A stretch of 64,000 bases of DNA from Erythrobacter sp. CCH5-A1 (lineage in GTDB: Bacteria > Pseudomonadota > Alphaproteobacteria > Sphingomonadales > Sphingomonadaceae): positions 26,506-90,505 of the forward strand of contig NZ_LSKQ01000203.1 of assembly GCF_001557115.1 (NCBI RefSeq), given 5' to 3'. Made by a program: the position numbers and the translations under genes. The notes beneath the pieces were generated by a model. That model was not told the origin of the DNA and searched no databases. It saw only the letters and a program-made list of their open reading frames with translations. Positions 1 to 64,000 of this stretch are shown here, in pieces (position 1 is the first letter of the stretch; each line of letters starts with the position of its first letter).

Positions 1-405
1 GCGGTATCCCTCCATCAGGAAGGCGGAGTCGAAGCGCCGGACATTGGCCGAGATGCGGTAGGGCATGATCGTCTCGAAGATCGCCGCGCGCCGGTCGGCA
101 ATGTCAAACAGGCGCTGCTGCCAGGTCGCCCCCTCGGGCGGGCGCATCAGGATCGGGAGGATCTGGCTCTCGATCGCCTCGGCCATCTCGCGGTAGAGCG
201 CATCCATGTCGCGGAAATGGCGGAATACCGAACGCAGACCTACGCCGGCCACCTCGGCGACCTGCGCAGCGCTCGGACTGACATCGCCGCCGGCGACCAG
301 ATCGAGCATCGCCGAAACGATCTTCGCCCGGCTCGACCGGCTGCGCGCGCGGCGGCCGTCCGAAACGATGGCAGGCGGGGTGCGCGTGACGTCCGGAAGT
401 GCCAT
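1..405 (-). CDS. TetR/AcrR family transcriptional regulator, partial (C-terminus beyond window)
   Basis: The frame is open from an ATG at 405 to the window edge (135 codons), so the C-terminal ligand domain is cut off. An Arg/Ser-rich N-terminus (RRARSRSSRAKI) leads into a TetR-type three-helix DNA-binding domain: the helix-turn-helix is around VAEVAGVGLRSVFRHF, followed by the usual F-x-x-M-D-A-L-Y segment. It lies 64 bases downstream of the alpha/beta hydrolase on the same strand, so it may regulate the storage-lipid genes or be co-transcribed with them. The gap holds an imperfect inverted repeat at 419-446. The family call is firm; the ligand and targets cannot be read from this fragment. 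Confidence 0.85.
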   Translation of the reverse strand, partial: MALPDVTRTPPAIVSDGRRARSRSSRAKIVSAMLDLVAGGDVSPSAAQVAEVAGVGLRSVFRHFRDMDALYREMAEAIESQILPILMRPPEGATWQQRLFDIADRRAAIFETIMPYRISANVRRFDSAFLMEGYR

Positions 406-418
406 AGCCAGTTAGATT

Positions 419-446
419 AGAATTTGGCACTCGTGCTGTCAATTCT
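419..446. promoter_or_regulatory. Imperfect inverted repeat upstream of the TetR gene, possible operator
   Basis: The arms AGAATT (419-424) and AATTCT (441-446) flank a core that contains CAC and GTG. The repeat begins 14 bases before the TetR start codon, where an autoregulatory operator would be expected. The inner part is not symmetric, so this is a weak call. Confidence 0.25.
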
Positions 447-469
447 GCGCTCGAATGCGCGGGGAGTGC

Positions 470-1282
470 TCATTCGAGGGCGGTGCGCGGGAATAACCAA
501 TGCGCGACGAGCGGCGGCTCGAACGGCGCCCACGTGCCTTCGGGCTGGGCCAGCCGGTCGGCAATCGCCATCATCACGGCCGGATTGACCCCGAGCCCGC
601 AATGGCTGGCATAGACCTCGATATTCTCGGTCAGCGTCGGGCCGGGCTGCTGCACCGATCCGCGCCAGTGCACGATGCCATCGGTCTTGGTGAAGATCGA
701 GGTGGTCGGCACAGGCGGCGCCTCGCCCAGCGCGCGAAAGCGCCCGCCCTGCATCGCCTCGGGCTCCTTGCCGTTGAGCATCTCGAACAGACGCGCGGCG
801 CTGGTGTGGTTGCGGTCGTCCGAGATCGGGCTACCGAGGCTGATTACCAGCCGCACCCGATCCGGGTGCAGCTTGGCAAGCTCGCGCGCCAGCACCCCGC
901 CGAGGCTCCAGCCCACCAGCGAGACCTTGCGACCCGTATCGTCATTGAGGCGCTGGAGCTGGGTTTCCAGCCGCTTGATCAGCGCATTGTCGACCCGGAC
1001 ATTGCGCCCGCTGTTCCAGCCATGCGCGTCGTAACCCAGATCCCGCAGCAGGCGCCGCATCGGGCTGGTCGAGGTGTTGCTGGCCATGAAGCCGGGCAGC
1101 ACCTGCACCGCGTGCCCGTCACCCTTGGGCAGAGCGGACAGGAACGGGCGGCTCATGTAGAAGGCGCCAAGTTCGAACATCGCGCGCCCTTCGACGAGCG
1201 TCCAGAAGCGGTGCGGCGGCTTGGCGACCGGCTGGAACTCGGCAGATTTGCGCGGGGCGGCGAGGGTTGCCGATGCGGCCAT
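470..1282 (-). CDS. Alpha/beta hydrolase (esterase/lipase-like)
   Basis: Predicted serine hydrolase of about 270 residues. The nucleophile elbow is GWSLGG (residues 124-129, Ser126 as nucleophile), preceded by a strand ending VLPGF that probably forms the oxyanion side and followed by VLAREL as in the lipase/esterase fold. I chose the ATG at 1282 because AAGGAT sits seven bases upstream. An ATG at 1321 would instead overlap the stop of the upstream acyltransferase gene (ATGA) and add 13 residues, so coupling from that start is also possible. There is no clear signal peptide. Placement directly behind a wax ester/triacylglycerol synthase suggests it hydrolyses or remodels storage lipid; that role is inferred, and the substrate is not visible. 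Confidence 0.8.
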   Translation of the reverse strand: MAASATLAAPRKSAEFQPVAKPPHRFWTLVEGRAMFELGAFYMSRPFLSALPKGDGHAVQVLPGFMASNTSTSPMRRLLRDLGYDAHGWNSGRNVRVDNALIKRLETQLQRLNDDTGRKVSLVGWSLGGVLARELAKLHPDRVRLVISLGSPISDDRNHTSAARLFEMLNGKEPEAMQGGRFRALGEAPPVPTTSIFTKTDGIVHWRGSVQQPGPTLTENIEVYASHCGLGVNPAVMMAIADRLAQPEGTWAPFEPPLVAHWLFPRTALE

Positions 1283-1317
1283 GGTGTTATCCTTTTCGGG
1301 TTCGGTCTTGCGGCCGG

Positions 1318-2859
1318 TCATGCAGGCTTGGCTTTTGCAGCGGCACGTGCCGGCTTGGGCCTTGACGCCGGTTTGGCCTTGGGAGCGGGCTTTGCCTTGA
1401 GCGCGGGTTTCGCCTTGGCCGCAGGTTTCGGCGCGGCGGCAGCCTTGATAGCAGCAAGCAGCTCGGAGAAACTATCCTCGATGCACTTCACGTAGAAATC
1501 GGGATCGGGGAGCAATTCGCGGTCGGCAGTGAAGGCGATGGTCGCCTCGTCGCAGTAGCTTTGCACCACGTGGCCGAGGCCGAGGCCGTCGGTGAGGCAC
1601 AGGAGCCCCATCATGCTTTCGAGCCGCGCGCCGGTGAAGTGGATCGGCACCGGCGGGCCGGGTACGTTGGTCACTACGGTCGTGAACGGCGGCGCGACCC
1701 CGCGATTGGCGAGGCCGAGGCGGGTGTAGAGCTGCGCGCCCAGCGCCATGAACAGCGCAGGGCTGACCTTGCTCATCTCGGTCATGTTGCGCGCGCCGAT
1801 GGCGTCGGACATGGCCTTGGAATTGGCGGTCTGCGAGAAGACGAAGGCGAGGCGCTCGGCAGGGTCCTCGATATGCGTGCCGAGCGGCGCGATCATGGCG
1901 GCGACCTGATTGCCCATGTCACCCTTCTCGCCGCTCGATCGCACCGAGATCGGGGCCATCGCGGTCAGCGTCTTCTTGGGCAGGTCGTCCTTGGCGAGGA
2001 GGTATTTGCGCATCGCCCCGCCGATGATGGCGAGGAACACGTCATTAACCTTCGCCCCTTCCGCCAGCGCGCGGATCGCCTTGATGTCGGCGAGCTTGAA
2101 GCTTCTCCCCTCAACCACGCGGTGCGGGCTGATCTTGCGGTTGAAGCGCGATTTCGGCGCGAGCATGTCGGCGCTGACAGTGAAGTCCTTGACCACCAGG
2201 CCCTTGATCGCCTTCGCCAGCCCCGGCGCGGCCTTGGCGGCGACCTCGAGCTGCTTCAGCGGATTGGTGACCGCGTTGAGGTAGCTCTTGCCGAGCAGTT
2301 CGATGGGGTTGGGGATGCGCTCGGGCTTCCAGGTGTCGGGCTGGTTCGGGGGCGGATCGCCGGGGCGCAGGGTGTGGAGCGCCTCCATCAGGTCGATCCC
2401 GCTCATCCCGTCGATCGCGGCGTGGTGGACCTTCGTGACCATCGCGAAGCTGCCGGGCGCGACCCCGGGGATGTTGTCGAGCCCCTCGACCACGGTGAAC
2501 TCCCACGGCGGGCGGTCAAGATCCAAGGGCCGCGCAAAGATCCGTGCCGCCTGAATGCACAGCTGCCGCCAGTCCCCCGGACGCGGCAGCGCGACGTGGC
2601 GGACGTGATATTCGAGATCGAAGTCAGGGTCCTCGACCCAGTAGGGATAGTCGAGATCGAACGGCACCCGCACCAGCCGCTGGCGCATGGTGCGGCTCAG
2701 CTGCGCGCGCGCACCGATGAAGCCCAGAATGTCTTTGAAGCGCACGAACTGGCCGGGCGCGGTTTCGGGATTGTAGATGAGGATCGAGCCGATGTGCATC
2801 GGCGAATTGCGCGTCTCGAGCGCCACGAAGGACGCGTCCATTCCCTGCAATTGGCGCAA
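1318..2859 (-). CDS. Wax ester synthase/diacylglycerol acyltransferase (WS/DGAT) with basic Ala-Lys-Pro tail
   Basis: Acyl-CoA-dependent acyltransferase forming wax esters and/or triacylglycerol, expected at the inner membrane and lipid-droplet surface. The catalytic motif HHxxxDG is present as HHAAIDG (residues 145-151), and the start resembles the family N-terminus (LQGMDASFVALET). The start is TTG at 2859: GGGAGAG lies just upstream and the residues before the internal ATG at 2841 match the family. The body ends near residue 470. The last ~40 residues are an odd tail of repeated A-K-P/K-A-K-P units, resembling histone H1-like or PhaF phasin tails rather than standard WS/DGAT. The gene is first in a run with the hydrolase. 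The enzyme family is certain; product preference is not. Confidence 0.93.
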   Translation of the reverse strand: MRQLQGMDASFVALETRNSPMHIGSILIYNPETAPGQFVRFKDILGFIGARAQLSRTMRQRLVRVPFDLDYPYWVEDPDFDLEYHVRHVALPRPGDWRQLCIQAARIFARPLDLDRPPWEFTVVEGLDNIPGVAPGSFAMVTKVHHAAIDGMSGIDLMEALHTLRPGDPPPNQPDTWKPERIPNPIELLGKSYLNAVTNPLKQLEVAAKAAPGLAKAIKGLVVKDFTVSADMLAPKSRFNRKISPHRVVEGRSFKLADIKAIRALAEGAKVNDVFLAIIGGAMRKYLLAKDDLPKKTLTAMAPISVRSSGEKGDMGNQVAAMIAPLGTHIEDPAERLAFVFSQTANSKAMSDAIGARNMTEMSKVSPALFMALGAQLYTRLGLANRGVAPPFTTVVTNVPGPPVPIHFTGARLESMMGLLCLTDGLGLGHVVQSYCDEATIAFTADRELLPDPDFYVKCIEDSFSELLAAIKAAAAPKPAAKAKPALKAKPAPKAKPASRPKPARAAAKAKPA

Positions 2860-2959
2860 GGTTCTCTCCCCATTGCCACCCTTTTGTGGGTGTTTGTTGC
2901 GCGAGAGGCTAACAGACCCCGGGGCGCGGTCAACTTGCCGCCTCCGTCAACAGCTTCCG

Positions 2960-3946
2960 CTAGGGGCGCAACAGCGCCAGCAGGGCGAAGCTAGCGAGCC
3001 AGTGTTCGCCCATGTAGTCGCCCGCGACATGGGGGAGCGCGGCGGCGAGGTGCTCTTCCGCGAGGCGCTGCAAGGAGTCTTGCGGATCGGTCCGGCCCAA
3101 CGCCCGGGCGATGTCGCGCAGGCACCAGGCGCGGCTGAGGTTCAGCCCGTCGAGATGCGCGATCTTGCCGTCGGTGCGGTCGGAGACCGTGACGGGACGG
3201 CATTCGCGCGCGAGCCAGCCGTTGGCTTCGACCAGCGCCTCGAACCACGGCGCGAAGACGAGGTGCGGGGTGACTTCGCTCATCAACAGCGCAGCGGTGA
3301 GGACGGGGGAGAGGAATTCGTCCCCGCCCGGCTCCCACCCGGCATAATCGCGGCGGTGGGCGAAGGCGCGGCTTGCCCAGTCGTCGATCAGGATAACGAG
3401 ACCAGGGTCGCGGGCGAGGGCCCAGCGCCGCGCCAGCACCAGCGCGAAGGCGGTGTTGAAGTGGGTGCCGACGGTGATGGGATAGGTGAGGATGCCTAGG
3501 TAATCGCGAAACCGCGACGCGAAGGCGCGAGCGAGCGGTTCGAGCTGCGCGCCCCATTCTTGATCCCCATGCCGCGCGGCCTCGTGGTGCAGATACATCA
3601 GCCAGCCCCAGCCATAGGGCCGCTCGAACCCGCGCGCCGAGGGGCGTTCGAGATAGGCGAGCTCGGTCGCCAGCTTCTCGGGCGTGAAGGTCGTCTCTGC
3701 CAGCGCCGCGATCTGCACAGCCTCGGGCATGTCGGGAAACAGCCGTCGCAGCGTCAGCAGGGTCCACCAGCCGTGGACGCAGGAATGCCAGTCGAAGCTG
3801 CCGAAGAACACCGGGTGCGCGATCTGCGGCAGTCGCAAGTCGTCCGGCCCGGAGAAAACGTGGTCGTCCTTGTACGGGAAGGCCCGCGTCACATGGCCAA
3901 GCGCCACGCGGGCAAAGTTGCGGGCGGTACCCTCGGTCAGTTCCAC
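2960..3946 (-). CDS. DUF2891 domain-containing protein
   Basis: Protein of about 328 residues matching the DUF2891 family: the conserved segment HPVFFGSFDWHSCVHGWW lies near the N-terminus, with further conserved His/Trp-rich stretches (YGWGWLMYLHHEA, ALARRW, LSRAWCLR). The pattern suggests an alpha/alpha-barrel-like helical protein, but no activity is established to my knowledge. The likely start is GTG at 3946, overlapping the DUF979 stop by ten bases; an ATG at 3991 would add 15 residues inside the upstream gene. It is the last gene of the 5-oxoprolinase-DUF969-DUF979-DUF2891 run, so a role in using 5-oxoproline or a related cyclic amide is inferred. No signal peptide is evident. Confidence 0.85.
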   Translation of the reverse strand: MELTEGTARNFARVALGHVTRAFPYKDDHVFSGPDDLRLPQIAHPVFFGSFDWHSCVHGWWTLLTLRRLFPDMPEAVQIAALAETTFTPEKLATELAYLERPSARGFERPYGWGWLMYLHHEAARHGDQEWGAQLEPLARAFASRFRDYLGILTYPITVGTHFNTAFALVLARRWALARDPGLVILIDDWASRAFAHRRDYAGWEPGGDEFLSPVLTAALLMSEVTPHLVFAPWFEALVEANGWLARECRPVTVSDRTDGKIAHLDGLNLSRAWCLRDIARALGRTDPQDSLQRLAEEHLAAALPHVAGDYMGEHWLASFALLALLRP

Positions 3947-4887
3947 AGCAGGAAGGCTCCCGCATAGATGATGAACACGTTGACCGCCCACAGCGGCACT
4001 GCTGTTCCCACCTGCTGGCGGATCACCGCGTTCTGGTCTTTGAGTTCGAGCAACGCGGCGGGCACGATGTTGAAATTGGCCGCCATCGGGGTGAGCAGCG
4101 TGCCGCAGAAGCCTGCCAGCATCCCCACCGCTCCGATCACGGCGGGGTTGCCGCCGTAGGTCTGGATCAGCAGCGGAATGCCGATCGCGGTCGCCATCAC
4201 CGGGAAGGCGGCAAAGGCGTTGCCCATGATCATCGTGAAAAGCGCCATGCCCGCCGCGAAGACGACGACGGTAAGGAACACGCTGCCTTCGGGGATCACC
4301 CCGCGCGCCACGCCGCCGATGATGTCGCCCACCCCGGCAGCTGCGAAGACCGCGCCAAGGGCGGCGAGCATCTGCGGCAGGATTGCCGCCCAGCCGATGG
4401 AATCGATCAGGCGGCGGCCCTCCTCAGCGGGTGCCATCAGCGGCGGGCGGAGCCAGGCCATCGCGCCGACCAACGCAGCGAGCACGCCGATGCCGAACAG
4501 GATCAGCGTCTCGCGCCTTGCCTCGAACAGGCCGGTCTCGCCCAGCGGGGTGTAGTTATAGAGCAGCGTCCCCGCGACCGCCGTCAGCGGCACGACCAGC
4601 GCGGGGAGGAACAGGCGGTTGCCGAGCCGCGCGGCCAGCGCCCGCCTCTCCTCGGGCGAGGTGGTCGGTGGATCGCTGCGCTTGAGCCCGCCGAGCCCGG
4701 CAATCGCTACCAACGCGAGCACCAGCACGCCATTGGCGAAGTCGGACAGGTAGCTGCCGAAGAAGAAGCTCGCCGCCAGCAGCGCCCAGAAGGCGGCGTT
4801 ACCCCAGCGTCCGTCCTTGGCCGAAAGCCCCGCCCAGACCGCGAAGGCCGCCCCCGCGAGGACATAGAGCCAGTCGTAGGTGATCAT
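3937..4887 (-). CDS. DUF979 family inner-membrane protein, predicted permease subunit
   Basis: Integral membrane protein of about 316 residues with eight or more hydrophobic segments and the family's conserved MIMGNAFAAFPVM and GFCGTLLTPMAANFNIVPAALLEL stretches, reminiscent of discontinuous helices in ion-coupled transporters. The start is ATG at 4887, overlapping the stop of DUF969 as ATGA; an upstream in-frame codon at 4932 would lie inside DUF969. DUF969 and DUF979 occur as a pair and are thought to be two halves of one transporter. Here the pair follows a 5-oxoprolinase, so pyroglutamate is the best substrate guess. The family is clear; the substrate is inferred from context. Confidence 0.88.
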   Translation of the reverse strand: MITYDWLYVLAGAAFAVWAGLSAKDGRWGNAAFWALLAASFFFGSYLSDFANGVLVLALVAIAGLGGLKRSDPPTTSPEERRALAARLGNRLFLPALVVPLTAVAGTLLYNYTPLGETGLFEARRETLILFGIGVLAALVGAMAWLRPPLMAPAEEGRRLIDSIGWAAILPQMLAALGAVFAAAGVGDIIGGVARGVIPEGSVFLTVVVFAAGMALFTMIMGNAFAAFPVMATAIGIPLLIQTYGGNPAVIGAVGMLAGFCGTLLTPMAANFNIVPAALLELKDQNAVIRQQVGTAVPLWAVNVFIIYAGAFLLWN

Positions 4888-5555
4888 TGGCCCGCCCTCC
4901 CCAGCCGCCGGTCGAAGGCCAGCACCCGCCACGCATGGATGGCAAAGGCGGCAATCGCGGTCGGGATCGCCCAGACCGAGAGTTCGAGCGGCGTCAGCGG
5001 ATAGCCAGCCGCCTCGAACACGCCCTGGATCAGCAGGATCGAGGCAATGGCGAAGAAGATGTCCTCGCCGAAGAACAGCCCGACATTGTCGGTCGCTGCC
5101 GCCATCGCCTTGACTTCGTCGCGGGCGGCATTGTCGAGGTCGCCATGGGTCTTGACCGCCGCCGCCTCGGCCATCGGCGCGACCAGCGGGCGCACGGCCT
5201 GCGCGTGCCCGCCTATGTCCTTCATCCCAAACGCCGAGGCCAGTTGGCGGAAAGCGAGATAGGCGACCAGCAGCCGGCCCATCGTCGCCCCGCGCATCCC
5301 CTCGATAAGGCTGCGGGCGCGCTGCTGGAGGCCGTAGCGCTCAAGCAGGCCGATCACGGGCAGGATGATCCACGTGACCGAGATGTACCGGTTGTCGTTG
5401 AAGGCTCTGCCGAGCGCCTCGATCACTGCGAGGAGATCGAGCCCCGCCAGCACGCCGGTCGCCAGCGCGGCGCTGACCACCACCAGCAGCGGATTGAAGC
5501 GCAGGGCAAAGCCCAGGACAACGATGGCGATCCCCGCCAGCGGCCAGTAGTTCAT
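4884..5555 (-). CDS. DUF969 family inner-membrane protein, predicted permease subunit
   Basis: Membrane protein of 223 residues with five to six hydrophobic segments, including WPLAGIAIVVLGFALRF at the N-terminus and a C-terminal helix around WAIPTAIAAFAIHAW. The conserved DUF969 block FNDNRYISVTWIILPVIGLLERYGL and the loop with GMKDIGGHAQAVRPLVAPMAE are present. The ATG at 5555 overlaps the 5-oxoprolinase stop (ATGA), and its own stop overlaps the DUF979 start in the same way, so the two membrane proteins should be made in near-equal amounts. Probable partner of DUF979 in one transporter, with 5-oxoproline as the contextual substrate guess. Confidence 0.88.
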   Translation of the reverse strand: MNYWPLAGIAIVVLGFALRFNPLLVVVSAALATGVLAGLDLLAVIEALGRAFNDNRYISVTWIILPVIGLLERYGLQQRARSLIEGMRGATMGRLLVAYLAFRQLASAFGMKDIGGHAQAVRPLVAPMAEAAAVKTHGDLDNAARDEVKAMAAATDNVGLFFGEDIFFAIASILLIQGVFEAAGYPLTPLELSVWAIPTAIAAFAIHAWRVLAFDRRLGRAGQ

Positions 5556-8500
5556 TGGCCGAAGCCCCCTCCTCCGGGTGTCAGGATCACGAAACTGTCG
5601 CCCGGCTGCATTTCGGCCGAGCCAGTCGCTCCGAGATGTTCGACCGTGCCATCGGCGCGTTCGACCCAGTTCTGTCCGGGGAGCGCATCGCCCCCGCCCG
5701 CGAGACCGCGCGGGGGCACCTTGCGGCGGTTCGCGAGCATGTTCGCGCGCATCGGCTCGAGGAAGGTCACGCGGCGCACCACCCCTTCGCCGCCGCGCTG
5801 CCGCCCGGCCCCGCCTGACCCATGCCGGATCGAAAATTCCTCCAGCCGCACCGGCAGGCGCGTCTCGAGAATTTCGGGATCAGTGAGGCGGCTGTTGGTC
5901 ATGTGGGTCTGCACCGCGCTGGTGCCCGGGTGATCCGGCCCCGCGCCCGAGCCGCCGCAGACCGTCTCGTAATATTGGTGCGCTTCGTTGCCGAAGGTGA
6001 AGTTGTTCATCGTCCCCTGTGAAGGCGCTAGGCGGCCCGTGGCGGCGAACAGCGCGTCGGTCACCACTTGCGAAGTCTCGACATTCCCCGCCACCACCGC
6101 CGCGCCGGGGCGGGGGTTCAGCATCGAGCCCTCCGGCACGATCAGCGTGACGGGCCTGAGGCACCCGTCGTTCATCGGGATCGCATCGTCGATCAGCGTG
6201 CGCAGCACATAGAGCGCGGCGGCGCGGGTGATTGAACGCGGGGCGTTGAAGTTATCGGGCAGCTGGTCGCTCGTGCCGGTGAAGTCGAACACCGCCGAGC
6301 GGCTCTCGCGGTCGATCCGGATTGCCACCTGCACCACCGCGCTGTTGTCCATCGGATAGGCGAAGCCGCCGTCCTCCAGCCCGCCGATCAGCCGGCGCAC
6401 GCTTTCCTCGGCATTGGCCAGGACGTGGCCCATGTAGGCAGCGAGCACATCGGAACCATGCTCGCGCGCCGCGCCCGCCAGCAGCTCCGCGCCGCGCGTG
6501 CAGGCGGCAAGCTGTGCACGCAGGTCGGAGAGATTGCGGTCGGGGTTGCGTGCGGGATATGCAGCCGCCGCTAGCGCCGCGCGCAATTCCGCCTCGCAAA
6601 AGCGCCCTTCGTCCACCAGCAGCACATTGTCGAGCAGCACGCCCTCTTCTGCGATGGTGCGGCTTTCGGGCGGCATCGATCCGGGCGCAATCCCGCCGAT
6701 ATCGGCATGGTGCCCACGCGCGGCGACGAAGGCGTCGGGCTCGGCACCCTCGGGGGAGTAGAAGACGGGCACGATCACCGTGATGTCTGGCAGGTGCGTC
6801 CCGCCGCGATAGGGATCGTTGAGGACATAGGCATCGCCCCGCTGGAAGCCCCTCCCGTCGCGGCCCTTGCCTCTGGCTTCGATCACTCGCGCGATGGAGT
6901 CGCCCATGCTCCCCAGATGCACCGGGATATGCGGTGCATTGGCGATCAGTGCGCCGCCCGCGTCGAACAGCGCGCAGGAGAAATCGAGCCGCTCCTTGAT
7001 GTTCACCGAGGTCGCGGTCGATTGCAGCACCACGCCCATTTCCTCGGCGATCGCCATGAAGAGGTTGTTGAAGATCTCGAGCCGCACCGGATCGGCGGTT
7101 GTACCTGCCGCACGCTTGCGCTGAAGCGGAGCAGTGCGGGTGAGGATCAGGCTGCCCTCCTCCGCCAGCCGCGCTTGCCAGCCCGCCTCGACCACCGTCG
7201 TCGAGCCCGGGTCGATCACCAGCGCCGGGCCGGAGACGCGCTCGCCGACACGCATGGCTGCGCGGGTCACGGTCGGCCAGCGGCCCGAAGCCTCGCCCGG
7301 GAGGGCGACCGGCTCTGGCATCACAGCGGCGAGCCCGCCTGCCTGCCCAAGCGCCTCAACACTCAAAGCCTCGACGATGATCGCGCCTTCGGCATCGGAA
7401 TAGCCGAAGCGCTCGCGGTGCAGGCGGCGGAAGGCGGCGTCCATGCCCTGCGGGTCGCCGCAGGGGATCGTGAGCAGGCTGTCGCTCCCTGCAAAGCGCA
7501 GGCGGGCGGCGGGGGCGAGGCAGATCGCCTCGGCGGGGATGCTCTGCGCGAGCAGGTCGCCCCGCGCCTGCGCTTCGAGTGCGGCGCGTTCCTCGGCGAA
7601 GCTCTCTCCCAGCGGGCGTAGCAAGCTGACCTCGCGGATGGCCTTCACCGGCGCAAGACCGATGCCATAGGCCGAGAGCATCCCCGCGAGCGGGTGGACC
7701 AGCACGGTCTCCATCCCCAGCGCATCGGCCACGCGGCAGGCATGCTGGCCACCTGCCCCGCCGAAGCAGGCGAGCGCATAGGTCGTCACGTCGTGCCCGC
7801 GCGCGACCGAAATCTTGCGGATTGCCGCAGCCATGTTGTCGACGGCGATGGCGAGGAAGCCCTCGGCAATGTCTTCGAGCGGGCGCGGCTCGGGCAGCGC
7901 GGCGGCCACCTCGCCCAGCCTTGCGCGCGCGGCTTCGGCGTCGAGCGGCTCATCGCCATCGGGGCCGAACACGGCAGGGAAGAACGCCGGGTCAATCCTT
8001 TCGAGGAACAGGTTGCAGTCGGTCACCGTCAGCGGCCCGCCCTTGCGATAACAGGCAGGACCGGGGTCCGCCCCCGCGCTCCCGGGACCGACGCGGAAGC
8101 GCGACCCATCGAAGCGGCAGATCGAGCCGCCGCCCGCCGCGACGGTGTGTATCTGCATCATCGGCGCGGCGACCCTGACGCCTGCAACCACGCTGTCGCC
8201 GGTCAGTTCCACTTCGCCCGCGTAATGCGCGACATCGGTGCTGGTCCCACCCATGTCGAACCCGATCAGCCGCGTGTGGCCGAGCGGCGTTGAGGCCGCG
8301 ACCATCCCGACAACGCCGCCCGCCGGGCCGGAGAGGATTGCGTCCTTACCCCGAAACGCGCCGACCTCGGCAAGCCCGCCGTTCGATTGCATGAATCTCA
8401 GCGCACCCGTCGCCGGAAGGCTCGCGGCGAGCTGGTTGGTGTAGCGGCGCAAGACGGGGGAGAGATAGGCGTCCACCACCGTCGTATCCCCGCGCGGGAT

Positions 8501-9103
8501 CATGCGGATCAGCGGGGCGACCTCGTGGCTGACGCTGACCTGCGCGAAGCCGATATCGCGCGCGATGGCGGCGAGCCGCGCCTCATGCGCGCGGTGCTGC
8601 CAGCCGTGCATCAGCACGATGGCGAGCGCATCGAAGCCCTCGGCGCGAAGCTGCCTGAAGTCTGCGCGGGCGGCGTCTTCGTCCAGAGGCCGAAGCACGC
8701 TGCCATCCACGGCCACGCGCTCCTCGATCTCGATGACTTTTTCGGAAAGCTGTTCGGGCAGCACGATATGGCGCGCAAAGATCTGGGGCCGCGCCTGTGT
8801 GCCGATCCTGAGCGCATCGCCAAAGCCGCGCGTGATCGCCAGCGCCAGCCGCTCGCCCTTGCGCTCCAGCAACGCATTGGTGGCGACCGTGGTGCCGATC
8901 CTGAGCTCGGCGATGGGAGCCTCACCATGCTCCGCCATCAGCCGCCGCACCGCCTCGCTGGCGGCGTCGGCATAGTGGCCGGGGTTCTCGGAGAGGAGCT
9001 TGGCGGTGACCACGCGGCCATCGGGCGTGGTGGCGACGACATCGGTGAAGGTCCCGCCGCGATCGACCGCGAAGCGCCATGCCGGAGATTGTGCCACACT
9101 CAT
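5552..9103 (-). CDS. ATP-dependent 5-oxoprolinase (fused hydantoinase A/B type)
   Basis: A 1183-residue hydantoinase/oxoprolinase with both halves in one chain. The HyuA half starts with [12 protein letters not shown] (about residues 13-24) and carries a second actin-like phosphate motif [12 protein letters not shown] near residue 280. The HyuB half begins near residue 665 ([20 protein letters not shown]) and runs to a Gly-rich end ([11 protein letters not shown]). The length and fused order match the OPLAH-type ATP-dependent 5-oxoprolinase, which opens pyroglutamate to glutamate in the cytoplasm, rather than the split HyuA/HyuB. It is the first gene of an overlapped run with DUF969, DUF979 and DUF2891, which supports pyroglutamate import and use. 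Hydantoin or N-methylhydantoin hydrolysis remains an alternative. Confidence 0.9.
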
Positions 9104-9148
9104 GCGGCCCCTGTGTCGTCCAGCGCGCGCGACAAAGCAACCGCGCTG

Positions 9149-10336
9149 CTATGCCCCGTGCGCCGCCTTCCAGTCGCGCCGCAGCTTCTTGGCGAGGCTC
9201 CACTTGTGGACCTCGGTCGGCCCGTCATAGATGCGGAAGGCGCGGATTTCGCGGAACATCGTCTCGACGATGGTCTTGTCGGTCACGCCCGTGCCGCCCA
9301 TCACCTGCACGCATTTGTCGGCGACCCGCATCAGCGCCTCGGACACGGCGACCTTTGTCATAGAGCTTTCGGCCGTGCCGAGCGATCCCGTGTCGAGCAC
9401 ACCCGCGCACCAGTCGATCATCAGTTCGCACTGCTTCAGGTCGATCATGTTCTCGGCGAGCATGAAGCCCACGCCCTCGTGGTCGATCAGGGGCTTGCCG
9501 AAGGCCAAGCGGCGGTTGGCGTAATCGGTCGCGATCTCCTGCGCGCGGATGCAGCCGCCGAGCCAGCGCATGCAGTGCGACAGGCGCGCCGGACTGAGGC
9601 GGATCTGGGCATATTTGAACCCCTCCCCCGCATCGCCCAGCATCTGATCGGCGGGGATGCGCAGGTTGTCGATGGTAATCTCGGCGTGGCTGCCGGGCAT
9701 CGAGCTGTCGATGGTGTTGGGAACGCCGGTGATCTGAATGGCGGGATCGGGCAGGTCGACGAGGAACATGCAGGCCCCGCCCGCACTGTCGGGGTCTTCG
9801 GACTTCGCCATCACGATCCCGACCTTGGCGCCCTCTGCCCCGGTGATGAAGCACTTCCTGCCGTTCACCACCCAATGGTTGCCGTCCTTGCGGCAGGTGG
9901 TGATCATCATCGAAGGGTCGGCGCCCGCGCCGTTCAAGTCAGCGGGCTCGGTCATGAAGAAAGCCGAGCGCGCCCGGCCCGAGACCAGCGGCGTCAGGAA
10001 ACGCTCCTTCAGATCGGGGCTGCCGACCTTGCCGATCAGGTACATGTTGCCCTCGTCCGGGGCCTGGGTGTTGCAGGCCAGCATCCCCAAGGGCGTCAGG
10101 CCCGACTTGATGAGGATGACGGCCGTCTCGCGCTGGTTGAAATGGCTGCCATCGGGGCGAATGTGCGGGGTGAGCACACCGGCCGCGCGCGCCAGCTCGC
10201 GCATTTCCATCACCAGTTCGTCAGTCGGCGCACCGTGGTGGTCGCGGCGCGGGTCCTGCTCGTAGGGAAAAATCCGCTCCCGCACGAATGCTTCGACCCG
10301 CGCGGCCATCTCCAGCGCTTCGGTGCTGATCGTCAT
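9149..10336 (-). CDS. Acyl-CoA dehydrogenase family protein
   Basis: Flavoprotein of 395 residues. The middle beta domain holds FFMTEPADLNGAGADPSMM and WVVNGRKCFITGAEGAKVGIVM, and the C-terminal helical domain holds QVMGGTGVTDKTIVETMFRE. The end reads YDGPTEVHKWSLAKKL, resembling the ACAD10/11-like branch; Asp stands where short- and medium-chain enzymes have the catalytic Glu of YEG, so substrate and exact base are uncertain. The start is ATG at 10336 with GGGGAGAG seven bases upstream; an in-frame codon at 10402 lacks a ribosome site. It sits alone behind the oxoprolinase operon (45-base gap). Role: FAD-dependent alpha,beta-oxidation of an acyl-CoA, chain length unknown. Confidence 0.9.
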   Translation of the reverse strand: MTISTEALEMAARVEAFVRERIFPYEQDPRRDHHGAPTDELVMEMRELARAAGVLTPHIRPDGSHFNQRETAVILIKSGLTPLGMLACNTQAPDEGNMYLIGKVGSPDLKERFLTPLVSGRARSAFFMTEPADLNGAGADPSMMITTCRKDGNHWVVNGRKCFITGAEGAKVGIVMAKSEDPDSAGGACMFLVDLPDPAIQITGVPNTIDSSMPGSHAEITIDNLRIPADQMLGDAGEGFKYAQIRLSPARLSHCMRWLGGCIRAQEIATDYANRRLAFGKPLIDHEGVGFMLAENMIDLKQCELMIDWCAGVLDTGSLGTAESSMTKVAVSEALMRVADKCVQVMGGTGVTDKTIVETMFREIRAFRIYDGPTEVHKWSLAKKLRRDWKAAHGA

Positions 10337-10565
10337 GCGTGTACTCTCCCCCCTCGTAATGCTCTGTGCCGCGCTCATGCAGGTAGCGGCACACCATGCC
10401 AAGGCCGAGCGTCCGACGCGCCTAGTGATTTGGGGCGGGCAGCCTGTCCGCCACGCCCGCGAGGTTAATGCGGATTGCTTTGAGCGGAAGGATGAAATTT
10501 AATCCGACATCAACGAAGGGTAAGCCAGTTCTGCCGCGTTGGGGCACAAAACGGGGAGCGCAGCG

Positions 10566-12386
10566 ATGTACCGTCCGGGCGATGACGAAAATGCCATGCC
10601 AGCTACCGAGCACGCGGAGAGCCCGCAGCCGGAGGCGACTCCGGAACCTTCCCTTCCCGGCATCAGGCCTGTAGCGGCGAGCGCGCTGGCTCTTGCGGCC
10701 GCAGCCTGCGGCGGGGGCGGCTCCGGCGGTGGCGGAGGCGGCGGCACCGGCGGCGGCGGTCCGCCGGTTGCCACTGTGCGCAAACCCCAGAACGATGCCG
10801 AGGCCGCGCGGTTTCTCCTCCAGGCCTCGCTCTCGGTCTCGACCGGCGCGATCACCGAACTGCGCAGCGAAGGCTACGGGCCGTGGCTCGACCGCCAGTT
10901 CGCCGCGAACAACGACCAGACCGGCGCCGAATTCCTGTCGGCACGCGGGTTCGACCAGGTGACCGCCGCCCAGTTCTACAACGGCACCATCACCGGCGAC
11001 TACATGATCTGGTCGCAGCTGCTGACGGGCGGCAATGCGGTGCGCAAGCGCATCGCCTTTGCCCTGTCCGAGTTCTTCGTCGTCTCGCTGACCGGCATCG
11101 ACATGGTGTGGCGTGCCCCCGGGATCGCTGCCTATTGGGACACGCTCAACGCCCGCGCCTTCGGCAATTTTCGTGATCTCCTGCAGGACATCACGCTCAA
11201 CCCGGCGATGGGCGTGTTCCTCAACACCCGCGGCAACCGCCGCGCCGACAGCTCGGGCCGGGTGCCGGACGAAAACTATGCGCGCGAGGTGATGCAGCTG
11301 TTCACCATCGGCCTGTTCGAGCTCAACCAGGACGGTACGCTGCGGCTCAACGGCAGCAACCCGATCGAGACCTATATCAGCGCCGACGTGAGCAATCTGG
11401 CGCGGGTGTTCACCGGCTATGACTTCGACCTCGCCGGGCTCACCTTCACCACCGAAGTCGGCGGCACGCGGCAGATCATCGACCCGGCCTACACCCGCCG
11501 GGCGATGACGGCGGACCCCACCCGGTGGGTGCCGGCACGGACTACCGGTTTCCATTCGCCCGAGGCCAAGACCTTCCTCGGCCTCACCATCCCCGCCAAC
11601 ACCAGCGCGGCCGAAAGCCTGCGGCTGGCGCTCGACCATCTGTTCAACCACGCCAATGTCGGGCCGTTCTTCGCCAAGCAGATGATCCAGCGGTTGGTCA
11701 CCAGCAATCCCTCGCCGGCCTATGTCGGGCGGGTGGCGGCGGTGTTCGCCAACAACGGGCAAGGGCGTCGCGGCGATCTGGCGGCAGTGTTCAAGGCGAT
11801 CCTCACCGACGACGAGGCGCTCGACCCGGCCAACGTCAGCAATGCCAATTTCGGCAAGCTGCGCGAACCGGTACTGCGCTTCGTGCAGCTGGCGAGGACC
11901 TTCGGGGCGCGGTCGACCAGCGGCAACTGGCTGATCGGCGACCTCACCGATCCCGCCGGTGCGCTTGGCCAGAGCCCGCTGCGCTCGCCCTCTGTGTTCA
12001 ACTTCTTCCGCCCGGGCTACTTTCCCGCCAACACTGAAATCGCCAATCGGAGCCTGCTCGCGCCGGAATTCCAGCTGGTCAACGAAACCTCGACGGCTGG
12101 CTACATCAACTTCCTCGAACGCGCCGTGGCCGGCACCCGGTTCAGCGATATCACGATGGACTACTCCGCCGAAATCGCCATTGCGCAGGACTCAGCCGCC
12201 CTGCTCGACCGGCTCGATCTTTTGCTGACCGGCCGCCAGCTCAGTACGGCTGCGCGCGATACCATCCGCGCGGCGATGGAGGACGTGGCCATCACCGCGA
12301 CCTCGAGCGATGCCGAAAAGCGGCGGCGGGTGCAGATCGGGGTCGCCCTGATCCTCGCCTCGACCGACTATCTGATCCAGAAATAA
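10566..12386 (+). CDS. DUF1800 family protein, probably exported or lipid-anchored
   Basis: Protein of 606 residues with the DUF1800 body: AARFLLQASLSVSTGAITEL near residue 75 and the conserved VPDENYAREVMQLFTIGLFELNQDG-type block mid-protein, followed by ARVFTGYDF and HLFNHANVGPFFAKQMIQRL. A hydrophobic stretch, ALALAAAAC (to Cys48), is followed at once by a run of 14 Gly interrupted by one Ser and one Thr, so Cys48 may be a lipobox, though the N-region is unusually long. The start is ATG at 10566 with GGGGAG seven bases upstream. It is followed after 14 bases by DUF1501, its usual genomic partner. Molecular function is unknown; an envelope location is inferred. Confidence 0.85.
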   Translation: MYRPGDDENAMPATEHAESPQPEATPEPSLPGIRPVAASALALAAAACGGGGSGGGGGGGTGGGGPPVATVRKPQNDAEAARFLLQASLSVSTGAITELRSEGYGPWLDRQFAANNDQTGAEFLSARGFDQVTAAQFYNGTITGDYMIWSQLLTGGNAVRKRIAFALSEFFVVSLTGIDMVWRAPGIAAYWDTLNARAFGNFRDLLQDITLNPAMGVFLNTRGNRRADSSGRVPDENYAREVMQLFTIGLFELNQDGTLRLNGSNPIETYISADVSNLARVFTGYDFDLAGLTFTTEVGGTRQIIDPAYTRRAMTADPTRWVPARTTGFHSPEAKTFLGLTIPANTSAAESLRLALDHLFNHANVGPFFAKQMIQRLVTSNPSPAYVGRVAAVFANNGQGRRGDLAAVFKAILTDDEALDPANVSNANFGKLREPVLRFVQLARTFGARSTSGNWLIGDLTDPAGALGQSPLRSPSVFNFFRPGYFPANTEIANRSLLAPEFQLVNETSTAGYINFLERAVAGTRFSDITMDYSAEIAIAQDSAALLDRLDLLLTGRQLSTAARDTIRAAMEDVAITATSSDAEKRRRVQIGVALILASTDYLIQK

Positions 12387-12400
12387 CGGGGACGCGGGAC

Positions 12401-13852
12401 ATGTTCATCGGCAAGAGCATCGAGATCGAGCGGCGCGCGTTTCTGAAGCGGTCGGCCCAGCTGGCGATGATGGGGGGCGCGGCCTCCTATGCGCTGGACC
12501 TTGCGGGCCTTGCCGAAGCGGCAGCCTTCAGCAATTCGGGCGGCTACAAGGCGCTGGTCTGCGTGTTCCTCTATGGCGGGAACGATTACGGCAACACGCT
12601 GATCCCCTACGACAGCGCCAACTATGCGCGCTACCAGACGATTCGCGGCACGACGGGTTCCGAAGCAGCAAACGGCATCGCGCTCGCCCGCGCGGCGCTC
12701 GCCAATACCGTGCTGAGCCCGCCGCAGGGCCAGACCCTCACCGACAACATCACCTACGCGATCGCGCCGACCATGCCGCGCCTCAAGGCGCTCTACGATC
12801 AAGGGGCGATGGCGCCGCTGCTCAATGTCGGCCCGCTGATCCAGCCGCTGACCCGCGCGCAATACGACGCCAACAGCGTGCCGCGCCCGGCCAAGCTATT
12901 CTCGCACAATGACCAGCAATCGACCTGGCAAAGCTCGCAGCCCGAAGGTTCGCGCACCGGATGGGGCGGGCGAATGGGCGATCTGGCGCTGAGTTCGAAC
13001 ACCAATTCGATGTTCACCGCGATCAATGCCACCGGCAACGCGGTGTTCCTGAGCGGCCAGACGGCCGTGCCCTATCAGGTCTCCCCCTTAGGGGCGACGC
13101 TCTACAATCCGCTTCAGACCGGGCGGCTGTTCAATTCGACCGCTGCCTCGCAGGCGCTGGGCACCTTGCTGCGCAGCGGATCGGGCAATGTCTTTGCCGC
13201 CGATTACGCACGGGTCAACGACCGCTCGATCACCTACGGCGCCTTCGTCAACAACGCGCTCGCCAATGCGAATTTGACCACCAGCTTCGGAACCGGCAAC
13301 CGCCTTGCCGACCAACTGCGCGTCGTGGCGCGCCTGATCGCCGCGCGCCAGAGCCTCGGGGTGACGCGCCAGGTGTTCCTGGTATCGCTGGGCGGGTTCG
13401 ATCACCATGACGGACTGATCGGCTCGCATGATGCGCTGCTCGGCCAGGTCGATTTCGCGATGGACGCCTTCTACCGCGCAACGGTGGAGCTGGGCGTTGC
13501 GAACAACGTCACCACCTTCACCGCCTCCGATTTCGGGCGCACCCTGTCCTCCAACGGCGACGGGTCCGACCATGGCTGGGGCGCGCACCACTTCATCGTG
13601 GGCGGCGGGGTGCAGGGCGGCCGCTTCTACGGCCGCGCGCCGCAGGTTTCGGTGACCAGCACCGACCAGGTCGGGCAAGGCCGGCTGCTGCCGACAACCT
13701 CGGTCGACGAATTGTCGTCGACGCTGGCCCTCTGGTTCGGGGTCGCGCCGAGCGAGCTGCCGTCGGTGGCGCCCAATATCGGCCGCTTTGCGTCGCCCGA
13801 TCTCGGTTTCATGAAGCCGGCGCAGACCACCCTTTCGGCGGCGCGCCCCTAG
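12401..13852 (+). CDS. DUF1501 family protein with Tat-like signal
   Basis: Protein of 483 residues. The N-terminus IERRAFLKRSAQLAMMGGAA is a twin-arginine-type signal followed by a hydrophobic stretch ending AEAAAF, so export to the periplasm is expected. The body has the sulfatase/alkaline-phosphatase-like DUF1501 features: LVCVFLYGGNDYGNTLIPYD near residue 55, VSLGGFDHHDG and later ASDFGRTLSSNGDGSDHGWGAHHFIVGG, whose Asp/His residues are likely metal ligands. The gene follows DUF1800 by 14 bases, in the arrangement common in proteobacteria and planctomycetes. Its stop shares the palindrome CTAG with the convergent amidohydrolase stop. The substrate is unknown. Confidence 0.88.
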   Translation: MFIGKSIEIERRAFLKRSAQLAMMGGAASYALDLAGLAEAAAFSNSGGYKALVCVFLYGGNDYGNTLIPYDSANYARYQTIRGTTGSEAANGIALARAALANTVLSPPQGQTLTDNITYAIAPTMPRLKALYDQGAMAPLLNVGPLIQPLTRAQYDANSVPRPAKLFSHNDQQSTWQSSQPEGSRTGWGGRMGDLALSSNTNSMFTAINATGNAVFLSGQTAVPYQVSPLGATLYNPLQTGRLFNSTAASQALGTLLRSGSGNVFAADYARVNDRSITYGAFVNNALANANLTTSFGTGNRLADQLRVVARLIAARQSLGVTRQVFLVSLGGFDHHDGLIGSHDALLGQVDFAMDAFYRATVELGVANNVTTFTASDFGRTLSSNGDGSDHGWGAHHFIVGGGVQGGRFYGRAPQVSVTSTDQVGQGRLLPTTSVDELSSTLALWFGVAPSELPSVAPNIGRFASPDLGFMKPAQTTLSAARP

Positions 13853-15126
13853 CGGACGATCTGTGCCCCCTTGATGACCGCTGAGACGCGCTCCAGCACG
13901 GCGATCTCGGCGAGCGGATTGCCCTCCACCGCGATCATGTCGGCGAGATAGCCGGGGGCGATCCGGCCCAGTTCGGCATCGCGGCCAAGGACCCGCGCCG
14001 CGTTCACGGTCGCAGCCCAGATTGCCTGCAGCGGCGTCATGCCGTTCGCGACCATGTAGCGGAACTGGCGCGCGTTCAGGCCGTGCGGAAAGACTCCGGC
14101 ATCGGTGCCGTAGGCGAGCGGCACGCCCAATTCGACCGCGCGGCGGAAAGCGTCGCGCTGGACCTGCGTGGTCTCGCGGTTCTTGCGCAGATATTCTTCC
14201 GGCCAGCCCTCGGCGCTGCCGACTGTATCGATGTAGTCGCCGTTATAAATGTCCATCACCAGCCAGACGCCCTTTTCGCGCGCGAGCAGCAAGCCCTCTT
14301 CGTCGATCAGGCTGGCGTGCTCGATGCTGCGGACGCCTGCGCGGATCGCGGCCTTGATCCCTTCGGCACCGTGGGCATGCGCGGTGGCGAAGGACCCGCG
14401 CGCCTTGGCCACTTCGATGGCAGCGCGCATCTCGGCTTCGGTCAGCTCGGGCTCGCCCGGCTCGGTTCCGATCGCCAGCACCGCGCCGGTCGCCATCAGC
14501 TTGAGGAAATCGACGCCGTTATCGAACAAGTATGCCGCCCGCGCGGCGGCCTCCCCCGGGCTGGAGAGCACGCCCAGACGCATGTCGGCGGGGAGCTGGT
14601 CGTTGGGGACCACCCCGTTCAATTCGCCCCCGCCGCCCGGGTGGGTGAGATAGGCCCCGGCAACGAACATCCGCGGGCCCGGCACCAGCCCCCTGTCGAT
14701 CGCGTTGCGCAAGGCGACGTCGGTGAGCCCGCGATAGGTGCCGACATCGCGCACCGTGGTGAAGCCTGCCTCGAGCGTCAGGCGCGCATTGCGCGCGCCG
14801 ATCAGCACCGTTTCGACCGGCGAGGTTTTGAGCGGGTCCGACAGGTCGGCGCTGCTGCCGGTGTCGGAGAGGTGGGTGTGGAGATCGATAAGCCCGGGCA
14901 GCACCGTATAGGCTGACCAGTCCACGCGCGTCGTGCCCTCGGGGATGGCGGCGCAGGTCTCGATCCGCACAATGCGCTCGCCGTCGGTGAGGATGCACTG
15001 GCCGGTCAGCATCTCGCCGCTTTTCACATCGAGCAGCCGGCCTGCCGCGATGTAGAGCCCCTCGGCGAGCACAGGCGACGGCGCGGCCAGCGCCAGCAGA
15101 GCGGCGGCGGCGGCGACCGTCCTCAC
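13849..15126 (-). CDS. Exported metal-dependent amidohydrolase (prolidase-like)
   Basis: Protein of 425 residues with a Sec signal peptide (MRTVAAAAALLALAAPSPVLAEG). Amidohydrolase-superfamily metal ligands are visible: LHTHLSD (HxH, near residue 84), a lysine in DFLKLMATGAV that may be carboxylated, histidines in TAHAHGAEG and SIEHASLID, and the final Asp in AYGTDAGVFPHG. The family includes Xaa-Pro and Xaa-Arg dipeptidases and imidazolonepropionase-like enzymes; the signal peptide and adjacent M20 peptidase favour periplasmic dipeptide or N-acyl amino acid hydrolysis. The start ATG overlaps the M20 peptidase stop (ATGA), so the two genes form one operon with the peptidase first. The exact substrate is not readable. 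Confidence 0.88.
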   Translation of the reverse strand: MRTVAAAAALLALAAPSPVLAEGLYIAAGRLLDVKSGEMLTGQCILTDGERIVRIETCAAIPEGTTRVDWSAYTVLPGLIDLHTHLSDTGSSADLSDPLKTSPVETVLIGARNARLTLEAGFTTVRDVGTYRGLTDVALRNAIDRGLVPGPRMFVAGAYLTHPGGGGELNGVVPNDQLPADMRLGVLSSPGEAAARAAYLFDNGVDFLKLMATGAVLAIGTEPGEPELTEAEMRAAIEVAKARGSFATAHAHGAEGIKAAIRAGVRSIEHASLIDEEGLLLAREKGVWLVMDIYNGDYIDTVGSAEGWPEEYLRKNRETTQVQRDAFRRAVELGVPLAYGTDAGVFPHGLNARQFRYMVANGMTPLQAIWAATVNAARVLGRDAELGRIAPGYLADMIAVEGNPLAEIAVLERVSAVIKGAQIVR

Positions 15127-16517
15127 TTGGAGGAAAGCTCCGTCAGCAGCAGCCGGTAATATGCGAGGCTCTTGCCGATGTTTCCGATCGGCACGCGTTC
15201 ATCGAGGCCGTGGGAGAAATCGTCGCTTTCGCGCATGAAGGTGCCGCTTGCTCCGTAGCTGGGCACGCCGAGCGCGCGGTACCACATCGAATCCGAGGCG
15301 CCGGAAGATTGCGCGGCGATCACGGGGACCTCCCCGAAAGCGCCGCGGATGGCGCGCGTAGCGGCCCCGACGAACACCTCGTCATAGGGGGAAGCGGGCG
15401 AGGCGGTGGTGTATTCGGGATCGATCTGGCGGATGGTCAGCGCCGGCTCGGCGGCGACAGCCTTGAGCTCGGCCATCACCTCTTCGGGAGAATGGCCGGG
15501 GAAGATGCGGCAGTTGACGAAAGCGGTCGCGCGCTGGGGCAAGGCATTGAGCCCGTGCCCGGCGCTTGCCATCGTCGGCACGCAGGTCGTCGCGATCTTG
15601 CCGACCGTGGCCGGGTTGCCGCGCAGCACCGCGATCGCGGCCTTGTCGGCGGGGTCCTTCGCGAAGGCCCGCATTGCCGAGGCGAGCAGCGGGTCGGAGA
15701 CGAAATCGGCGGCCTTGACGAAGTAATCGCGGGTGATGTCGTTCACTTCCGGCGTGAAGTGATGCGCGCCGATCCGGGTCAGCGCGCCCGAGAGCTGGAC
15801 GATGGCGTTCTCGGCACGCGGGGCCGAGCTGTGGCCGCCCGGATTGGTCACTTCCAGCGCGAAATCGGCATAGGTCTTCTCGGCGCCCTGCCAGCTCCAG
15901 TAGGCGGGCTCGCCGCTTGCCTCTTCGAGCGCGCCCGAGGCGCCGTCGACATTGAGCACCAGCCGGGCGCCCTTCAGCTTTTCGGCGATGATCCGGGAGG
16001 TGATCATCGTCGTCTCCTCGTCGCCCGAGAAGGCGAGCACGATGCTGCGTTCGGGTACGAAGCCCCCCTTGCGCAGCTCCATCACCGCGACCATCGCCTG
16101 CACGGAATCGAATTTGGTGTCGCTCGCCCCGCGCCCGTAGAGATAGCCGTTCTCGACCACCGGCGTGAAGGGATCGCGCTTCCAGTCCTCGGGCTTGGCG
16201 TCGACCACGTCCATGTGCGCGGAGATGACGATGGGGCCTAATGCCGGGTTCTTCCCCTTCCAGGTGGCGATGAAATAGGCGGTGTCGTCCACGGGCACGA
16301 TTGCGATCTCGGCCGCCTTCCAGCCGGCATCGATCAGCGCCGTGCGGAAGAGCTCGGCGACCTTGCCGGTCTGGTTGCCCTCGCCCCGCACCGAGCGCAG
16401 CGCGATGGCCTGGCTCGAGAGGTCGACGACCTGCCTTTCGGCCGGGGTCGTCTGGGCCAGCGCCGGGCCGCAAAGGGCAGCCGCCAGAAGACCGGACAGC
16501 AAGAGTTTGGCGCGCAT
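15123..16517 (-). CDS. Exported M20 family zinc metallopeptidase
   Basis: Protein of 464 residues with signal peptide MRAKLLLSGLLAAALCGPALA. M20 signatures follow in order: HMDVVDAKPEDW (His ligand and Asp), YGRGASDTKFD (bridging Asp) and AFSGDEETTM (catalytic Glu pair), then a dimerisation domain containing NPGGHSSAPR and a C-terminal return to the catalytic domain with a late His near SHGLDERVP. I chose the ATG at 16517 because GGGGGACC lies upstream and the signal peptide starts there; a start at 16577 would put 20 polar residues before it. It is co-transcribed with the prolidase-like amidohydrolase through an ATGA overlap. Probably a periplasmic aminopeptidase or carboxypeptidase acting on small peptides. 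Confidence 0.9.
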   Translation of the reverse strand: MRAKLLLSGLLAAALCGPALAQTTPAERQVVDLSSQAIALRSVRGEGNQTGKVAELFRTALIDAGWKAAEIAIVPVDDTAYFIATWKGKNPALGPIVISAHMDVVDAKPEDWKRDPFTPVVENGYLYGRGASDTKFDSVQAMVAVMELRKGGFVPERSIVLAFSGDEETTMITSRIIAEKLKGARLVLNVDGASGALEEASGEPAYWSWQGAEKTYADFALEVTNPGGHSSAPRAENAIVQLSGALTRIGAHHFTPEVNDITRDYFVKAADFVSDPLLASAMRAFAKDPADKAAIAVLRGNPATVGKIATTCVPTMASAGHGLNALPQRATAFVNCRIFPGHSPEEVMAELKAVAAEPALTIRQIDPEYTTASPASPYDEVFVGAATRAIRGAFGEVPVIAAQSSGASDSMWYRALGVPSYGASGTFMRESDDFSHGLDERVPIGNIGKSLAYYRLLLTELSSK

Positions 16518-16586
16518 CGACAGGTCCCCCGTTGGTCGTAAGGTGGGCAGGCTATGGCAATCGTCGGCCTGCGGCAACCGCGTCGC

Positions 16587-18194
16587 CTAGACTGCGGAAA
16601 AGCGTCGGAAGCTGCCGCCGTCGGCGAGCACCTCGTGCGCGCAATTGTGCCCCGGAGCGCCGGTCACGCCGCCGCCCGGGTGATTGCCCGCGCCGCACAT
16701 GTAGAGCCCCTTCACCGGCCCGCGATAGGCCCCGTTGCCGAGCACCGGCCGCGCGCTCCACAGCTGGTCGAGGCTCATGTGGCCGTGCATGATGTCCCCG
16801 CCGACCAGCCCGAACTTGCGGTAAAGCCCCTTGGGGCTCAGCACCTGCCGCCCGAGGATCGAGGCGCGGAAGCCCGGCGCGTGGGCTTCGACCGTGTCGA
16901 TGATGGTGTCGGCGGCGGCGTCTTCCTCGTCGTCCCAGTCACGCCCGTCGGGCAGCTCGGGAGCGAATTGCTGGCAGAACAGGCTGGCGACGTGCTGGCC
17001 CGGAGGGGCGAGGCTGTCATCCACTGTCGAGGGGATCAGCATCTCGACGATCGGCCGCTTCGACCAGCCATGCCCCTTGGCGTCGAGGAACGCCTTGTCC
17101 ATGTAATCGAGCGTCGGCGCGATGATGATGCCGCTCTGGTGATGCTCGCCGGGTTCGGGCAGGCAGGTGAAGCGCGGCAGCTCGGAGAGCGCCACGTTCA
17201 TGCGGAAGGTGCCCCCACCCGCCTTGTAACCGCGCATCCGGCGGCGGAAATCTGCGGGCTGATGCTGCTCGGCGAGCATCTTCCCGTAAAGCAGCTTCGG
17301 CCCGACATTGGCGATCACGCGCTTGGCCGCGATCTCCTCGCCGCTTTCGAGCTTCACGCCCGCGACGGTGTCGCCATCGACCAGCACCTCGGCGACCGGA
17401 GCCTCGAGGCTGATCTCGACCCCCGCCTTGCGGCACACCTCGGCCATGATCTGGGTGATCGTGCCCATCCCGCCGATGCAGTGGCCCCAGGCGCCCTTCT
17501 TGCCGTTCACCTCGCCGAAGACGTGGTGGAGCAGCACGTAGGCGCTCCCCGGCGTGTCCGGGCTGGCATAGTTGCCGACCACCGCGTCGAAGCCGAAAGC
17601 GGCCTTCACCGCCTCGCTCTCGAACCATTGGCCGAGGAAGCTGGTGGCGGACTTGACGAACAGGTCGAGGACATCGCGCTTGGCCTCGAGGCCGAGCTTG
17701 GACAGGCCCCAGCCCTGCGATGCGCCCGCAATCAGCGTGCGCAGGCCCTCGCCGACATTGGGCGGGGACTTGAGCGCGAGGCTGCGCAGCACTTCGGCGA
17801 CGCCCTCAAGCGCGTCGTAATAGGCGGGCAGCGTCGCCGCATCGGCCTTAGAGAACCGCGCAAACTCGGCCTGCGTCCGCTCCAGCCCGCCGCCCAGTTT
17901 CAGGTAGCCGCCATCCTCCTGCGGCAGGAAGTTGCTGATCGGCCGCTCGATCACGCGGTAGCCGTGCTCGGCGAGGCGCATGTCGCGGATCACCTTGGGC
18001 TGGAGCAGGCTGACGGTGTAGCTGGCCACCGAATTGCGGAAGCCCGGGTGGAATTCCTCGGTCACCGCCGCCCCGCCGACGATATCGCGCCGCTCGACAA
18101 TCCGAACCTTCAATCCGGCCTGCGCAAGATAGAAGGCACAGGTGAGGCCATTGTGGCCCGCGCCGATGATCACGGCGTCGTATTTCTGGGTCAT
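16587..18194 (-). CDS. FAD-dependent phytoene-desaturase-like oxidoreductase (PYROXD2-like)
   Basis: Flavin amine-oxidase/desaturase-fold protein of 535 residues. The dinucleotide-binding motif IIGAGHNGLTCAFYLAQAG starts at residue 9 and is followed by the acidic end of strand two (VRIVERRDIVGG). The C-terminus has the second FAD contact, GLYMCGAGNHPGGGVTGAPG. Length and motifs match the PYROXD2/CrtI-like group rather than carotenoid desaturases proper, and no other carotenoid gene is nearby. The ATG at 18194 overlaps the Rieske oxygenase stop (ATGA), so the pair should be co-translated. It may oxidise the product of the oxygenase; this is inferred from coupling only. Confidence 0.88.
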   Translation of the reverse strand: MTQKYDAVIIGAGHNGLTCAFYLAQAGLKVRIVERRDIVGGAAVTEEFHPGFRNSVASYTVSLLQPKVIRDMRLAEHGYRVIERPISNFLPQEDGGYLKLGGGLERTQAEFARFSKADAATLPAYYDALEGVAEVLRSLALKSPPNVGEGLRTLIAGASQGWGLSKLGLEAKRDVLDLFVKSATSFLGQWFESEAVKAAFGFDAVVGNYASPDTPGSAYVLLHHVFGEVNGKKGAWGHCIGGMGTITQIMAEVCRKAGVEISLEAPVAEVLVDGDTVAGVKLESGEEIAAKRVIANVGPKLLYGKMLAEQHQPADFRRRMRGYKAGGGTFRMNVALSELPRFTCLPEPGEHHQSGIIIAPTLDYMDKAFLDAKGHGWSKRPIVEMLIPSTVDDSLAPPGQHVASLFCQQFAPELPDGRDWDDEEDAAADTIIDTVEAHAPGFRASILGRQVLSPKGLYRKFGLVGGDIMHGHMSLDQLWSARPVLGNGAYRGPVKGLYMCGAGNHPGGGVTGAPGHNCAHEVLADGGSFRRFSAV

Positions 18195-19354
18195 GCGCGG
18201 CGGCTCCATCCGGCTGCGGGTTGGCGTTCGAGGCGGGCCTCGGGGATCAGGTCGCGGATGCGGCGGCAGAAGTGGCGGAGGCACACCTCCTTGTCGCTCA
18301 GCGGACCCATAGAGAAACTGCGGCTCGCCATGCCCTGCTGGACGCGGGTGATGAGCGCGGTGTCCTCGGCATTGACCTGGCGGTTGATGCGCCAGTTGAG
18401 GTAGCGCGCGGCGCGCATCTCCCGCCTGTCGTCGGGCAGGACATAGCTGATCTCGCGGATCAGGCAGGTGGTGGGGCCGGTCGGCAGCCACTGCATGAAG
18501 TCGATCTGGTCGGGATAGATGTCGAAGGCGACATTGGGCCAGAGCTTGAAATAGAGCCAGAAGCGCTGCCTTTCTTCCGGCAGGTGCGGCACGGGCGGGA
18601 GCAGCTTCTGGTACATGCGTTCGGACCAGTTGGCGCTCTCCCGGTCGACCATCGCGCCCCACATGCGGTCGACATGCGCCTCGGCCTCGATCCCGTAGCC
18701 CTTGCCGAACAGGCGCGTCAGGCCCGGGTGGGCGACGGGGATGTGGAGGCCATCGGAATAGTTGTCGCCGACATTCTTCCAGTTCACTTCCCGAGGGCGC
18801 AGGGTGACGCGGCCGAGGGCTTCCAGTTCCTCGAAACGGTAGGGCGCCACCATCGCCTCGTAAGGTGCCATCTGCTGCGCCACGGCGGGCCCGCCGTCGT
18901 CCTGCAGGCGCACGAAGATGAAGCCGCGCCACACTTCGAGCTCGACCGCGACGAGGCCCGCTTGGCTGCGGTCGAGCGTCGGATAGCTGGCGCTGTCGGG
19001 GACGCCCGTGAGCGTGCCGTCGAGATCATAGGTCCAGGCGTGATAGGGGCACACCAGCTTCTTCGCACACCCGCTCGCCCCGTCGACGAGGCGCGAGCCG
19101 CGGTGGCGGCAGACATTGGTGAAGGCGCGCAGCACCGAATCCTGCCCGCGCACCACGATCACGCTCTCGCCGCAGTAGTCGAGCGTGTGCCAGTCGCCCG
19201 CAGCGGGAATGTCACTGGTGTGGCAGACCACCTGCCAGCTCGGGCGGAACACGCGGTCGAGCTCCACTGCATGGAATTCGGCATCGTGATAGGTCCAGCT
19301 CGGCAGGCTCCAGCCCTCGAGCGGATCGGTGTCGTGGACGGGCTGTGTTGCCAT
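18191..19354 (-). CDS. Rieske non-heme iron oxygenase, catalytic alpha subunit
   Basis: Protein of 387 residues. The Rieske [2Fe-2S] ligands are Cys82-x-His84 and Cys102-x2-His105. The catalytic domain has the bridging Asp201 and the mononuclear iron ligands His204 and His209 in DNYSDGLHIPVAHPGL, with a later Asp expected as third ligand. Sequence style and length resemble the quaternary-amine branch (glycine betaine, carnitine or stachydrine monooxygenases) as well as general aromatic-ring hydroxylases. No reductase, ferredoxin or beta subunit is adjacent, so electron supply must be encoded elsewhere. It is divergent from a BetI-like TetR gene, with a 24-base imperfect palindrome between the starts, and coupled to the downstream FAD enzyme. 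Confidence 0.9.
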   Translation of the reverse strand: MATQPVHDTDPLEGWSLPSWTYHDAEFHAVELDRVFRPSWQVVCHTSDIPAAGDWHTLDYCGESVIVVRGQDSVLRAFTNVCRHRGSRLVDGASGCAKKLVCPYHAWTYDLDGTLTGVPDSASYPTLDRSQAGLVAVELEVWRGFIFVRLQDDGGPAVAQQMAPYEAMVAPYRFEELEALGRVTLRPREVNWKNVGDNYSDGLHIPVAHPGLTRLFGKGYGIEAEAHVDRMWGAMVDRESANWSERMYQKLLPPVPHLPEERQRFWLYFKLWPNVAFDIYPDQIDFMQWLPTGPTTCLIREISYVLPDDRREMRAARYLNWRINRQVNAEDTALITRVQQGMASRSFSMGPLSDKEVCLRHFCRRIRDLIPEARLERQPAAGWSRRA

Positions 19355-19363
19355 CTGCTTTTC

Positions 19364-19387
19364 CTTGCTTTACGTTCGTATAACAAG
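19364..19387. promoter_or_regulatory. Imperfect palindrome between divergent Rieske and TetR genes, candidate TetR operator
   Basis: A 24-base imperfect palindrome is centred between 19375 and 19376; nine of twelve half-site positions are symmetric, with arms CTTG/CAAG and an inner TACG-TT-CGTA. It fills most of the 39-base gap between the two start codons, so a bound repressor would control both genes. Assignment to the adjacent TetR protein is inference. Confidence 0.55.
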
Positions 19388-19393
19388 CAGAGA

Positions 19394-19990
19394 ATGACCG
19401 CACAACCCGCCTTTACCCGCGCCGATCCCGACGCGCGCCGCCAGAGCCTGATCGAAGCGACCGCGCGCGTGCTCGCGGCGCGCGGTGCGGCGGGCGTCTC
19501 GGTGCGCACGATCTGCGCCGAGGCGGGCGTTTCGGCGGGGCTGCTGCGGCATTATTTCGTCAGCCTCTCCGAGGCGATTGCCGAGACCTATCGCTGGACT
19601 GGGGCGGAGATCGACCGGGCGCTGGAGGAGGCCGTGGCGGCGGCCGGCCCCAATCCGCGCGCGCGCCTGATCGCCTACCTCACCGCCAATTTCCGCCCGC
19701 CGATCGCCACTCCTGACCTCCTCGCCACCTATGTCGCCTTCTGGAGCCTCACCCGCAGCGATTCCGCCGTCGCGGCGGTGCGCGCCGAGGTTTACGGGAG
19801 CTTCCGCCATGCGCTGGAGGGGCTGCTCATCGCCTATCGCCCCGATCTCGCCGATGTGCGGGTGACCGCGGTAGCGCTTACCGCGCTGATCGACGGGCTG
19901 TGGCTCGAACTCTCGCTCGGGCAGGCGCCGTTCAGTGCCGAGGAAGCGGAGGCGCTTGCTGCGCAGTGGCTCGACGCGCTGACGGCCTAA
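19394..19990 (+). CDS. TetR family regulator, BetI-like
   Basis: Regulator of 198 residues. The N-terminal domain (RRQSLIEATARVLAARGAAG) and helix-turn-helix (VRTICAEAGVSAGLLRHYF) closely follow the BetI pattern, as does the C-terminal segment RVTAVALTALIDGLWLELSLG. BetI represses choline and betaine genes; here the divergent neighbour is a Rieske oxygenase of possible quaternary-amine specificity and the convergent neighbour an APC permease, so an amine-responsive repressor fits. The ATG at 19394 is the only sensible start: upstream in-frame sequence is antisense to the oxygenase. Its stop overlaps the permease stop as CTAA. The ligand is unknown. Confidence 0.85.
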   Translation: MTAQPAFTRADPDARRQSLIEATARVLAARGAAGVSVRTICAEAGVSAGLLRHYFVSLSEAIAETYRWTGAEIDRALEEAVAAAGPNPRARLIAYLTANFRPPIATPDLLATYVAFWSLTRSDSAVAAVRAEVYGSFRHALEGLLIAYRPDLADVRVTAVALTALIDGLWLELSLGQAPFSAEEAEALAAQWLDALTA

Positions 19991-21279
19991 TCCGTCGCCC
20001 CTCGCTGCGCCCACAGGTAGAGCGGCACGCCCGCCGCCATCAGCGCGAGGCTCCATGCGCTCGCCTCAATCCCTGCGCCCCACAGCGTCCACAGCGCATA
20101 GCCCGCGCCCACCAGTGCAAAGCCGCGCGACACCCTCATCCGCCACGCCGCCAGCGCGCAGGCGAGGTAGAGCCACAAGGCCGCGCTGGTCGAAAGCAGC
20201 AGCACGAATTCGTAGATGCCCTGCATGTCCTTGCTGGCGTTGAAGATGAGGCAGAGCGTGGCGATCACGCTCGAGACCAGCAGCGCGCGGCGCGGGGTGC
20301 CGTGGCGGTCGGTCGCGGCGAACCAGCGCGGCAGCATGCCCCGCGCCGCCATCGCGCGCGGCAGCTCGCCTTGCAGCAGCACCCAGCCATTGATCGCGCC
20401 GACGCAGCTGACGATGGCGAAGAGCGTCACCAGCGCGGCCGGGCCGGGGCTCCAGTAGCGCTCGACGAAGGTGGCGAAGGGCGCAGGGCTGGTCGCCGCG
20501 ACCGCCTCGGGCAACATCAGGGCAATGGCCGAGCATACCAGCAGATAGAGCACGCCCGTCAGACCGGTGCCCCACATCGTGGCGCGCGGCACGTTGACCG
20601 CGGGGTTCTCGACCCGCGCCGCGGCGATGCTCGCGCATTCGAAGCCGAGCAGCGCGAACAGCGTCAGCGCCGCCGCGCCGCGAAGATCCGTACCGTTGAG
20701 TTCGGCCATTACAAAGGGCCGGATCTCGCCCTCCCCGCTGCCGAGCACGACCGCTGCAATCACGATCACCGCCACCAGCGGAACGAGCTTCAGCAGCACC
20801 GTCACGATCTGGAAATTGCCCGCCGCCCGCACGCCGCCGAGGTTCACCAGCGTCATGGCCCAAACCAGCGCGATGGCGCACAGCGCCGGGGCCATGGGGG
20901 TGCTGCCGATCGCGGGGATGAAGGCCGAAAGGTAACTCACCGCCGCCACCGCGATCGAGACCACCGCGGTCCACACCGAGACCCAATAGACCCAGCCCAC
21001 CAGAAAGGCCGGAATCTCGCCAAAGGCCTCTGCGACGAAGCCCGCCGGATCGCTCGCCCCCGGCCGCGCGCGGGTGAGCGCAGCGAGCACCCATGCCAGC
21101 ACCAGCGTTCCGGCGGTGGTGACGATCCAGCCCGCCACCGCGTTCCAGCCGAAGGGGGCCAGGCTCGCCGGGAGCAGGAACACCCCCGATCCGATCATGT
21201 TGCCCATGACGAGGGCAATGGCAGCAAAAAGGCCGAGCTTGTGGCCCGGCCTTTCGCTTGTGTCGGACACTCGGGTCAC
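19987..21279 (-). CDS. APC family amino acid/amine permease
   Basis: Inner-membrane transporter of 430 residues with about 12 hydrophobic segments. The first helix has the APC signature LVMGNMIGSGVFLLPASL, and helix six contains ALLGFECASIAAARVENPAVNVPRA in the usual position. I chose GTG at 21279, four bases after the TonB receptor stop on the same strand; GTG at 21270 is equally possible, and no ATG precedes the first helix without running into the receptor gene. It is probably in one transcript with the receptor and converges on the TetR gene. Substrate is likely an amino acid or amine; the arginine/agmatine and YjeH-like branches are possible relatives. Confidence 0.85.
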   Translation of the reverse strand: MTRVSDTSERPGHKLGLFAAIALVMGNMIGSGVFLLPASLAPFGWNAVAGWIVTTAGTLVLAWVLAALTRARPGASDPAGFVAEAFGEIPAFLVGWVYWVSVWTAVVSIAVAAVSYLSAFIPAIGSTPMAPALCAIALVWAMTLVNLGGVRAAGNFQIVTVLLKLVPLVAVIVIAAVVLGSGEGEIRPFVMAELNGTDLRGAAALTLFALLGFECASIAAARVENPAVNVPRATMWGTGLTGVLYLLVCSAIALMLPEAVAATSPAPFATFVERYWSPGPAALVTLFAIVSCVGAINGWVLLQGELPRAMAARGMLPRWFAATDRHGTPRRALLVSSVIATLCLIFNASKDMQGIYEFVLLLSTSAALWLYLACALAAWRMRVSRGFALVGAGYALWTLWGAGIEASAWSLALMAAGVPLYLWAQRGATD

Positions 21280-21283
21280 AGGC

Positions 21284-23668
21284 TCAGAAATCGAAGCCGG
21301 CCTTGATCCCGATGATGCGCGGGCGAGTGATGACGTCGTAGAACGCCCCGCCGGTGTTGCTGATCCCGGTCGGATCGCCGCACACGGTCTCCACACACTG
21401 CACCCCGCTGTTGATCACCCCGTTCGAATTGAACAGGTTGGTGGCGTAGAGTTCGAAACGCAGGTTGTCCTTCTCCATGCCGATGCTGAAGTCGGCCACC
21501 GCATAGGGATCGAAGAAGCCCTTGATCGCGTTCTCTTCGGTGCGCAGGTCGCTGCGGCGGCGGCCGATGTAGGATACAGCGCCCTGCACGTGCGCATCCC
21601 AGCCGCCGACCGGAAATTCATAGCGGGCGATCGCGTTGCCCTTGAATTTCGCGGTGACCGGCAGCTGCGTGCCCGCAGGTGCAAGCAGCGCATTGATGCG
21701 CCCGTCACCGGGATTGAGCGTGCAATCGAAGGTCGGGTTGGCGATCCGGCAGAAGTCGCGCCGAATCGTCGCATCGTTGTAGCTGCCCGAAGCCGAGAGC
21801 GTCAGACCGCCTGCGCGGTAGGTGAGATCGGCTTCCACCCCCCTGATCCGGGCAATCCCGGCGTTGCGGATCTCGGTCAGCCCGTTGGCGCCCAGGAAGG
21901 ACAACTGGATATCGTTCCAGTCCTCCTGATAGACCGCGCCGTTGAAGGTGACGTTGCCGAACTGCGTCTTCCAGCCGAGCTCGTAATTGTCGAGCGTGTC
22001 GGGCAGGTAAGGCGGCAACGTGCCGCGCCGGTTGACGCCGCCCGGACGGAAGCCCTGCGACCAGGTGGCATAAACGAGGATGTCGGGCGTGATCTTGTAG
22101 GTCGCATTGAGCTTGTAGATCGCGTCGGTATCAGAGGTGGTCTTGTCGAGGTTGGTGCAGGGCGAACCCGATACGATCGCCGGGCCGAAGCACGCCGCCT
22201 CGCCCGTGCGGCTCGAATAGCCGTCGCTGAAGCCGAAGAAGCCGGCAAGCGAGTTCTTGTAGTTATAAAGCCGCGCGCCCCCGGTAACTGTCAGCTGGTC
22301 GGTGATGTCGTAGCTCAGTTCGCCGAAGGCGGCATAGTCGCGGTCGACACGCTCCTGCCGGGTGAGCCAGATGTTGCTTTCCGTCCCTGTCACCGTGATC
22401 GCATCGGCGATGTTGTCGATGATGTAGTTCTGGGTGATCCGGTGATACTGGCGCTGCGCGAAAACGCCCCCGATGAAGCGCAGCGGCGCATCCTGCGGGC
22501 TCGAGATGCGCAGTTCCCCGAAGACGCGGCGGTAACGGTCGTTGCCCTGGATGTACTGGTTGGGATTGACCAGATTGCCGGCATTGTCGGTGAAATAAGC
22601 CCCATAGCCCGCCAGCGCATCGTAGAAATAGGCATAGTCGGAATAGTCCGACGCCGTATCGGTGGTACGCCACAGGTGGCCGGCGGCCGCGACGAGATCC
22701 CAGTTGCCGATCTTGCCTTCGATGGTCAGCGCGGCCTGGAGCCACTTGTCCTTCGAAAATTCGGGATTGTACTGCACGGTCTGGAGCGAGCGGGTGACGG
22801 CCGAGCTGCGCTCCTGCGCGAAGCTGCCGTCGGCGTTCTGGACCTGACCCATGACGGTCGGGCGCAGCGTCCAGCTGTCGTTCAGTTCGATCCCCAGCGC
22901 GAGCCGCGCACCATAGGTGTCGACATCGTTGTAATCGTCCTCGACCAGCGCGGCATTGTTCTGGGTTATGCCCGAGGAGGCGTAGGTGCGGCTGCCGGGG
23001 ATGTTGTCGATGAAGCCGCCGTCGCGGCGATACCACGCCACCAGACGCACCGCCGCAGTGTCCGAGATCCTGGCATTGTAGAAGGCCTGCGCGATCCCGC
23101 CGAAATCGCCGCGGTTGACGCTGTTGAGCTCGAAGTCCGCGGCGCCGTAGCTGTCTTTGTAGTCGGGCGCATTGGTGACCATCTTGATGGTGCCTGCCAT
23201 TGAGCTCGCCCCGTAGAGCGTGCCCTGCGGCCCGGCCAGCGCCTCGACCCGGGCAAGGTCATAGGCATGGATGTCGAGCGCGCCTTGAATGGTGGTGATC
23301 GGCATTTCATCGAGATAGATGCCGACCGTTGGCAGCGAGGCCGAGTGGTTGGCGTTCTCCCCGCTGGCAACGCCGCGGAAATAGACCTGGCTGAAGCCGG
23401 GGCCGCCGGTCTGCACCGTTACCGAAGGCAGGAACTTGGCGATGTCGCGCAGCTCGTTGATCTGCAAATCTTCAAGCGTCTCGGTTCCCAGCGCGGTGAT
23501 CGCGATCGGCACGTCCTGAAGGTTCTGCGAGCGCTTCTGCGCGGTGACGATGATGACGTTTTCGTCCTTGTCATCGACAGTGTCCTGCGCGGCAAGCGGT
23601 GCAGCGACCGTCATCGCGGTGCCGGCAAGAAGCGATGCGGTGATAGCCCGCATCCTGTTGGTTTCCAT
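21284..23668 (-). CDS. TonB-dependent outer membrane receptor
   Basis: Receptor of 794 residues: signal peptide ending APLAAQ, TonB-box-like segment (ENVIIVTAQKRSQ), plug domain (VPIAITALGTETLEDLQI, RDIAKFLPSV, and LAGPQGTLYGASSMAGTIKMV) and a long beta-barrel ending in a terminal Phe (GIKAGFDF), as needed for outer-membrane insertion. The VTAQKR start places it in the sphingomonad FecA/CirA-like group that takes up diverse substrates. ATG at 23668 is used; GAGGGAGG is closer to an in-frame TTG at 23677, which may be the real start. The permease lies four bases downstream, suggesting a two-membrane uptake route. The substrate is not readable. Confidence 0.92.
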   Translation of the reverse strand: METNRMRAITASLLAGTAMTVAAPLAAQDTVDDKDENVIIVTAQKRSQNLQDVPIAITALGTETLEDLQINELRDIAKFLPSVTVQTGGPGFSQVYFRGVASGENANHSASLPTVGIYLDEMPITTIQGALDIHAYDLARVEALAGPQGTLYGASSMAGTIKMVTNAPDYKDSYGAADFELNSVNRGDFGGIAQAFYNARISDTAAVRLVAWYRRDGGFIDNIPGSRTYASSGITQNNAALVEDDYNDVDTYGARLALGIELNDSWTLRPTVMGQVQNADGSFAQERSSAVTRSLQTVQYNPEFSKDKWLQAALTIEGKIGNWDLVAAAGHLWRTTDTASDYSDYAYFYDALAGYGAYFTDNAGNLVNPNQYIQGNDRYRRVFGELRISSPQDAPLRFIGGVFAQRQYHRITQNYIIDNIADAITVTGTESNIWLTRQERVDRDYAAFGELSYDITDQLTVTGGARLYNYKNSLAGFFGFSDGYSSRTGEAACFGPAIVSGSPCTNLDKTTSDTDAIYKLNATYKITPDILVYATWSQGFRPGGVNRRGTLPPYLPDTLDNYELGWKTQFGNVTFNGAVYQEDWNDIQLSFLGANGLTEIRNAGIARIRGVEADLTYRAGGLTLSASGSYNDATIRRDFCRIANPTFDCTLNPGDGRINALLAPAGTQLPVTAKFKGNAIARYEFPVGGWDAHVQGAVSYIGRRRSDLRTEENAIKGFFDPYAVADFSIGMEKDNLRFELYATNLFNSNGVINSGVQCVETVCGDPTGISNTGGAFYDVITRPRIIGIKAGFDF

Positions 23669-23793
23669 GCGTATCAATGCCGCCTCCCTCTGGCAGTCTG
23701 TTCGATCCCCGCAACAAACCGCCACAGCAAGTGCCGCTTGCCAAGCGGTTGCTTATCTTCAAGGTCCGGAGGATGAACTTTGCTTGCGCGCTA

Positions 23794-23807
23794 TGACAAA
23801 TTTGTCA
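23794..23807. promoter_or_regulatory. Perfect 14-base palindrome upstream of the TonB receptor
   Basis: TGACAAATTTGTCA reads identically on both strands. It lies about 130 bases before the receptor start and just past the sulfotransferase stop, inside the only non-coding stretch that can hold the receptor promoter. It is a plausible dimeric repressor or activator site; the regulator is unknown. Confidence 0.4.
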
Positions 23808-23824
23808 CATCATTGCGCAGCGCG

Positions 23825-25642
23825 TCAGCGCGGCCGGTCGGCGTAGGTTTCGACCAGCTCGCCCAGCGCAGCGCGCAGCGGGCCAAGCCATTGGGCATAG
23901 GGCTCCCATTGCCCCATCCCGTCGCGGTTGATCGGCCGGCGGACCTGCTCGGACGAGGCGGTCCGCACCGCACGAGTGTTGCGGTGGAACTCCATGCACG
24001 CCTCCTCGAAGGGCAAGCCAAGATAGGCGAGCATCGCGCGCACCTCGCCTTCGGGATCGTCGAGCAGGCGCTCGTGGATCACTCGGTGGATGCGCCCCGG
24101 CAGCACGCGGTCGTAATGGTCCATCGCGCGCACGTAATCGGCGTAATAGCGACCGATGTGATCCAGCGAATAGGTGAAGGCCTGCCCCTTGGCGAAGTGC
24201 TGGCGGAAGTTGGAGAAGCAGCAGTCCAGCGGATTGCGCCGCGCGTCGATGATCTTCGCGTTGGGCAGGATCAGGTGGATCAGCCCGGCATAGCTCCAGT
24301 TGTTGGGCAGCTTGTCGATGTAGAAGGGCTTGCCGGTCTTGCGCTGGACACGGGTGCGCTCGAGGAATTCGGCGCCCAGTTCGGCGAAGCGCTCGGGCGG
24401 CATGGCCGCCACCGCCCCCGGCCAGTCGCGCGGATCACCGCCCGCCGCTTTCGACTCGCGCATGGCAATGGCGGGGATGTCGGGCAGCTCCATCGTGCCC
24501 TCGACCGCCGAATGGCTCGACAGGATCTGCTCGAGCAGCGTCGAGCCTGCGCGCGGCAGGCCGAGGATGAAGACCGGATCGGGCGCGGGATCGCCCACGC
24601 CCTGCCGCGCGGCGAGGAATTCGGGGGTGAGGACTTCTATCACCCGGTCGACCTGCCGCGTGGTGGTTTCGGGATCATAGGCCAGCTCGCGGCTGCGCAG
24701 GTCGTTGCCGGCGGCGTAGTGGCGGAAGCTGTCCGCCGCCGCCTTGCGGTCGCCGTAAGCCTTGCCGAGCGCAAAGTGGAGGTGGAAGGCGTCCTCGTCC
24801 GACACCTCGTCCGATACCTCTGCCGTCAGCGCGGCCTCCATCGCGGTTATGTCGGCGTCATCGAAGGTGACGGTCTTGAGGTTGGCAAGGCTCCACCACA
24901 CCTCGCCCAGATGGGGCTCGGCCGCCAGCGCACGGCGGTATGCGGCGATGCTCTCCTCCAGCCGCCCGACGGTCTTGAGCAGGTGGCCGTAGCTCATCCA
25001 CAGCTTGGCATGATCTGGGAAGGTTCCGGTCAGCTCGCCGTAGAGCGCCAGCGCCTCGTCATAATCCCCAATCCGCCCAAGCGTGGCGGCGAGCAGGTTG
25101 CGGCTGCTGACATTGGCCGGGTCCTGCGCCAGCACCGCTTCGAGCACCTCGCCCGCCTCGGCAAAGCGGTTCTGCTTGTAGAGCACGATGGCAAGGTTTG
25201 CTCGGGCCGCGGTAAAGCCGGGGGCCAGTTCGATCGCGCGGCGCAGCAGGCTTTCGGCATCCTTCAAGCGCCCGATCCGGCCGGCCAGCTCGGCCATCAT
25301 GCGGATCGCGGCGACATCGGTCGGCTGGACGGCGAGGCGCTCGCGCAGTCCGGCCTCGGCGGCGGAGAGGTCATTGGCGAGCAGCGCCTGCGCGATGGCG
25401 ATCATCCGCGGATCGTGCGCGGCAGCGCGGACCGCATCCATCTCCGCGCGCGCCGCCTCCTCGTCGCGCCCCAGCTGGCGCAGCAGGCGCCCGAGCATGC
25501 GGTGCGCCCCCGCGTCGGCGGGATTGCGCGCGGTGATGATGCGCAGCTCGGCAGCGGCGGCGGCAGGATCGCGGCGCGCCAGCTCGACGATGGGCGATAC
25601 CTGTCTTGCCTCGCTCTTGCTCATGCGCGTGACGCGTATCAT
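23825..25642 (-). CDS. Tetratricopeptide-repeat sulfotransferase
   Basis: Protein of 605 residues. The N-terminal half is a row of TPR units (for example AIRMMAELAGRIGRLKDAES and ANLAIVLYKQNRFAEAGEVL). The C-terminal half is a sulfotransferase: the 5'-phosphosulfate loop is in FILGLPRAGSTLLEQILSSH near residue 360 and the 3'-phosphate segment in DARRNPLDCCFSNFRQHF. PAPS-dependent sulfation of a protein, peptide or small molecule is expected; the TPR part would recruit the acceptor. Start candidates are ATG at 25642 (used) and 25624; neither has a strong ribosome site. The gene precedes the TonB receptor on the same strand, a pairing I recall as frequent in sphingomonads. The acceptor is unknown. 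Confidence 0.87.
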   Translation of the reverse strand: MIRVTRMSKSEARQVSPIVELARRDPAAAAAELRIITARNPADAGAHRMLGRLLRQLGRDEEAARAEMDAVRAAAHDPRMIAIAQALLANDLSAAEAGLRERLAVQPTDVAAIRMMAELAGRIGRLKDAESLLRRAIELAPGFTAARANLAIVLYKQNRFAEAGEVLEAVLAQDPANVSSRNLLAATLGRIGDYDEALALYGELTGTFPDHAKLWMSYGHLLKTVGRLEESIAAYRRALAAEPHLGEVWWSLANLKTVTFDDADITAMEAALTAEVSDEVSDEDAFHLHFALGKAYGDRKAAADSFRHYAAGNDLRSRELAYDPETTTRQVDRVIEVLTPEFLAARQGVGDPAPDPVFILGLPRAGSTLLEQILSSHSAVEGTMELPDIPAIAMRESKAAGGDPRDWPGAVAAMPPERFAELGAEFLERTRVQRKTGKPFYIDKLPNNWSYAGLIHLILPNAKIIDARRNPLDCCFSNFRQHFAKGQAFTYSLDHIGRYYADYVRAMDHYDRVLPGRIHRVIHERLLDDPEGEVRAMLAYLGLPFEEACMEFHRNTRAVRTASSEQVRRPINRDGMGQWEPYAQWLGPLRAALGELVETYADRPR

Positions 25643-25726
25643 GCGCCTGCGCGAGTGGGTAGTGGCCTTGCCCTCGCCATCACCAAGCCGTAACCCGCCC
25701 CCGCCCACAGATCGGAGACTGCCCCC

Positions 25727-26563
25727 ATGGAGACCCTGTCCGAAACCCGCAGCCACGGCGGCACGCAAGGCGTCTACCGCCATGCCTCCAGCGCGACCGG
25801 GACCGACATGACCTTCGCCGTCTTCGTCCCCGACCACGCCCCCGGCGAGCGGTTGCCGGTGCTGTGGTATCTCTCGGGCCTCACCTGCACCCATGCCAAT
25901 GTGATGGAGAAGGGCGAATACCGCGCTGCTTGCGCCGCGCACCGCCTCATCCTCGTCGCCCCCGACACCTCGCCGCGGGGCGACGACGTGCCCGACGCGC
26001 CCGAGGAATACGACTTCGGCAAGGGCGCGGGCTTCTATGTCGATGCCACTGAAGAGCCGTGGGCACAGCACTACCGGATGCGTTCCTACATCGAGGACGA
26101 ACTGCCCGCTCTGGTGGACGACAACTTCCCCGCCGACATGGCGCGGCAGGGGATCACCGGGCATTCGATGGGAGGGCACGGCGCGCTCACCATCGCCCTG
26201 CGCAACCCCGGCCGGTTCCGCTCGGTCAGCGCCTTCGCGCCGATCTGTGCGCCCGCGCAGGTGCTGTGGGGCGAGAAGGCGCTGGGCCGCTATCTGGGCG
26301 AGGACCGCACCGCGTGGGCGCAGCATGACGCGGTCGCCCTGATCGAATCCGGCGCGCGCCTGCCCGAGCTGCTGGTCGATCAGGGCAGCGCCGACAATTT
26401 CCTCGACAGCCAGCTACGCACCCCGCTGCTCGAGGCCGCCTGCGCCGCGGCCGGCATCCCGGCGACGATACGGATGCAGGAGGGGTACGACCACTCCTAC
26501 TTCTTCATCTCGACCTTCATGGCCGAGCACGTCGCCTGGCATGCCGCGCGGCTTGGCGGCTGA
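25727..26563 (+). CDS. fghA: S-formylglutathione hydrolase
   Basis: Esterase-D-type alpha/beta hydrolase of 278 residues that converts S-formylglutathione to formate and glutathione in cytoplasmic formaldehyde detoxification. The oxyanion and substrate region WYLSGLTCTHANVMEKGEYR and the nucleophile elbow GHSMGGHGAL (Ser147) are typical, with a late catalytic His in EGYDHSYFF. Length matches the family. The start ATG at 25727 has GGAGA eight bases upstream. The partner S-(hydroxymethyl)glutathione dehydrogenase is not in the window. The gene is transcribed divergently from the TPR-sulfotransferase and converges on the aminotransferase after a 15-base gap. The assignment is firm. Confidence 0.95.
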   Translation: METLSETRSHGGTQGVYRHASSATGTDMTFAVFVPDHAPGERLPVLWYLSGLTCTHANVMEKGEYRAACAAHRLILVAPDTSPRGDDVPDAPEEYDFGKGAGFYVDATEEPWAQHYRMRSYIEDELPALVDDNFPADMARQGITGHSMGGHGALTIALRNPGRFRSVSAFAPICAPAQVLWGEKALGRYLGEDRTAWAQHDAVALIESGARLPELLVDQGSADNFLDSQLRTPLLEAACAAAGIPATIRMQEGYDHSYFFISTFMAEHVAWHAARLGG

Positions 26564-26578
26564 GCCTTTGGGGGCGCC

Positions 26579-27709
26579 TCAGGCCCACAGCTTGGCGGAA
26601 AGCTCCGGCAGGGCGGCGGCATAGCGGGCGACATCCTCCATCTTGCCGGTGCTGACCCGCGAATAGCCGTTGAGCTTGCCATAGGCACCGCGGATCAGGA
26701 TCCCCTTGCTTGCCATCGCATCGCGCAGCGCATTGGCATCGGGCACCTTCACGAAGACGAAATTGGTCTGCGAAGGCAGCGCCGTCAGCCCGGCCTTGGC
26801 GACCGCGGCGTTGATCATTTCGCGCCCTTCGAGCACGGCCGCGCGCGACTGCTCGAGGAACGGCGTGTCGTTGAGGCTGGCGATCGCCGCTGCGAGCCCG
26901 GCAAGGTTGCCGCCGAAGCTCATCTGGTGCGAACGGATCTTGGCCGCGTTCTCTTCGCTGGCGATGGCATAGCCGACGCGCAAGCCAGCCATGCCGTAGA
27001 TCTTCGAGAAAGTGCGGCACACGATCACGTCGGCTCCGGCCTTGACGAGATCGATCATGGCATTGTCTTCGGGCTTGTCGGTCAGTTCGTTATAGGCCTC
27101 GTCCACCAGCACCGTCGCCTTGGGCGAGACCTTGCCGATGAAGGCGCGCAGGTCCGCGGAAGGGATCAGCATGCCGGTGGGGTTGTTGGGGTTGCAGATG
27201 TGGACCATCGACACCGTGTCGTCGAGCGCGGCGGCCATGCCGCCAAGGTCGACGCCCATGTCGGCCATCAGCGGCACGCGGATCGCCTTGATGCCCTGGC
27301 GCTCGGCATATTGGACGGTGGTGTCCCAGAACAGCTCGGGCGCAAGGATCGCGCCCTTGCGGCCCCATGCGAGCGCGGCGGCGCTCAGCACCTCGGTCGA
27401 ACCTTCGCCGATCACCACCTGGGTCGGCTTCACGCCGAACCGCTCGGCGATCATCGCGGTCAGCTTGGCGTGGCCGCGGTCATTGTAATAGCAGCCCATC
27501 TTGGAGGTGTCGGCGATTGCGCGCAGCGCGCTCGGGGCCGGACCATAGGGGTTCTCGTTGCGGCTCAGCAGCGCCTGACCGAGCTTGGGCCCGAAATCGG
27601 GTTCCGCCGCTGCGGCCGCCGTAGCGGCGCTGAGGGTGGGGAGCGGAAGCGCGCCAAGTCCGGTGGCAACGCCTGCTCCGGCGAGGAAAGAACGGCGGTT
27701 GGTCAACAT
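26579..27709 (-). CDS. Tat-exported PLP-dependent aminotransferase (HisC-like fold type I)
   Basis: Protein of 376 residues. The N-terminus TNRRSFLAGAGVATGLGALP is a twin-arginine signal followed by a cleavable Ala-rich stretch, so the enzyme should be folded with PLP and exported. The class I/II core is intact: NENPYGP, GEGSTEVL, ICNPNNPTG, VDEAYNE (Asp203, Tyr206) and the Schiff-base Lys236 in RTFSKIYGMAGLRVGY. Sequence resembles histidinol-phosphate aminotransferases, but a periplasmic place rules out that housekeeping role. ATG at 27709 has AGAGGACC upstream. A TauE/SafE permease gene lies 33 bases upstream on the same strand, likely in one transcript. Substrate unknown. Confidence 0.88.
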   Translation of the reverse strand: MLTNRRSFLAGAGVATGLGALPLPTLSAATAAAAAEPDFGPKLGQALLSRNENPYGPAPSALRAIADTSKMGCYYNDRGHAKLTAMIAERFGVKPTQVVIGEGSTEVLSAAALAWGRKGAILAPELFWDTTVQYAERQGIKAIRVPLMADMGVDLGGMAAALDDTVSMVHICNPNNPTGMLIPSADLRAFIGKVSPKATVLVDEAYNELTDKPEDNAMIDLVKAGADVIVCRTFSKIYGMAGLRVGYAIASEENAAKIRSHQMSFGGNLAGLAAAIASLNDTPFLEQSRAAVLEGREMINAAVAKAGLTALPSQTNFVFVKVPDANALRDAMASKGILIRGAYGKLNGYSRVSTGKMEDVARYAAALPELSAKLWA

Positions 27710-27742
27710 GAGGCAGGTCCTCTCTGCATGGGTGGACAAGGT

Positions 27743-28561
27743 TCAGAAACGAGTGATCATAACGATGCCGATGATGGCAAGATATAAGCCGAAGAACGCA
27801 CGCAGGATGTTGGCGGGAAGGTAGTGGGCGGCGGCAACGCCGTGGGGCGCGAAGAACACGGAAGTCGCGATCAGTGCAGCGGCAGCGGGCAGGTTGACAT
27901 AGCCGAGCGATCCCCAGCCGACGCCGTGGGCGCCGAAACCAATGATCATGAAGCCGATGGTCGAGGGCAGCGCGATGATCGCGCCCATGCCCGCCGCGGT
28001 GCCGATGGCACGGTGAATCGGCGCGCCGCACACCGTCATCGTCACGGTCGTCACCGTGCCCCCGCCGATGCCGAGCAAGGTCGAAAAGGCGCCGAGCGAG
28101 GTCGCGATGCCGACGCGGGAAAGTCCTGTGGGTAGCCCCGCGAAAAGAGGCGCACCCTTGCGGGCGGGCAGCAGGAAATAGACCGCAAAGCCGAGCACGC
28201 CGCAGCCGAAGATCAAGGCGAGTTGGCGGCTCGAGACCATACCTGCGACCATCGTTCCCACCGCCGTTCCGAGCACAACCCACAGCGCCCAGCTGCGCAG
28301 GAAATCGAAGTCGACCGCTCCGCGCGCCGCATGGCTGCGGGTCGAGCGGATGGAGGTGAAGATGATCGACGCGAGCGACGTCCCGACCGCGACGTGGGCG
28401 ATCTCCTGCGGCACGACGCCAAGCAGCGGCAGCAGAAACATCAGCGCGGGCACGACGACGAACCCGCCGCCGATGCCGAACAGGCCGCCTGCAAAACCCG
28501 CAGCGGCACCGGCAAATAGAAGCGCCGGGACGGCGACGTACAAAGTGGAAGCGGTGGACAC
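27743..28561 (-). CDS. TauE/SafE family sulfite/sulfonate exporter-like permease
   Basis: Membrane protein of 272 residues with about eight hydrophobic segments and the two characteristic Gly-rich repeats: AAGFAGGLFGIGGGFVVVPAL near the N-terminus and GAFSTLLGIGGGTVTTVTMT in the second half. Such proteins export sulfite or organosulfonates or move small anions. The start is GTG at 28561, just before the first helix; no better codon is visible. Gene order (permease, then exported aminotransferase) suggests a periplasmic amine or sulfonate pathway such as taurine-like compounds, but this is speculation from proximity. The 286 bases upstream are strikingly AT-rich. Confidence 0.87.
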   Translation of the reverse strand: MSTASTLYVAVPALLFAGAAAGFAGGLFGIGGGFVVVPALMFLLPLLGVVPQEIAHVAVGTSLASIIFTSIRSTRSHAARGAVDFDFLRSWALWVVLGTAVGTMVAGMVSSRQLALIFGCGVLGFAVYFLLPARKGAPLFAGLPTGLSRVGIATSLGAFSTLLGIGGGTVTTVTMTVCGAPIHRAIGTAAGMGAIIALPSTIGFMIIGFGAHGVGWGSLGYVNLPAAAALIATSVFFAPHGVAAAHYLPANILRAFFGLYLAIIGIVMITRF

Positions 28562-28589
28562 GACAAGCGTGATAATCCTGCCCGCGCAT

Positions 28590-28790
28590 TAGCCAAGCAC
28601 TTTATTGCGACGCACAATCTGCATTTATCAGAAAAATTCGCATGTTTGCGGAAAAATGACATATAGTTACGATTTCTCGCAATTTTCTACGCAAAATTGT
28701 CACGAATTCGTCTCAAAAATACATCTGTTTGTAACTTTGCGAAATTTTACGTCATTTAGCCACCCTCGGCGCGCATAATTGTTGCGATTT
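28590..28790. promoter_or_regulatory. AT-rich regulatory region between TauE-like permease and TonB receptor
   Basis: About 200 bases of visibly AT-rich DNA with runs such as AAAAATTCG, AATTTTC and AAATTTTAC separate two divergent genes in otherwise GC-rich sequence. It includes the perfect palindrome ACGAATTCGT at 28702-28711 and several TTG/TTT steps suitable for sigma-70-type promoters. It must contain both promoters; I cannot assign single elements. Confidence 0.45.
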
Positions 28791-28847
28791 GAAGGCTCCG
28801 TTTTGCTACCGCTGCATTGCAGCAATAACAAAAAGGGGCCCTCTCAC

Positions 28848-31634
28848 ATGCGTCTTCGTCACCTTCTTCTTGCTTCGCTTGTCATTCCCGCAGCACCTGT
28901 TTTCGCCGAGGACAATACCCTTGGCCTCGCCGCCGAATCGGTTGATGTCGCACTGGCGGACGATGTCGCCCAAAGCGACGAACAGGGTCCGCCGATCGTC
29001 GTCACCGGCACGCGCCGCACCGACCGCACCGTGCTCGAAAGCTCCGCCCCGGTCGACGTCTTCTCGGCTGACGACTTCAAGGCCCAGCCTTCGCCGCAGC
29101 TCCAGACCATCCTGCAGACCCTCGTTCCGTCCTTCAACCAGCAGCGCAACCTGCTCGGTGACGCTTCGGCGTTCATCCGCCCGCCGACGCTGCGCGGCCT
29201 TCCCTCCGACCAGATCCTCGTGCTGCTCAACGGCAAGCGCGTCCACCGCTCGGCGCTGGTCCAGCTTCAGGGCGGCGCGCTCAACGCCGGGGCGCAGGGC
29301 GTCGACCTTTCGCAGATCTCCAGCGCCGCCATCGGCCGGGTGGAAGTGCTGCGTGACGGTGCGGCCGCGCAATATGGCTCCGACGCGATCGCGGGCGTGA
29401 TCAACATCGGCCTGCGCCGCGACACCGGCTACGAAGTGACCGCGCGCTACGGCCAGTCCTATCAGGGCGACGGTCAGGACACGCAGATCACCGGCTTCTA
29501 TGGCACCGACCTCGGCGACAATGGCGGCTTCTTCAATCTGTCGCTGGAATTCATCGACCAGAACGTCTTCGATCGCTCGGTCGAGCGCCCCGCCATCGCG
29601 CCGCTCCGGGCGCTTGGCATCACCCCCGACCAGCCCACCGGCAACCGGCTCGGCGGTCCGGAAAACCGCGCCTACCGCGCGACCGTGAACACCGAAATCC
29701 CGGCTGGCGATGCGACGTTCTATGCCTTCGCCAACTACGGCTGGCAGCGTCAGGGCAACGATTTCAACTACCGCTCGCCGCGCACCGTCACCCACTTGCC
29801 GATCCCGGGGCGCCCCGGCACCAACAGCACCGGCCGCGCGGTGCCGATCAACTACCTCACCCAAATCGGCTTCGACGCGCAAGGAAGACCCATGTGGGAT
29901 TTGAACGGCGCGACCTTCGACATCTTCAATGACAGTCGCTTCCCGCAATTGCAAAACGGCTTCATTCCCTTCTTCGAACAAACCAACGAAGACATTGGCA
30001 TCGTCGGCGGGTTCAAGGGCGACACCTCGGGTATCAACTACGACTTCTCTCTGATGTATGGTGTCAATCAGGTGCGCTATTTCATGAGCGACACCATCAA
30101 CGCCTCGCTTGGTCCGACGACGCCGACCGAATTCTACATGGGCAAGTTTGCTCAGCGCGAATTCAACTTCAACGGCGATTTCAACACTGAAGTCGAAATC
30201 GGCTTTGCAGAGCCGCTGTTCATCGCCTGGGGTGTGGAGGTGCGGCGCGAGGCCTTCGAGGTCGGTCTGGGCGACACGCCCTCGTGGCAGATCGGCCCCT
30301 ATGCCTCGCAGCGCCTTTTCCAGTGCACCCTCAATGCCGCACCCGTACCGTGTTCGACCCCTGGCGCCTCGGCCCCGGCCTTCGTACGCACGCAGGTCGC
30401 GCTGCCGGGCTCCAACGGCTTCCAGGGCTTCGGCCCGGCCTCGGTGATCGAAGGCGGCCGCAACAACTATTCGGGCTACATCGATCTTGACGCTACGCTG
30501 GTCGAAGGGCTCGATATCGGGGTCGCGGCACGCTACGACTACTTCGACGACTTCGGCGACACCTTCAACGGCAAGTTCTCGGTGCGCTACGAAATCACCG
30601 ATGCCATCGCGCTGCGCGGTACGGCCTCGACCGGTTTCCGGGCGCCGACGCCGGGCCAGCAGTTCACCCAGAACCTCACCACCGGCTTCCCCTTCGGTTC
30701 GACCACGCCGCTCGGCACACTCGTGGCGCGGCCGGACAGCGAAATCGGCCAGTTCTACCTCGCCGAATCGCTCACGCCCGAAGAGTCGGTCAGCTTCTCG
30801 GGCGGGTTGGTCATCCAGCCCGGCGGCGGGTTCGACATCACCATCGATTACTACAACATCAAGGTCACCGACCGCATCGGCCTGTCGGGGCAGATCAACC
30901 CCAACATCGTCAACGCGAACGGCCAGACCGACGCGCAATTCCTGCTCGCGCAGGGCGTGGCCGAAGCGGCGGAACTGGGCGCGGTGCGTTACTTCACCAA
31001 CGCCTTCGACACCCGCACCCAGGGCTTCGATGTGGTCATCTCGCACGAGGCCGACACCGGCATCGGGCGGTTCAACACCAACCTCGCCGTCAACTACAAC
31101 ACGACCGAGGTAACCGACCGCAAGGTCATCAACGGCACGCTGGCGAGCGGGCGGGTGCTCAGCAACTTCCAGCCGGTCGACGATGTACGGGTCGGCAATA
31201 TCGAGGAATCGGTTCCGCGCTGGCGGGCGGTGCTCTCGACCAGCTGGCGCGAGGATATCTTCGATGCCACGGCGCGGCTGAACTACTATGGCAGCTTCAC
31301 CACCTTCTTCGATCCGATCACCACCGGTATCGGGCCGACGCCGACGGCCGGGAATATCAACACCCTCGCCGAGGCGCAGGCGCTCTACCCGGTGCCCTTC
31401 TCCAAGAAGTTTGGCGCGCAGGCGGCGTTCGACATCGAAGTGGGCGTGACCTTCGCCGAAAAGTACCGCATCGCGGTGGGCGCGCAGAACCTGTTCGACA
31501 CCCTTCCCGAGCGGGAAACCCGCAACATCTTCGCCGGCACCGGCGGGGCGGCGAACGGGTCGATCTACAACGACAACTCGCCGATCGGCTGGCTCGGCGG
31601 GTTCTGGTACGCGCGCCTTACCGCGAGCTTCTGA
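28848..31634 (+). CDS. TonB-dependent outer membrane receptor
   Basis: Receptor of 928 residues: signal peptide (LLLASLVIPAAPVFA), TonB box region (PPIVVTGTRRTDR), plug domain with LRGLPSDQILVLLNGKRVHR and IGRVEVLRDGAAAQYGSDAI, and a long beta-barrel ending WYARLTASF with terminal Phe. The LNGKRxHR and DGAAAQYGSDA forms are typical of the large sphingomonad receptors for nutrients other than classic siderophores. The start is ATG at 28848 with AAGGGG about ten bases upstream; CTGCATTGCAGC lies just before the ribosome site. Transcription ends at a strong hairpin at 31647-31681. It diverges from the permease-aminotransferase pair; a common substrate is possible but unproven. Confidence 0.93.
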   Translation: MRLRHLLLASLVIPAAPVFAEDNTLGLAAESVDVALADDVAQSDEQGPPIVVTGTRRTDRTVLESSAPVDVFSADDFKAQPSPQLQTILQTLVPSFNQQRNLLGDASAFIRPPTLRGLPSDQILVLLNGKRVHRSALVQLQGGALNAGAQGVDLSQISSAAIGRVEVLRDGAAAQYGSDAIAGVINIGLRRDTGYEVTARYGQSYQGDGQDTQITGFYGTDLGDNGGFFNLSLEFIDQNVFDRSVERPAIAPLRALGITPDQPTGNRLGGPENRAYRATVNTEIPAGDATFYAFANYGWQRQGNDFNYRSPRTVTHLPIPGRPGTNSTGRAVPINYLTQIGFDAQGRPMWDLNGATFDIFNDSRFPQLQNGFIPFFEQTNEDIGIVGGFKGDTSGINYDFSLMYGVNQVRYFMSDTINASLGPTTPTEFYMGKFAQREFNFNGDFNTEVEIGFAEPLFIAWGVEVRREAFEVGLGDTPSWQIGPYASQRLFQCTLNAAPVPCSTPGASAPAFVRTQVALPGSNGFQGFGPASVIEGGRNNYSGYIDLDATLVEGLDIGVAARYDYFDDFGDTFNGKFSVRYEITDAIALRGTASTGFRAPTPGQQFTQNLTTGFPFGSTTPLGTLVARPDSEIGQFYLAESLTPEESVSFSGGLVIQPGGGFDITIDYYNIKVTDRIGLSGQINPNIVNANGQTDAQFLLAQGVAEAAELGAVRYFTNAFDTRTQGFDVVISHEADTGIGRFNTNLAVNYNTTEVTDRKVINGTLASGRVLSNFQPVDDVRVGNIEESVPRWRAVLSTSWREDIFDATARLNYYGSFTTFFDPITTGIGPTPTAGNINTLAEAQALYPVPFSKKFGAQAAFDIEVGVTFAEKYRIAVGAQNLFDTLPERETRNIFAGTGGAANGSIYNDNSPIGWLGGFWYARLTASF

Positions 31635-31646
31635 CCAGCTGGAAAC

Positions 31647-31681
31647 GCAAAAGGGGCAGGCGGTGCGCCTGCCCCTTTTGC
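31647..31681. terminator. Bidirectional intrinsic terminator
   Basis: Perfect 15-base-pair stem (31647-31661 with 31667-31681) and a five-base loop, GC-rich inside with A4/T4 tracts near the base on each side. It lies 12 bases after the TonB receptor stop and 13 before the convergent GNAT stop, so it can end both transcripts. Confidence 0.88.
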
Positions 31682-31694
31682 TTGCCTGCGCGCC

Positions 31695-32222
31695 TCAGCC
31701 CAGCAGGCTCTTGCGCATCGGGATCAGCGGTACATCGGCATAGCGCGCTTCGGGGCCGCTGGGCGTATAGCCGCAGCGCCGATAAAGCGGCTCGCCCGAA
31801 AGCGTGCTCATCAATTCGATATCGCGAAACCCTGCCGCGCGCGCGGCATCCTCGGCCGCGGATAGGATCGCCATGCCGACCCCGCGCCGCACGAAGCCGG
31901 GGTGGGTGTACATCGCCCGGATGCGCGCGGGTTCGGTCATGGGATCGAGCGGTTCGGGATCGATCAGGTCGCCCGCGCCGTCACCGCCGAAAAGCGTGCG
32001 CCGCCAGCTCCACCCGCCGCAGCCGGCGATCTCGCCTTCCAGCACGGCGCACAGATAGGTGCCATCGCGCAGCAGCTGGCTGTCGACCCCCATGAACTGC
32101 CGACTGGCCTCGATTTCCCGCGCCGAGAGGAAGCCGTGCTGCAGATCGGCAATGGCGCGCTCGACGATGGCCGCGATTGCCGGAAGATCGTCGTGGGTCG
32201 CGATGCGAACGGTCGCTTGCAT
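31695..32222 (-). CDS. GNAT family N-acetyltransferase
   Basis: Cytoplasmic acetyltransferase of 175 residues with a single GNAT domain. The acetyl-CoA pyrophosphate-binding motif is RRGVGMAILSAAEDAARAAG, preceded by the strand MYTHPGFV and followed by DIELMSTLSGEPLYRRCGY, the usual motif B. The start ATG at 32222 begins directly with the first strand (VRIATHDDLPAIAAI). It converges on the TonB receptor gene across a shared terminator and has no operon partner. The acceptor cannot be predicted; small-molecule acetylation is more likely than ribosomal-protein acetylation given the general YafP/ElaA-like form. Confidence 0.87.
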   Translation of the reverse strand: MQATVRIATHDDLPAIAAIVERAIADLQHGFLSAREIEASRQFMGVDSQLLRDGTYLCAVLEGEIAGCGGWSWRRTLFGGDGAGDLIDPEPLDPMTEPARIRAMYTHPGFVRRGVGMAILSAAEDAARAAGFRDIELMSTLSGEPLYRRCGYTPSGPEARYADVPLIPMRKSLLG

Positions 32223-32331
32223 GCCGTCAGTCTATGCGGCGGGCCATGCCAAGTCGAGGCCGGCGGCAAAGCAGGAATTTTCTGGCAGTTTCAGTCCGCC
32301 CTTCGACGGAGTAGAGCGCCGGCCTCCAAGT

Positions 32332-34674
32332 CTAGGCGTTCAGCTGGCGCTGGTAGCCTGCCCCGTCGCGCAGCAGCCCGGCCACTGCATCGGCCGCAAC
32401 CGGCCTCGAGAACAGGTATCCCTGGATGTTCTGGCACCCCTCGCGCTCCAGCACTTCGAACTGGGCCACGTCTTCCACCCCCTCCGCCAGCGTTTCCATC
32501 CCGAGCGCGGCGGCCAGTGTGGTGATCGCGCGGATCACTGCATGGCTATTGCCGCTGGTGCCCAGATCCTCGACGAAGCTCTTGTCGATCTTGACCTTGT
32601 CGAAGGGGAAGGAGCGCAGGTAGCTCAAGGAGGAATAGCCAGTCCCGAAATCGTCGAGCGCGATGCGCACGCCGAGATTGCGCAGCGAGTGCAGCGTCGC
32701 GAGCGTCTGGTCGACATCGGCGATGAAGATGCTCTCGGTGATCTCCAGCTCCAGCCGCCGGGCAGGCAACCCGCTTGCGGACAGGGCCGACAGGACGGTC
32801 GCCGCAATGCCGTTGGCGGCAAACTGCTTGGGCGAGACATTCACCGCGACCGAAACGTTGCTGGGCCATGTGCTGGCCTGATGGCAGGCTTCGCGCAGCA
32901 CCCATTCGCCGATCGGAATGATGAGACCGGTTTCCTCCGCCAGCGAGATGAACTCGACCGGGTTGACGCGCCCACGCACCGGGTGGTTCCAGCGGATCAG
33001 CGCCTCGAAACCGGTCAGGCGCTTTTCGGCGAGGCTGTAGAGCGGCTGGAAGTGCAGCTCGAACCCGCCCTCCTTGATCGCCGCGCGAAGATCGAGCTCG
33101 AGCTGGCGGCGCTGGCGGGCCGCTTCGTCGAGCCCCGGTTCGAAGAAGTGGTAGGTTGCCTTGCCCTCGTGCTTGGCGCGGTAAAGTGCAAGATCGGCAT
33201 TCTTCATCAGGGTGATGCCGTCCACCCCGTCGCCCGGGGCGACGGCGATGCCGATGCTCGCCCCGCAGGCGGCATGCTGGCCGTTCACGGTGATCGGGCG
33301 GTCGAAGCTGCGTTGCAGGCTGTCGGCGATCGTGCCGAGGTTCGCCTTCTCGTCGATGCCATCGATCAGGATCGCGAATTCGTCGCCGCCCAGCCGGCCG
33401 ATCAGCGCATCGGGCAGGTCCTCGCGCAGGTGATCGGCCACCATCCGCAGCAGGCTGTCGCCCGCCGGGTGACCGAGTGTGTCGTTGACCATCTTGAAAT
33501 CGTCGAGGTCGACATAGGCCACCAGCACCTGCTCGTTTGCGCGCCGGCGGGTCAGGGTATTGGCAAGCTGTTCGGTGAAGAGCTTGCGGTTGGGCAGTCC
33601 GGTCAGACCATCATGCAGGCCGACATGGATGATCTGCCGTTCGCGCTCCTCGATCGCGACGACCATCTGGTTGAAGCTTTCCGCCAGCCGTCCGATCTCG
33701 TCGTCTGTCTCGACCGCAAGGCTAACCTCGCGCCCCTCGCCGATCATGCGGGTCGCCTCATCGAGCTGCTGGAGCGGTTCGGTGACGGAGCGCGCGACCT
33801 TCCAGCTCATCCCCAGCGCCAGCGCAATCCCGCCGATGGCGAGCGCGACGAGCCACGCCTTGAGGCTGGCATAGGCGGCAAGCGACCGGTCCAGCTCGTG
33901 GCGCAGCACCAGGCGCGGCACGACGCCATCCTCGAGCACCGCCAGATCGGAGGTGTGGTAGAGGAAGCGCTCGCCTTCGACGTCGCGTTCGAACACGGTG
34001 CGGGACTTCGCTCCGCGCAGCCACCCGGGCTGGCGGCTCGCCTCGCCGACCTCGGCCTCGAGCGCGATCGGCGCAAGTTCCACCAACCGGTCAAGCTCGG
34101 CACGGTCAAGCGGCTGGGCGATCACCAGCCAGCCGATCAGATCGGGCGCCTCGATCGGGGCGGCGGCGGCAAGGGCAAGGCCCTGGCGCGAACGGATGAT
34201 GCCGTGCGTCTCGCCCGCATCGAGCCGGGTCCACAGGCTTTCAGGCGCAGGCACCGCCCCGGCGTCGGCGGCCAGCACCTCGCCATCGAGCGTGAGGACG
34301 AAGGCCGTATCGCTGCGTGCGCGCCCTTCGAGGCTGGCGAGCGCGCTGGCGATCGTCGGCAGATCCCCGGTCGCGACCGCCTCGTGGAAGCCGAAATCGC
34401 TGGCGAGGACACCGGCCTGATCGCCCATCTGCCCGGCGCGGGACGCGAGAATCTCGTCGAACACCCGGGCATTGGCTTCAAGATCGCGCGCCGCGCTCGC
34501 CTCACCGAAGCGCGCCAAGCCTTCCGCCGCGAGCGTGACGACCACCCCCAGCACCAGCGCGAACAGCCCGGCATAGAGCAGCGCGATGCGCGTGCGCAGC
34601 GATCGCAAGCGCACCGGGCGCAGCCGCGCCAGCGCGGCGAGCGCCGGCGCGCGCGCTGTCAGGGCGCGGCTCAT
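32332..34674 (-). CDS. Membrane-bound GGDEF-EAL cyclic-di-GMP protein with HAMP domain
   Basis: Protein of 780 residues. It has TM1 (about 29-51), a periplasmic sensor region of about 220 residues, TM2 (around 275-295), a HAMP segment (SVTEPLQQLDEATRMIGEGR), a GGDEF domain with intact GGDEF (about 427-431) and an EAL domain with EAL (near 555) plus DDFGTGYSSL. Both active-site signatures are intact, so synthesis and breakdown of cyclic di-GMP are both possible, tuned by the periplasmic sensor. The ATG at 34674 overlaps the stop of the cupredoxin-like gene (ATGA), so the sensor and an exported copper-protein candidate are co-made. The divergent DUF3034 and exported haemoglobin genes complete a conserved-looking neighbourhood. 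Confidence 0.93.
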   Translation of the reverse strand: MSRALTARAPALAALARLRPVRLRSLRTRIALLYAGLFALVLGVVVTLAAEGLARFGEASAARDLEANARVFDEILASRAGQMGDQAGVLASDFGFHEAVATGDLPTIASALASLEGRARSDTAFVLTLDGEVLAADAGAVPAPESLWTRLDAGETHGIIRSRQGLALAAAAPIEAPDLIGWLVIAQPLDRAELDRLVELAPIALEAEVGEASRQPGWLRGAKSRTVFERDVEGERFLYHTSDLAVLEDGVVPRLVLRHELDRSLAAYASLKAWLVALAIGGIALALGMSWKVARSVTEPLQQLDEATRMIGEGREVSLAVETDDEIGRLAESFNQMVVAIEERERQIIHVGLHDGLTGLPNRKLFTEQLANTLTRRRANEQVLVAYVDLDDFKMVNDTLGHPAGDSLLRMVADHLREDLPDALIGRLGGDEFAILIDGIDEKANLGTIADSLQRSFDRPITVNGQHAACGASIGIAVAPGDGVDGITLMKNADLALYRAKHEGKATYHFFEPGLDEAARQRRQLELDLRAAIKEGGFELHFQPLYSLAEKRLTGFEALIRWNHPVRGRVNPVEFISLAEETGLIIPIGEWVLREACHQASTWPSNVSVAVNVSPKQFAANGIAATVLSALSASGLPARRLELEITESIFIADVDQTLATLHSLRNLGVRIALDDFGTGYSSLSYLRSFPFDKVKIDKSFVEDLGTSGNSHAVIRAITTLAAALGMETLAEGVEDVAQFEVLEREGCQNIQGYLFSRPVAADAVAGLLRDGAGYQRQLNA

Positions 34675-35312
34675 CGCACGGCCACCTTCAGCTTGTGCGA
34701 CTGGCCCGCGCCGGTGACCTGGAGCGCCGAGCTGGTCTCGTTGCCGACCGCGCGCAGCATCGGATGCCACACGGTCACCCGCGCCCCGCCCGCGGGCACT
34801 CCGGTCAGAGTGACATAGCCGTTCTGGTCGGTCTTGCCGGCGAAGGGCGTGTCGGTGACGCGGATATAGCCGCGCATCTGGTCGTGGATGTTGCAGCCCA
34901 GTTTGACACTGCCGGTGATCGGAAATGTCTGGGTGCGGGTCTGATCGCGGCCGTAGAGTTCGATGGTGAAGCGCGCAGCCTTGGAGAAGCTGTAGATCGA
35001 ATGGCGCACCGTATCGAGATTCGGGAAGGCGACCGTGCTGCCCTTGGCGACGATCAGCGTACCGGGAACGAACTGCTGGTCCTTCTGTGCCATCCCCATC
35101 TTCCACGGGAAGCGGATCGGCCCCGCGCCGCCCTTGGCGCTATGCACTTCGACGACAGCGTCGCGCACCGGAACCCCGTCAGCGTCGACCACCTGCACGC
35201 GCAAGCTGGCAGGGGCGGCGGCTGCGGCGATGGCAGTGACCCCGCCGGTGGCCCAGATCACGGGCGCGGCGGCAAGGAACGCGGTGAGGAGACAGAGGAA
35301 GGCGGGGCGCAT
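34671..35312 (-). CDS. Exported cupredoxin-like protein (methylamine-utilisation-protein-like)
   Basis: Protein of 213 residues with an N-terminal signal sequence (hydrophobic 4-35) and a carboxypeptidase-regulatory-like first half (LRVQVVDADGVPVRDAVVEV). The second half has cupredoxin features: His104 in TVRHSIYSFS and the loop Cys140-x2-His143-x2-Met146, the type 1 copper ligand set. It resembles proteins annotated as methylamine utilisation proteins, although no mau genes are present. A blue-copper redox or copper-sensing role in the periplasm is inferred. It is coupled by ATGA to the GGDEF-EAL protein downstream and divergent from DUF3034, with 70 bases between the starts. Confidence 0.82.
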   Translation of the reverse strand: MRPAFLCLLTAFLAAAPVIWATGGVTAIAAAAAPASLRVQVVDADGVPVRDAVVEVHSAKGGAGPIRFPWKMGMAQKDQQFVPGTLIVAKGSTVAFPNLDTVRHSIYSFSKAARFTIELYGRDQTRTQTFPITGSVKLGCNIHDQMRGYIRVTDTPFAGKTDQNGYVTLTGVPAGGARVTVWHPMLRAVGNETSSALQVTGAGQSHKLKVAVR

Positions 35313-35382
35313 GACAGTTGTCTGCCAATAGGGATAATCTATTAAAAAACTGCCGCTGCATGGTTTAGGCAGGTTTTACGAA

Positions 35383-36438
35383 ATGGCGCTAACGACGGGC
35401 GTAATGATCCTCTCCGCCGCCAGTCTCATCGCAATCGCCAGCGCAGCTGCCCCGGTCTCGGCATCGCCGCCGTCCGCGCCGCCGCCTTACATCGCCCCGC
35501 TGTCCGTGATCGCTGCCGAAGCCCTGCTCGCGCAGGACGAGGACGGGGCAGCCAGCGGCAGCGATCCCGTGCCCGAGCCTGAGCCCGAGCCCGAAGCACC
35601 GCCAGCGCCGGACAAGCCGCCGCGCATCGCCGGGATGGATGTGTTTGCCGGCGGCAAGCTGGTGCTTACCAATGGCGTCACCACAGTCGATGGCGCCTCG
35701 GGCGGAGGCCTTGCGCGCTGGGCGACGATCGGCGGACGGCAGATGAGCGGCGGGATCGGTCTTTCCGCCCATGGCACCGCGATCGAGCTCAAGGATTACG
35801 GCTGGCGTTCCTACGGCGTGCTGCTGGGGATCGGCGACAGGATCGAGCTGAGCTATGCCCGCGCCGATTTCGATACCCGCGATGTGGGCGCGTTGCTGGG
35901 CATCGGGCAAGGCTATACCTTCAACCTCGACACCTTCGGCGCCAAGCTGCGCGTGGCGGGGGATCTCGTCTACGGCGATACATGGCTGCCGCAGATCGCG
36001 GTCGGCATCGAGCACAAGCGCAGCCGCGACGGAGCACTGGTCCGCGCGCTGGGGGCCGCCGACAGCGCGGGAACGGACTACACGCTTTCGGCAACCAAGC
36101 TGTTTCTCGCTCGCAGCCTGCTGGTCAACGCCACGCTGCGCTACACCGAAGCGAACGAGCTCGGGCTGCTGGGCTTCGGTTCGGCATCGGGCGAAAGCTA
36201 CAAGCTGCAATTCGAAGGCTCGCTCGGCTACCAGCTTTCGCGCCGTGCGGTGATCGGCGCGGAGTATCGCTCCAAGCCCGACAATCTCGGGCTCGGCGAT
36301 GACGACTGGATGGATGTGTTCGCCGCCTTTGCCGTGACCGATCATCTCACGCTGACCGCAGCCTATGTCGACCTCGGTTCGATCGCCACCATTCCCGATC
36401 AGCGCGGCGGATACCTGTCCGCGCAGGTCGCGTTCTGA
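35383..36438 (+). CDS. DUF3034 family outer membrane beta-barrel protein
   Basis: Protein of 351 residues: signal sequence, a proline/acid-rich linker (PEPEPEPEAPPAPDKPP, about residues 64-80) and a beta-barrel-like body matching DUF3034, with repeated amphipathic strands such as VLLGIGDRIELSYARADFDTRD and a final strand ending in Phe (GGYLSAQVAF). The GGKLVLTNGVTTVDGASGGGL start and QRGGYLSAQ end are typical of the family. Function is unknown. The gene is followed after 18 bases by an exported truncated haemoglobin and diverges from the cupredoxin/GGDEF-EAL operon, an arrangement that suggests one envelope redox or nitric-oxide response unit. Confidence 0.85.
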   Translation: MALTTGVMILSAASLIAIASAAAPVSASPPSAPPPYIAPLSVIAAEALLAQDEDGAASGSDPVPEPEPEPEAPPAPDKPPRIAGMDVFAGGKLVLTNGVTTVDGASGGGLARWATIGGRQMSGGIGLSAHGTAIELKDYGWRSYGVLLGIGDRIELSYARADFDTRDVGALLGIGQGYTFNLDTFGAKLRVAGDLVYGDTWLPQIAVGIEHKRSRDGALVRALGAADSAGTDYTLSATKLFLARSLLVNATLRYTEANELGLLGFGSASGESYKLQFEGSLGYQLSRRAVIGAEYRSKPDNLGLGDDDWMDVFAAFAVTDHLTLTAAYVDLGSIATIPDQRGGYLSAQVAF

Positions 36439-36456
36439 CCCCGGAGTTTTGCACCA

Positions 36457-36993
36457 ATGCCGATCCTCGCCGTCGCCTCTGCCGTTCTGATGCTGCTGCA
36501 ACAGGCCCCGGCAGAGGGCACCGATTGGGACGCCGAATTCGGGGTCGAAGTGAAGCAGCGCGATCCGGTCACGGGCGAGCTGCCGGTCGATCCATACCCC
36601 CGGTCGAATGCCAATGCCGGCGCTGTCCCCTACGACAGTGCCGGACTGGTCGCGGATTTCGGCGGGCGCGAGGGGATCGCCCGGATCGCGGTCCGCACGG
36701 TCGAACTGTCCGAGGCAGACCCGCGCATCGCCTCGATTTTCGCCAGCCATGATACGGTGCGGCTGAAGCGCACCCTCAGCGAGCAGTTCTGCTATCTGCT
36801 CGGCGCCGGGTGCGATTATTCGGGCCGCGACATGCAGGCCGCCCATGCCCAGATGGGCTTGACCAAGGCGGACATGAATGCCCTGGTCGAGAACCTGCAA
36901 GCCGCCATGCGTGAGGCCAACGTGCCCTTCGCAGCGCAGAATCGCCTGCTCGCCAAGCTCGCCCCGATGTCGCGCGATGTGGTGACGCGCTGA
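36457..36993 (+). CDS. Exported group 1 truncated haemoglobin
   Basis: Protein of 178 residues with a short hydrophobic leader (LAVASAVLMLLQQAPAEG) and about 40 extra residues before a truncated-globin domain (about 60-178). The proximal heme ligand is His130 in RDMQAAHAQMGLTKADM, with the family's helix pattern LKRTLSEQFCYLLGAGCDYSG before it and LVENLQAAMREANVP after it. Most truncated haemoglobins are cytoplasmic; this one appears periplasmic. Oxygen binding or nitric oxide dioxygenation is the family activity. It sits 18 bases after DUF3034, probably in the same transcript, across from the cupredoxin/cyclic-di-GMP operon. Confidence 0.85.
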   Translation: MPILAVASAVLMLLQQAPAEGTDWDAEFGVEVKQRDPVTGELPVDPYPRSNANAGAVPYDSAGLVADFGGREGIARIAVRTVELSEADPRIASIFASHDTVRLKRTLSEQFCYLLGAGCDYSGRDMQAAHAQMGLTKADMNALVENLQAAMREANVPFAAQNRLLAKLAPMSRDVVTR

Positions 36994-37208
36994 ACCTCGG
37001 CATGGTTGGCACGGCATAGGGCGACCCGCCTTTGTGAAAGCTTCACCTGCGGCGCGCTTCATTCCCGGTCAGCGCACGGATCGACTCCCGCTCGTCCGGC
37101 CGGGCCAAACGCTCGTTTCGTCACTTGAATTGAAGCTATCGTTTTGGTTACGCTGCCTTAAAGCATGCTGTCTAAATGCAGCAATATCGCCGGGGCATCG
37201 AGTGCTTG

Positions 37209-38393
37209 ATGATGAATGAAGACCATGCGCCAAGGTCGCTTGGGCCGCTTGCCTACCATGAAAGCGTAGTCGCGCATCTGCGGAGCGAAGAGCGGCACGC
37301 GTGGGAATGGTCATCGTCCGGAGCGCTCGCTCAGGAGGTCGGCGATATCCGTGACACCATGTTGCGCGATACCTATCGCCTCGAGCCATCCGGTCATCCG
37401 CTGGTGTTCGATGCGTGCCGCACCGCCATGTCGCGCTTGGGGATCGAGGCTCCGGTTACGCTCTATCAGGCCCATGATGGCACCATGAACGCGTCGCTCG
37501 TCTATGTGCCGGGCGAGATTCATCTCGTGTTCTTCGGCCCCATCCTGGAAAAGCTCGATCAGGCTGAAATGCTTGCGCTGATGGGGCACGAGTTGTCGCA
37601 TTACCTGCTATGGTCGATGGGCGAGGGCGAGCATTATCGCGCGAGCCGGGTGTTCGACCATGCACTGTCCTACCCCGATGCCAAGCCCTCGCATCGGGAG
37701 ACAGCGCGGCTGCTGAGCCTGCATACCGAACTCTTCGCCGATCGCGGCGCGGCAATCGCGGCAGGCGCGCCTGAACCGGCGGTGGCGGTGCTGGTCAAGG
37801 CCATGACCGGGCTGACCAGTGTCGATCCTGCGGCATACCTGCGCCAGGCACAGGAGGTGGAAGCCGCCGGCGCCAGGTCGCAGGGTTTTTCCCATCCGGA
37901 GGCGTACCTGCGCGCGCGTGCGGTGCAATTGTGGTGGACGGGTGATCCCGATCTTCCGCAGTGGCTGGACAAGCACTTGCGCGGACCGCTTTCGATCGAA
38001 GCGCTGGACCTTCCGGGGCAGAGCAGGCTGACGCAGATGACACGTGCCTTTCTGGCCCGCTTCATGATGGAGGTGGAAGAAAGCAGCGACGAGATCGCCA
38101 CCCAGTTGCGCGCGTTCTTTCCGGATTTCGGGCGGCAGGAAGAGGTTCCACTGGACCTCACCGAAATCGGGGCGGAACGGATCGACGATGCAACGCGCGA
38201 TTACTTCATCGCGCTGATGTTCGACCTCGCCATGGCCGATGCCGATGCCATCGACACGACCATGCTCGCCGCCGCGAAGATCGCAGCCGAAATCGGCGCG
38301 ACAGAGCGGCTGGTCGCGGCGCTTCGGCGCGATCTCAAATGGACCAAGGCGCGCAGTGACAAGCTGGTCGCTCAGGCGGCAAAAGCAGCGTGA
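37209..38393 (+). CDS. M48-like zinc metallopeptidase, first gene of putative defence operon
   Basis: Cytoplasmic protein of 394 residues without signal or membrane segments. The zinc motif HELSH is at 127-131 and the third ligand region ELFAD (Glu174, Asp178) follows the M48 pattern ExxxD. The region before it (LGIEAPVTLYQAHDGTMNASLVYVPGEIHLVF) matches the M48 N-terminal strands. The C-terminal 180 residues are helical and not recognisable. The start is ATG at 37209 (or 37212); 37176 is a longer option. Its stop overlaps the GTG start of the giant helicase gene (GTGA), so the proteins are made together. Most M48 enzymes are membrane-bound; a soluble one beside a helicase suggests regulated cleavage of a partner, which is inference. 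Confidence 0.82.
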   Translation: MMNEDHAPRSLGPLAYHESVVAHLRSEERHAWEWSSSGALAQEVGDIRDTMLRDTYRLEPSGHPLVFDACRTAMSRLGIEAPVTLYQAHDGTMNASLVYVPGEIHLVFFGPILEKLDQAEMLALMGHELSHYLLWSMGEGEHYRASRVFDHALSYPDAKPSHRETARLLSLHTELFADRGAAIAAGAPEPAVAVLVKAMTGLTSVDPAAYLRQAQEVEAAGARSQGFSHPEAYLRARAVQLWWTGDPDLPQWLDKHLRGPLSIEALDLPGQSRLTQMTRAFLARFMMEVEESSDEIATQLRAFFPDFGRQEEVPLDLTEIGAERIDDATRDYFIALMFDLAMADADAIDTTMLAAAKIAAEIGATERLVAALRRDLKWTKARSDKLVAQAAKAA

Positions 38394-41300
38394 GCATGGA
38401 CATCAGAGCAAACCCCACGCGCCTGCTGCGTGCCGTCCTTTCGGATGGCAAGCCTTTGCCTCCCGACGATCTGGTGCACGCCGTTCTCGGGCTGATGCGG
38501 CAGGTTGCCGACCTTCATGCCCATGGCAAGGTAGCGCAGATCGGGCTCGACACCGTGGTGGAACTGGAGGACGGCCAACTGGCGCTTGCCGATCCTGCAG
38601 GGATTGCGCCGCGCGCCAACCTCTACGCCATCCACGCGGTGCAGCCCCAGGTCTCCAGCGCATTGAAGCTGGTCGGCAATTACCGCGTCACGCAGGATGA
38701 GGACCGCGGGACCAAGGTTGACGATCTGTCGGTGCTCGACGGTGACGAGATCGAACTCAAAAGCCCGGTCTACATCACCCGGCTGCGCACCTGGGAAACG
38801 GAGCTGGGCCACCACGACGAAATCACCGATGTGTTCCAGCTGGGCATGGTCATGGCTTCGCTTGCCTGCGGTCTCGATCCGGCCGAATTCGATGACGTCG
38901 AGCGCTTTTCCCTCAATCGCCAGAACCTGTTCGCCATCGCGCCGCGCCTGCATCCGGTCATCGCTTCGATCATCCTCGAAGCGACCGAGCTCAACCGCCA
39001 TGAACGCGCGACCGATGTGGCCGAACTCGCGCGGCGGCTGGATACGTGGCGCGATCAGCCGACGGGCATCGAAGTCGAGCGCGTTCTCGCCGAGGCGCAG
39101 GGCGTTCCCGGTCGCCGTGCGGCGGTGCTGGCGCATCTTCGCGACCGGCTGTTCGACCTCTCCCGCCGCAACCGGCTGATCCACTTTCGTGCCACGCAAA
39201 GCTCGATCAACTACACCGAGGCGAGCATCCCGATCGTGATGCGCATCGAGAGTGTGCGTGCCGACGATCTGTGTACCTGGAAGGGCCAGTTCGCCAAGGA
39301 TGTGCTGAGCGGCAAGGCCGTGCCGCTCAATCGCTGGCTGCGGTTCGAGGACCAGCCGCAGATCCCTTCGCAGCTTGATCGCATCATTCAGGAAAATCGC
39401 CGGAACCGGAACGAGTACGGCTTTTCCAGCCTCAGGCTGACCGTCGCGTTCCTGCATTGGCACAACCTGAAGGAAGCACCCGACGAGCGCATCAGTTCGC
39501 CCTTGCTGTGGCTGCCGGTGGAGGTCTCCCGCCGCAAGGGCGTGCGCGACCGTTATGTCATGACTTGCGTGGACTCGGTGGCGGAATTCAATCCGGCCCT
39601 GCGGCACATGCTGCGCCAGCTCTACGATATCGAACTGCCCGAAACGGTCGACCTCGCGGAAACCCCGATCGAGGCGATCCATGAAGCCATCCGCACGCAG
39701 ATCCACGAAAGCGAACCGGGCGTGCGGCTGGAGTTGCAGGAACGCCCCGCGATCCGGCTGATCCTCCAGCGCGCGGTGGCACGCGTCAACAAGTTCAATC
39801 GCCGCCGACCGGGCAAGAAAGAGACGATCAGCGCCAAGGCCGATTTCAACTATGCGCGCGACGATTATCGCCCGTTGGGCCTCGTCCTGTTCGAGAAATT
39901 CGTCAAGCCCGATCCCTTGCCGCAGCGCATCGCAACCGGCGGCGGATACACGCCCAAGCGCGAGTTCATGGTCGCCGAAACGGAGAGCTTGGCCTATGGC
40001 AAGGCCAGCGGCGAAGGCCACAAATTCGTATGGGAGATCGACCTGACGGGCGTCACTCTTGCCAATTTCAACTACAAGAAGATGTCGCTGGTACGCGATT
40101 ACAATGCGCTGATCGACAAGCCGGAAACGCAACCTGCCTTCGATCAGGTGTTCTCGATCGAGCCGCGGCCATTCGTGGAAGGGGCACCGCCTCCAATCCC
40201 GCCGGAAGAACAGTGGGGCGTCGTTCCAAGTGACGCGACGCAGGAGCAGGCGGTGGCTTTCGCGCGCACCGGGCGCAGCTACATCATTCAGGGACCGCCC
40301 GGTACGGGCAAGTCGCAGACGATCACCAATCTGATCGCGGATTATGCCGGACAGGGCAAGCGGGTGCTGTTCGTGTGCGAGAAACGCGCCGCTCTGGACG
40401 TTGTCTACCACCGGCTGGGCCAGGCCGGTCTCGATGGACTGGCAACGATCATCCACGATGCGCAGGACGACAAGAAGGACTTCATCGCCGACCTGCGCGA
40501 TCATTACGAGCGCTGGGGCCGCACGTCGGACGGGCTCGAGGATGCACGCGCTGCCCGTGCGCAGACTGTCGCTGCGCTCAAGGAGCATCTGCAGCAGATC
40601 AGCGCATTCGAAGCGGCTGTCGGCAATGCGGGGAGCGATGGCGAACTTGCCTTGCGCGACCTTGTGCGCCGCGCCGCAGCCTTGCCGCCTGTCGTCGGCG
40701 GGATCGGTGCCGCCGCGCGCGAGACCCTGCCCGGCATCGCGCTGTGGGATGCGAACCGTCAGATGGCGAGCCGGGTGTTCCGGGCGTTCAAGGAAATCGT
40801 CGGTGCGTCCGACCTCGCCTCCCATCCCTTCGCGCGGCTGCGCGGCGAGGTGATCCGGCAGGATCGCCCCTATGCGGCGGTGGAAGCGGCAATTGCGTCT
40901 GCCGAGGGGCTTATCCAGCGGCTCGACGAACTGCTCGAAGATCCGGCGATCCCGCTATCGGGAGACACCGCGCTTGCCGAAGCTTGCGCAGTGGCCGAAC
41001 TTGCCGCGAAGATGGTAGCCACCGGCCTCGCCAATTCTCCGGGGCTGCTCGATCCGCTGTCATCGCAATCGCAGGCATTGCAGCGCGACATGGCAGCGCT
41101 CGCCAAGCTCGAGGCCGCCGAAACGACTGCCGCACAGAACGCTGCCGGATGGAGCGATCCGCTGGGTCCGGCAGACACCGCCGCCGCGCTGGAACTGGCG
41201 CGAGCGAAGGAAGGCTCGCTCTTCGCCATCTTCAGCGGTGCCTGGAGAGCGCTCAAGTCCACAGTCGCGGCGCGCTATGACTTTGCTTCCCATGCGGTGA

Positions 41301-43873
41301 AACCGAAAATCACCGCGGTGCTGGGTTCGCTCGCGGCATTGCACGAAGCCCGCGCCGATCTGGCGAGCGAGACAGCGGCTATCGAACAGCGGCTGGGCAC
41401 AGGCGATCTGCGTGCCCTGCTCGACCTGCGCGGCACTCTCGTCGGCGGCACGCATTCCGACCCGGTCGGCAAGCTGCTGGCCCTCGCTTCCTCGGGCGTC
41501 GGTCATCAGGCCCTCGCTCGTATTGCACTGCAGGCGCCAACCTTGCGCGGCTTAAGCGAGACGCTGGCGGCGAGCCTGGACGAGCCGGGCCAGCTCACAA
41601 TCGAAACGGTCGGCGAATTGCTGCGCGACCTGCGCGAAAATCTGGACGATCTGCCCGATCTGCTGCCGCATCTGTCCGAAGTCCACGCCGCCCCGCCCGC
41701 TGTCACCGCTGCGCTCACGCGCCTTGCGTTGCCGCTTGCGGGAATAGAGGCGCTGGTGGTGGACGAAGCGATCGCACGGCGCGAGCGCGCCAATCCCGAC
41801 ATCCGCCGGTTCGACATCGATCGCATGATCGTCGTCTCGCGCCGCGCCGCCGCTGCGCGGGAGCTTCTGCGCGATCAGAATTCGGCAGCCATCCGCGCAA
41901 CCCTGCACCGCCAGTTTCGCGACAATGTGAAGATCTCCGAAACCTCGGTCACCCAACTCGACAATGCCGGGCGGGAATTCAAGAAAACCTACGCCACCGG
42001 ACGGCGCGAGCTCGAGCACGAATTCGGCAAGACGATGCGCTACAAGTCGATCCGCGAACTCGCCAGTGGCGACAGCGGGCGGGTGGTCAATGATCTCAAG
42101 CCTGTCTGGCTTATGAGCCCACTGTCAGTTTCCGACACGCTCCCGCTCGAACCCGAACTGTTCGACGTGGTCATTTTCGACGAAGCCAGCCAGGTTCCGA
42201 CCGAGGATGCGGTTCCGGCGCTCTGCCGCTCACGTCAGGTCGTGATCGTCGGCGACGAGATGCAGCTTCCGCCGACCAGCTTTTTCGCGACCGCGCAATC
42301 GGACGAGGATATGGAAGTGCTGGCCGAGGAGGATGGCGAGCGCATCGCCATCGTGCTCGATGCCGACAGCCTGCTTAGTCAGGCCGCGCGCAACCTGCCG
42401 GCAACCTTGCTGGCGTGGCATTACCGCAGCCGTTTCGAGGCGCTGATCAGCTTCTCCAATGCCGCCTTCTATGCGGGCGAATTGGTGACGATACCCGACA
42501 GGTCGCTGCGGACCCGGCACGGCGCCGATGGACCAGTGTCCTCTGACGACGATGCAGCATGGTCTGCGGGAGTCGATCGCCTGCTTGCCGCACCCATTAC
42601 CGCCCATCGCATGGCGGACGGTGTCTACGAGCGCCGCGCCAACCTGCCGGAAGCGCGCTACATCGCCGGCCTGGTGCGCGAGCTGCTCCGGCGCGAGACC
42701 GGGCAAACCATCGGTATCGTCGCCTTTTCCGAAGCGCAGCAGTCCGAGATCGAGGATGCGCTCGAACGCCTCGCCGCAGAGGATGCAGCCTTTTCCGCAG
42801 CGCTGACCCGCGAAGTCGAACGCGAGGATGACGGCCAATTCACCGGGCTCTTCGTCAAGAACCTGGAGAATGTACAGGGCGATGAACGCGACATCATCCT
42901 GATGAGCGTGTGCTATGCTCCTGGGCCTGACGGGCGGATGGCGATGAATTTCGGCCCGATCAACCAGCGGGGCGGGGAAAAGCGGCTCAACGTCATCTTC
43001 AGCCGCGCCAAGCGGCACATGGCCATCGTCTCCACCATCGCTCCCGAAGCGATCACCAACATCCACAATGACGGTGCACGCGCATTGCGCAGCTTCCTCG
43101 CCTTTGCCGAAGCGCAGTCGGCCGGGGCGCACGACAATGCCCAGGCGGTGCTCGCAACGCTCAACCCCGATGCCGCGCGCACCTTCGATGCGCAGTTGCC
43201 GCCCGATCCTGTCCGCAGTGCAATCGCCGCTGCGCTGCGGGCGAAGGGGCATGAGGTTCACGAGCACGTCGGCGGGGCAAGCTTCCGCTGCGACCTTGCC
43301 ATCGTCGATCCGGCTGGCAGCGGATATGCGCTGGGCGTCCTGCTCGACCGCAGCAGCACCGACACGGCGGCGATCGAGGAACGGTTCGTTTTCAGGCCCG
43401 GCATCTTGCGCGCCTTCGGCTGGCGCGTGATCGATGTGCCGGTCACCAGCTGGCTGCGATCACGCGAACAGGTGGTCGAGCGGATCGAGGCCGAATTGCA
43501 GCGATCCAGCTGGGATCTTGCAGATGGGGATCCGATGGCAGGTACCAGTCTGCCGCCGCTGGACGCCGGAAAGGAGCCGGGCGCACCCATCCTGGAGCCG
43601 GAGGGCAATCCTCTCGCCGCACCCGAAGCCTCGGCTCACGAGACAGCTACGTCTGCGCCCGACGGCATGACCGAGTACCGGCTCGTCGCGGGTTCCTCGA
43701 ACAAGTTCTGGCGCGTGGGCGTGGTCGGATGCGACCTGATCGTCGAATTCGGACGCGTGGGCACCAAGGGTCAGCGCGTGGTCAAGAGCTATGAGGATGC
43801 CGACCGCGCGCAGCGCGAAGCGAACAAGCTGACGCTGGAGAAGACGCGCAAGGGTTACGAGGAATTCAGCTGA
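38390..43873 (+). CDS. Pseudokinase-DUF4011-SF1 helicase-MTES_1575-WGR fusion protein
   Basis: Giant 1827-residue protein. (1) Residues ~25-222 look like a protein-kinase C-lobe (LHAHGKVAQIGLDTVVEL, ALADP, DVFQLGMVMASL) with no N-lobe; the HRD motif is lost (Ala49-Gln-Ile), so it is probably inactive. (2) DUF4011 from about 250 (RDRLFDLSRRNRLIHF, 251-266). (3) Superfamily 1 helicase of the COG1112 type: Walker A GPPGTGKS 635-642, coiled-coil-rich insert about 680-1230, Walker B DEASQ 1264-1268, GDEMQLPP, and NVQGDERDIILMS. (4) MTES_1575 nuclease-like fold about 1606-1705, with Asp1635 but Leu1651 where the family has Glu. (5) WGR domain about 1762-1827 (EFGRVGTKGQ). GTG start overlaps the peptidase stop; ATG at 38396 is an alternative. 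Related helicase-kinase proteins act in anti-phage Mokosh systems, so defence is the leading inference. Confidence 0.9.
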   Translation: MSMDIRANPTRLLRAVLSDGKPLPPDDLVHAVLGLMRQVADLHAHGKVAQIGLDTVVELEDGQLALADPAGIAPRANLYAIHAVQPQVSSALKLVGNYRVTQDEDRGTKVDDLSVLDGDEIELKSPVYITRLRTWETELGHHDEITDVFQLGMVMASLACGLDPAEFDDVERFSLNRQNLFAIAPRLHPVIASIILEATELNRHERATDVAELARRLDTWRDQPTGIEVERVLAEAQGVPGRRAAVLAHLRDRLFDLSRRNRLIHFRATQSSINYTEASIPIVMRIESVRADDLCTWKGQFAKDVLSGKAVPLNRWLRFEDQPQIPSQLDRIIQENRRNRNEYGFSSLRLTVAFLHWHNLKEAPDERISSPLLWLPVEVSRRKGVRDRYVMTCVDSVAEFNPALRHMLRQLYDIELPETVDLAETPIEAIHEAIRTQIHESEPGVRLELQERPAIRLILQRAVARVNKFNRRRPGKKETISAKADFNYARDDYRPLGLVLFEKFVKPDPLPQRIATGGGYTPKREFMVAETESLAYGKASGEGHKFVWEIDLTGVTLANFNYKKMSLVRDYNALIDKPETQPAFDQVFSIEPRPFVEGAPPPIPPEEQWGVVPSDATQEQAVAFARTGRSYIIQGPPGTGKSQTITNLIADYAGQGKRVLFVCEKRAALDVVYHRLGQAGLDGLATIIHDAQDDKKDFIADLRDHYERWGRTSDGLEDARAARAQTVAALKEHLQQISAFEAAVGNAGSDGELALRDLVRRAAALPPVVGGIGAAARETLPGIALWDANRQMASRVFRAFKEIVGASDLASHPFARLRGEVIRQDRPYAAVEAAIASAEGLIQRLDELLEDPAIPLSGDTALAEACAVAELAAKMVATGLANSPGLLDPLSSQSQALQRDMAALAKLEAAETTAAQNAAGWSDPLGPADTAAALELARAKEGSLFAIFSGAWRALKSTVAARYDFASHAVKPKITAVLGSLAALHEARADLASETAAIEQRLGTGDLRALLDLRGTLVGGTHSDPVGKLLALASSGVGHQALARIALQAPTLRGLSETLAASLDEPGQLTIETVGELLRDLRENLDDLPDLLPHLSEVHAAPPAVTAALTRLALPLAGIEALVVDEAIARRERANPDIRRFDIDRMIVVSRRAAAARELLRDQNSAAIRATLHRQFRDNVKISETSVTQLDNAGREFKKTYATGRRELEHEFGKTMRYKSIRELASGDSGRVVNDLKPVWLMSPLSVSDTLPLEPELFDVVIFDEASQVPTEDAVPALCRSRQVVIVGDEMQLPPTSFFATAQSDEDMEVLAEEDGERIAIVLDADSLLSQAARNLPATLLAWHYRSRFEALISFSNAAFYAGELVTIPDRSLRTRHGADGPVSSDDDAAWSAGVDRLLAAPITAHRMADGVYERRANLPEARYIAGLVRELLRRETGQTIGIVAFSEAQQSEIEDALERLAAEDAAFSAALTREVEREDDGQFTGLFVKNLENVQGDERDIILMSVCYAPGPDGRMAMNFGPINQRGGEKRLNVIFSRAKRHMAIVSTIAPEAITNIHNDGARALRSFLAFAEAQSAGAHDNAQAVLATLNPDAARTFDAQLPPDPVRSAIAAALRAKGHEVHEHVGGASFRCDLAIVDPAGSGYALGVLLDRSSTDTAAIEERFVFRPGILRAFGWRVIDVPVTSWLRSREQVVERIEAELQRSSWDLADGDPMAGTSLPPLDAGKEPGAPILEPEGNPLAAPEASAHETATSAPDGMTEYRLVAGSSNKFWRVGVVGCDLIVEFGRVGTKGQRVVKSYEDADRAQREANKLTLEKTRKGYEEFS

Positions 43874-43897
43874 GGCTGACGGGCCGGCGGGAAAACC

Positions 43898-44329
43898 ATG
43901 ACACCTGAACTCATCAAACTGGGCCTGCTGATGTTGGCCATGACACCCCTGCTGGTGGCGAACCTGCGCAGCGGCAACGTGCCGAACGGGCTTGTCGGCC
44001 TGCTGCTGGCTTGCGGCATTGCCGTCGCGGTGCTCGGGCCATCCTTCGGTGCCGCACCTTTTGTCACGAGCAGCCTCGTATGGTGGGCCGCGGGGTCGGT
44101 GCTGCTGCTCGCCGCTGCCATATTCCGCGCGGTTTCAGGCGGCGTTGCGAAGTTCCTGATCGCCCTCATTCCGTGGTACGGCGTGGAACAATATCTGATC
44201 GTCGTGACGCTGGGAATGTTGCTCGCTGCGGCAATCGGCAAGTTCGCAGGATCGGGCCGGGCGCTTGTCGTCCCCCCTGTCATGTCTGCAGCGCTGGGCG
44301 TCGGGATCTGGAGCGCGATTGCCAGTTGA
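43898..44329 (+). CDS. Small membrane protein resembling an A24 prepilin peptidase without catalytic aspartates
   Basis: Protein of 143 residues with four to five hydrophobic segments. The stretch LLVANLRSGNVPNGLVGLLL aligns by eye with the first A24/CpaA motif (A-x-x-D-L-R-x-x-x-I-P-N), but Asn22 stands in for the catalytic Asp. The second motif, normally GxGDxK, reads SGGVAKFLIALIPWYG, with Val83 at the Asp position. Both acids are therefore missing and it cannot be a normal prepilin peptidase; no pilin genes are nearby. It starts 24 bases after the helicase stop with CGGGAA before the ATG, so it is probably the third gene of that operon. A membrane anchor or effector role is possible. The A24 resemblance is by eye only. 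Confidence 0.7.
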   Translation: MTPELIKLGLLMLAMTPLLVANLRSGNVPNGLVGLLLACGIAVAVLGPSFGAAPFVTSSLVWWAAGSVLLLAAAIFRAVSGGVAKFLIALIPWYGVEQYLIVVTLGMLLAAAIGKFAGSGRALVVPPVMSAALGVGIWSAIAS

Positions 44330-44335
44330 TCCCGA

Positions 44336-46126
44336 TCAATCCGGCGTATCGAGATGGGCCAGCAGGGGCATCCTGATGGTCTGGTGTTCGACAACCCTGG
44401 ACAGGCGCAGCACCGCCGGATCGATGTCCTTCCCGCCCATGTCGATCAAGGTCGCGATCGCGGCATTGGCGATGATCTTCGACCGCATGCCATCGTCGCC
44501 CGTCCAGGTGTAGGTCGCAGCGCTTTGCGCGGTGCGTTCGAGCGCCTCGATTGCGCGCGCACGGTTCGGCATCAGCGCCACCAGCCACAGGGCACCGCGC
44601 AGGAATTCCTCGTTCTCCACGCTGAGGCGCATCCATGTGGCGAGGGTAGCGTACGAGGCGCCCTTGTAAGCCGGCGCGAGCATGTGCAGCACGCCGGTCG
44701 TGGCGCTCCTGTTCTTGTAGGTGTGATCATCCAGCCGGATCAATTGGGCATGGAAATCGAAACAGATGTCCTGGGAGGCGCCGCTGGCAATCGCCATGGC
44801 CACGGCCCGGCCAAGCGCCCGAGTTTCCGACGCATGGCGCGCCGGCCAGTCGGGATGCGCGGTTTCGAGCCGATCGATCGCGGCAGAAAAGCGCTCGCCA
44901 TTGCAGACGTTGGTATAGGCCTCCCTTCCCAGCATTGGCGTATGGAACAGGGCCAGCCAGTCGTGCAGGCGTGTCTCGACCAATTCGATGCCGATCGGAT
45001 CGCACAGAGCGAGCGCTTCCTTCTGCCACGCCCTTGTGGCCTTGGTGGCGCGCCGCTGGGTGATCATGTGCTCGACCAGGGCGGTCCAGTCCGGATTTTC
45101 CAGATCCGCAAGAACCTCGAGCCCGGGAATCTGATCGCTTTGCCAGTTGTAGCGCGAGTGCGCCTGTGCTGCCGCGATGGTCGAGGGCAGGCGGCGATAG
45201 GCTTCGGGATCCGCCCACCCGTTACGTTTGCCATTGTGTTGCACCAGCGCCGCAACCGGCTGGTTGCTGGCCTTCCAGGCGTCGAAGCTCGGGCAAACGT
45301 CACCGCAGACCGGCCAGGCATTGGCGAAGGCTGCGGCGGTGCGGGACCAGTCGGGCTTTGACGATCCCTTGGTGGCCAGCCGGATTTCGTTGAGCGCGAG
45401 AGTGACCTCTGCCAGCAAGTCTGCCCAGAATTGCGCATTGGGCCGTGGCTTGTCGACGATGGCGAACGGATTTTCAGCACCTTCGCAGCGTTGCATCAGG
45501 AATTCGGTGGCACTGACTTCCACGCCGGCCAGCTTTTCCAGCCTTTCGGCGCGGGCGATCATCTTCTTGGTGTCCGCCTTGCGATACGATTTTTGCGCAC
45601 TGCGGATGGCGGCAGCCATTTGCGCCAATTCCTCGCAATCCTTACTTGAAAGGTATGCTCCCTGCCGGATCGTGCTGTCGATCAATCGTAGCAATGCCTT
45701 GAACTCAGATTCGAAATAATTCCTTTCCCTCAGGGACTTGTTGCCGGTCAGCAGGGCCAGCAGAGCGCCAAGGTGCTCTGGCCGAACCATGATTTCGGTC
45801 TGCCAGATCGCGTTCAAAGTATAATACGCGACCATTTCCTGCTGGGGCTTTTCGCGCATGTACCCATCATGGATGCCGGGCCGGAAGGCCAGATCGGCAA
45901 GCAAATCGCCGCGCTCCTCGGGCGAGAGAAAATCGAGGGCCTGGCGGCAACCGGAGGCCGGGTAAGGGGAGTTGCGCGCCAACAGCGTCGCTTGTTCGAG
46001 ATGGCGATCGAAGGGTGCGTTTCCACCGGTCGGCGCACCGCGATCGAACAAGCGCGAACCTGGCTGCGCATCGGGCTGCGCATTTCCCGAATCCTTGCGG
46101 CCGAAAACCTTTCGGCCAAACTTCAT
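44336..46126 (-). CDS. Hypothetical helical protein, convergent with the helicase operon
   Basis: I do not recognise this 596-residue protein. It has no signal peptide or membrane segment. After a basic, disordered-looking N-terminus (FGRKVFGRKDSG) it appears almost entirely helical: a long charged stretch around 140-215, Trp-rich middle segments, and a C-terminal part with the look of HEAT-like repeats (LRGALWLVALMPNRARAIEAL, IIANAAIATLIDMGG) resembling parts of DUF4132/WGR-type proteins. ATG at 46126 is used; TTG at 46141 and GTG at 46135 are alternatives. It converges on the A24-like gene with six bases between stops and lies between the helicase operon and tRNA-Ser. A role as partner or regulator of that operon is only contextual. 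Confidence 0.7.
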   Translation of the reverse strand: MKFGRKVFGRKDSGNAQPDAQPGSRLFDRGAPTGGNAPFDRHLEQATLLARNSPYPASGCRQALDFLSPEERGDLLADLAFRPGIHDGYMREKPQQEMVAYYTLNAIWQTEIMVRPEHLGALLALLTGNKSLRERNYFESEFKALLRLIDSTIRQGAYLSSKDCEELAQMAAAIRSAQKSYRKADTKKMIARAERLEKLAGVEVSATEFLMQRCEGAENPFAIVDKPRPNAQFWADLLAEVTLALNEIRLATKGSSKPDWSRTAAAFANAWPVCGDVCPSFDAWKASNQPVAALVQHNGKRNGWADPEAYRRLPSTIAAAQAHSRYNWQSDQIPGLEVLADLENPDWTALVEHMITQRRATKATRAWQKEALALCDPIGIELVETRLHDWLALFHTPMLGREAYTNVCNGERFSAAIDRLETAHPDWPARHASETRALGRAVAMAIASGASQDICFDFHAQLIRLDDHTYKNRSATTGVLHMLAPAYKGASYATLATWMRLSVENEEFLRGALWLVALMPNRARAIEALERTAQSAATYTWTGDDGMRSKIIANAAIATLIDMGGKDIDPAVLRLSRVVEHQTIRMPLLAHLDTPD

Positions 46127-46322
46127 GAAGCTCACGGCCAATCACCCAAAAACGCAGCAGACCAATGGCAGGGAGATCTATTCACCTATGGTTTACAAGC
46201 GATAAATACCTGAAAAGACTTCCCGACAGGTCTTGGCGAAATCCGCCATGACCGGCGCCAGCTTACCACCGCGCGCCGGGGCAAACCATCCGGCGACACC
46301 TCGGCAAGCAATCGGCAAGCCC

Positions 46323-46367
46323 GTGCCCGGGCACGAGCGGATCGGGGCGCCCGGTCCCGATCGGGAC
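46323..46367. repeat. Two perfect palindromes 3' of tRNA-Ser
   Basis: GTGCCCGGGCAC (46323-46334) and GTCCCGATCGGGAC (46354-46367) are each perfectly self-complementary. They lie 27-71 bases beyond the 3' end of the tRNA and before the hypothetical gene. They may be a tRNA terminator, a recombination or regulatory site, or both; no T-tract follows either one. Confidence 0.45.
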
Positions 46368-46393
46368 AAATATCTCGAATTTTCAGCGGCTTT

Positions 46394-46484
46394 TGGCGGA
46401 GCAGGAGGGATTCGAACCCTCGATACGGTTTTGCCGTATACACACTTTCCAGGCGTGCGCCTTCGACCACTCGGCCACTGCTCC
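46394..46484 (-). tRNA. tRNA-Ser (anticodon GGA)
   Basis: Class II tRNA of 91 bases including an encoded CCA. The acceptor arm pairs GGAGCAG (46484-46478) with CTGCTCC, the discriminator is G, and the T-arm has GGTTCGAATCC. The anticodon loop CTGGAAA gives anticodon GGA (46450-46448). The long variable arm ATACGG...CCGTAT is the serine hallmark. Its 3' end faces the 37.2-46.1 kb block, the usual orientation for an island integration site, but I found no copy of the tRNA 3' end at the far side. Confidence 0.96.
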
Positions 46485-46556
46485 GTCGTGTCCTTGGACG
46501 CTACCGCTTTGCGGCCTGTGCGCTTTCAAGGGCAGGAGCGCGCGCACTAGCGGTGA

Positions 46557-46572
46557 ATGGATTGCTTCGCAA
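46557..46572. repeat. 16-base direct repeat, copy 1 (upstream of cyclophilin gene)
   Basis: ATGGATTGCTTCGCAA is identical to bases 47728-47743 inside the palindromic element downstream of the cyclophilin gene, so the gene is bracketed by this repeat. It is probably a degenerate remnant of the same repetitive element. Confidence 0.6.
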
Positions 46573-46597
46573 GGCGCGTGATGGCACCACTTGCCGC

Positions 46598-47656
46598 ATG
46601 AGAACCCTGCTTCTGGCGGCTTCGGCTGCGCTCGCCCTGACCGTGCCGCTCGCTGCCGAGGAGGCCGCCAAGCCCGCCTACCCGGCCCCGTCCGAAATCG
46701 TCGCCGCCGCGCCCGCGAGCGACTGGGTGGCGATTGCGCCCGAAGACCTCTTGGTGATGACCCTCGCCCCCGACGCCGAGGGCCGCCCGCGCACCGTGGT
46801 GATCCAGCTGATGCCCGCCCCCTTCTCGCAAGGGTGGATCCACAACATCCGCCTCTTCGCCCGCGCCAAGTGGTACGACAATATCTCGGTCAACCGGGTG
46901 CAGGACAACTACGTCACCCAGTGGGGCGATCCCAATTACGACAATCCCGAAGCGACGGGGAAGCCCAAGCCCCTGCCCGAGGGACTGAAGGTGATGGGGG
47001 AGGCGGAGTATACGGCCGCGTCCTTCGTTCCTGCGGGGGCGGCGGATCGTGGCATAAGGCAAGGCGCGGCTACGGTCACGGGGCTGGTGACTGCCGGGGT
47101 CGATGTCGAAGCTCTCGCCGCCTTGCCGGAACCGGAGCAGAGCCAGAAGGCGCGCGCAGCGCTGGCTGACCGTTATTCGGCGTTCTCGGCCTTCACGCAG
47201 GGCTGGCCATTTGCTGGCGAGGACGAGAGGTTCTGGCCCACCCACTGCTACGGCATGGTCGGCGTCGGGCGGAATTATTCGCCCGACACCGGATCGGGCG
47301 CGGAGCTATATGCCGTGATCGGCCATGCGCCCCGGCACCTCGATCGCAATATCGCGCTGGTCGGCCGGGTAATCGAGGGGATGGAGCACCTCTCCTCGCT
47401 CCCGCGCGGAAAGGGCGATCTGGGGTTCTACACCGCCGAGGAAGCAGCCAAGCGCACCCCGATCCTGACCGTCAGGGTGGCGAGCGACCTGCCCTCTTCC
47501 GAGCAACCGAAGTTCGAATTTCTCTCAACCGACAGCGCAGCCTTCATCCGCTATGCCGAGGCCATCGCCAACCGCCGCGATCCGTTCTTCATCGTCCCCG
47601 CCGGCGGCGCGGACATCTGCAACATCAAGGTGCCAGTGCGGCGGGTCGCTTCTTAA
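46598..47656 (+). CDS. Exported cyclophilin-type peptidyl-prolyl cis-trans isomerase
   Basis: Protein of 352 residues with signal peptide MRTLLLAASAALALTVPLAA. The N-terminal half has the cyclophilin core: HNIRLFARAKWYDNISVNRVQDNYVTQWGDP corresponds to the usual FxRVIxxFMxQGGDP block, with Gln/Trp in place of standard active-site residues, and GMVGVGRNYSPDTGSGAELYAVIGHAPRHLDRNIALVGRVIEGME matches the rest. The family is split by an insertion of about 90 residues, as in many alphaproteobacterial periplasmic forms. Periplasmic protein folding is the expected role. The ATG at 46598 begins the signal peptide; the ribosome site is weak. It is flanked by copies of a short repeat. Confidence 0.85.
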   Translation: MRTLLLAASAALALTVPLAAEEAAKPAYPAPSEIVAAAPASDWVAIAPEDLLVMTLAPDAEGRPRTVVIQLMPAPFSQGWIHNIRLFARAKWYDNISVNRVQDNYVTQWGDPNYDNPEATGKPKPLPEGLKVMGEAEYTAASFVPAGAADRGIRQGAATVTGLVTAGVDVEALAALPEPEQSQKARAALADRYSAFSAFTQGWPFAGEDERFWPTHCYGMVGVGRNYSPDTGSGAELYAVIGHAPRHLDRNIALVGRVIEGMEHLSSLPRGKGDLGFYTAEEAAKRTPILTVRVASDLPSSEQPKFEFLSTDSAAFIRYAEAIANRRDPFFIVPAGGADICNIKVPVRRVAS

Positions 47657-47758
47657 TCGTCATTGCGAGCGGCGCAGCCGCGCGGCAATCTATGGACAGA
47701 CGTCGCCCATTGCGGAACCGTCGATCGATGGATTGCTTCGCAACGCTCGCAATGACGA
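47657..47758. repeat. Palindromic repetitive element with perfect 15-base terminal inverted repeats
   Basis: TCGTCATTGCGAGCG (47657-47671) is exactly inverted at 47744-47758. The interior continues to pair imperfectly (GGCAATCTATGG against CGATGGATTGC). The CGTCATTGCGAGCG end is a form seen in dispersed REP/MITE-like elements of several bacterial phyla. It begins at the base after the cyclophilin stop codon and could fold as a terminator-like hairpin in both directions. Confidence 0.8.
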
Positions 47759-47767
47759 AGGATGGCC

Positions 47768-48121
47768 CTACGCCTGCTCCATCAGTTCGATGCGGTTGCC
47801 GAAAGGGTCTTCGGTGAAGAAGCGCGTGTAGCCTTCCACCGGCTTGTCCTCGCGGACCGGAAAGCCCGCCGCTGCCAGCGCCTCGCGCAGAGCCGCAAGG
47901 TCGTCCACCAGCAGCGCGGGGTGCGCCTTTTTCGCGGGGCGGAAATCGGGGTCGACGCCGATGTGCAGGGCCGCGCCTCCGCCTATGAACCAGCAGCCGC
48001 TGGCCGAGAGGTTGGCTGGCACCTCCACCATTCCCAGCAATCCGGCGAAGAACGCCCGCGCCCGATCCTCGCCGCCCGCAGGTATTGCGAGTTGCACGTG
48101 ATCGAGCCCGACGACCGGCAC
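47768..48121 (-). CDS. VOC superfamily (glyoxalase/bleomycin-resistance-like) protein
   Basis: Protein of 117 residues with one VOC domain: two beta-alpha-beta-beta-beta modules, starting GLDHVQLAIPAGGEDRARAFF with the first metal-site His at residue 8, then ALHIGVDPDFRPAKKAHPALLVDDL and ending FFTEDPFGNRIELME with the usual late Glu. Such proteins cover lyases, dioxygenases and resistance proteins, and nothing here decides the substrate. The start ATG lies one base after the Rsh stop on the same strand, so it is probably translated from the end of the rsh transcript. The ribosome site would lie inside the rsh coding sequence. Confidence 0.87.
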   Translation of the reverse strand: MPVVGLDHVQLAIPAGGEDRARAFFAGLLGMVEVPANLSASGCWFIGGGAALHIGVDPDFRPAKKAHPALLVDDLAALREALAAAGFPVREDKPVEGYTRFFTEDPFGNRIELMEQA

Positions 48122-48122
48122 C

Positions 48123-50213
48123 CTACTGCCGTTCCGCCTGCGCCACCGCGTCGCTCGCGCGCAGGGCCGAGACGATGCGGTTGAGGTGGCTGACGTCCTC
48201 CACCTCGACCTCGACGTCGTAAGTGACGAAAGGATGGTCGATCTGCGCCTGCATCAGCGTGATGATGTTGGCCTTGTTCTGCGCGAAGATGCCCGCCATC
48301 TCGGCGAGCGTGCCGAGCCGGTCGTAGATCGTCACCGACAGCTGCCCGGTCGCGCCGACCGACTGCTTGCCCCAGGCAAGATCGATCCAGTCGCTGTCGA
48401 CCCCGCTTGCGAGTTCCAGGCAGTCGATCGCGTGGACCAGCACCGGCTCGCCCTTGCGGCGGATGCCGACGATGCGGTCGCCGGGGACGGGGTGGCAGCA
48501 CGGGGCGAGCTCGAAGGCGACCCCGGGGGTGAGGCCGGTGATCGAGATCGCGCGTTCGCGGCGCTCCCAATGCTCATCTTCCTCGATCCCCGCCGTGCAG
48601 CCGGGGACGAGCGCCTCCATCACTTCGCGGTCGGCGATCTTGGCCGCGCCGATGGCGTACATGAGGTCGTCGGGCTCCTCCATCCCGAGCCGTTCCACGG
48701 CCGCGCGGATCGCCTTCTTGCCGATCCGGGCGGGCACGCGCGCGGCGATCTCATCGAACAGCTTGGCGCCGATGGCGGCGACCTCATCACGCTCCTTCAT
48801 CCGCACTGCGCGGCGGATCGCGGCGCGCGCCTTGCCGGTGACGACGAAGGCGAGCCATGAAAGCTGCGGCGAAGCGTGGGGGTTCTTGATGATCTCGACC
48901 ACGTCGCCGTTCGCCAGCGGCGTGCGCAGCGGCATGTGCCGCCCGTTGATCTTCACCCCCGCGGTCTGCACCCCGAGCTTGGTGTGGACCGCGAAGGCGA
49001 AGTCGACCGCGGTCGCGCCCTTGGGCAGCTGGAACAGCGCGCCCTTGGGGGTGAAGGCGAAGATGCGATCCTGATAGATCGCCATGCGGGTGTGCTCGAG
49101 CAGTTCCTCGGCATCATGGCTGGCATCGACGATCTCGATCAGGTCGCGCAGCCAGCCCACCGCCCCGTCGGGCTTGTCGCCCTGCTTGTAGGCCCAGTGC
49201 GCGGCGAGGCCGAATTCGTTGGTGCGGTGCATCTCGCGGGTGCGGATCTGCACCTCCACCCGCATCGAATTCTCGTACATCAGCGAGGTGTGCAAGGAGC
49301 GGTAGCCGTTCGACTTGGGGGTCGAGATGTAGTCCTTGAACCGCCCCGGCAGGAACTGCCAGGTAGTGTGAAGAATGCCCAGCGCGCGGTAGCAGTCCTC
49401 CTCGCTTTCGGTGAGGACGCGGAAGGCCATGATGTCGGTGACCTGTTCGAAGCTGACGTGGCGTTCGGCCATCTTGTGCCAGATCGAATAGGGGTGCTTC
49501 TCGCGCCCCCAGACCTCGACCTTGAGCCCCGCCTCGGCGAGGCGCTGCTTGATCTTCAAGGCGATGTCGTCGACCTGCCCGCCGCCTTGCGAGCGCAGCT
49601 GTTCGAGCCGGCCCGTGATCGTGGCCCAGGCTTCCGGCTCCAATTCGCGGAAGGCCAGCGCCTGCATCTCGCGCATGTATTCGTACATCCCCACCCGCTC
49701 GGCGAGGGGGGCGTAGATGTCCATCGTCTCGCGGGCGATGCGCTTGCGCTTGTCGGGGTTCTTGATGAAGTGCAGCGTGCGCATGTTGTGGAGGCGATCG
49801 GCGAGCTTGACCAGCAGCACGCGGATGTCCTCGGACATAGCGAGCAGGAACTTGCGCAGGTTCTCGGCCGCGCGCTCGTTCTCGGGCATGGCCTCGATCT
49901 TGGAGAGCTTGGTGACGCCGTCCACCAGCCGCGCCACTTCCGCCCCGAAATGCGCCTCGATATCGTCGATCGTGGCGAGCGTGTCTTCCACGGTATCGTG
50001 GAGCAGCGCGGTGATGATCGTCGCCTGATCGAGCTTCAGGTCGGTCATCAGCCCCGCGACTTCGACGGGATGCGAGAAATAGGGGTCCCCGCTCGCGCGC
50101 TTCTGGCTGCCGTGCTTCTGCACGGTGTAGACATAGGCACGGTTGAGCATCGCCTCGTCGGCGTCAGGGTCGTAATCGAGGACCTTCTCGACGAGTTCGT
50201 ACTGGCGGAGCAT
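48123..50213 (-). CDS. rsh: Bifunctional (p)ppGpp synthetase/hydrolase (RelA/SpoT family, Rsh)
   Basis: Long RSH enzyme of 696 residues controlling the stringent response. The HD hydrolase domain is intact (His48 in YFSHPVEVAG, His72-Asp73 in LLHDTVEDT), and the synthetase domain has RFKDYISTPKSNGYRSLHT. A TGS domain follows (IFAFTPKGALFQLPKGATAVDFAF), then a conserved Cys-containing segment (FELAPCCHPVPGDRIVGI) and a C-terminal ACT domain. Alphaproteobacteria usually carry one such bifunctional enzyme. The start ATG at 50213 precedes the conserved LVEKVLDYDPDAD. Neighbours are hemF upstream on the same strand and the VOC gene one base downstream. Confidence 0.96.
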   Translation of the reverse strand: MLRQYELVEKVLDYDPDADEAMLNRAYVYTVQKHGSQKRASGDPYFSHPVEVAGLMTDLKLDQATIITALLHDTVEDTLATIDDIEAHFGAEVARLVDGVTKLSKIEAMPENERAAENLRKFLLAMSEDIRVLLVKLADRLHNMRTLHFIKNPDKRKRIARETMDIYAPLAERVGMYEYMREMQALAFRELEPEAWATITGRLEQLRSQGGGQVDDIALKIKQRLAEAGLKVEVWGREKHPYSIWHKMAERHVSFEQVTDIMAFRVLTESEEDCYRALGILHTTWQFLPGRFKDYISTPKSNGYRSLHTSLMYENSMRVEVQIRTREMHRTNEFGLAAHWAYKQGDKPDGAVGWLRDLIEIVDASHDAEELLEHTRMAIYQDRIFAFTPKGALFQLPKGATAVDFAFAVHTKLGVQTAGVKINGRHMPLRTPLANGDVVEIIKNPHASPQLSWLAFVVTGKARAAIRRAVRMKERDEVAAIGAKLFDEIAARVPARIGKKAIRAAVERLGMEEPDDLMYAIGAAKIADREVMEALVPGCTAGIEEDEHWERRERAISITGLTPGVAFELAPCCHPVPGDRIVGIRRKGEPVLVHAIDCLELASGVDSDWIDLAWGKQSVGATGQLSVTIYDRLGTLAEMAGIFAQNKANIITLMQAQIDHPFVTYDVEVEVEDVSHLNRIVSALRASDAVAQAERQ

Positions 50214-50277
50214 CGCTAGGGAATATGTGCGCGCGGGCGCGGTGCCGCAAGTGCGAAGAAACCCGCCGTCACAAAGG

Positions 50278-51135
50278 TCACGACCACGTCGCGCGCGGCG
50301 GGAGGCTCATCAGGATCGCGTCGATATTGCCGCCGGTCTTCAGGCCGAAGATCGTGCCGCGATCGTAGACGAGGTTGAACTCGGCATAGCGGCCTCGGTA
50401 TTCGAACATCTGCGCCTCGTCCTCGGGTGTGAACTCGCTGTGCATCCGCTTCCTCACGATCGCCGGGAAGACCTCGAGGAACTGCTTGCCGATGTCCTGG
50501 ATGAAGGCGAAATTCCGCTCCCACGTCGTATCGTCGGGGCATTCGAGGTGGTCGCAGAACAGCCCGCCCACGCCCCGGTGGACCTTGCGGTGGGGGATGT
50601 AGAAATACTCCTCCGCCCACTTCGAATAGCGCTCGTAATAGGTCTCGTTGTGCGGCTCGCAGGCGGCGCGCATGGCGGCGTGGAACTGCTCGGTGTCCTC
50701 GGCATAGGGGAGCGGCGGATTGAGGTCCGCGCCGCCGCCGAACCACGCCTTGGTGGTGGTGAGGAAGCGGGTGTTCATGTGCACCGCAGGCACGTGCGGG
50801 TTGGCCATGTGGGCGACGAGGCTGATGCCGGTCGCGACGAAGCCGGGGGCTTCCGCGCTCGCGCCGTTGATGCTGCCGGCGAATTCTTTCGCAAAACTGC
50901 CGCGCACGGTCGAGACGTTGACCCCGACCTTCTCGAACACCTTGCCCTTCATCAGCCCCTGCGTGCCGCCGCCGGGATCCGGGTTGCCCTCCTCCTCGCG
51001 CTGCCAGGGAGTGTACTGGAAGGCGGCGTCCGAGCCCGCCTCGCGCTCGATGCTCTCGAATTCGGCGCAGATGTCATCGCGCAGTGCTTCGAACCACACG
51101 CGCGCGCGTTCGGTGTAAGGTGTCCAGTCCGTCAT
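50278..51135 (-). CDS. hemF: Oxygen-dependent coproporphyrinogen III oxidase
   Basis: Protein of 285 residues catalysing oxidative decarboxylation of coproporphyrinogen III to protoporphyrinogen IX in heme and chlorophyll synthesis. HemF signatures are clear: GGGTQGLMKGKVFEKVGVNVS, HMNTRFLTTTKAWFGGGADLNP, and WAEEYFYIPHRKVHRGVGGLFCDHL, ending with EFNLVYDRGTIFGLKTGGNIDAILMSLPP. The ATG at 51135 with GGGGA upstream is preferred over 51165. It lies 64 bases upstream of rsh on the same strand and diverges from pdeM. The oxygen-dependent form indicates aerobic growth. Confidence 0.96.
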   Translation of the reverse strand: MTDWTPYTERARVWFEALRDDICAEFESIEREAGSDAAFQYTPWQREEEGNPDPGGGTQGLMKGKVFEKVGVNVSTVRGSFAKEFAGSINGASAEAPGFVATGISLVAHMANPHVPAVHMNTRFLTTTKAWFGGGADLNPPLPYAEDTEQFHAAMRAACEPHNETYYERYSKWAEEYFYIPHRKVHRGVGGLFCDHLECPDDTTWERNFAFIQDIGKQFLEVFPAIVRKRMHSEFTPEDEAQMFEYRGRYAEFNLVYDRGTIFGLKTGGNIDAILMSLPPRATWS

Positions 51136-51248
51136 ACATCCCCGTCCGTCATCTTCGCGCACCATAGGCGAAGGCGCGCGGGCCGCAACCCCGACTTTGC
51201 CGGGCCGCAGGTGTTGCCAAGCGCCGGAATTGGCGGCAGAGGGAGGGC

Positions 51249-51956
51249 ATGGTTCGCGCTATGTTCGCCCCCTTCCCGTTTGCCGGACACGAGCTTGCCC
51301 TCGGGCAAGGGCGCGCGCTCTACTGGCCGGCCGAGCGCGCATTGCTGGTTGCCGACCTGCACTTGGAAAAGGCGAGCTGGTTTGCCGCAAGGGGCCAGAT
51401 GCTCCCGCCCTATGACAGCCGCGACACGCTCGAGCGGCTGGCGGACGCGGTGAGGGTAACGGGCGCGCGGCGGGTCATCACGCTGGGCGACAATTTCCAC
51501 GATGATGCGGGTGCGCTTCGGCTCGATGCCCACTGCACCGGCATGCTCGAAGCGCTGACCCGCTCGCTCGATTGGGTGTGGATCACCGGCAACCATGACG
51601 AAGCTCTGCCGAAAGGCTTCGGCGGGACGATCCTGCCCGAGCTGGTGATCGGCGGCGTCACCTTGCGCCACGAGGCCCGTGCCGGAGAGACCGCGCCCGA
51701 GCTGTCGGGCCACTACCATCCCAAGCTGCGTGTCAACGTCCGCAACCGCCACATCGCCCGGCCTTGCGCGGTGCTGGGACGCGGCGTGATGGGGCCCGAG
51801 CGCATGATCCTCCCCGCCTTCGGCACCCTCACCGGAGGGCTCGATGCGGGCCATCCCGAAATCCTCGGCGCGCTACAACCGGCCGCCAAGATCGAGGCGC
51901 TGATGCCGGCAAGCGGCCGCATCGCGCGCTTTCCGCTGTGGCAGGCGGCGGCCTAA
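51249..51956 (+). CDS. pdeM: Ligase-associated DNA damage response metallophosphoesterase PdeM
   Basis: Calcineurin-like phosphoesterase of 235 residues. Metal-binding motifs appear in order: LVADLHLEKASWFAARG (D-x-H), LGDNFHDD (G-D-x-x-x-D), TGNHDEALP (G-N-H-D/E) and GHYHPK (G-H-x-H). The sequence matches PdeM, which in other genomes groups with an ATP-dependent DNA ligase, an exonuclease and a Lhr helicase; none of those is in this window, so the gene is solitary here. ATG at 51249 has GAGGGAGGG immediately upstream. Its stop overlaps that of the convergent MarR-type gene in CTAA. Confidence 0.92.
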   Translation: MVRAMFAPFPFAGHELALGQGRALYWPAERALLVADLHLEKASWFAARGQMLPPYDSRDTLERLADAVRVTGARRVITLGDNFHDDAGALRLDAHCTGMLEALTRSLDWVWITGNHDEALPKGFGGTILPELVIGGVTLRHEARAGETAPELSGHYHPKLRVNVRNRHIARPCAVLGRGVMGPERMILPAFGTLTGGLDAGHPEILGALQPAAKIEALMPASGRIARFPLWQAAA

Positions 51957-52459
51957 TCGCTCAGGCGTTCGAGAACAGATCCCACCTTGGTGACACCTTC
52001 GCGGGTCAGTGCGACAAAGGTAACGCGCCGGTCGCCCTCGGAGTGGCTTCGGGCCACGAGACCGCGGTTTTCGAGCCGGTCGATGATCCGCAGCGCGGTC
52101 GTCTCGGGACAGCCGGCGATGATTTGCAGGCTCTTGGTCGAAACCTTGGCTCCGCCCGCAAATTGCTTGAACAGTTCCAGAAGCATGTTCCAGGCCGGGA
52201 TGCCGAGCAGATCGGCGCCGATGACATCTTCGCGCAGCCTGGCGCGATGCTCTTCCTTGGTCGCCGAAAAGGCGAGCGATATGGCGTTGCGCTCGATCCT
52301 CGCGGATTGCGAGAACCAGGGAAAGTTCGAGCGGACCAGAGCGGGATTCCAATCCTGGTCGATCGAGTCCGCCAATCTGAGCAGAGTTGCGGATAAATCC
52401 CGCAAGGACGACGGCGACATGTTCGCTTCGAGCTGACCCAGGAGCTCATCGACGTTCAT
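51953..52459 (-). CDS. MarR-type winged-helix transcriptional regulator
   Basis: Protein of 168 residues. The C-terminal 85 residues form a winged helix: LLELFKQFAGGAKVSTKSLQ, recognition helix area CPETTALRIIDRLENRGLVARSHSEGDRRVTFVALTREG, closely following the MarR pattern including the Asp-Arg-Arg wing. The N-terminal half (LLGQLEANMSPSSLRDLSATL, then a Trp/Phe-rich part) is not recognised and may sense a ligand. The start is ATG at 52459 with GGGGGAAA upstream. The 285 bases upstream are shared with infC in divergent orientation. Targets are unknown; such two-part regulators are frequent in sphingomonads. Confidence 0.83.
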   Translation of the reverse strand: MNVDELLGQLEANMSPSSLRDLSATLLRLADSIDQDWNPALVRSNFPWFSQSARIERNAISLAFSATKEEHRARLREDVIGADLLGIPAWNMLLELFKQFAGGAKVSTKSLQIIAGCPETTALRIIDRLENRGLVARSHSEGDRRVTFVALTREGVTKVGSVLERLSD

Positions 52460-52731
52460 AGCACGCTTTCCCCCACAGGTTTCCGGATGAAGTTCAAAAA
52501 GCCTGTTTAGCAAACGGGTTATAACAGATGAGCGCCTCTTCGGAAGGCTAACCAATTCGCTTTAAAAGTGGTTTACGTTCAATCTGGAGTTTTCTCATTC
52601 TTGCTTCGGGCGAATCACGCGGCTGCTGCGGCATCGCCCCTTTTTCCGATGTCGCAGGCGAGGGGGGTGAAGACTCCATCTGGCGTTTGCCCGCGTTTCG
52701 CACTACATAGCCGCCAGCACGAAGTTACCAC

Positions 52732-52747
52732 AGGAGAACACCCCATA
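52732..52747 (+). promoter_or_regulatory. infC ribosome binding site and ATA start codon
   Basis: AGGAG at 52732-52736 lies eight bases before ATA (52745-52747). The next ATG in frame is far inside the conserved IF-3 N-domain (52807). IF-3 genes classically use AUU, AUA or AUC so that IF-3 represses its own translation. Confidence 0.7.
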
Positions 52748-53287
52748 TCACGTCCCCCCCGGCGCTCGCTGGCCCCGCCTGTCAAAAGCGGCCCGCGCTA
52801 CGATTTCATGATCAACGTCCCCAAGGTTCGCGTCATCGATGACGAAGGCGAAAACCTCGGCGTGATGTACACCCGCGAAGCGATCGAGCAGGCCAACGAG
52901 AAGGGCCTGAACCTCGTCGAAGTGTCCCCCAACGCGGACCCGCCGGTGTGCAAGTTCCTCGATGTCGGCAAATATCGCTACGAGGCGCAGAAGAAGGCGA
53001 ACCTCGCACGCAAGACGCAGAAGACGCAGGACATCAAGGAAGTGAAGATGCGTCCGAACATCGACACGCATGACTATGACGTGAAGATGCGCAACGTGCA
53101 CAAGTTCATCGAGCATGGCGACAAGGTGAAGATCACCCTGCGCTTCCGCGGGCGCGAGATGGCGCACCAGCACCTCGGGATGGATCTCCTGAAGCAGGTG
53201 CAGGACGATGTGGCTGAATATGCCAAGGTCGAGGCCTTTCCTCGCCTAGAAGGCCGCCAGATGCTGATGGTGCTCGCGCCCAAGTGA
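52745..53287 (+). CDS. infC: Translation initiation factor IF-3
   Basis: IF-3 of 180 residues; binds the 30S subunit, prevents 50S joining and checks start codons. The N-domain reads [46 protein letters not shown] and the C-domain [17 protein letters not shown]...[22 protein letters not shown], both textbook. I start it at ATA 52745 because of the well-placed AGGAG and because the segment that follows ([19 protein letters not shown]) matches alphaproteobacterial IF-3 leaders; an ATG at 52807 would remove it. Rare-start autoregulation is expected from the family. The gene ends at a hairpin terminator (53313-53344). Confidence 0.95.
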
Positions 53288-53312
53288 TCGCGCGATCCCG
53301 GTGAAGGACAAG

Positions 53313-53344
53313 AGGGGCGGGCCGCAGGGCTTCCGCCCCTTTTC
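53313..53344 (+). terminator. Intrinsic terminator after infC
   Basis: An eight-base-pair GC-rich stem (AGGGGCGG 53313-53320 with CCGCCCCT 53333-53340), a 12-base loop and a run of T at 53340-53343, 26 bases after the infC stop. Confidence 0.8.
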
Positions 53345-53401
53345 CTTGCCCAGAGGCAGCCCGTGCTGATACGTCCTCGCCATGGCCGGGGAGCACACTG
53401 C

Positions 53402-54823
53402 ATGACCGCACGCCGGATCGGCCTTTTCCTCGGCCCGCTGGCCTTTGCGCTGACCGTGCTCACGCCTCCCCCGACGGGGATGAGCGAGAGCGCCTGGGCG
53501 GTCGCCGGGCTGACCGGGTGGATGGCGGCCTGGTGGATGACCGAGGCCGTGCCGCTTGCGGTGACCGCCGTGCTGCCCTTCGTGATCCTGCCGCTTGCCG
53601 GGGTCTCGGACGCCGAGACAACCGCGAGCACCTATTACTCGCCGATCCTGTTCCTGCTGCTGGGGGGTGCCTTCATCGCGCTGGCGATCGAGCGCACCGG
53701 CATGCACCGCCGCCTCAGCCTCGCGATCCTGCGCGTGGTCGGCGCCGATGGCGGTCCGGTGCGGCTGCTGATCGCCTTCATGCTCTCGACCGCGCTCCTT
53801 TCGATGTTCATCTCCAACACCTCGACCACGTTGATCATGATGCCGATGGCGCTGGCGGTGCTGGAGGGGGGCTCGCGATCCGGGGAGGGGGACGCGCCGC
53901 TCCAGACGGGGCTACACGGTGCCCTGCCCATGGGCATCGCCTTTGCCGCCAGCATCGGCGGCCTCGGCACCATCGTCGGATCGCCCACCAACGCCATCGC
54001 CGTCGGCCTGCTCGACAAGCTGGCGGGCGTGCGCATCACCTTTGCCGAGTGGTCGCTGTACGGCATCCCGCTGGTGCTGCTGAGCGTGCCGCTCGCCGCG
54101 CTCATCGTAGCGCGGGTGCAGCGGGTCGCCGGGCACGCTTTCGATGTCCCCGCCGCGCGCGCCGCTATCGACAGCAACGCCGCCTGGACGGCGTCGGAGA
54201 AGCGGCTGGTGCCGGTCGCGCTCCTCACCTTCCTCGCCTGGGCCACCCAGCCGCTGGTCGCCGCGATGCTGCCGCCCGGTTCGTGGACCGACGGCACCAT
54301 CGCCGTCATCGCCGCCCTCGCCCTGTTCCTGCTCCCCGACGGCACCGGCCGCCCGCTGCTGGTGTGGCACGAGGCCGAGCGCGCACCGTGGAGCGTGATC
54401 TTCATGTTCGGCGGCGGGCTCGCGCTGGCAGCCGGCATGGCGGCCTCGGGTCTTGCCGGGTGGATCGGCACCGCGCTGCTCCCGCTCCAGACCTGGCCGC
54501 TGCTGCTGGTCGCGCTGACGATGACGGTGCTGGTTATCGTGGTCACCGAGTTTGCGAGCAACGTCGCGACCGCCACCGGGATCATCCCCGTGGTCGCCTC
54601 GCTGGTGGTGGCCCTGGGCGTCGATCCGGTGCTGCTGGCGCTCCCGGCAGCGCTCGCTGCGAGCTGGGGCTTCATGCTGCCCGCCGGCACCGGCCCCAAC
54701 GCGATCGCGTGGTCGACCGGCCGCATCCGCATCGGCGCGATGGTGACCGCGGGCGCCTTGCTCGATGTGGCAGGGGCGGTGCTGATCGTCGCCGTGGTCT
54801 GGGGGATCGCCGCTCTTGTCTAG
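53402..54823 (+). CDS. DASS/SLC13 family sodium-anion symporter
   Basis: Inner-membrane transporter of 473 residues with 11-12 hydrophobic segments. The paired SNT-type motifs of the divalent anion/sodium symporters are present: SMFISNTSTTLIMMP in the first half (followed by GSPTNAIAVG) and TEFASNVATATGIIPV in the second half (followed by GTGPNAIAW). N-terminal WMTEAVPLAVTAVLPF is also typical. Substrates of the family are dicarboxylates, citrate or sulfate. The ATG at 53402 has GGGGAG upstream. It stands alone after the infC terminator and shares a CTAG stop overlap with the convergent endonuclease. Substrate choice cannot be fixed. Confidence 0.92.
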   Translation: MTARRIGLFLGPLAFALTVLTPPPTGMSESAWAVAGLTGWMAAWWMTEAVPLAVTAVLPFVILPLAGVSDAETTASTYYSPILFLLLGGAFIALAIERTGMHRRLSLAILRVVGADGGPVRLLIAFMLSTALLSMFISNTSTTLIMMPMALAVLEGGSRSGEGDAPLQTGLHGALPMGIAFAASIGGLGTIVGSPTNAIAVGLLDKLAGVRITFAEWSLYGIPLVLLSVPLAALIVARVQRVAGHAFDVPAARAAIDSNAAWTASEKRLVPVALLTFLAWATQPLVAAMLPPGSWTDGTIAVIAALALFLLPDGTGRPLLVWHEAERAPWSVIFMFGGGLALAAGMAASGLAGWIGTALLPLQTWPLLLVALTMTVLVIVVTEFASNVATATGIIPVVASLVVALGVDPVLLALPAALAASWGFMLPAGTGPNAIAWSTGRIRIGAMVTAGALLDVAGAVLIVAVVWGIAALV

Positions 54824-55656
54824 GGCACGGGCGGAAGGTCCTTGAGCCCCGGGAAGGGCGCAAGGGCATCATCCGGCCACATCGCCTCAAGCTTCTTCTC
54901 GCCCCCCTTGGCGAGGTGCATGTCACCCCCCGAGATCCCGTCCCAGAACCGCCCGCCGACGATCTGTTCGGCATCATAGGTCTTCATCAGGTAGCTGGAG
55001 AGGTCGCGGCTGGCGAGCGGATCGGGCAGCGCCGGATCGGCCACCAGCGGTGGATTGGGCATCTTGAAGGTCCACAGCCGATGCCGCCCCTGCCGGTCCT
55101 CCACCAGCACGCTCTTGATGAAGGCATGCGGCACGGGCACGCTGATCCCGAAATCGGGGAGGTTCTTGCCGATCCGCTCCACCGGCTCGCCAAAGTAGAA
55201 CACAGGGCAGGTCAGTACGTAGGTTTCCAGCACGTCATTGCGCGCATCGAGCTTGCGGATCGCCTCCTCGAGCTCGCGCCACCGCTTGCGGTTGAGATCG
55301 GGGTGCTGGGGCGACATGTTCGAGAGCAGGAAGGTCTCCGAGTTCTGGATCTCGACCAGATCCTGATTGGCGCTCGCCACCAGGTGCCCGCGATCATAGC
55401 CGCTGCCGACATAGGCCTTGAGACCCGCCCGGAACCGCTCGGGGATGCGGGTGTCGGCGCGGAAGTTGTCGAGCCGGTCCACCTCGGGCACGGTGTCGTT
55501 CACCAGCGGCAGATCGCGGTTGATGATCTCCAGTGTCCACTTGGCCTGTCGGAAGTACCAGGAATAGCCGATGGTGAAGTGCCGCCCGGTCAGCACCTGA
55601 TCGCACACTGGGTAGCCATAGCGCAGCTCGCGCTGCATCAGGAACGGATCGTTCAT
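54820..55656 (-). CDS. DNA/RNA non-specific endonuclease (NUC1 family) without signal peptide
   Basis: Protein of 278 residues with the beta-beta-alpha-metal active site of NUC1/Serratia nucleases: DRGH at 88-91 (His91 as general base) in YDRGHLVASANQ, and LSNMSPQHPDLNRKRW with Asn122 as likely magnesium ligand. Family activity is sugar-non-specific cleavage of single- and double-stranded nucleic acid. No signal peptide precedes the domain (it begins MNDPFLMQRELRYGYPVCDQ), so the enzyme appears cytoplasmic unless exported otherwise, which is odd for a potentially toxic nuclease; no inhibitor gene is obvious. An unusual C-terminal 60 residues are not recognised. It shares its stop with the DASS gene. 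Confidence 0.9.
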   Translation of the reverse strand: MNDPFLMQRELRYGYPVCDQVLTGRHFTIGYSWYFRQAKWTLEIINRDLPLVNDTVPEVDRLDNFRADTRIPERFRAGLKAYVGSGYDRGHLVASANQDLVEIQNSETFLLSNMSPQHPDLNRKRWRELEEAIRKLDARNDVLETYVLTCPVFYFGEPVERIGKNLPDFGISVPVPHAFIKSVLVEDRQGRHRLWTFKMPNPPLVADPALPDPLASRDLSSYLMKTYDAEQIVGGRFWDGISGGDMHLAKGGEKKLEAMWPDDALAPFPGLKDLPPVP

Positions 55657-55854
55657 GCCTCACTCCTCCTCGTGAAGGAAGCCGTCCGGCCCCCGATTGA
55701 TCTGGAATGCGACCTGCGCCTTTGCGGCCTTGGTTCAAGAGTGGCGGGCGGCGTCCGGCCTGCCAAACTGCCGTTTTCTGAAGGCCACCCTAGACCGCCC
55801 CGCTTGCAAGCGTGTGACACCGCAGTAAGCTCGGCGGCCTGAGGGAGAGAGCAC

Positions 55855-56718
55855 ATGACCGACAGCCGCAAGCCGGTGTTCCTTGCGATCGGCGCGGGCG
55901 CCGGGATCGGCGGGAACGCCGCCGCGCGCTTTGCCGCCGGGGGCTACCACGCCGTCCTTGCCCGCCGCTCGGACGAGGAAGGCCTTGCCCGCATGACCCG
56001 CCAGATCGAGGCCGCGGGCGGCTCTGCCACCGGCACCCTCCTCAACGCCGCCGAGGACGGCAGCATCGAGGAGCTGGTCGCGCGCACCGAGGCCGAGATC
56101 GGCCCCATCCATGCCGCGCTCTACAACCTCGGCGCGCAGATCGGGAACCGCGCCCTGCCCGACACCCCGCACCGCATCTTCGAGCTCGGCTGGCGGCTCG
56201 GCACCTTCGGCGTCTTCCGCCTCGCCCACGCGCTGTTCCCGCACATGGTGGAGCGCGCCCGCGATGGCGGCCCCCACGGCACCCTCCTCGTCACCTCCGC
56301 CACCGCCGCGGTGCGCGGCAACGCGGGCCAGCACAGCCACGCCGCGGCGATGGGCGGGCGGCGGATGCTGTGCCAGACCCTCAACGCCGAGTTCGCCCCC
56401 AAGGGCATCCACGTCGCCCACGTCATCGTCGACGGCCCGGTCGACGCCCCCGACACGCTCGGCAAGCTGCTCGGCGACCGCTTTGACGCCTTCAAGGCGG
56501 GCAAGGGCGAGAACGGCGTGATCGACCCCGCCGCGCTAGCCGAGACCTACTGGCACCTCGCCCACCAGCCCCGCAACTGCTGGAGCCACGAGGTCGACGT
56601 GCGCCCCTGGACCGACGTGCCGTGGTGGAACGACAACCCCGATCCGCAGATCGACTCGAGGGGCAAGGGCTTCGCCGGTCCGGCCGTTCAGCCAGACGCG
56701 CGCAAGGCTGAACCATGA
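55855..56718 (+). CDS. SDR-fold protein lacking the catalytic Tyr/Lys pair
   Basis: Short-chain dehydrogenase-like protein of 287 residues. The Rossmann glycine motif is GAGAGIG (13-19), followed by the basic cofactor segment LARRSDEEG and the NLGAQIGN turn (91-98) equivalent to NNAG. Ser148 in LLVTSATAAVRG sits where the catalytic Ser belongs, but the Y-x3-K pair is replaced by His162 and Met166 (SHAAAMGG). Either the reaction uses other residues or the protein binds NAD(P)(H) without standard chemistry. C-terminal ETYWHLAHQPRNCWSHEVDVRPWTD is typical of the subgroup. It stands alone after 198 bases of non-coding DNA. Confidence 0.87.
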   Translation: MTDSRKPVFLAIGAGAGIGGNAAARFAAGGYHAVLARRSDEEGLARMTRQIEAAGGSATGTLLNAAEDGSIEELVARTEAEIGPIHAALYNLGAQIGNRALPDTPHRIFELGWRLGTFGVFRLAHALFPHMVERARDGGPHGTLLVTSATAAVRGNAGQHSHAAAMGGRRMLCQTLNAEFAPKGIHVAHVIVDGPVDAPDTLGKLLGDRFDAFKAGKGENGVIDPAALAETYWHLAHQPRNCWSHEVDVRPWTDVPWWNDNPDPQIDSRGKGFAGPAVQPDARKAEP

Positions 56719-56984
56719 GACACGAGAGACACTGTCCAGAAGCGAAAACCTTCGCCCGCGCGCGGCTGCCCGAGGCGGCACAGGCACAAGCTGAAGCGGG
56801 CGCGAAGCAGGTCATCCGGGCAAGCTGTCAGACAGCGCGAGAGTAGGAAAATCCTTTCTCTCCTACCGCCCGGAATGACGCCGGGGGCGCGTGCGCGCCT
56901 GTCCGCCGGACGCGGCTTCAGCAATCCTTTATCATTCCTGCTTAGACACTTCGCACCAACGCCGCCGACCGGGACCACGTCGCC

Positions 56985-57536
56985 ATGAACCCAGCCCTCG
57001 ACGATTTCGAACGCCAGCAGGAAGAACTGTTCCAGCGCCAGATGGCATTCCTCGCCAGCCGTTCACCCGACGACTGGCACCGCTATGCCGATAACCTCAA
57101 CTGGGATGACCGGCTTGACGCGCTCTACTGGATCGTCAGCCAGCCTGATTGCGACCGGGCCACGGCGGTGATGACCTTCTGGAAAGGCGAGCCGACCGGC
57201 TACGACTGGCAGGATTGCGACGAGCCGATGGGCGAGAACGAATATGCCGTCGCCCCGATGCTCAAGTATATCGTGCAGCGTTTCAACGCGGGCGGCTACC
57301 AGCGCTCCGAGATCGCCTATGACTTCCGCGAGAGCCACGGGCTCAACATCGCCGCCCATGCGGAGCGCGAGCGCGCGTCCCGGCTGCGCGACATCGAATA
57401 TCTGCTGCAACAGCAGGCCGATTTCGACGATCCCGCGATCAGGCTCCACCCCGAGCTTATGCGGCTCTCGATCCCCGGCCGCAAGGTCGGCGGCTATGCC
57501 GACCGCAACGAGTATTACGACCTCTTCCCCGAATAG
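56985..57536 (+). CDS. DUF4274 domain-containing protein
   Basis: Soluble protein of 183 residues. The DUF4274 signature occupies residues 25-75: WHRYADNLNWDDRLDALYWIVSQPDCDRATAVMTFWKGEP, with the invariant NWDD, Pro-x-Cys-Asp and T-A-x-x-x-F. The rest is rich in Arg/Glu/Tyr and probably helical. DUF4274 proteins are often linked to toxin-immunity or small-domain cassettes, but no polymorphic toxin is visible here and no function is established. It begins at ATG 56985 after 266 bases of non-coding DNA in which I see only a short hairpin near 56848-56870, and precedes DUF1963 on the same strand. Confidence 0.82.
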   Translation: MNPALDDFERQQEELFQRQMAFLASRSPDDWHRYADNLNWDDRLDALYWIVSQPDCDRATAVMTFWKGEPTGYDWQDCDEPMGENEYAVAPMLKYIVQRFNAGGYQRSEIAYDFRESHGLNIAAHAERERASRLRDIEYLLQQQADFDDPAIRLHPELMRLSIPGRKVGGYADRNEYYDLFPE

Positions 57537-57639
57537 GCCGGGGCGGGCATCCGCCCGGCGCCCCAGCCAAAGCCTTGCTTCAAGGCGGTTTTAACCACAA
57601 GGCTCTATGCCAGCGCTTCCTTTTGTCTCCGGAGCGCCG

Positions 57640-59253
57640 ATGGACAATTCCGCCTTTTACCAGCTGCTGTTCGTCGCCCTTCTCGTTTTTGGCATCGGCG
57701 CGATCCTCAAACGCGTCAGGAGCCGGCCGGCCGACACCGGACAGGAAGAGAGCCTCCCGCCTGCCAGCCTCAAGCGGGGCGCGATCGGCCTTGCGCGCGC
57801 TGACGAACCCGTCATCGACCACCCCGTGCTCGGCACAATGACCGGGGCCGAGCTGCTCCAGAAGATCATCGACGACAACGCACCCCCGCCCCCGCCGGAG
57901 GGCCCGCTGCCCGCAGCCATCGACGCCGCGCGCCGCAACGCGATCGTGCTGCGCACCGCGCTTCCCCAAGGCCCGGGCAAAGACGGATTGTCGTTCTTCG
58001 GCGGCCTGCCGATCGGCCCCCAAGGCTTCCAATGGCCGCGCCGCCACGGCAACGAGGGCCAGCCGCTCACCTTCATGATGCAGTGGGATTGCGAGGCGCT
58101 CGCCGCGCAGGACAAGCACGGCCTTCTGCCGACCGACGGCGTGCTTTACTGCTTCATGGACCTCGAATGGGGCAATGGCGATCGCGAGGCCCGGATCGAA
58201 GCCTTCCTCCATCACCCCGGCCCGACCAAAGGCTGGGCCGAAATCCCCCTCCCCGCCGACGCGCCGCCGATCTTCGGCGATCAGGGTGTGTATCAGGAGG
58301 GCTGCACCGACACGATCGACAACGCCCGCGATCACGTCCCGCGCGTGATGCCGCGCTTTCCGTTCCAGCCCTTCGCGCTCGACTGTTCGGCCGCCGCCGA
58401 TGCCCTGCCGGAAGGCGAGCGCCTGTTTTACGGCGACACAGGAGGCAATGAGCAGCTGCTCGCCATCGCGACCCACGGCGCGCCTGCCGAGCCGCTGCGC
58501 GAAGGCCCCGCGCCGCGCCGGCCCTTTGCCCGCCCTTTTCCCGCCTATCCGCACGATTTTGCGGCGGTGCGCCATCTGGCGGCGACGATGATCGGAGACC
58601 TTCGCAGGAGCATGGGGGAAAGCCTGAAGCGCCACCACCCCGACATGAACGACGAAGATTGCGATACCCAGGTGGCGGTGTGGATGGACGAGGCAAAGGA
58701 AGTGTTCCTGCTCGGCTGCCAGCGTCCGATGTCGGACCCGCTCGACCAGTCCGTCGCCGACGACATCTGGCAATGGCTCGAGGCACGCAAGGACCATCAC
58801 ATCGGCTTGCGCGTCGACATGCATCAGCATGCTGTCAGTGCCGTCAGACTCAGCCTCGGTGCCGGCAGCCGCGCACTGGACCGGGTCCCGCAAGAATTCA
58901 TCGACCAGGCGATGCGCGCCTCCAGGCTCGCCTTCGAGTCGATGGAGACCGAACGCCACGACCCACTCAAGCACGGCACATGGCAGGAATACACCGCGCT
59001 GCGTGACGCCGGCGGGCTTCCGACAGTCCGCTACATCAGGGCCAGCACCCCGGCGCGTCTGCTCGGCCCGCCGAGCTACGTGCAGGGTGATGTCGAGGAG
59101 CTGATGGACGAATATGTCCTGCTGCTCGAACTGCCGAGCCACAGCGTACCCGGCTTCTCGCTGGGTGAGGGGGTGGTGCAATATCTGATCCGGCCGGACG
59201 ATCTCGCCGCGCGGCGGTTCGACCGGGTGGTGTCGGTCGCCAGCAGCTACTGA
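57640..59253 (+). CDS. Membrane-anchored DUF1963 family protein
   Basis: Protein of 537 residues with an N-terminal membrane helix (FYQLLFVALLVFGIGAIL, about 6-23) and a large soluble part. DUF1963 features include LSFFGGLPIGPQGFQWPRRHGNEGQPLTFMMQWDCEAL and the later GVLYCFMDLEWGNGD; family members such as YwqG have no proven activity. The C-terminal 250 residues are less conserved and end in a barrel-like YLIRPDDLAARRFDRVVSVASSY. I use ATG 57640 with GGAG five bases upstream rather than 57607. It is transcribed behind DUF4274 and converges on the J-domain gene, with 10 bases between stops. Role unknown. Confidence 0.82.
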   Translation: MDNSAFYQLLFVALLVFGIGAILKRVRSRPADTGQEESLPPASLKRGAIGLARADEPVIDHPVLGTMTGAELLQKIIDDNAPPPPPEGPLPAAIDAARRNAIVLRTALPQGPGKDGLSFFGGLPIGPQGFQWPRRHGNEGQPLTFMMQWDCEALAAQDKHGLLPTDGVLYCFMDLEWGNGDREARIEAFLHHPGPTKGWAEIPLPADAPPIFGDQGVYQEGCTDTIDNARDHVPRVMPRFPFQPFALDCSAAADALPEGERLFYGDTGGNEQLLAIATHGAPAEPLREGPAPRRPFARPFPAYPHDFAAVRHLAATMIGDLRRSMGESLKRHHPDMNDEDCDTQVAVWMDEAKEVFLLGCQRPMSDPLDQSVADDIWQWLEARKDHHIGLRVDMHQHAVSAVRLSLGAGSRALDRVPQEFIDQAMRASRLAFESMETERHDPLKHGTWQEYTALRDAGGLPTVRYIRASTPARLLGPPSYVQGDVEELMDEYVLLLELPSHSVPGFSLGEGVVQYLIRPDDLAARRFDRVVSVASSY

Positions 59254-59263
59254 CGCTGCCGCA

Positions 59264-59797
59264 TCAACCGCGCCACTCGCGCCGCTCTTCCGCCGCGCGC
59301 AGGACTTCGTAGCTGGTCTGGATCAGCTGGAACTGCCTGGCCGCCTCGGCATCGCCCGGTTTCACGTCGGGGTGGACTTCCTTGGCGCGGGCGCGGTAGG
59401 CCTTTTTCACCGCATTGAAATCGGCATCGGGTTCGAGGCCGAGCACCTCCAGCGCGCGCATTTCATCGGCCGAGCGCGAGCCGTCGCCCGAGCCTGCCCA
59501 GCCGTAATGCGCGCTCTCGGCATAGCCCGCGCTTTCCTGCCGCTCGGCGCGGGCGCGCTCCTCCTTCTCGGCCTTGTCGAGGCCTTCGAAGTAGTCCCAC
59601 TTGGAATTGTATTCGGCCGCGTGCTTCTGGCAGAAATACCACCGGTCACGGCTGTTGGGGGCCTTGGGCGCGGGGCAATCGCCCGGCTCGTCGCAGCCGT
59701 GGCGGTCGCAGATGCGGACATTGGCCGCTTCCTGCGAGGAACCATAGCCGCGCCAGCGCGGAAAGCCCCAGTCCATCGACCGGCGCGCGCGGCTCAT
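59264..59797 (-). CDS. J-domain (DnaJ-like) protein with N-terminal Cys/His motif
   Basis: Protein of 177 residues. A C-terminal J domain (about 113-175) has the HPD tripeptide at 142-144 in YRARAKEVHPDVKPGD, needed to stimulate DnaK ATPase. The N-terminal part contains Cys30, Cys35, Cys41, Cys56 and His59 (CQKHAAEYNSKWDYF), a likely zinc-binding knuckle, followed by an acidic/basic helix. This layout matches a type III J protein common in alphaproteobacteria. The ATG at 59797 is used; an ATG seven codons later is possible. It is convergent with DUF1963. A cytoplasmic co-chaperone role is inferred; the client is unknown. Confidence 0.9.
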   Translation of the reverse strand: MSRARRSMDWGFPRWRGYGSSQEAANVRICDRHGCDEPGDCPAPKAPNSRDRWYFCQKHAAEYNSKWDYFEGLDKAEKEERARAERQESAGYAESAHYGWAGSGDGSRSADEMRALEVLGLEPDADFNAVKKAYRARAKEVHPDVKPGDAEAARQFQLIQTSYEVLRAAEERREWRG

Positions 59798-59895
59798 CGG
59801 GTCTTGCCCGGGGTCATGTCGTTGGTCGATGGGGTCACGCGGTCAGTCTAGGCGCTGTGGCCGCAAATGGGAAGGCGTGAGAACGCGGGAACCGG

Positions 59896-59921
59896 TTGCA
59901 ATGTGAAATGCTGCATTGCAA
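59896..59921. repeat. Perfect inverted repeat before the small hydrophobic ORF
   Basis: TTGCAATG (59896-59903) and CATTGCAA (59914-59921) are exact reverse complements separated by ten bases, immediately before the AGGA ribosome site of the 52-residue ORF. It may be an operator or a 5'-leader hairpin. Confidence 0.45.
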
Positions 59922-59935
59922 AAGGACCAGACGCC

Positions 59936-60094
59936 ATGAGCCAGCAACTGACCCTCTCCAGCCTGTTCTGTGTCCTCGCGCTCGCGGGCCTGTGCGTGGT
60001 CACCAGCGCGCGCGAGATGGCGGGGATCGAGGCGCCGGTTGCATCGGCGGCGACCTATCAAGCCGCGGCATTTTCGGAAAAATCATTGATGTAA
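59936..60094 (+). CDS. Small hydrophobic protein of unknown function
   Basis: A 52-residue ORF with ATG at 59936 and AAAGGA ten bases before it. Residues 6-22 (TLSSLFCVLALAGLCVV) form one hydrophobic segment, followed by a polar, Ala-rich tail (REMAGIEAPVASAATYQ). It could be a single-pass membrane protein or a signal peptide plus short secreted peptide (possible cleavage near TSA-RE). A perfect inverted repeat precedes the ribosome site. It lies 101 bases before the exported one-heme protein on the same strand. I do not recognise it; coding status is supported by the ribosome site and composition only. Confidence 0.5.
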   Translation: MSQQLTLSSLFCVLALAGLCVVTSAREMAGIEAPVASAATYQAAAFSEKSLM

Positions 60095-60137
60095 AATGCT
60101 TTTTTTGCTATCTACCCCACGTTCGGTGAATTTTTTC

Positions 60138-60176
60138 GCACCGGACGCCTCGGTGCGTGAAGCTGTGTTCACGCAC
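60138..60176 (+). promoter_or_regulatory. Leader with two mutually exclusive hairpins before the exported heme protein gene
   Basis: Hairpin 1 pairs GCACCG (60138-60143) with CGGTGC (60151-60156). Hairpin 2 pairs GTGCGTGAA (60153-60161) with TTCACGCAC (60168-60176). They share bases 60153-60156, so only one can form fully. The ribosome site AAGGGGG follows at 60184. This could act as an attenuator or translational switch; no ligand is suggested. Confidence 0.45.
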
Positions 60177-60195
60177 TTAACCAAAGGGGGTCGCA

Positions 60196-61461
60196 ATGAA
60201 AAAGCCGATTTTTAGCCGTTTTTCCCGTATCCCGACGCTTGCGGGCCTGTCTGTTGCGGCAGTGGCGTTAATGATGTCGCAGGTGGTCCCAGTGACCGCG
60301 CAGTCAGCCGCACCTCCGGTGCCCGGCGGTTCGCCGGCCAATGACCAGCTCGCCTGGGCGAACTTCGTGCGCGCCGTGACGCCCAGCAAGGCGGCACCGG
60401 GCAAGGTTGCTTACGAGACCTGGGCATCGGACCAGGACATCTACGTCACCAATCCGTGCAATCCCGTCACTCCGATCCAGCCGTGCAATCGTCCGGCATG
60501 GCCAACGGCGCGCAAGGCCAAGGTGCTGGAATCCACGACGATCGGCCATGACCAGTCGACGCGGATCGCTCTTGCCGCCGGAACGGGGACAGTGCAGGCC
60601 ATCGGCCCAAGCCAGGGCTGCGGCAAGCCGGGCGGTCTCGGAGCCGGCAACGCTGCGGCCAATTCGGGTTTCCCGGCGAACGGCTGCGTCGGCGAGGAAG
60701 TGCGGCGTGACCGCGCCTCGTACGACTACATCGTCAACAACGGCCTGTGGTCGAAGTCGGGGTTGATCAACTCCTTCAACGGCGGCGCCCCCGTGGCTTT
60801 CCCGACCAATGCGCTCAACGTCAAGGCTGACTGGATCCCGGTAAAAACCCTAGCGGCCTGGCTGGGCAAGCCCGAATCCTTCGTCAAGGCCAGGTTTTAC
60901 ACCGCGCTCGGCAGTTTGGGCGAAGGCACTCCCGCAACCGTGCTGATGGCGATGACCAGCATGCACGTCTCCATCAAGGCACCGGGCTATCCCAACTGGG
61001 TTTGGGCGAATTTCGAGAATGCCTACACCCCCGGCCGGTGTGATCTGACGGGCTGTGTCGACAATTTCGGAGCGACCAAGCCATTCGTCGCGCCAAACCA
61101 GCAGAACTGGGGGCAGTATGGTGCCTGCGATAAATCACCGGCGGCCATCGCCATGCTGCGCAATGCCAAGGTCCCGCCGATTTTCGCCAATTACTGCCTG
61201 ACCGGCACTCAGGTGGATTACGGCACTTCGGCCAACCCGACCTTGCTCGGCAGCCCGATCATCGAGCCGCTGAACGCAGATGTCCTGATGAACAGATCAT
61301 CGTGCATATCGTGCCATGCGGCAGCCGCGTTCCAAGTGGCCAACAACGGCAAGATTAACTTGCCCTTTTCGGTCCTTGGTTCGGCCCCGATCGGACCGCA
61401 GAACACGCCCGCCGGATTCAAGTCCTATGACTTCATGTGGGGCGTGCTGAAGGCCAACTGA
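60196..61461 (+). CDS. Exported protein with single C-x-x-C-H heme motif
   Basis: Protein of 421 residues with an N-terminal signal (SRIPTLAGLSVAAVALMMSQ, cleavage probably after VTAQ). One cytochrome c motif, CISCH (Cys370, Cys373, His374), lies near the C-terminus in NRSSCISCHAAAAF. At least eight other cysteines (CNPVTPIQPC, GCGKPGG, NGCVGEE, RCDLTGCVD) suggest disulfides in the periplasm. The rest is not a standard cytochrome c fold and I cannot name it; it may be an electron-transfer subunit or a heme-dependent enzyme. AAGGGGG precedes ATG 60196, and two competing hairpins lie in the leader. Transcription ends at the strong hairpin 61491-61526. Base composition seems slightly lower in GC than neighbours. 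Confidence 0.75.
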   Translation: MKKPIFSRFSRIPTLAGLSVAAVALMMSQVVPVTAQSAAPPVPGGSPANDQLAWANFVRAVTPSKAAPGKVAYETWASDQDIYVTNPCNPVTPIQPCNRPAWPTARKAKVLESTTIGHDQSTRIALAAGTGTVQAIGPSQGCGKPGGLGAGNAAANSGFPANGCVGEEVRRDRASYDYIVNNGLWSKSGLINSFNGGAPVAFPTNALNVKADWIPVKTLAAWLGKPESFVKARFYTALGSLGEGTPATVLMAMTSMHVSIKAPGYPNWVWANFENAYTPGRCDLTGCVDNFGATKPFVAPNQQNWGQYGACDKSPAAIAMLRNAKVPPIFANYCLTGTQVDYGTSANPTLLGSPIIEPLNADVLMNRSSCISCHAAAAFQVANNGKINLPFSVLGSAPIGPQNTPAGFKSYDFMWGVLKAN

Positions 61462-61490
61462 CACGGCCTGTCCAGCAATCGGCACAAACA

Positions 61491-61526
61491 GAACGCGCCG
61501 TTCGCCTTGCGAACGGCGCGTTCTTT
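61491..61526. terminator. Bidirectional intrinsic terminator
   Basis: Perfect 15-base-pair GC-rich stem (61491-61505 with 61509-61523) and a three-base loop, followed by TTT on the plus strand. It lies between the one-heme protein stop and the convergent pal stop and can end both. Confidence 0.88.
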
Positions 61527-61575
61527 ATTGGCGGCAGCGAAGGTACCGGGCGCGAGAACCGGTCCCCGCAGGCGG

Positions 61576-62097
61576 TCAATTGATGATGACGCTCGCGGCG
61601 CGGCGGTTCTGCGCCCAGGCGGCTTCGTTCGAGGCGAGCGCGACGGGGCGCTCCTTGCCGTAGCTCACCACCGAAATGCGGCTGCCATCGACGCCGAGGC
61701 TGACCAGATAGGCCTTGGCCGCATTGGCGCGCTTTTCGCCCAGCGCGATATTGTATTCGCGCGTGCCGCGCTCGTCGGCGTGGCCTTCGATGGTGAAGGT
61801 GATCTGCGGATAGCGCGCGAAATACTGCGCCTGCGCCTGGAGCGCGGCGGCATCCTGCGTGTCGACATTGTAGCGGTCGGTATCGAAATAGATCGTGGTC
61901 GAGGAGCCGACCGCCTGCGCGAAATGCGCCTGCGTGCCGACAGCCGGGCCGCCCGGCGTGGTCGGACGCGTGGTCGGGGCGGGGGTCGGCGTGGTCTGCA
62001 CCGGATCGGGCGGCAGATCGACCGGCGCCTTCTTGGCGCAGCCCGCAAGGGCGCTGGCAGAAGCGAGGAGCAGGATCGTCGCAAGCTTGGTGTTCAT
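61576..62097 (-). CDS. pal: Peptidoglycan-associated lipoprotein Pal
   Basis: Lipoprotein of 173 residues in the outer membrane, part of the Tol-Pal envelope-constriction system. Signal peptide with lipobox LAGC (Cys20), a Pro/Thr-rich linker, and a C-terminal OmpA-like domain: IYFDTDRYNVD, then IEGHADERGTREYNIALGEKRANAAKAYL, where the Asp and Arg bind meso-diaminopimelate. The family length and order match. It lies 26 bases after tolB on the same strand and is the last tol-pal gene before the terminator. Confidence 0.96.
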   Translation of the reverse strand: MNTKLATILLLASASALAGCAKKAPVDLPPDPVQTTPTPAPTTRPTTPGGPAVGTQAHFAQAVGSSTTIYFDTDRYNVDTQDAAALQAQAQYFARYPQITFTIEGHADERGTREYNIALGEKRANAAKAYLVSLGVDGSRISVVSYGKERPVALASNEAAWAQNRRAASVIIN

Positions 62098-62123
62098 CGC
62101 TCGTGTTCCTTTCGTGGCAAATC

Positions 62124-63512
62124 TCAGGGGCGGATCGGGCCCCAGGCGGGGTCGGAGGCGTCAACCGGGGTCGGCAGGCGGCGTTCGTTCTGGCCGGTGA
62201 GGTCGACCTGCCAGATGCCCGAACGCCCGGTGTTCTTCTCGGTGCGGAAGAACTGGATGATGCGGCCGTTGGGCGCCCAGGTCGGCGCCTCGTCCTGCCA
62301 GCCGCGGGTGAGCACGCGCATGCCGCCGCCCGAGGTGTTCATCACCGCGACGTTGAAGTCGCCCGCGATCCGCGTGAAGGCAATCTGGTCGCCGCGCGGG
62401 CTCCATTCGGGCGTGGCGCAGCGCCCGCCGAAAAAGCTGATGCGCTTCTGGTTCGAGCCGTCCGCGTCCATCACGTAGCACTGCTGGCTGCCCGAACGGT
62501 CGCTTTCGAACACGATCTTGCTGCCGTCCGGCGAGAAGCTGCCGCCCACGTCGATCCCGGGATTGTCGGTGAGCTTCTTCGCGGTGCCGCCGGTTACGGG
62601 GATGCGATAGATGTCGGTATTGCCCGCGACCGCCATCGAGAACAGGATCGACTTGCCGTCGGGCGACCAGCGCGGGGCGAGCGTGGGGTTCCGGTTCTCG
62701 GTGACGAGGGTCTGCTTGCCGCTGCCGATGTCGTAGACATAGATGCGCGGGTTGCCGTCGACATAGGAAAGGTAGAGGATCTTCGAATAGTCGGGCGAAT
62801 AGCGCGGGGTGAGCGCGGTGGCGCTGCCGAGCGTCAGGAAGCGGTGGTTCGCCCCGTCGCTGTCCATCACCGCGAGCCGCTTGACCCGGCGGTCCTTGGG
62901 CCCGGTCTCGGCGATATAGGCGATGCGGCTGTCGAAGAACGGGCTCTCGCCGGTGAGGCGGCTGAAGATGAGGTCGCTGCACTTGTGCGCCGCGCGCCGC
63001 CAGTCGGCCGCGGCGACCACCCAGCCTTCCTTCACCAGCTGCTGCTGGAGCTGGACGTCGTAGAGGTAGCAGCCGACCACGAGGCGCCCGTCATCGCGCG
63101 CGGTGACATAGCCCTGCACCAGCATCTCGGCCCCCTGCCCGGCCCAGGCGCCATAGGCAGGCGCGCGCACGGCAGAGAAGGCGGGCTGCGGCAGGCTGTC
63201 GGGGCCGACGGGCTTGAACAGGCCGTTGTTGCGCAGGTTTGCGGTGATCACCCGCGCGATCTCGCGGCCCAATGCGCCGGTGCCTGCCTCGTTGGCGGGG
63301 GTCGCACGCTCGCGGTCAGTGGCGAAGGCGGGGATGGCGATGCCGATATCGGACCAGGCGGCCTCGTCGGTGATGCGGATCTCCACATCTTCGTCAGCGC
63401 TGCTGTCGATCACTTCGACCGGAGCGGTCTCGCCCTGCGGTGCGCCAAGGTCCTGCGCGGCGGCAGGCAGGGTGGCGGTTCCGGCGAGCAGCAAGGCAAT
63501 CAGCGCCTTCAT
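62124..63512 (-). CDS. tolB: Tol-Pal system protein TolB
   Basis: Periplasmic protein of 462 residues: signal peptide ending LPAAAQ, an N-terminal alpha/beta domain (AIPAFATDRERATPANEAG, VITANLRNNGLFKPVG) and a six-bladed beta-propeller with repeated D-G-x-x-I/L-F/Y units (DGKSILFSM, DGSKIVFESDRSGSQQ, RGDQIAFTRIAGDF). TolB binds Pal through the propeller and TolA through the N-terminus. The ATG overlaps the TolA stop by one base (TAATG), so translation is coupled. Assignment is firm. Confidence 0.96.
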   Translation of the reverse strand: MKALIALLLAGTATLPAAAQDLGAPQGETAPVEVIDSSADEDVEIRITDEAAWSDIGIAIPAFATDRERATPANEAGTGALGREIARVITANLRNNGLFKPVGPDSLPQPAFSAVRAPAYGAWAGQGAEMLVQGYVTARDDGRLVVGCYLYDVQLQQQLVKEGWVVAAADWRRAAHKCSDLIFSRLTGESPFFDSRIAYIAETGPKDRRVKRLAVMDSDGANHRFLTLGSATALTPRYSPDYSKILYLSYVDGNPRIYVYDIGSGKQTLVTENRNPTLAPRWSPDGKSILFSMAVAGNTDIYRIPVTGGTAKKLTDNPGIDVGGSFSPDGSKIVFESDRSGSQQCYVMDADGSNQKRISFFGGRCATPEWSPRGDQIAFTRIAGDFNVAVMNTSGGGMRVLTRGWQDEAPTWAPNGRIIQFFRTEKNTGRSGIWQVDLTGQNERRLPTPVDASDPAWGPIRP

Positions 63513-64000
63513 TACGAATTCCTATCGAAGACCAGAGTGAAGCTGTTTTTATCGGCAGGCACCGGGAAGGGAACCTTGAATTGGCCGACGAGCTTGATCG
63601 CCCGCACCGCTTCCTCCCGGTGGCGGGCGACCTGGTTGCGGTTGAGATCGGTGACGCCGGTGGTGGCGCCGAGGAATTCAGGCTCGCCGGCGAGCGTCCC
63701 GTCGGGGTTGAGCCGGAAACGCACACGGGTGACGAGCTTCTCGGCATCGGGGCCCTGGGGCACGCGGCCCTGCCACTTGGCCCTGACCTGTCGCGCGACC
63801 GCGCTGCGCAGCGAAGCGAGCTCGGTTGCGCCGATCACCTGGGCCGGCGCGCGGGTTTCGGTGGTGGTGGTCGAGCTGCCCTTGCCGTCGAGGAAATCGT
63901 CGCCGATGCGCGGCGCGCCGCCCGGTTTGCCGGTGGTCTGCCGCGGCGGGGTGGTCACCTGCTTGGGCGGGGTGCGGTCGGGGCGCGATCGGTCGCGGGT
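63512..64000 (-). CDS. tolA: TolA-like protein, partial (N-terminus beyond window)
   Basis: Open to the window edge; 162 residues are visible. A Pro/Lys/Arg/Thr-rich stretch (RPDRTPPKQ, TTPPRQTTGKPGG) of the membrane-to-envelope linker leads to a C-terminal domain from about LASLRSAVARQVRAKWQGRVPQGPDAEKL, with VRFRLNPDGTLAGEPEF as in TolA/TonB C-terminal domains. The usual TolA energy-transducing anchor would lie upstream. Position directly before tolB supports TolA over TonB. The TAA stop overlaps the tolB start. Confidence 0.85.
   Translation of the reverse strand, partial: TRDRSRPDRTPPKQVTTPPRQTTGKPGGAPRIGDDFLDGKGSSTTTTETRAPAQVIGATELASLRSAVARQVRAKWQGRVPQGPDAEKLVTRVRFRLNPDGTLAGEPEFLGATTGVTDLNRNQVARHREEAVRAIKLVGQFKVPFPVPADKNSFTLVFDRNS

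Follow-up and report, generated by a model that had tools for sequence, protein, structure and literature searches.

The window, a stretch of 64,000 nucleotides, carries a gene for a soluble M48-type zinc metallopeptidase (P0001, 394 aa; 37209..38393, plus strand), followed by one for a giant DUF4011/SF1 helicase of 1827 residues (P0002; 38390..43873, plus strand), whose GTG start overlaps the M48 stop as GTGA. A small A24-like membrane protein (P0003; 43898..44329, plus strand) is encoded from 24 bases after the P0002 gene; a convergent gene for an all-helical protein of 601 aa (P0004; 44336..46141, minus strand, exact start uncertain) and a tRNA-Ser(GGA) (46394..46484, minus strand) complete the locus. 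A check of the window by sequence and Pfam confirmed all five features as the initial annotation had placed them, including the overlap, the 24-base spacing and the size of the giant. Past the tRNA lies a conserved flank, a cyclophilin-type PPIase gene identified by Pfam (46598..47656, plus strand), with a match in 254 of the 298 genomes of our family sample. On the 5′ side of the M48 gene, a block with −35- and −10-like elements and CTTAA between them (37148..37175, plus strand) is unique within the window and may act as a promoter. The eye can pick it out in front of this gene in several close relatives whose flanks differ; nine aligned upstream regions have a mean column identity of 43%, and the block is not visible in that of locus L007.

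P0001 scores 24.4 bits against Pfam Peptidase_M48 (cut-off 20.3) and has the HExxH and downstream Glu of this family, its zinc site consisting of HELSH at 127–131, E174 and D178; the zinc-site residues are invariant in a 60-row alignment. Its AF2 model reaches a pLDDT of 92.3, and the Foldseek/VIA matches for the fold are BepA, Ste24 and HtpX, with nothing below an E of 0.001 in Foldseek. Unlike these M48 peptidases, P0001 is free of transmembrane-like stretches and hence soluble, has an extra helical C-terminal part (268–394) and is genetically tied to a helicase. A TerB-like identity for this C-terminus receives no support from Pfam; the fold search covered mostly residues 19–256.

In P0002 (all features on the plus strand), Pfam detects DUF4011 (aa 253–408, 39146..39613; 55.3 bits, cut-off 22.2), AAA_11 (from aa 615), AAA_12 (aa 1327–1548), MTES_1575 (aa 1611–1703, 43220..43498; 49.3 bits, cut-off 38.2) and WGR (aa 1766–1825, 43685..43864; 56.5 bits), all above cut-off. 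The DUF4011 score and the intact motifs make it a DUF4011/SF1 helicase. Motif I, QGPPGTGKS (region aa 615–705, 40232..40504), is identical in 77 of 77 aligned rows, and nearly every residue of the helicase motifs, among them FDEASQ, GDEMQLPPT, QGDER and RLNVIFSRA of motifs II–VI (aa 1256–1549, 42155..43036), is kept in 76–77 of them; the core matches SMUBP-2, UPF1 and SEN1. The WGR motif is present in 55 of the 77 rows and thus optional in the family, its absence from the other 22 being due in at least one case (L070) to a contig end.

The initial annotation had called the N-terminus of P0002 a pseudokinase. A kinase-like domain is indeed there (aa about 25–240, 38462..39109), but profile and alignment columns reveal a C-lobe alone, without the N-lobe of a full kinase fold. 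A profile of 49 such N-termini found 31 PDB chains at E≤1, of which 30 are protein kinases (AMPK at 9.5e-4), and Pfam Pkinase matched 5 of the 49 (best E 0.041), the window's own P0002 giving no match. HRD and DFG, which we take to be the kinase motifs to score, are not recognisable in the alignment columns of the family, leaving similarity to the C-lobe only. The proposed nuclease part likewise stands as a domain and falls as an intact motif: the acidic position of E-x-D-G is Leu (L1651) in 74 of 77 rows, D1635 and D1653 are retained in 75, and the G and H after the second D are not kept. The complete D..E-x-D-G..H motif, as in the VECDG..YH of a P. aeruginosa plasmid relative, is therefore not present in P0002; a second plasmid relative that was inspected is without the Glu too. 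Judged by sequence, the kinase-like and nuclease-like parts are without recognisable catalytic residues, and the SF1 helicase is intact.

P0003 has six hydrophobic stretches and scores 19 bits against Pfam Peptidase_A24, below the cut-off of 26.5. Both catalytic Asp positions, at what we presume to be the A24 motif positions, are lost, so that it is not an A24 member. Outside the window, only L002 and L004 among the 78 fetched loci have the gene at this place, the other 76 giving no match at E≤1e-4; L028 shares the flanks of L002, yet is without it. The A24-like protein is thus an optional passenger. It had been annotated as a system component, and since it is not one, the membrane link drawn from it falls as well.

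The P0004 gene, previously regarded as a boundary, is present in the same 4 of 298 family-sample genomes as the helicase–M48 unit. This co-occurrence rules out a mere boundary; in the Sphingomonadales/Erythrobacteraceae branch, P0004 belongs to the unit as a linked third part. It matches no Pfam family at E≤1 and no PDB entry under an E of 0.001. A remote relative, of only 21% similarity, adjoins a DUF4132 gene (L127). The locus thereby resembles the WGR-DUF4132 (MolR-like) proteins in its WGR domain and in this helical neighbour, and differs from them in that neither P0004 nor the families matched by its 32 members include a DUF4132 hit.

The peptidase and helicase genes do recur together, as had been predicted. 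An M48 match lies directly upstream of the giant gene in 75 of the 78 fetched relatives, the largest gap being 0.75 kb (L075). In two loci (L018 and L065) the contig starts within the giant gene, leaving 76 assessable, and the pair is present in 75 of these, from Pseudomonadota, Verrucomicrobiota, Planctomycetota and Lentisphaerota; the exception is L061, where a search at E≤10 gave no M48 match. The start codon of the giant gene sits at the 4-base overlap in 63 of 76 cases (window included), and P0001 and P0002 distances correlate with r 0.977 over 73 loci. Such an arrangement is far beyond chance. In the tree, Burkholderia L063 and Brevundimonas L013 are placed in Sphingomonadales branches, and Pseudomonadota are kept as one group; movement between phyla is therefore old or rare.

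The unit is accessory. Of the 298 genomes in the family sample 4 carry it, as do 17 of the 81 sampled from the genus Variovorax, and 18 of the 19 non-carriers inspected have an empty site; this bears out the expected variability between close strains and excludes a core housekeeping gene, and the block is far from being conserved in nearly all relatives. In Variovorax all 16 assessable carriers have it at the same site, a pattern closer to that of an accessory trait passed on by descent than to that of a defence gene on the move. Synteny breaks sharply at the tRNA-Ser, on its 3′ side, in 14 of 14 relatives, with the other side kept in all 14 and the unit past the break. A control comparison ruled out ordinary synteny decay at the tRNA, and an integrated element with a tRNA-derived direct repeat is rejected as well, the tRNA 3′ end having no second copy in the window. 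A search of 72,556 plasmids and 50,697 phages gave no relative of P0001. No P0001 or P0002 relative was confirmed in viral contigs, where the P0002 query could pick up only close relatives. Part of P0002 is matched by 413 plasmid records, with identity always below 60% and never across more than 80% of the protein.

Searches against defence profiles gave a divided answer: the best NCBIfam and PADLOC matches of P0002 are anti-phage DUF4011 models, but no NCBIfam cut-off is reached. ProA (NF058533) scores 687.6 bits (best stretch aa 548–1705) against a curated cut-off of 1500. It shares the SF1 helicase and the matched C-terminal region, whereas P0002 differs in its kinase C-lobe N-terminus, eroded nuclease motif, WGR domain and, in nearly all relatives, M48 partner. 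The PADLOC candidate PDC-S37 scores 660 bits (aa 547–1714; profile 217–1349 of 1550), without a threshold because PADLOC prints none; it is presumably, from its naming, a single-gene candidate, while the P0002 family forms a gene pair. Hhe (NF042953/PDLC02194), likewise described as a DUF4011 anti-phage protein, scores 441 bits in NCBIfam (cut-off 2000) and 300 in PADLOC. Mokosh shares the SF1 helicase core, to which the match is mainly confined (MkoA 130 bits, best stretch aa 1256–1549; MkoC 73 bits). At E≤0.1 PADLOC gives nothing for P0001, P0003 or P0004, which therefore supply no Mokosh partner; membership, which we take to require partner genes beside full-length MkoA/MkoC matches, is rejected. 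The suggested enrichment near defence genes did not materialise: scans run without a matched positive control covered 321 of the 324 neighbours selected and showed no recurrent defence partner. Each defence family that turned up in a scan did so with a single member, and only mad3 came up in two scans. No regulator gene recurs beside the pair across different contexts either. Judged by title, the literature searches found no paper describing the helicase–M48 unit, and they found none on ProA. DUF4011 itself came up in three papers; according to the accessible part of one, PMC10250203, a DUF4011 gene belongs to the core genome of every P. aeruginosa isolate and borders a defence hotspot.

Of the protease-regulated nucleic-acid defence system first proposed, the peptidase–helicase pair, the patchiness and the anti-phage matches hold up; the A24 and membrane link and the clustering with defence genes do not. 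The reading we favour, tentatively, is proteolysis gated by the helicase and directed against nucleic acid that is damaged or foreign, most probably used to protect the genome against invaders. The unit would be a self-contained, horizontally moving chromosomal module of two genes, or three in the Sphingomonadales/Erythrobacteraceae branch. P0002 would act as sensor and motor engaging aberrant or foreign nucleic acid, aided by WGR and, in its branch, by P0004; its ATP-driven movement would load or unlock the M48 protease, which would cleave proteins located on this nucleic acid or close to it. The part that executes is probably the protease, because its site and the helicase motifs are conserved, while the kinase part is a C-lobe only and the nuclease has Leu in 74 of 77 rows. 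Guarding the genome from phage or other foreign DNA would then employ proteolysis in place of the usual nuclease step. The accessible part of PMC12278908 describes in Hachiman (HamAB) a helicase sensor gating an enzyme, a comparison of working principle; there the helicase belongs to a different system and gates a nuclease. Counted against the favoured reading are the absence of defence-gene clustering and of any phage, viral or plasmid copy found, the single Variovorax site, the old or rare cross-phylum movement, the rows without WGR, scores far below the ProA and Hhe cut-offs, and a nuclease that might use other residues. A stricter form, which we consider possible if rather doubtful, makes a prokaryotic helicase-coupled metalloprotease the only executor, removing or destroying proteins bound to nucleic acid, with the kinase and nuclease parts as non-catalytic scaffolds and P0004 as a helical adaptor in one branch, serving either anti-phage immunity or clearance of DNA–protein crosslinks.

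Nucleoprotein repair, in which helicase and protease would clear DNA–protein crosslinks or stalled complexes as a bacterial counterpart of SPRTN and a helicase partner, rather than act in defence, is unlikely. Occurrence in 4 of 298 genomes is unusually patchy for repair, the best profiles are defence proteins, and no LexA-type box lies upstream in 75 loci: the patterns GTTC-N7-GTTC and CTGT-N8-ACAG, which we take to be the LexA consensus, gave 0 of 75 (2 and 0 of 567 controls), and relaxed or reversed variants one hit each among the 75 loci (4 and 1 of 567). The same result gives no sign of SOS control of the unit. Still less probable is regulated proteolysis in a stress response, with helicase sensing switching the protease onto one dedicated target such as a repressor, in the manner of IrrE/PprI; the anatomy would be the same and the promoter-like block ahead of the unit under different flanks is in keeping with it, but it finds no recurring regulator, and movement between distant hosts would demand a conserved target. 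An ordinary DUF4011 nuclease–helicase defence, cutting via D1635/D1653 with the protease as regulator, seems more improbable again. It accords with the closeness to ProA, Hhe and PDC-S37, with the retention of both Asp, and with the plasmid relative that also lacks the Glu, whose loss may therefore be tolerated; against it are the Leu, the missing G and H, and the contrast with VECDG..YH. A three-gene membrane-linked system that includes the A24-like protein is very improbable and, as a requirement, largely refuted: the gene's place after the giant recurs in L002 and L004, against its absence elsewhere, L028 included, and its lost catalytic positions.

On the best reading, helicase-gated proteolysis, the unit would be a new variant among DUF4011-helicase systems. 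The named families closest to it are anti-phage DUF4011 helicases that have nuclease-like parts, whereas in this unit erosion of the nuclease motif extends over four phyla and the helicase comes with a protease. Were execution left to the protease, the sensing of nucleic acid would be coupled straight to proteolysis, and a helicase-coupled metalloprotease as the only executor would represent a new class of nucleic-acid-guided proteolysis. The unit also offers a handle on the WGR/DUF4132 proteins, which, according to the accessible part of PMC8533742, have an undiscovered role in the response of bacteria to DNA damage.

In the window, the M48 metallopeptidase gene (P0001; 37209-38393) and the gene for the giant DUF4011/superfamily-1 helicase with a WGR domain (P0002, 1827 residues; 38390-43873) share a GTGA overlap, and this arrangement, already noted in the initial annotation, is real. 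Relatives of P0002 were scanned for in one genome per GTDB species; 103 were confirmed, and the best 80 were kept, corresponding to 78 loci. An M48 match lies immediately upstream of the giant gene in 75 of the 78: the peptidase and helicase genes recur together. For L018 and L065 the contig starts inside the giant gene, so that an upstream M48 gene is not assessable there; L061, a planctomycete bin, is the only assessable relative in which no M48 match was found. The 4-base overlap carries a start codon in 63/76 loci (window counted in), and the largest gap between the two genes is 0.75 kb. Pairwise distances of P0001 and of P0002 correlate closely (r 0.977, 73 loci); thus, partner exchange is not apparent. 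P0001 has a single match per genome in the 11 carrier genomes searched whole. The finding is larger than first described: a helicase-protease pair over four phyla. As side observations, the giant gene of L061 (L061:830-7553) is preceded by a GNAT-like gene, identified by eye, and L069 has a second, short M48-family reading frame (L069:217-729) upstream of an intact pair.

Given that most of the 120 listed P0001 homologues are 393-397 aa long, a start of the M48 gene at 37209 rather than 37176 is supported. Upstream of it is a promoter-like block (37148-37175) with CTTAA between its -35- and -10-like parts, which is also discernible before the M48 gene in several relatives with differing flanks. 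G+C dips mildly, from 0.66-0.71 at 34000-37000 to 0.61-0.66 at 37000-46000. The genes at 28848-36993 encode a TonB receptor, GNAT, HAMP-GGDEF-EAL, DUF3034 (matched in 30/298 relatives) and a bacterial globin.

The pair is accessory on the chromosome, and its anticipated variability between close relatives held up. Of 298 genomes representing the family of G002, an Erythrobacter (Sphingomonadaceae in GTDB), 4 have P0001, not counting two more matches that score near 20 bits. In a genus sample around a Variovorax, it is present in 17/81, one of them a fragment. The M48 and DnaE genes share one contig in 16 of these 17 carriers, with the M48 gene on the 3′ side of DnaE in 16/16 and a spacing that fits the giant gene between them, the giant gene itself having been read in the Variovorax loci of the GTDB-species scan and in L106. 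The DnaE site was also fetched from 19 non-carriers. In 18 of them the flanking genes are unchanged, with nothing of the pair and gaps of at most about 1.2 kb; as named by eye, these are ExbD- and TolA-like genes, in some cases a PBP-like and a small gene, and finally DnaE. The other, L102, has a different context. The cassette at this site is the two genes alone. Elsewhere, flanks of the pair mostly differ between distant loci and are common to close relatives, e.g. Leaf-type Sphingomonas. A quick giant-protein tree, built without bootstrap from genomes whose bins may be contaminated (L006, a Rhizobium, is suspect), keeps the phyla nearly separate; within one of its Sphingomonas branches lies a Burkholderia, and a Brevundimonas is placed next to the Erythrobacteraceae. 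No P0001 match was found in 72,556 plasmids or in 50,697 phages, and neither the P0001 nor the P0002 query gave a confirmed match in viral contigs.

At the window's own site, the PPIase gene beyond tRNA-Ser(GGA) (46394-46484, minus strand) has a match in 254/298 genomes. In 14/14 relatives fetched from the best of these matches, the tRNA stands beside the PPIase gene and, on the PPIase side, the SpoT and HemF-like genes keep their order, as do further genes in most. On the tRNA 3′ side (6.7-10 kb read) the genes are mostly unique to each genome, and none of the window genes at 27,000-46,200 was found barring TonB-receptor matches (31-35%) in L116 and L117; gene calls here come from our own gene caller and are thin in L110, L116, L117 and L119. 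G350 has a SpoT 96% identical to that of the window, yet lacks P0001 and has other genes at the site. With one side kept in 14/14 and the other differing, tRNA-Ser(GGA) is a sharp edge of variable DNA. In L110 (G349), ORFs on the 3′ side look by eye like VirB4/9/10/11-type conjugation genes, which makes this tRNA a possible hotspot for integration across the family. L113 is rearranged: on that side it carries homologues of the window's genes at 53402-59797. In Sphingomonas loci L014-L016, the M48 gene follows another tRNA-Ser (GCT) by 0.5-0.7 kb, at about 8030-8850.

The A24-like membrane protein (P0003; 43898-44329, 24 bases past the giant gene) had been proposed as a component, which the relatives contradict. 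Besides the window, L002 and L004 have it at the locus, and L028 lacks it despite flanks common to L002; G003, a third genome, shows a 35% match away from the locus. The aspartates of the A24 motif are lost in all three. P0003 is a passenger.

The convergent gene (P0004, 601 aa; 44336-46141, minus strand) had been regarded as a mere boundary, and turns out to be more than that. In the window and 12 further loci it converges on the giant gene, and in the 298-genome sample the 4 genomes with P0001 also have P0004, adjoining it, a co-occurrence with a chance of about 3e-9 if genomes were independent. The only other hits in that sample are a remote one of 34 bits (G211) and one of 19 bits. Since P0004 is missing from 3/11 carriers of its branch searched whole, it is an add-on. 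Its predicted structure is all-helical (pLDDT 83.5), and the fold search found no PDB match for it. The G211 relative (BLASTP E 1e-14, 21%; L127:8129-11384) overlaps a DUF4132/DUF7737 gene. A study of DdrO depletion in Deinococcus reports DUF4132 and WGR proteins among upregulated genes (PMC8533742).

The pair most likely works through a helicase that senses nucleic acid and thereby licenses an effector, which would here be the protease. Its role is most likely defence, with nucleoprotein repair as the main rival; no LexA-type box was found in 75 upstream regions with two strict patterns. Membership tests fail for each of the anti-phage systems ProA, Hhe and Mokosh. The suggested enrichment near defence genes did not emerge. 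Neighbours numbered 324 as selected (at most 4 genes on each side, at least 80 aa, at most 60 loci after removal of near-duplicates), and 321 of them were scanned with PADLOC at E<=1e-15, without a matched positive control. Each family has one member within each batch, mad3 alone appearing in two batches. The rows comprise type I, II and IIG methyltransferase models, LmuA, Avs1a and subtilase, RTasMBL, CARF-ADA, mad2, mad3, pVip, DpdF/BrxHI, SngC, RtcR-type, ShosA, PDC-M37B/DolB (the ClpB-like L030 gene), PsyrA, QatD and Csa3, several of which are, in our judgement, housekeeping cross-matches. In a comparison set of 74 tRNA-Ser-site proteins, the PADLOC matches are type I restriction genes and DrmC.
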